From positions 1-15,002 of the forward strand of contig JAJNDL010000004.1 of assembly GCA_021156385.1 (NCBI GenBank): a stretch of 15,002 nt of DNA, written 5' to 3'. Source of the stretch: Moraxellaceae bacterium (GTDB taxonomy: Bacteria; Pseudomonadota; Gammaproteobacteria; Pseudomonadales; Moraxellaceae). The translations under genes and the position numbers were made by a program. A model generated the notes under the pieces. That model was not told where the DNA came from. It searched no databases and worked only from the letters and a program-made list of their open reading frames with translations. Position 1 is the first letter of the stretch; every line of letters starts with the position of its first letter. Below, piece after piece: positions 1 to 15,002 of the stretch.

Positions 1-408
1 CTAGACGATCCGATAAATCATCGACCCGCTTGCCACGCCCTTGCCATCGGCGTCGACAATGTCCACATCACAGAACACCAATTCCTTACCGCGCCGGCGG
101 ACGATGCCTGTCGCCAGGATGTCTTTCCCGATAGCTGCTGACAGATAATTAATCGTGAGGCTGACCGTTGCGGCCTTGACACCTCGCGACACATCATGGC
201 CAGACCAGGCGGCAAGCGCCCCCGTCAAGTCGAGCAAACTGCTCATGACACCACCGTGCAGGGCCTCGCCACCGCCCACCAACTCATGGCGGAAGGGGAT
301 CCTAACGGTGACTCGGTCCGGGACAAGGTCAACGATCTCGATACCTAACAGTTTCTGAAACGGAACACTTGGGTACGCCGCTACCAAAGCCTCCACAAAC
401 TCGCTCAT
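1..408 (-). CDS. PaaI-type hotdog thioesterase
   Basis: This is a complete 135-residue single-hotdog protein, the normal length for PaaI/YbdB-type acyl-CoA thioesterases, which hydrolyse acyl- or aryl-CoA in the cytosol. The family signature is visible: HGGVMSSLLD at residues 51-60, where the HGG helix start and Asp60 correspond to the catalytic region, followed by the beta-sheet stretch KAATVSLTINYLSAA (about 78-92) and a C-terminal ASGSMIYRI strand. The ATG at 406-408 is preceded by AAAGGAG about 6 bases upstream, so the start is well supported. It lies 97 bases downstream of the flavin monooxygenase gene, on the same strand, with its own ribosome site. It may share that transcript and recycle CoA from dead-end thioesters. 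The family call is firm; the substrate is unknown. Confidence 0.88.
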   Translation of the reverse strand: MSEFVEALVAAYPSVPFQKLLGIEIVDLVPDRVTVRIPFRHELVGGGEALHGGVMSSLLDLTGALAAWSGHDVSRGVKAATVSLTINYLSAAIGKDILATGIVRRRGKELVFCDVDIVDADGKGVASGSMIYRIV

Positions 409-505
409 ACAATCTCCTTTCGGGCTAAGCCCTTCAAATCAAGGCGGCGCCCTTGGTGACCGGGGACGACTCGGGTTTAACAGCTTCCACTTTAATGACT
501 GCCCT

Positions 506-2035
506 TCAAGAGGTGGCTGGCGCACACTTACTGCCCTCCGATACGCGCGGTCTGCTGAACTGCATCGCACCGTCATCAATCCTGCCGCGGCGAATCATGT
601 TCATGTCGAGGGCGTAGTTCTGGAACAACTTCCAAGGGACCTTGTCGCCCTGCTGAGGAAGACGGTCAACGGCTCGCTGGAGATAGCCCGACGTCATGTC
701 AAGAAACGGCGTTCGTTTGACTGAGGCATCGTTCACGCGCGGTACGCATATCTTCGTGCCGGTCTTGTCCATGTGCCCGAGAAGACGGCACACGTACTCG
801 GCGATGAGATCCGCCTTCAGCGTCCATGAGGCGTTGGTATAGCCCATGGTGTTCGAAAGGTTCGGCAGATCGCTGAACATCATGCCTTTATAATTGAGTG
901 CCTGTGCAGTTTGGTAGGGCTCGCCGTCGACGACAAACTCGGTTCCCCCGAAGAGCTGCAGTTCGAGACCAGTAGCACAGACAACCATGTCTGCCACCAA
1001 CTCCTTTCCACTCTTCAGCTTGATGCCCTGCTCGGTGAAGCAGTCGACATGGTCGGTGACTACTGACGCCTTGCCCATTTTCAGTGCCCTGAACATATCG
1101 CCGTTCGGCACTGCGCAAAGGCGTTGATCCCAGGGGTTGTAGCTCGGCGTGAAGTGCCTCATGTCAAAGCTCTTCCCCACCTGTGCACGTACCTGCGCCA
1201 GCAGCAGGCGTCGGACAGCCTTCGGGCGCGAACGCGACAGTTTGAACATTCCAGCAGTCAGCGCAATATTGCGCGTGCGCCCGATGCGGTATACGAACAT
1301 TTCAGGCAGCACCCGGCGCAGCGCCCTGGAGAGCAGGTCCCTTTGCGGCACGGTAAGAACGTAGGTAGGAGAACGTTGCACCATGGTGACGTGCGCAGCC
1401 TTGTCAGTCATGGCTGGCACTACGGTGACTGCGGTCGCCCCCGAACCGATCACCACGACTTTCTTGCCTGCATAGTCGAGGTCCTTGGGCCAGAACTGCG
1501 GCAAGACAAACTTGCCCTTGTACTTTGCCAAGCCCTTGAACTCCGGCACGTACCCTTTGTCGTAATTATAGTAGCCGGAGCACATCATCAGGAAATTGCA
1601 GGTATAGATCTCGATGGCATCAGTTACCTTCGGTTCGACGCCGGCCTCATAGCTGCCAACCTTCGCCTCTACGGTCCACAGCGCCGTCTCACTCGACCAG
1701 GAGGCCTTGATTACCTTATGCCCAAAGCGAATGTGTCGGTCGATGCCGTTTTCGCGCGCAGTCTCGCGCACGTAATCCCGGATCTTGGGGCCGTCAGCGA
1801 TGATCTGGGTGTCAGTCCACGGCTTAAAGTTGTAGCCGAGGGTGAACATGTCGGAATCGGACCGGATACCGGGATAACGGAAAATGTCCCAGGTTCCACC
1901 AATGGCAGCGCGGCGCTCGAGGATGGCGTAGGTCTTGCCCAGGCACTTGTCCTGGAGATGGTAGGCCGCGCTGATACCGGAGATGCCGGCGCCTACGATC
2001 AGTACATCGAAATGGTTGGTTTTCATTGCGGTCAC
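506..2035 (-). CDS. EthA-like flavin-containing monooxygenase (Baeyer-Villiger type, altered fingerprint)
   Basis: A 509-residue protein close in length and sequence style to mycobacterial EthA and other FAD/NADPH Baeyer-Villiger monooxygenases, which insert oxygen next to a ketone to give an ester or lactone. The FAD Rossmann motif is GAGISG (15-20), the long BVMO fingerprint GGTWDIFRYPGIRSD (46-60) is intact, and the NADPH Rossmann motif is GSGATA (197-202). The short fingerprint FxGxxxHxxxW reads Y172-x-G174-xxx-L178-xxx-W182, so the usual His is Leu (codon TTG) and Phe is Tyr. The GTG at 2035 has AAAGGG about 7 bases upstream; an ATG at 2026 is the alternative start. It lies 15 bases after the metal-dependent hydrolase gene, certainly cotranscribed. 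The family is secure; true Baeyer-Villiger activity is uncertain because of the missing His. Confidence 0.9.
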   Translation of the reverse strand: MTAMKTNHFDVLIVGAGISGISAAYHLQDKCLGKTYAILERRAAIGGTWDIFRYPGIRSDSDMFTLGYNFKPWTDTQIIADGPKIRDYVRETARENGIDRHIRFGHKVIKASWSSETALWTVEAKVGSYEAGVEPKVTDAIEIYTCNFLMMCSGYYNYDKGYVPEFKGLAKYKGKFVLPQFWPKDLDYAGKKVVVIGSGATAVTVVPAMTDKAAHVTMVQRSPTYVLTVPQRDLLSRALRRVLPEMFVYRIGRTRNIALTAGMFKLSRSRPKAVRRLLLAQVRAQVGKSFDMRHFTPSYNPWDQRLCAVPNGDMFRALKMGKASVVTDHVDCFTEQGIKLKSGKELVADMVVCATGLELQLFGGTEFVVDGEPYQTAQALNYKGMMFSDLPNLSNTMGYTNASWTLKADLIAEYVCRLLGHMDKTGTKICVPRVNDASVKRTPFLDMTSGYLQRAVDRLPQQGDKVPWKLFQNYALDMNMIRRGRIDDGAMQFSRPRVSEGSKCAPATS

Positions 2036-2050
2036 GGTCAGCCCTTTCTA

Positions 2051-2959
2051 TCAATGCACAGCTGCTTCCATCAGGGAAGAACGGTTCTTGAAGTATTTGT
2101 TCAGGAGGCCGTCGTCGCCGAACATGGCCTTCGCCCACTTTGCCTCAAGCGCCGTTGTATCGTGCTGCGCAGGATGGAAGCGCTTGGCCAGGAACAATGG
2201 CAACTTCGGCAGGACACCTGTGACAAAGCCCTGGCGGCCGAACAGGAGGTTCAAGCCCTTGCCGATGTCTTTGATATCGGTAGCCTTGCCCTCTCTCGCC
2301 ACCAGCCATGCCCAGCTCATGAACACGGCGGGCACCAGGGTCACGACCACGGCCGCGGCTGCCGCTGTGCGCTCGATACGCGAGTTGCCCACGAGCTCAT
2401 AAACATCATAGGCGACCGCCTTGTGCTCGAGCTCCTCGAACGCGTGCCACTGCCAGAGCTTGATCATCTCCGGGTCAGCCTTTTCAGCGAACTGCGGATT
2501 CTCAAGAAGCTCTTCAGCGAGCAGCGCGGTGAAGTGCTCCATGAATGTCGTGGCCGCGATCTGGGTGCTCTTCGGCAGGTGGTCCAGCACGCCCAATCCA
2601 AGCTTTACAGCGGCCACAGGAAAGCTCAGGTCAATGCCGCTCTGCTCGAGCAGTTCATTTAGTTTGTCATGCTCACGCCCATGGATCGCCTCCTGCCCCA
2701 TGAAGCCGGACACCTGATCCTTCAGACGTGCATCCTTGACGATGTCACGGAAATTTCTCACGGAATCCATAAAGAAGCGCTCGCCCGGCGGAAACCAGCT
2801 CGACAGCATGGCGAAGAACAGCGTAGCCGTGGCGTTGTCGTCGTAGAAATAACGTTTTGTGGCATCCATGCGGAAATCCATCTGGCGGGGCGGAATGCCG
2901 ACGCGGGCTCCGGCGGGCTGGTGATGCTTGGTATTCATCGTGGTGGTTTCTTCAATCAT
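2051..2959 (-). CDS. COG3687-type metal-dependent hydrolase (PF10118-like)
   Basis: A 302-residue protein of the 'predicted metal-dependent hydrolase' family, whose members often sit beside flavin monooxygenases and SDRs in bacterial ketone or steroid catabolic clusters. Likely metal ligands recur in helical motifs: E90-xx-H93-xxx-H97 in GQEAIHGREH, E141-H142 in MEHFTALLAEE, and H172-xx-E175-E176-xx-H179 in WHAFEELEHK. The pattern recalls ferritin-like dimetal proteins. An alanine/valine-rich hydrophobic stretch at about 198-222 may be membrane-associated. The ATG at 2957-2959 has AGGAG about 8 bases upstream; the internal Met8 is a weaker alternative. It is the first gene of the cluster with the monooxygenase and thioesterase. 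It might open the ester made by the monooxygenase, but no reaction is firmly established for the family. Confidence 0.85.
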   Translation of the reverse strand: MIEETTTMNTKHHQPAGARVGIPPRQMDFRMDATKRYFYDDNATATLFFAMLSSWFPPGERFFMDSVRNFRDIVKDARLKDQVSGFMGQEAIHGREHDKLNELLEQSGIDLSFPVAAVKLGLGVLDHLPKSTQIAATTFMEHFTALLAEELLENPQFAEKADPEMIKLWQWHAFEELEHKAVAYDVYELVGNSRIERTAAAAAVVVTLVPAVFMSWAWLVAREGKATDIKDIGKGLNLLFGRQGFVTGVLPKLPLFLAKRFHPAQHDTTALEAKWAKAMFGDDGLLNKYFKNRSSLMEAAVH

Positions 2960-3289
2960 GGCGCGTACTCCTGTTGTAATTGCGTTTTATAAGAGGCCCA
3001 ATTCGCTGGCTGCCTTGCGTCCCCTGAGGTGATCTGCCAGTAAGGGTTTCCGCTGCCCTTGAACTGGCGCCGGCTACTGTGATGCGCCCCAAAGCGACGC
3101 GTCATGTCGATCAGCTGCGATCCTTTCGAGGGGCTGGTAAATGGGATCCGCCGAGGAGCAGGCTGTCGCCCTGCGCGCAACTCAAGAGATCCGCTCCCAC
3201 ATAACCCCGACCGCGACTCGGGCTCCGCCAACGCGCCAACCCAGTCACGATAAGAGGAAAACTGGCCCGCAAAGGCAGCGCCCACACCC

Positions 3290-3305
3290 TTGGTCGTATG
3301 ACCAA
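3290..3305. promoter_or_regulatory. Operator site 1, TTGGTC-GTAT-GACCAA
   Basis: A perfect 6-bp inverted repeat with a 4-bp spacer, matching the TTGGYC-N4-GRCCAA consensus shared with 8072-8087, 14095-14110 and 14131-14146. It lies 12 bases downstream of a GATAAT -10 box reading toward the hydrolase/monooxygenase cluster. That places it about +4 to +20 of the predicted transcript, a position where a bound dimer would repress. The length and symmetry fit a TetR-like dimer, but that assignment is inference. Confidence 0.72.
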
Positions 3306-3317
3306 ATGTAAGGCGAA

Positions 3318-3323
3318 ATTATC
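3318..3323 (-). promoter_or_regulatory. Putative -10 box (GATAAT) of the hydrolase/monooxygenase cluster
   Basis: On the minus strand GATAAT matches the sigma-70 -10 consensus at five of six positions. No good -35 hexamer is visible at 16-18 bases; the nearest TTG-like element (TTGGTT) is too close. The promoter may therefore be weak or activator-dependent. The spacing to operator 1 mirrors that at the other two operons, which supports the call. Confidence 0.45.
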
Positions 3324-3492
3324 AGCAGGCACGGTTAACCAACAGGTGCATGCGTGCCAAATGGCTATCATTTTGGGCCATGGTGGCTTTACGAGCGGCG
3401 CTACCGATTACGCCGGTTTCGGCAGAGGCGTTTGCTTCTGCTCTTGATTCCTCGAACTTGTGATGTCCGGATCAGGCCGCCTGTCTACTTAG

Positions 3493-3783
3493 CCGACTGT
3501 ACGGATTTCCGGAGCCAGCTCTCCCTGGGCGACACGCTACGAGCGCCTCGCCCATGTGAACTCCTTCGGCCATGCCCAACTGCGCGGAGTACTGCCGGCC
3601 AGGCTGCTGCAGACGCCGCTGCCGGTGGATGCGGTGGCAGCACACGTTGGCAACGAGGACACATCGAATTTCAGCCGCACCTTTCGGCGCTGGGTGGGCA
3701 TGACACCGAGCGAGTTCCGCGCGGGCACCACGCGCAGGGTGGAGTCGTGCGGCCCGGATGTCACGGCACGTTCGGGCTATTGA
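3493..3783 (+). pseudogene. C-terminal remnant of an AraC-family transcriptional regulator
   Basis: On the plus strand the open frame ending with TGA at 3781-3783 encodes the end of an AraC-type DNA-binding domain. It reads RYERLAHVNSFGHAQ, then RLLQTPLPVDAVAAHVGNED, then the hallmark second helix-turn-helix TSNFSRTFRRWVGMTPSEFR. An in-frame TAG lies upstream at 3490-3492, and no frame upstream gives the roughly 200-residue N-terminal domain or first helix expected of a 300-350-residue regulator. The residue before the NED stretch is Asn-context 'GNED' where functional relatives usually have GYED. A GTG at 3556 could in principle start a 75-residue peptide, but this is best read as a decayed gene. 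AraC regulators commonly neighbour monooxygenase/COG3687 hydrolase clusters, so it is probably the former local regulator. The only gene-like sequence found on the plus strand besides the IS relic. Confidence 0.65.
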
Positions 3784-3906
3784 AGAAAAAGACCGGAGGG
3801 ACGTGGGCACGCCGATTCGCCTCGTGGCCGAACTCACGACGTGAGTCTGCCACTGTCCACTGGCGTGCTCAGCGCCTGGCAAGATTCCCGACTGTCCGCC
3901 TTTACC

Positions 3907-3928
3907 GGGAGCTGCGAACTATGCTCCC
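3907..3928 (-). terminator. Possible hairpin directly after the acyl-CoA dehydrogenase stop
   Basis: GGGAGC-N10-GCTCCC forms a 6-bp GC-rich stem that begins at the base after the TGA (3929-3931). It would close the five-gene operon, but the loop is long and no T-run follows on the minus strand, so intrinsic termination is uncertain. Confidence 0.3.
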
Positions 3929-5080
3929 TCAGAGCGAACGGGCGATGATCTCCTTCATGATTTCGCTGGTCCCGCCATAAATGCGCTGCACGCGCGCATC
4001 GGCGTAGAGCTGGGTAATCGGATACTCCAGCATATAGCCGTAGCCACCGAAGAACTGCACGCACTCGTCGATGACCTTGCACTCCAGCTCGCTCAGCCAG
4101 AGCTTGGCGATGGACGCCGTCGCGGTGTCCATGGAGCCGTTGATCAGGCGCTCGACACAGTTGTCGGTAAAGGTACGCGCCACCACCGCCTGCGCCTTCA
4201 CCTCGGCCAGCTTGAAGCGGGTGTTCTGCATGTCGAACACGGAGCGTCCGAACGCCTTGCGGTCCTTGGTGTACTGCACCGTGAGGTCCAGCGCGCGCTC
4301 GATGCGCCCGATAGAGATATTGGCCAGGATGGTCCGCTCGTAGGGCAGCTCCTGCATGAGCTGATAGAAACCCTGCCCCTCGACACCGCCCAGCAGGTTC
4401 GCCGCCGGCACGCGCACCTCGTCGAAGAAAAGTTCGCAGGTGTCCTGCCCTTTCTGCCCGAGCTTCTCCAGGATGCGGCCGACCTTGAAACCCGGCGCGT
4501 TCTTCGTCTCCAGCAGGAGCAATGACACGCCCTTGGCGCCGGCGCCGGTATCCGTCTTGGCGACAACCACGATGAGGTCGGCCAGGAAGCCATTGGAAAT
4601 GAAGATCTTCGAGCCATTGATGACGTAGTCATCGCCATCGCGCACGGCCGTGGTCCGCACCCCCTGGAGATCGGAGCCGGCATTGGGTTCCGACATGGCA
4701 ATCGCTCCCACCATCTCGCCGGACGCAAGCTGCGGCAGGTATTTACGTTTTTGCCCCTCAGTGCCCTGGTTGAGGATGTAGTGCGCGGCAATGGCATGGA
4801 CATGCACCCCGAAGGAAGAGTCGCCGGCATAGGCAAGCTCCTCGAACAGCACGGCCATATGCCCGTAGTGACCTGCGCTGCCACCGTACTCCTCGGGCAC
4901 GTCGGCCAGCAGCACACCGAGCGCACCCGCCTCCCGCCACAGCTCGCGGTCCACATGCTGTTGCGCGCGCCACTTATCTTCGTGGGCCGCCACTTTCGCC
5001 TGCACGAAGCGGCGCACCATGTCGCGATAGGTGCGAAGGTCGGCGTCCATCCAGGCCGGTTGAGGCGAAGTTGTCATCAT
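3929..5080 (-). CDS. Acyl-CoA dehydrogenase (long-chain/isovaleryl-CoA dehydrogenase class)
   Basis: A 383-residue FAD-dependent acyl-CoA dehydrogenase, the usual length, catalysing the first (2,3-dehydrogenation) step of beta-oxidation in the cytosol. Visible motifs are the FAD-binding AIAMSEPNAGSDLQG (126-140), KIFISNG, the RKAFGRSVFDMQ helix and the C-terminal FFGGYGYMLEYPITQLYADA and RIYGGTSEIMKEIIAR. The C-terminal motif has IYGGT rather than the IYEGT of short/medium-chain enzymes. The catalytic base is therefore expected at Glu248 in ELPYERT, as in the LCAD and IVD classes. The ATG at 5078-5080 has GGGAGA about 7 bases upstream; the longer frame to 5113 would overlap the SDR stop and lacks such a site. 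It is the last gene of the five-gene operon, 16 bases after the SDR. The substrate is unknown, but the LCAD/IVD-type active site suits long or branched acyl chains. Confidence 0.92.
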   Translation of the reverse strand: MMTTSPQPAWMDADLRTYRDMVRRFVQAKVAAHEDKWRAQQHVDRELWREAGALGVLLADVPEEYGGSAGHYGHMAVLFEELAYAGDSSFGVHVHAIAAHYILNQGTEGQKRKYLPQLASGEMVGAIAMSEPNAGSDLQGVRTTAVRDGDDYVINGSKIFISNGFLADLIVVVAKTDTGAGAKGVSLLLLETKNAPGFKVGRILEKLGQKGQDTCELFFDEVRVPAANLLGGVEGQGFYQLMQELPYERTILANISIGRIERALDLTVQYTKDRKAFGRSVFDMQNTRFKLAEVKAQAVVARTFTDNCVERLINGSMDTATASIAKLWLSELECKVIDECVQFFGGYGYMLEYPITQLYADARVQRIYGGTSEIMKEIIARSL

Positions 5081-5096
5081 GGGTTCTCCCGAAAGA

Positions 5097-5927
5097 TCAA
5101 AGGGCCAGGCCACCGCCGCACACTACGGTCTGGCCACTGATGTAGTTGGATTCAGGCGTACAAAGCAGGTAAACGGCATCGGCCGCCTCCTCCGGCGTGC
5201 CGGCACGCCCCAGCGGAATGCCGGACTCGAAGGTCCTGGCCAGGTCGGGACTGATGCCGACCTTGATGTCGCGACCCTCGATGCGGATGGTGGCATCGCC
5301 ACCGGCCACCGCTTCTGTCAGACGGGTCCGGATCATGCCGAAGGCCACGCAGTTCACGTTGACCTTGTAGCGGCCCCACTCCTTGGCGAGCGTCATGGTC
5401 ATGCCGAGCATGCCGGCCTTGGCGGCGGCGTAGTTCACCTGGCCGGCATTGCCGCCGAGGCCGGCAATCGAAGAGATGTTCACCACCTTGCGGAACACCT
5501 CGCGTCCCTGCTCCTGCTCGGCCTTGCTCAGATTGCGGAGCACCGGCTGCGCGGCGCGCAGGATGCGGAACGGCGCCGTAAGGTGCACGTCCATCATGGC
5601 GTACCACTGTTCGTCGGACATCTTCTGGATCACGCTGTCCCAGGTATAGCCGGCATTGTTGACGATGATGTCCAGTCCCTGGAAAGACTGCAGGGCGGTC
5701 TTGATGAAGCGGTCCGCGAAATCCGGCGCGGTCACACTGCCGACGCAGGCCACCGCTTCACCGCCGCGCTCCCGGATCAGGGCGACCACCTCCTCGGCCG
5801 GGCTCGCCTCCAGGTCATTGACAACCAGACGGGCACCCTCGCTGGCGAGCTTGAGTGCAATGCAGCGGCCGATACCGCGGCCGGAACCGGTGACGAGGGC
5901 GACTTTGCCGGCGAGCTTTTGCGTCAT
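5097..5927 (-). CDS. SDR-family 3-hydroxyacyl-CoA dehydrogenase (FabG/MFE-2-like)
   Basis: A 276-residue classical short-chain dehydrogenase. The nucleotide motif is TGSGRGIG (13-20), the structural NNAG is at 90-93, and the catalytic Ser153 and Y166-xxx-K170 have the normal 13- and 4-residue spacing in ISSIAGLGGNAGQVNYAAAK. The usual active-site Asn of FabG is His115 in the DVHLTAPFR motif; a similar VHL is common in MFE-2/HSD17B4-like SDR domains. Asp38 after the second strand favours NAD over NADP. The ATG at 5925-5927 has GGAAG about 8 bases upstream. It lies 66 bases after the MaoC subunit gene and 16 before the acyl-CoA dehydrogenase. In this operon the natural role is oxidation of 3-hydroxyacyl-CoA to 3-ketoacyl-CoA. 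The exact substrate is inferred from context. Confidence 0.9.
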   Translation of the reverse strand: MTQKLAGKVALVTGSGRGIGRCIALKLASEGARLVVNDLEASPAEEVVALIRERGGEAVACVGSVTAPDFADRFIKTALQSFQGLDIIVNNAGYTWDSVIQKMSDEQWYAMMDVHLTAPFRILRAAQPVLRNLSKAEQEQGREVFRKVVNISSIAGLGGNAGQVNYAAAKAGMLGMTMTLAKEWGRYKVNVNCVAFGMIRTRLTEAVAGGDATIRIEGRDIKVGISPDLARTFESGIPLGRAGTPEEAADAVYLLCTPESNYISGQTVVCGGGLAL

Positions 5928-5993
5928 GTCGTTGCTTCCATAAGTGAAGGGAAAACGTTGAGGCGGGTGATACAGTTCGCAGGCAGCGCCGCT

Positions 5994-6404
5994 TCACACG
6001 GCAATGACCGCTTCGCCCAGCATTTTCACCTCGCCGTACTGATTGGCGGACTGAATCGCCACGCGCACGCGACTTTCACCGTCACCCTCCATTTTCTCGA
6101 CGATGTGACCCGTACAGGTGACAGCATTCTGCAGATGCGTGATGCCCACAAAGCGCGCCTCGAACGAACGTAGCTGCTGCTGGGGCACCCAGTTCGTAAG
6201 CAGGCGGCCCAACCAGGCCATCGACAGCATGCCGTGGGCGAAAACGTCCGGCATGCCGGCGCCACGGGCAAAATCGAGATCGATATGGATGGGGTTGTGA
6301 TCGCCCGAGGCGCCGGCGAACAGCGCCAGCGTGCCGCGGCCAATCGCCGGCAGCTGTAGTGGCGGCAGGGGCTGCCCCACAGCCATCTCATCGAATGACA
6401 TCAT
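5994..6404 (-). CDS. MaoC-like hydratase subunit with catalytic Asp/His
   Basis: A 136-residue single-hotdog protein of the MaoC / (R)-specific enoyl-CoA hydratase family. The hydratase-2 signature is complete: FAGASGDHNPIHIDLDFA, with Asp35 and His40 as the catalytic pair, followed by the overhanging segment DVFAHGMLSMAWLGRLL. Enzymes of this type add water to trans-2-enoyl-CoA to give (R)-3-hydroxyacyl-CoA. The ATG at 6402-6404 has GAGGGG 8 bases upstream; a second ATG follows directly. It starts 12 bases after the partner MaoC-N gene. The pair looks like a split double-hotdog hydratase in which this subunit carries catalysis, comparable to HadB of HadAB or one ChsH subunit. The family is firm and heterodimer formation is inferred. 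Confidence 0.9.
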   Translation of the reverse strand: MMSFDEMAVGQPLPPLQLPAIGRGTLALFAGASGDHNPIHIDLDFARGAGMPDVFAHGMLSMAWLGRLLTNWVPQQQLRSFEARFVGITHLQNAVTCTGHIVEKMEGDGESRVRVAIQSANQYGEVKMLGEAVIAV

Positions 6405-6416
6405 TCCGGAAACCCC

Positions 6417-6860
6417 TCAGCCATTGCGCTGGACGATCACGAAGGCAAGGTCGGTGACATGCTCGCCCGCCTGGTTGCTGACTCGGGTGTCCCGGGTAAC
6501 AAATTCCAGGGCACCATTTTTCTTGTCGCAGATGTCGGTAATTCGGCTCGCGAATGTGAGCACATCGCCGGCGCAGGCCGGCCGGTGATACACAAACCGC
6601 TGCTCGCCGTGCAGGATGCGCGCGAGATCCATGCCAAGCAGTTCGAGCCAGTCAAGCGGATCCGGCCTCTCGAGCTCCAGCGCGAACAGGAAGGTCGGCG
6701 GCACCGGCAACGAGCGGTAGCCCGCGCGCCTGGCGGCGGCCTCGTTGCTATAGACCGGCGAGGTTTCGCCGATGGCTTTGGCAAAGAAACGCAGCCGTCC
6801 GGCCTCGACCAGAACGGAATGGCCCGGCAATGTGCGCCCGATCTGGGATCTGTCCAGCAT
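6417..6860 (-). CDS. MaoC N-terminal-type (FAS1-like) dehydratase partner subunit
   Basis: A 147-residue hotdog protein resembling the N-terminal MaoC-like dehydratase domain (PF13452). Visible family stretches are FFAKAIGETSPVYSNEAAAR (25-44), the PVPPTFLFAL turn (52-61) and the central ILHGEQRFVYHRPACAGDVL (82-100). It lacks the D-x-N-P-x-H catalytic dyad, as expected for the non-catalytic half that shapes the acyl-binding pocket in heterodimers. The ATG at 6858-6860 lies 6 bases after the thiolase stop, with AGAAGG about 12 bases upstream overlapping the end of the thiolase gene, so translation is probably coupled. Together with the next gene it should form one enoyl-CoA hydratase. A role for it alone is unlikely. 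Confidence 0.87.
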   Translation of the reverse strand: MLDRSQIGRTLPGHSVLVEAGRLRFFAKAIGETSPVYSNEAAARRAGYRSLPVPPTFLFALELERPDPLDWLELLGMDLARILHGEQRFVYHRPACAGDVLTFASRITDICDKKNGALEFVTRDTRVSNQAGEHVTDLAFVIVQRNG

Positions 6861-6866
6861 GGGGCG

Positions 6867-8051
6867 CTAGGCCTTCTGGTAGAGGGTGACGACACAGGCG
6901 CCGCCCAGCCCGAGATTGTGCTGCAGGGCGTTGCGCGCTCCAGTAACTTGGCGCGCCTCAGCCTTGCCGCGCAGCTGGTGCGTCAGCTCATAGCACTGGG
7001 CAAGGCCGGTGGCACCCAAGGGGTGTCCCTTGGACAGCAGGCCGCCGGAGGGATTTGTCACTACCTTGCCGCCATAGGTGTTGGCGCCGGCTTCCACGAA
7101 TCGCTCCGCCTCGCCAACCGGGCAGAAGCCCAGGGCCTCGTAGGTGATGAGCTCGTTATGTGCGAAGCAGTCGTGAAGCTCACAGACGTCGATGTCCTCC
7201 GGACCGACGCCAGAGCGCGCGTATACATGGCGCGCCGCTTCCTGGGCCATGCCGAAACCGACCAGGTTGATCATGTCGTGCGCAGCAAAAGTGCCCGGGA
7301 GGTCGGTGGTCATGGCCTGAGCGGCAATGAAGACATCGCGGCGCAGGCCATGTCGCCGCGCAAACGCATCGGAGACGAGCAGCGCGGCAGCCGACCCGCA
7401 GGTCGGCGGGCAGGCCATGGAGCGGGTCATGACTCCCGGCCACAGCAGTCTCTCGCTCATCACCTCTTCGGGCGTGACCACCTGCCGGAACAGCGCCAGC
7501 GGATTGTTGACCGCATGACGGCTGGCCTTAGCGCGGATCTTCGCAAAGGTTTCCATCTTCGTGCCGTACTTGCGCATGTGGCTCTGGCCGGCGCCCCCGA
7601 AATAGCGCAGCGCCAGCGGCAGCTCGACATCTACCAAGGCATCCGTGACGGCGTCGAAATCCTCGAAGGGGCTGGGGCGGTCGGTAAAAACGCTGCCGAT
7701 GGCTCCCGCGTTCATCTGCTCGAAGCCGACCGCTAGCACACAGTCCGCCACGCCACTCGCCACCGCCTGCCGCGCCAGGTAGAGCGCCGTGGAGCCGGTA
7801 GAGCAGTTGTTGTTGACGTTGATGACGGGAATGCCCGTCATGCCCAGCGGGTACAGGGCCTTCTGCCCGCAGGTGGAGTCACCGTAGACATAGCCGGCAT
7901 AGGCCTGCTCGACCTGGCCGTAGCTGAGGCCGGCATCGTCCAGCGCCAGCCGGGCCGCCTCGGCGCCCATCTCGTGGTAGGGCCTGTTCTGGCCAGGCTT
8001 CACGAACGGAATCATGCCAACGCCGGCGACAAAAACTCTTGGCTGACTCAT
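6867..8051 (-). CDS. SCP-x-type thiolase (3-ketoacyl-CoA thiolase without SCP2 domain)
   Basis: A 394-residue thiolase closely resembling the thiolase half of eukaryotic SCPx. It has the nucleophile Cys83 in VNNNCSTGSTALYLARQ, HDCFAHNELITYEALGFCP (293-311), GGLLSKGHPLGATGLAQC with His343, and LQHNLGLGGACVVTLY at the end. There is no SCP2 sterol-carrier domain. SCPx-type enzymes cleave 3-ketoacyl-CoAs including 2-methyl-branched and sterol side-chain substrates; some bacterial relatives (Ltp2) act as aldolases with a DUF35 partner, and no DUF35 gene is seen here. The ATG at 8049-8051 has CAGGAG 8 bases upstream; the frame is open to 8273, but that extension covers the promoter and operator, so it is excluded. 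First gene of the five-gene operon. Confidence 0.93.
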   Translation of the reverse strand: MSQPRVFVAGVGMIPFVKPGQNRPYHEMGAEAARLALDDAGLSYGQVEQAYAGYVYGDSTCGQKALYPLGMTGIPVINVNNNCSTGSTALYLARQAVASGVADCVLAVGFEQMNAGAIGSVFTDRPSPFEDFDAVTDALVDVELPLALRYFGGAGQSHMRKYGTKMETFAKIRAKASRHAVNNPLALFRQVVTPEEVMSERLLWPGVMTRSMACPPTCGSAAALLVSDAFARRHGLRRDVFIAAQAMTTDLPGTFAAHDMINLVGFGMAQEAARHVYARSGVGPEDIDVCELHDCFAHNELITYEALGFCPVGEAERFVEAGANTYGGKVVTNPSGGLLSKGHPLGATGLAQCYELTHQLRGKAEARQVTGARNALQHNLGLGGACVVTLYQKA

Positions 8052-8070
8052 GGGGCGCTCCTGCGAGTGA

Positions 8071-8088
8071 CTTGGCCAAATGACCAAG
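8071..8088. promoter_or_regulatory. Operator site 2, TTGGCC-AAAT-GACCAA
   Basis: The core at 8072-8087 fits TTGGYC-N4-GRCCAA with one asymmetric base, and flanking C/G pairs extend the arms to seven. It lies 7-8 bases downstream of the -10 box of the thiolase operon promoter and 20 bases upstream of the thiolase ATG. A bound repressor would cover the predicted transcription start. A degenerate second match (TTGGTC-GCCT-GCCCGA, 8102-8117) falls in the promoter spacer. Confidence 0.75.
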
Positions 8089-8095
8089 CGTCGCA

Positions 8096-8125
8096 ATGCT
8101 ATTGGTCGCCTGCCCGAGGTGTCAA
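8096..8125 (-). promoter_or_regulatory. Sigma-70-like promoter of the beta-oxidation operon
   Basis: On the minus strand a perfect -35 TTGACA (8120-8125) is followed by an 18-base spacer and a -10 TAGCAT (8096-8101, four of six consensus). Transcription would start near 8088-8090, giving a short leader of about 40 bases with the CAGGAG ribosome site. Operator 2 overlaps the predicted start. Confidence 0.65.
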
Positions 8126-8280
8126 GCATGCTGCCCGCATGCCCTGCCCATGATGGACCGTCGGATTCTCCCCGTACGATGATTGGCCGCACAGGCTTTC
8201 CTGGCAGACAGCTTCTATTGCACTTTCTGAGTTCGGACTCGGACGGCTCGGCAATGGTCAATGGCTTCGCCAAAGCTTAA

Positions 8281-8442
8281 GAGCGTGTTTCTAAATTAGA
8301 GCCCATCTCAAAAATAGTTAGGTTCTAAGCGTCGGCCTACACTGATGCCCTGCTGATCTAGGGCGTAGGTGTGCGATGGAAATTACCGCACGGCAATGCT
8401 CTATTCTCGAGCCGCTGTTGCACGCCAAAGGGCGCTGGCAGC
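8281..8442 (+). mobile_element. Truncated IS5-like insertion sequence remnant
   Basis: This AT-richer stretch between two operons begins near GAGCCCATCTCAAAAATAG (8300-8318), which looks like an insertion-sequence end preceded by TTA. It then carries the start of a transposase frame at 8376: MEITARQCSILEPLLHAKGR, resembling the N-terminus of IS5-family (IS427-group) transposases. The similarity stops after about 20 codons, near 8440, just short of the 3' end of the exported-protein gene. No right end or remaining transposase is present. Outer limits are approximate. Confidence 0.45.
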
Positions 8443-8445
8443 TCT

Positions 8446-10530
8446 TCAGCGCTGCTTCATCAGCGAAAACGAGCTGTACCACTGGCCGGAGGGAACCACC
8501 ACGCTGGCCAGACTATCCGCGCCGAGCTTGACAGCGTTAGCAAGAAAAGGCGCGCCTCCACTTACCGTGCTTCCCAGCACGATGTCGGACCCGATCATGA
8601 GCTGGGCGGTTCTCGGTGTGGTTTCAGCTTCTGACAGCACATCGACACGGCCATTCTGCAAGGCCAGATCGCCGGTAATCTGCGCCAGGCGAATGTTCAC
8701 ATCCGAACGACCGGGCTCGGCGATCGAAATATAACTCCCGTCCGCATCGGGAGAGGAAAAATTGCTGACATTCAGGTCGGTAAATCTGAGCCGGGCACCG
8801 AAGCCCATATAGGAGGACCCGGAGGGAGAAGGGGATAGCGTCACCTCGAAATTATCGAACTCAAGATTGGCGTCCACATCCAGCAGCTTCACCTCGTCAG
8901 CGGCGGCGAGATCGCCCGATTTGATTTCCCCACCGCCCAGGCGCCCGTTAAAGCCGACGCGCACCTGGCCTGACTTGAGGTTGATCCCTTCCGGCTTCAA
9001 AGCCAGGAACAGGTCATTGAAGGCAAATAAAATATTGGACCGCAAGAAGCCGATGCCGAGCGTTGTGGTGCCCGCCCCCTTGGCGGCGGCAGTGTCGGCA
9101 ATCATGAAGTGGCTGCCGCTGTTCCAGGCGCTGCTGTTGGAGGCGATCTTGACGAGACCGTCAAGCTTCATCCCCACCGTATTGGCCACCCCGGTCCCCG
9201 GGTAAATGAAGACATTGGCATCCACATCGCCCAGCGTGTAAATCAACGCCCAGGAAAAGGTCTGATCCTCCGGGGTACCAAGTGCCGACGTATCCAGATA
9301 ATCACCGTCCTTGTTGATGTCGTCCTGAATCTTGACATTGGTGGAATAGGCATGCAGGTTGCCGTCGCGCACCAGCAACGCGAACCCATCCTCGGCGGCG
9401 ACATTGAGATACTGTCCACCATTCGGGCACCCGGGACCGTTACTGGCGCCGCGCCAGCATAATCCGCCGGGCTCTTGCCCGGCCTTGACGACATCCAGGG
9501 TGATGTTGGGAAAGTTCAGGGCATAGGGCGCGCCCGCCAGCTTCTGCCAATTACTGAACACCAGGCGGGCATTCGCGCCAGGCTCCTGCGTAACCCAGGC
9601 AAAGCCGGGGTCAAAGTCCCAGCGCAGGCTCATGTTGATGCCCTCACTGCGGTTGGCTATATTTTCCACGCCCCCGCCATCGGTACCGTACCAGACACCG
9701 CCCCCGCGGACGGCCACCTGCAGATTGGTCAGCTTCCCCAGCCAGTTCCACTGCAGTACCGGCAGGTCGCCCGCTTTGTAGGTAAATGCATCCGCGGCTG
9801 CCGGCGCACCTTCGTAACGCAGACTGAAACCCGCATCCAGATTGGCTGTCGCCGCCTCCATGAAGAGGCCCTTGTCGGTGGCCACACCTACCTTTCCGCC
9901 GGTGAAGTCCAGCTTGAGGCGCAACGCATCGAACAGGGCTTCTGGCTGCCCGGCCGCGCCCTGGCGATAGAACAGCTTGGCATCGCCCAAGTCCAAGGAG
10001 AATGCCGCGGCGGCATCCGCGCTGTTGAGCAGACCCTTGCTATTGCTCAGGCTGAAGGCCACGGCGCTGTCCAGGGCGAAGCTGCCCAGAGAGCGGCTGG
10101 CGTCCACCTGGTGAACCACCTTGTCCACCAACAGGCGGGTTCGGGACCCCTGTAACGTCACCGCCATTCCCGGCACTGTCCCATCGCCTCCGGCATCGAC
10201 AGTGGCGCTATAGGTGAAGTTGCCTGCAGTAGTTCCGCCATTCAGCGCGATAGGCTTCAAGGAAACATTTTCCACCTGCGCCCAGGCCTCCGGGTTGATG
10301 GTCACCCCCCCGACGGCGGATACGCCGCGGTCTACTGTCCAGCGCGAGGCGCTAAGAGGGATGGTGGAATGGCTCAATGTCAGGGTGAGCCCATCGCTGC
10401 CGTGCACACTGGCGAGGCTGTCATCCTCCATCGGCTCCAGCGCCCCCGCCAAGGGGGTGAGAAAAAGCAAGCCGAACCCACAGATTACCCAGGGGTGTAG
10501 CGACCTGCCGCGTTGAACCGTTGTCATCAT
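8446..10530 (-). CDS. Large exported DUF6160/Fil-like protein (694 aa)
   Basis: A 694-residue exported protein, last and largest of the four-gene operon. Residues 1-30 form a signal peptide (hydrophobic WVICGFGLLFLTPLAGA), directly followed by the shared acidic motif MEDDSLASVHGSDG (34-47). The rest alternates short beta-like strands rich in Gly, Asn, Asp and Ser. It includes a calcium-loop-like DINKDGDYLD at about 398-410 and repeats of the type 'LKLDFTGGKVGV' and 'INLKSGQVRVGFNGRLGGG', and ends in VVVPSGQWYSSFSL. It starts 6 bases after the upstream stop, with GAGG overlapping that stop; the second ATG (10527) is equally possible. The family is, from memory, DUF6160-like and related to the putative 'Fil' pilus-system proteins of Acinetobacter. 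The function is unknown; a surface or periplasmic location is inferred. Confidence 0.82.
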   Translation of the reverse strand: MMTTVQRGRSLHPWVICGFGLLFLTPLAGALEPMEDDSLASVHGSDGLTLTLSHSTIPLSASRWTVDRGVSAVGGVTINPEAWAQVENVSLKPIALNGGTTAGNFTYSATVDAGGDGTVPGMAVTLQGSRTRLLVDKVVHQVDASRSLGSFALDSAVAFSLSNSKGLLNSADAAAAFSLDLGDAKLFYRQGAAGQPEALFDALRLKLDFTGGKVGVATDKGLFMEAATANLDAGFSLRYEGAPAAADAFTYKAGDLPVLQWNWLGKLTNLQVAVRGGGVWYGTDGGGVENIANRSEGINMSLRWDFDPGFAWVTQEPGANARLVFSNWQKLAGAPYALNFPNITLDVVKAGQEPGGLCWRGASNGPGCPNGGQYLNVAAEDGFALLVRDGNLHAYSTNVKIQDDINKDGDYLDTSALGTPEDQTFSWALIYTLGDVDANVFIYPGTGVANTVGMKLDGLVKIASNSSAWNSGSHFMIADTAAAKGAGTTTLGIGFLRSNILFAFNDLFLALKPEGINLKSGQVRVGFNGRLGGGEIKSGDLAAADEVKLLDVDANLEFDNFEVTLSPSPSGSSYMGFGARLRFTDLNVSNFSSPDADGSYISIAEPGRSDVNIRLAQITGDLALQNGRVDVLSEAETTPRTAQLMIGSDIVLGSTVSGGAPFLANAVKLGADSLASVVVPSGQWYSSFSLMKQR

Positions 10531-10536
10531 GACACC

Positions 10537-11757
10537 TCAGCAAAACTTGCTGGAGCCGTAGCAATTCGAGACAGGGGACTGGTTCATATCCAGGTTATCG
10601 ACATTCACCCCCTCCTGCATCTCGCCCAACAGTGCCACGGAGCCCAGCACACCATAATCGTTCGTTGTATTCAGGTTTCTGACTGCCGCATAGGGGATAT
10701 TCATCCACCAGCCGGTGTTGGCCGTGGCCGCATAACCGGACTTGTCGAATTTTGGATAGGCAATTTGTTCGCGCTGGAACGACAGAAAGAAATCCTTGGT
10801 TTTCGTGCTATCGAGGATGATCGTGTGGACAAACCGCAAGGCTTCTTTCAGGTCCACATGCACGCTGTCATCCGGCGACAACAACCCGGAATAAATCATG
10901 GCCGGGAAATCATCGGGATGATGACTCTGCTTGGACACGACCAGCAGCTTGTCCATGCGGGTACCGCTGCGCCTGACGAAGAAGGGGTCGCGGAAGCTGG
11001 CATCGGCGCCGGTATTGTTGCCGGGATTGCCATCGCAGTTGGCATGCAGCGCCGCGCCGCCGCTGCCCATGCCCGTGGTATCGCCAAAGCAGGCATTGGC
11101 GGTACCCAGTGATGTCTGCGCGGCCAGCTTTCCAGACAGTTCCACATTCAGATAGCCGCTCATGTAGTTGATTCCGGACTCGCAGGCCAGCGCGCCAGCC
11201 CCGGTATTGGCGCCCGTATCGCAGGTGCCCCCGCGTTCCACGTTGACCTGGCCGTTGGCATACTCGCGCCCAATGCTTAACGCGCCGTCCGCGCTTTCAA
11301 AGCCAATCTTTATGCCGACGATCTCCCGGTTGGTCTTGTTGCCATCCTCCTTGACAGCGAGCTCGATATAAGGACGCCGCACCATGAAATCACTGGTCAC
11401 CGCCGCGCCGGGAGCATTGCCGTTGCGCCCCATGAAGCGCACATAATCCATGTCGATGTCGCAGGCATTGGCCACCAGATTCTCGTTGCTGCCACCGCAT
11501 CCCAGCTGCAGCTTGTCGATATTGAGATTGAAGGCCATGTCCACGTCCAGGCCGAGGCGGTAATAGGTGAAGTCTGTGGAGCTGCCGACCCCTCCCGCTC
11601 CCGTCAGCGAGTTGGGGCCAATCCTGTCGCTGACAAACAGGGCCTGCCCATTCACCTGCTCCAGCTCGGCATCATCCATTTCCTGAACGGCAACAGCCGG
11701 TCCCGCCTGCAGCAGGATAAGCAATAGCAGCTGCGTCGCTCTTGATTTTCTATCCAT
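10537..11757 (-). CDS. Exported DUF6160/Fil-like protein (406 aa)
   Basis: A 406-residue exported protein, third in the operon. A signal peptide covers residues 1-23 (LLLLILLQAGPAVA), followed at once by the shared motif MDDAELEQVNGQA (27-39). The mature part has the family stretches FNLNIDKLQLGCGGSNEN, ANACDIDMDYVRFMG, MVRRPYIELAVKEDGNKTNR and REIVGIKIGFESADGALSIG. This order is typical of this uncharacterised gammaproteobacterial family. Several Cys (LGCGG, NACDI, CDTG, ACES, NACFGD, the C-terminal NCYGSSKFC) suggest disulphides in an oxidising compartment. The ATG at 11755-11757 has an AGGGAGAGGG ribosome site and lies 14 bases after the preceding stop. It resembles proteins annotated as pilus-assembly or Fil proteins; no function is established. 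Confidence 0.82.
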   Translation of the reverse strand: MDRKSRATQLLLLILLQAGPAVAVQEMDDAELEQVNGQALFVSDRIGPNSLTGAGGVGSSTDFTYYRLGLDVDMAFNLNIDKLQLGCGGSNENLVANACDIDMDYVRFMGRNGNAPGAAVTSDFMVRRPYIELAVKEDGNKTNREIVGIKIGFESADGALSIGREYANGQVNVERGGTCDTGANTGAGALACESGINYMSGYLNVELSGKLAAQTSLGTANACFGDTTGMGSGGAALHANCDGNPGNNTGADASFRDPFFVRRSGTRMDKLLVVSKQSHHPDDFPAMIYSGLLSPDDSVHVDLKEALRFVHTIILDSTKTKDFFLSFQREQIAYPKFDKSGYAATANTGWWMNIPYAAVRNLNTTNDYGVLGSVALLGEMQEGVNVDNLDMNQSPVSNCYGSSKFC

Positions 11758-11771
11758 GTGCCCTCTCCCTG

Positions 11772-12443
11772 CTAAAAGCCATACAGCCTGACCTTTCCAT
11801 CCACATCAATCGTGGTGGTGTAGCCGGCGGTGTCCCTGATCCGGAAGCCGAGAAAGCTCCCGTTGGCGTCGTTGCCAAAGCCTGTGGCACCGTATTCCAG
11901 CGCCATTCGCCCTACCTCCAGCCCCAGGGTGATGTCGTTCTCGAAGACGCCCGGACTGCCGGTGAAAGACAGCTGCAGCGCCGGCAGGTTTCTCGGATCG
12001 CAACCGGCCAGCAAGCACGTGCCCGCATCATTCTTAAAACGGGCATCGTCCCGGTAGGCGGTGTAGGCAGCGGGATTGAAGGAACCGTCCACATTCAGCC
12101 CATCGATGAAGAGCCGGCCAAAAAAATCCTTGAGCATGAGCCACTCGCCACCGCCCCCCGCACGATTGGCGAACTTGACTCCCAGCTTGCAGGGATTGTT
12201 GAGGCCCACGCAGCTGGATAACGATGCCAGTGGCGCGCCACTGGCATCGGCATTCATGCGATGCTCCAGCAACAGTGCGACCCCCTGCTGACCTGCCACG
12301 CCCGCCATCTCGTCATCGAGCAACTCTTCCATGCCTGCACAGGCAGTACCGGAAAGCCCCGCCATCAGCGTGACAAGGGCGAACGCCCCGTAAGCACGAG
12401 ACAAGGGCCGTGCGCGACCTCGCGTACAATTGCTGGCGCTCAT
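11772..12443 (-). CDS. Exported DUF6160/Fil-like protein (223 aa)
   Basis: The smallest of the four, 223 residues. A twin-Arg-free signal peptide spans about 1-36 (GAFALVTLMAGLSGTACA), followed by the shared motif LLDDEMAGVAGQQG (41-54). The mature part contains LKDFFGRLFIDGLNVDGSF and two Cys-containing loops (SSCVGLNNPCKLG, GTCLLAGCDPRNLP). The LNVDG phrase and a C-terminal TTIDVDGKVRLYGF strand fit a repetitive beta fold. The start codon overlaps the upstream stop in ATGA at 12440-12443, with GGGAG 8 bases upstream, so translation is coupled. Codons for DASGAPLAS (about residues 66-74) lie inside a perfect 28-bp DNA palindrome, listed separately. The specific role is unknown. Confidence 0.8.
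   Translation of the reverse strand: MSASNCTRGRARPLSRAYGAFALVTLMAGLSGTACAGMEELLDDEMAGVAGQQGVALLLEHRMNADASGAPLASLSSCVGLNNPCKLGVKFANRAGGGGEWLMLKDFFGRLFIDGLNVDGSFNPAAYTAYRDDARFKNDAGTCLLAGCDPRNLPALQLSFTGSPGVFENDITLGLEVGRMALEYGATGFGNDANGSFLGFRIRDTAGYTTTIDVDGKVRLYGF
12222..12249. repeat. Perfect 28-bp palindrome inside a coding region
   Basis: The half CGATGCCAGTGGCG (12222-12235) is followed with no spacer by its exact reverse complement (12236-12249), centred on an AscI-type GGCGCGCC. The symmetry breaks at 12221/12250. It lies within the 223-residue exported-protein gene and encodes DASGAPLAS. A 14-bp perfect dyad is not expected by chance in 15 kb. It could form a cruciform or a mRNA hairpin, or bind a dimeric protein; its role is unknown. 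Confidence 0.9.
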
Positions 12444-13972
12444 GGACCGGCTCCCAGCGTGGTGATTTTCAAATGCTGGATCAGCATTCCCTCGATTCGG
12501 CTATCGCCCAGGTTCACCGAGGACAGCCCGGTACGGCTGGCGGTGATCACAGGCACGGGGGGATCATTATCCAAAGGAGCATCGGCATTGGGCCGGCTCG
12601 CTGTCGCCGTGAACGTTCCAGCGGCGGTCGCCTTGCTGAAAATGATGCCGTCGGAGGTAGAGCTGAAGGCATTGCAGAGAGAGCCCGCCGCTCCGCAGTT
12701 GGGGCCGTTGCCCGGATACCAGTCTCCCCAGCGCGCATACCCATGGGTCTCGCGATAGCGGTCCGGTCGCCCGTTACGCTGGTAGCCGCAATTGGCGCCA
12801 CTGTAACGAGGGTCCTCGCATCCCAAGGCGGAGGTGGAAATGCTGTAAAAATCGTTGTAGGCATTTGCCTGGTTGGGCAGCCGCGTAAGCGCTATGACAA
12901 AGTTGCCGTTGCCCGCCGTGGCACCGCTTTGGGTGTCGTCCAGAATGAGTGATTGGTAGAACAGCTGCCCTAACGGGAAATACGCATTCACATTGCGGAA
13001 CTTGAGACCGGGTGCATCGTCGGCTGATGTGCCATTGGCGAACAGAGGCACGCTTCCCAGTGCGCCGGCACTGCCGCTGGCCTGGGCCAGGCTAAAGCGG
13101 AAGTCTCCCGATAACCGGCTATACCAGTTCAGGGCCAGGGTGCGGTCATTGTTGTCCTGGTTCTGGAATACCCTGAATACGGTGCCCGCCGACATGTTGG
13201 CGGCGGAATACGTCTCCGTGGTCGTGGTTCTGTCGCTTCGGGTACACAAAAATCCACAGCTCACTGAAACCACTACATTTTTAGTGGTAGTCGTGGGCGT
13301 GTATTGATAGGTGGTCCCGACCGGGTCGCTGACGTTCTGCGTCGTGGTGGTGGACGTGCTGCTGGTGATCGCGGTATGGGGCGCCACCGGCTTGCCAACG
13401 ATCATGACCTGGCTTTGCAGCAGGCCGCTATTGGTGCCCCCTGACTTGCCCACCTCCGCCTCCCCCCAGAAAGCCCAGCGGTAGGGATCTGAATTGGTCG
13501 GCCCCAGGACCTCCAGCACCACCTTGGTGATGCTGTTGTTCTGAAAGTCATACGCTGTCTTGTCGAACACGCGCAGCAGATAGGGATTGTCAAAGGGCGC
13601 CATCAGAAAGCCGGTATTCGCCACAGGGCAGAAGGCATGGCCACATGCCTCACCCGTCCAGCCCCGACCATCGACGGCGCCGGCTCCCGACAGGGTAAGG
13701 CCATACCATCGCAGATCCCCGCGCTTGAAGACCGACCCAGTCGCGGGGACCGTGCCGATCTGCTCGAAATAGCCGGTGTTTTTCATCTGGAAGCGGAAGT
13801 CTTCCGCCACAATGGCGACACCTTCGCCGGTGACATCTGCCAGCTCCGCATCGTCCATTGCCGTCGGGGCATAACAGAGCCCCAGAGAATTAGGCATGGA
13901 AAGTGCGAGCAACACGCCGCCCATCCAAACTCGGCGATGCCATCCTGGCATGAGAAAGTTTTTGTTATTCAT
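12440..13972 (-). CDS. Exported DUF6160/Fil-like protein (510 aa), first gene of operon
   Basis: A 510-residue exported protein, first of four. The N-terminus MNNKNFLMPGWHRRVWMGGVLLALSMPNSLGLCYA is a signal peptide, followed by MDDAELADVTGEG (39-51), the clearest copy of the motif shared by all four. The mature part includes GDLRWYGLTLSGAGAVDG, LMAPFDNPYLLRVFDKTAYD and VVLEVLGPTNSDPYRWAFWG, then a Thr/Ser-rich low-complexity stretch at about 199-260 interrupted by CGFLC. Farther on are LNWYSRLSGDFRFSLAQASG and Cys pairs (CEDPRYSGANCGY). I chose the ATG at 13970-13972; the frame also allows a TTG at 13978, which is better spaced from GGGG. The gene ends in an ATGA overlap with the next. The promoter at 14122-14151 carries two operators. 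The function is unknown, with a surface location inferred. Confidence 0.82.
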   Translation of the reverse strand: MNNKNFLMPGWHRRVWMGGVLLALSMPNSLGLCYAPTAMDDAELADVTGEGVAIVAEDFRFQMKNTGYFEQIGTVPATGSVFKRGDLRWYGLTLSGAGAVDGRGWTGEACGHAFCPVANTGFLMAPFDNPYLLRVFDKTAYDFQNNSITKVVLEVLGPTNSDPYRWAFWGEAEVGKSGGTNSGLLQSQVMIVGKPVAPHTAITSSTSTTTTQNVSDPVGTTYQYTPTTTTKNVVVSVSCGFLCTRSDRTTTTETYSAANMSAGTVFRVFQNQDNNDRTLALNWYSRLSGDFRFSLAQASGSAGALGSVPLFANGTSADDAPGLKFRNVNAYFPLGQLFYQSLILDDTQSGATAGNGNFVIALTRLPNQANAYNDFYSISTSALGCEDPRYSGANCGYQRNGRPDRYRETHGYARWGDWYPGNGPNCGAAGSLCNAFSSTSDGIIFSKATAAGTFTATASRPNADAPLDNDPPVPVITASRTGLSSVNLGDSRIEGMLIQHLKITTLGAGP

Positions 13973-14094
13973 TACCAAGTCAACCCCGAAGGGTCCCCAG
14001 TTTTTTATGAGGCAAAACCCGCCGCAGGCTCACACAGGGAACGTAGAAGCCTTCCGCTGCGCAGCAATCAGGTTCGCGCACTTTCGTCCGATGA

Positions 14095-14110
14095 TTGGTC
14101 GACCGGCCAA
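14095..14110. promoter_or_regulatory. Operator site 3, TTGGTC-GACC-GGCCAA
   Basis: This matches TTGGYC-N4-GRCCAA and lies 11 bases downstream of the -10 box of the exported-protein operon, at about +4 to +20. Its centre is 36 bp from operator 4. The same position relative to the -10 is seen at operators 1 and 2. Confidence 0.75.
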
Positions 14111-14121
14111 ATTGGCAGTGG

Positions 14122-14151
14122 AGAATAATTTTGGCCAAACGGCCAAGTCAA
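14122..14151 (-). promoter_or_regulatory. Sigma-70-like promoter of the exported-protein operon
   Basis: On the minus strand -35 TTGACT (14146-14151, five of six) is followed by an 18-base spacer and -10 TATTCT (14122-14127, four of six). The spacer is filled by operator 4, and operator 3 lies just past the predicted start. A leader of about 140 bases precedes the first ATG. Confidence 0.65.
14131..14146. promoter_or_regulatory. Operator site 4, TTGGCC-AAAC-GGCCAA
   Basis: A perfect 6-bp inverted repeat with a 4-bp spacer that sits between the -35 and -10 hexamers of the exported-protein operon. A protein bound here would block RNA polymerase directly. With operator 3 it gives this promoter two sites, so it is probably the most tightly controlled of the three. 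Confidence 0.78.
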
Positions 14152-14720
14152 TACTGTTTATCAGATATCTTCAAAGCGTCAGTATGAAAAACCCGGAAAG
14201 AGTCGATGTCGTCACACTTTACTAATGCTTGATAAACGGCTCTTCCTTCCGCCACAGCGCAAGCAACCCGGCCCCGTCATTGGAAGCGAAAAACCAAACG
14301 GGAGCTCCACGGAATAAATGCCGATAACGGGCGCATCCGCCTCGGCCAGCACATAAATCCGGAATTCCGCCGCCAGTTTTCTCTTCAAAACTTCCGCAAA
14401 TGACTTGCATGGCGAAGGACAACAACATGGCAGAAGGAAGGCGGCTCTGCTTTTGGCGCCCTCTCACCAATGGGCGCAATGAAGTAGTCGCCCTCGCAAG
14501 GCAGGCTTTCCACGAAATTCCCTTTTCTGACAGTCAAGCATGCCTATACGAAGAGCCAGGAAACACAGCAAGGAGATCCCGCGGCCACACGGAGCGCTAA
14601 CAATGCTTCATAGTAGGTGCGACATATGCCGAATCTGCTTTGCACCGGCGCCCAGATGGCCCCGGGCACCAGAAACAGGACAGGATGATTCGATATCTAC
14701 TTGCTGCACCCCGGGCCCGG
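14152..14720. other. Non-coding or decayed region between acyl-CoA synthetase and exported-protein operon
   Basis: About 570 bases with lower GC and no gene I can support. A minus-strand frame at 14222-14479 (85 codons) and a plus-strand frame at 14400-14600 (66 codons) have no ribosome site or family resemblance. Another minus-strand frame ending at 14212 reads protein-like for a short stretch (FRIYVLAEADAPVIGIYSVE, about 14300-14360) but has no start, so it could be a gene relic. A short CCGGGCCCGG palindrome abuts the synthetase stop at 14711-14720. No T-run terminator was seen. Confidence 0.4.
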
Positions 14721-15002
14721 TCAGGACACCTGGCGGTCCCTGCCGCTCCAGTACGGCTTGCGCAGCTCCGTCTTCAGCACCTTTCCGGCACCGCTCAGTG
14801 GCAGCGGTTCGTTGCGGATCTCCACGCTGCGCGGGATCTTGTAGCCGGCAATCCGCGCCCGGCAGTGAAAGATGATGTCGGCGGGCACGAGGTTCTCCCC
14901 CGGCCTGGGGACGACGATGGCATGCACGCACTCGCCCCACTTCTCGTCCGGAATGCCGATGACCGCGCATTCCTGCACGCCGGGATGCAGGTGGATGGCG
15001 CC
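14721..15002 (-). CDS. Acyl-CoA synthetase / AMP-dependent ligase, C-terminal part
   Basis: Only the last 93 residues are in the window; the start lies beyond 15002. The sequence is the small C-terminal domain (AMP-binding_C type) of an acyl-CoA synthetase, which activates a fatty or aryl acid to its CoA thioester with ATP. It has HPGVQECAVIGIPDEKWGE at the domain entry, then VHAIVVPRPGE, CRARIAGYKIPRSVEI and the A10 motif PLPLSGAGKVLKTELRKPYW, whose GK lysine is the catalytic residue in the adenylation half-reaction. The TGA is at 14721-14723. It points the same way as the exported-protein operon, about 750 bases upstream of its first ATG, and would supply CoA thioesters to the beta-oxidation genes. 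The family is firm; chain-length preference cannot be judged from this part. Confidence 0.9.
   Translation of the reverse strand, partial: GAIHLHPGVQECAVIGIPDEKWGECVHAIVVPRPGENLVPADIIFHCRARIAGYKIPRSVEIRNEPLPLSGAGKVLKTELRKPYWSGRDRQVS

What the first reader, a model, noticed from the sequence alone, without database searches (positions are those of the whole stretch)
3290..14146. Undescribed 16-bp operator TTGGYC-N4-GRCCAA unites three operons in one regulon
Four copies occur (3290-3305, 8072-8087, 14095-14110, 14131-14146) and I saw no other full match. By hand estimate a full match is expected about 0.004 times in 15 kb. All four sit at promoters of the monooxygenase cluster, the beta-oxidation operon and the exported-protein operon, with a similar position 8-12 bp past a -10 box. 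The symmetry fits a TetR-like repressor, probably ligand-released. The motif does not match the KstR, KstR2, PsrA or FadR consensus I know. The regulator gene is not in the window.
Basis: partly seen in the sequence, partly recalled or inferred. Interest (0 to 1): 0.88.

Follow-up and report, generated by a model that had tools for sequence, protein, structure and literature searches.

The report
Operator of a lipid-oxidation TetR repressor
Four copies of a short mirror-image DNA sequence in this bacterial window are most likely the docking sites of a so far unnamed repressor protein, whose gene lies on another contig of the same genome, and which appears to control fat- and hydrocarbon-oxidising genes together in related bacteria.

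Summary
The four TTGGYC-N4-GRCCAA copies are real, the only exact ones in the 2.26-Mb assembly, and far above chance (0.0075 expected). A fitting regulator was found on another contig: TetR1 (G000:C47:4249-4866). In the closest relative (TetR1 90% identical) the motif precedes the TetR1 operon. In 45 non-redundant loci chosen by TetR1 alone, the commonest palindrome is TTGGTT-N4-AACCAA; TTGGYYN4RRCCAA occurs 73 times in 37 loci, its reversed control once. The window's copies score as TetR1 sites, not as those of a second TetR with a look-alike palindrome. Three operators lie in or just past the only two minus-strand promoter-like sites. The site before the PF10118-monooxygenase-thioesterase operon recurs in relatives; those before the thiolase and exported-protein operons were not found at the homologues examined. 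CYP153 genes near TetR1 carry no site directly upstream (0 of 22). No open-library paper holds the motif strings searched. Binding, repression and ligand (perhaps an acyl-CoA) are inferred. New member of a known kind: a TetR regulon of lipid/hydrocarbon oxidation.

The parts
3290..3305 (.). Operator 1 TTGGTCGTATGACCAA, upstream of the PF10118 - flavin monooxygenase - thioesterase operon (about 330 or 351 bp from the two possible ATG starts, 2959 and 2938)
   Evidence: exact match; TetR1 PWM 23.3 against TetR2 PWM 10.6; sites also upstream of this operon's PF10118 gene in L071 and L123
8072..8087 (.). Operator 2 TTGGCCAAATGACCAA, 8 bp past the -10 of the thiolase operon promoter, 20 bp before ATG 8051
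   Evidence: PWM 22.4 against 7.7; no exact TTGGYCN4GRCCAA near the 13 thiolase hits examined in relatives
8102..8117 (.). possible degenerate second site (2 mismatches, TTGGTCGCCTGCCCGA) in the spacer of the same promoter, 30 bp from operator 2
   Evidence: matches with up to 2 mismatches are expected 2.6 times in the window by chance, so tentative
8096..8125 (-). sigma-70-like promoter TTGACA-18-TAGCAT of the thiolase operon
   Evidence: 3 such sites found in the window, 4.2 expected from shuffles; a consensus match only
14095..14110 (.). Operator 3 TTGGTCGACCGGCCAA, 11 bp past the -10 of the exported-protein operon
   Evidence: PWM 22.7 against 11.3
14131..14146 (.). Operator 4 TTGGCCAAACGGCCAA, inside the -35/-10 spacer of the exported-protein operon, 36 bp from operator 3
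   Evidence: PWM 24.2 against 7.6; tandem pairs 26-36 bp apart recur in relatives
14122..14151 (-). sigma-70-like promoter TTGACT-18-TATTCT of the exported-protein operon
   Evidence: consensus match only
2051..2959 (-). PF10118 'predicted metal-dependent hydrolase', first gene of operon 1
   Evidence: E 1e-79
506..2035 (-). flavin-binding monooxygenase with partial similarity to solved Baeyer-Villiger monooxygenases, operon 1
1..408 (-). hotdog thioesterase, operon 1
6867..8053 (-). thiolase of the lipid-transfer type, first gene of operon 2 (ATG first base at 8051)
   Evidence: (NF006102, above its cut-off)
3929..6860 (-). rest of operon 2: FAS1-dehydratase-like (6417-6860), MaoC dehydratase (5994-6404), short-chain dehydrogenase (5097-5927), acyl-CoA dehydrogenase (3929-5113)
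   Evidence: homologues of the first gene

Best explanation
The four palindromes are operators of TetR1 (P0001, G000:C47:4249-4866, minus strand), a TetR-family regulator whose nearest structures are acyl-CoA-type regulators. A TetR1 dimer binds TTGGYC-N4-GRCCAA; at the thiolase and exported-protein promoters the sites lie in the -35/-10 spacer or just past the -10, where bound protein would block RNA polymerase. A ligand made or used by the pathway (most likely an acyl-CoA) would release it, so that TetR1's own operon (alpha/beta hydrolase, PF10118 protein, TetR1, BtrH-like protein, two thioesterases), the PF10118-monooxygenase-thioesterase operon, the thiolase/beta-oxidation operon and the exported-protein operon rise together. 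Shown: the sites, their uniqueness in the assembly, the enrichment of this palindrome class at TetR1 genes, the promoter overlap. Inferred: binding, repression, ligand, and that the own TetR1 operon has a site (its promoter is off the contig).
Against: TetR1's own contig in G000 (6,053 bases) holds no exact site; it ends inside the hydrolase gene, so the promoter is not seen. 8 of 45 TetR1 loci have no site. No exact site assignable to the promoters of 13 thiolase hits (closest 80% identical) or of the exported-protein homologues. Counted genome-wide, the loose pattern is not a marker of TetR1: in the 11 TetR1-bearing genomes of a 145-genome sample of the order 89 sites against 66 control. The exact YC form is enriched only in genomes with Arg-type TetR1 (49 against 10), not with Lys-type (6 against 5). 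The Arg/Lys change is one event on the tree, so that association is not independent evidence. 9 of 42 exact sites looked at in nine Arg-type genomes lie inside long ORFs (my count). The PWM training sets hold near-copies (L048/L049, L050/L051). Operator 1 is 330 bp or more from its first gene.
Confidence: 0.82

Rival explanations
1. The sites belong to a second TetR (TetR2), which in relatives heads operons that look like MFP-RND pump operons and has a look-alike palindrome just before its own start.
For: Exact TTGGYCN4GRCCAA sites 15-18 bp before TetR2 in L057, L074, L075 and similar palindromes (0-2 mismatches to TTGGYYN4RRCCAA) at TetR2 in 8 more loci, L246-L248 and L250-L254; the core is nearly the same.
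Against: TetR2 sites share ATTGG/CCAAT flanks (all 10 used) that the window sites do not share on both sides; PWM scores 7.6-11.3 against 22.4-24.2 for TetR1; TetR2 was not found in the own assembly at E 1e-15, which is only 59% complete.
Confidence: 0.07
2. TetR1 regulates only the monooxygenase operon here, and the thiolase and exported-protein sites are look-alikes without function.
For: No exact site at homologues of these two operons in the relatives examined.
Against: Three further exact sites in one 15-kb contig with 0.0075 expected; all three lie in or just past the two minus-strand promoter-like sites; the nearest thiolase relative, in G007 (91%), is cut off by its contig end before the promoter, so the best comparison could not be made.
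Confidence: 0.15
3. The palindromes are a structural or mobile element (terminator stem, repeat or uptake sequence), not operators.
For: 14131-14146 scores as a terminator-like stem (11 such sites found, 12.5 expected).
Against: Only four copies in 2.26 Mb, all in one contig; variable N4 core; positions at promoters; enrichment at one regulator gene in other genomes.
Confidence: 0.02

Closest known systems
FadR (Bacillus), KstR2, PfmR, AibR: TetR regulators of lipid or acyl-CoA metabolism
   Different: 19-28% identity; NCBIfam FadR scores 60 bits against a cut-off of 200; their operators, as I recall them, differ (recall, not looked up)
AlkX (Dietzia) and AlkU (Rhodococcus), TetR repressors of alkane hydroxylase genes
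   Same: TetR repressors of alkane-oxidation genes
   Different: reported from Actinobacteria, next to alkB-type genes; conserved repeats at Rhodococcus alkB are GATTTacAAATC and ACAAATcTtcAtATTTGT (PMC8784404 and PMC6921075, passages only)
AlmR and APR1, regulators of the long-chain alkane monooxygenase gene almA
   Same: control a flavin monooxygenase gene in hydrocarbon degraders
   Different: APR1 is AraC/XylS; AlmR is said to have a predicted Ig-like domain and is tabled with family 'None' (PMC11784139 and PMC8784404, passages only); not compared by sequence here
LaoR (P. aeruginosa LaoABCR)
   Same: transcriptional regulator beside a long-chain alcohol oxidation cluster (PMC7318663, passages only)
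   Different: neither the LaoR sequence nor its gene order was compared with TetR1
CypR, AraC activator of CYP153
   Same: CYP153 genes often lie near TetR1, and AraC-type genes lie beside some of them
   Different: AraC family; CYP153 genes in the loci held carry no TetR1-type site within 600 bp upstream, 0 of 22

Membership tests
TetR/AcrR transcription factor family (TetR1) | TetR_N helix-turn-helix domain | tested here: met
   orthologue L048:4056-4712 PF00440 E 2.9e-10 and PF17932 E 1.9e-28; PF00440 and PF17932 precomputed for P0001 itself
TetR/AcrR transcription factor family (TetR1) | palindromic operator at its own promoter | tested here: inconclusive
   22 of 45 non-redundant loci have a site within 500 bp upstream of the gene, others at the start of a longer operon or none; in the own genome the promoter is off the contig; binding not tested
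FadR (NF053878) | score above the curated cut-off (200 bits) | tested here: not met
   60.1 bits
KstR2 | orthology and KstR2 operator | tested here: inconclusive
AlkX/AlkU-type alkane repressors | adjacent alkB/rubredoxin operon | not tested
   no alkB search was made
AlmR | sequence similarity to AlmR | not tested
   AlmR sequence not fetched; described with a predicted Ig-like domain
LaoR | sequence similarity to LaoR | not tested
   LaoR sequence not fetched
Ligand-released repressor | repression relieved by a ligand | not testable with these tools
   needs EMSA or reporter assays

The most novel reading that the evidence does not exclude
TetR1 is an unrecognised repressor, probably acyl-CoA-responsive, of PF10118/flavin-monooxygenase/thioesterase lipid- or hydrocarbon-oxidation modules in Moraxellaceae, Alcanivorax and Marinobacter, carried on conjugative Acinetobacter plasmids, with a one-residue (Arg35/Lys35) switch that sets whether its operator is TTGGYC or TTGGTT; in this lineage it has captured a beta-oxidation and an exported-protein operon.
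Probability: 0.45. Interest if true: 0.62.

Novelty: new member of a known kind. Interest (0 to 1): 0.5.

Why it matters
In the review passages read, the named CYP153 regulators are AraC activators, the named TetR alkane repressor is actinobacterial, and the almA repressor has no family. A TetR regulator with a defined operator beside hydrocarbon-oxidation modules of Alcanivorax, Marinobacter, Alkanindiges and Acinetobacter plasmids would give a directly testable regulon, put PF10118 proteins and the BtrH-like protein into one pathway, and offer a sensor part. The Arg35/Lys35 association gives a one-residue prediction of operator specificity.

Tried and rejected
CYP153 as a direct target: rejected for the loci held, 0 of 22 genes with a site within 600 bp upstream; CYP153 was not found in the own assembly either (an empty answer in a 59% complete genome shows nothing). 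Genome-wide counts of the loose pattern as a marker of TetR1: not informative. TetR2 as regulator: considered because of its look-alike sites, disfavoured by PWM and by its absence from the assembly. Promoters of thiolase and exported-protein homologues: looked at in the 1.5-kb flanks of 13, 30 and 29 loci, no exact site that could be assigned to a promoter. TetR paralogues of about 30% identity as negative control (14 loci, L092-L102 and L104-L106, 2.7-3.6 kb each): 0 of 14 has an exact TTGGYYN4RRCCAA site. Independence of the Arg/Lys-operator association: tested, one change on the tree only. Paper searches on regulator names listed no paper on this TetR that I recognised from titles, abstracts or the passages read; papers outside the open library were not searched, and the first short-term motif search (567 papers, 20 listed) was replaced, which found 0.
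Full report
Observation. The four 16-bp palindromes are present as described and no fifth exact match exists in the window. They are the only four in the 2,256,748-base assembly, control 0; one-mismatch matches elsewhere (7) are fewer than the control's (14). The background in 22 genomes of the same family without TetR1 is 29 sites in 58.1 Mb, so 0.0075 are expected in the window, P(>=4) 1.3e-10.

Promoter anatomy. The promoter scan finds three sigma-70-like sites in the window (4.2 expected from shuffles, so by itself no evidence); the only two on the minus strand coincide with operators. At the thiolase operon the order is TTGACA-18-TAGCAT, 8 bp, operator 8087-8072, 20 bp, ATG 8051; a degenerate site (two mismatches) lies in the spacer. 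At the exported-protein operon operator 14131-14146 lies in the spacer of TTGACT-18-TATTCT and operator 14095-14110 follows the -10 by 11 bp. Operator 3290-3305 follows GATAAT by 12 bp (read by eye) and lies about 330 or 351 bp before the two possible starts of the PF10118 gene.

Finding the regulator. A search of 58 relatives showed tandem copies and clusters of the motif. Reading some of those loci put a TetR gene beside them: in L048 (G012) the pair 3798/3831 lies between a GMC oxidoreductase and the TetR gene. The same TetR is encoded in the own assembly at G000:C47:4249-4866 (57% identical to the L048 protein; P0001), in the order end of an alpha/beta hydrolase gene, PF10118 protein, TetR1, BtrH-like protein, two thioesterases. 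That contig holds no exact site but ends inside the hydrolase gene. In G007, whose TetR1 is 90% identical, TTGGTCAAACGGCCAA stands 77 bp before the hydrolase gene of the same operon.

Test with loci not chosen by the motif. A genome-contig scan with the TetR1 alignment kept 79 loci (best 80 of 138 candidates) in Acinetobacter, Alkanindiges, Agitococcus, Alcanivorax, Alloalcanivorax, Marinobacter, Limnobacter and others. Some are the same contigs as in the discovery set (for instance L122 is the G007 contig and L142 a G012 contig). In 45 non-redundant loci, of all palindromes with 6-bp arms and gaps 0-12 the one found in most loci is TTGGTT-N4-AACCAA (19), a form that no earlier query contained; the next (TGGTTC, gap 5) has 13. 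TTGGYYN4RRCCAA: 73 sites in 37 of 45 loci, reversed control 1. 33 of the 73 lie in the 1 kb before TetR1, 31 within 500 bp, in 22 loci; 8 loci have none.

Which TetR. A second TetR (TetR2) heads operons that by my reading (not scanned) encode MFP-RND pumps, and has a look-alike palindrome at its start (PF00440). PWMs from 25 TetR1 sites (with some near-copies) and 10 TetR2 sites classify all 35 correctly on leave-one-out, and the four window sites, not used in training, score 22.4-24.2 for TetR1 and 7.6-11.3 for TetR2. TetR2 was not found in the assembly. Among columns 12-69 of TetR1, residue 35 explains most of the variation at operator position 6 (Arg: 37 C, 3 T; Lys: 79 T, 23 C). The tree needs only one Arg/Lys change, so this is not independent evidence; but inside the window's own genus G002, G004 and G007 have Arg-type TetR1 and YC sites while G003 and G006 have Lys-type TetR1 and TT-containing sites beside it. 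Residue 35 is at the start of helix 2 of the model; by my recall Arg28 of the Tet repressor, at the equivalent place, contacts an operator guanine.

Targets. In 64 non-redundant loci (of 116; part of these were fetched because they hold the motif, so the fractions are biased upward) there are 91 sites and 2 control sites. A site lies within 600 bp upstream of TetR1 in 23 of 46 genes, ferredoxin-reductase-like 5 of 5, PF10118 genes 3 of 8 and 6 of 14 for two query types, FMO 3 of 6, GMC 2 of 22, alpha/beta hydrolase 2 of 8; CYP153 P450 0 of 22, its reductase 0 of 21, AurF-like 0 of 5, acyl-CoA dehydrogenase 0 of 5, thiolase 0 of 2, BtrH-like 0 of 14, window-type thioesterase 0 of 4 (some of these are internal genes of operons). 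The site before the window's operon 1 is matched in G007 (L071:7176; the two loci align at 84.6% over the operon) and in L123 (9352 and 9560, PF10118 gene 78% identical), where the operon is divergent from TetR1 itself. In nine genomes with Arg-type TetR1 (G002, G004, G007, G011, G012, G017, G027, G031, G033) I looked at 42 of 45 exact sites: 32 intergenic (one of them, in L065, re-read by me although the script put it in an overlapping ORF; another, in L057, is at TetR2), 9 inside long ORFs, 1 ambiguous (my count).

Family counts. Exact motif against reversed control: 15 family genomes with TetR1 at E 2.4e-65 or better (own included) 55 and 15; the 22 others 29 and 23; Fisher p 0.01; Arg-type 49 and 10, Lys-type 6 and 5. 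In 145 genomes of the order the loose pattern does not mark TetR1: the 11 bearers have 89 sites and 66 control sites.

What did not fit. Homologues of the thiolase (13 hits, closest 80%) and of the first exported protein (30 loci, 29) have no exact site in the fetched flanks that could be assigned to their promoter; one exact loose match lies about 1.4 kb from a thiolase hit in L209. The nearest thiolase relative (91%, G007) is cut by its contig end before the promoter. The two operons may therefore be lineage-specific members.

Prior knowledge. TTGGTCAATTGACCAA and six further motif strings (N-pattern and Marinobacter forms) are in 0 papers of the open library. Review passages name AraC CypR for CYP153, TetR AlkX in Dietzia and AlmR of no family for almA; the passages read on the CYP153 of an Acinetobacter plasmid do not mention this TetR. 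TetR1 homologues lie on 48 plasmid records, 45 of Acinetobacter, 23 of the 48 predicted conjugative.

Verdict.

Noticed in passing
window 3520-3783 (+): An open stretch encodes the C-terminal helix-turn-helix part of an AraC-family regulator (HTH_18 E 2e-11; 36-46% identical over 39-49 residues to ORFs in TetR1 loci, two of which were confirmed as AraC family); no N-terminal part was seen in frame, perhaps a remnant between operons 1 and 2.
   Followed up: partly
L057:7437-8120, L074:8768-9463, L075:8673-9368: A second TetR (TetR2) with its own palindrome ATTGGKC-N4-GMCCAAT 15-18 bp upstream heads what look like MFP-RND pump operons; similar pump-like operons in L055, L056 and L062 carry the exact motif without a TetR2 gene seen beside it.
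   Followed up: partly
L185, L186, L188, L189, L190, L194, L195, L197: In Marinobacter and relatives two operators overlap by 12 bp (TTGGTTGGTYRACCAACCAA) about 180 bp before the matched start of TetR1.
   Followed up: no
L123 and L131: Contigs of MAGs labelled Verrucomicrobiaceae and Planctomycetaceae carry Moraxellaceae- or Acinetobacter-like TetR1 loci; probably misbinned contigs or mobile DNA.
   Followed up: no
window 2051-2959 (-): The PF10118 protein holds EAIH and EELEH motifs, which by eye look like a ferritin-like di-iron site rather than a hydrolase; no solved relative was found by sequence.
   Followed up: partly
window 8446-13972 (-): Relatives of the first exported protein occur in several copies in some Alcanivorax genomes and most listed ones bear no Pfam domain or name; weak DUF6160 and FilA matches.
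   Followed up: partly
Acinetobacter plasmids: TetR1 homologues occur on 48 plasmid records, 45 of them Acinetobacter.
   Followed up: no
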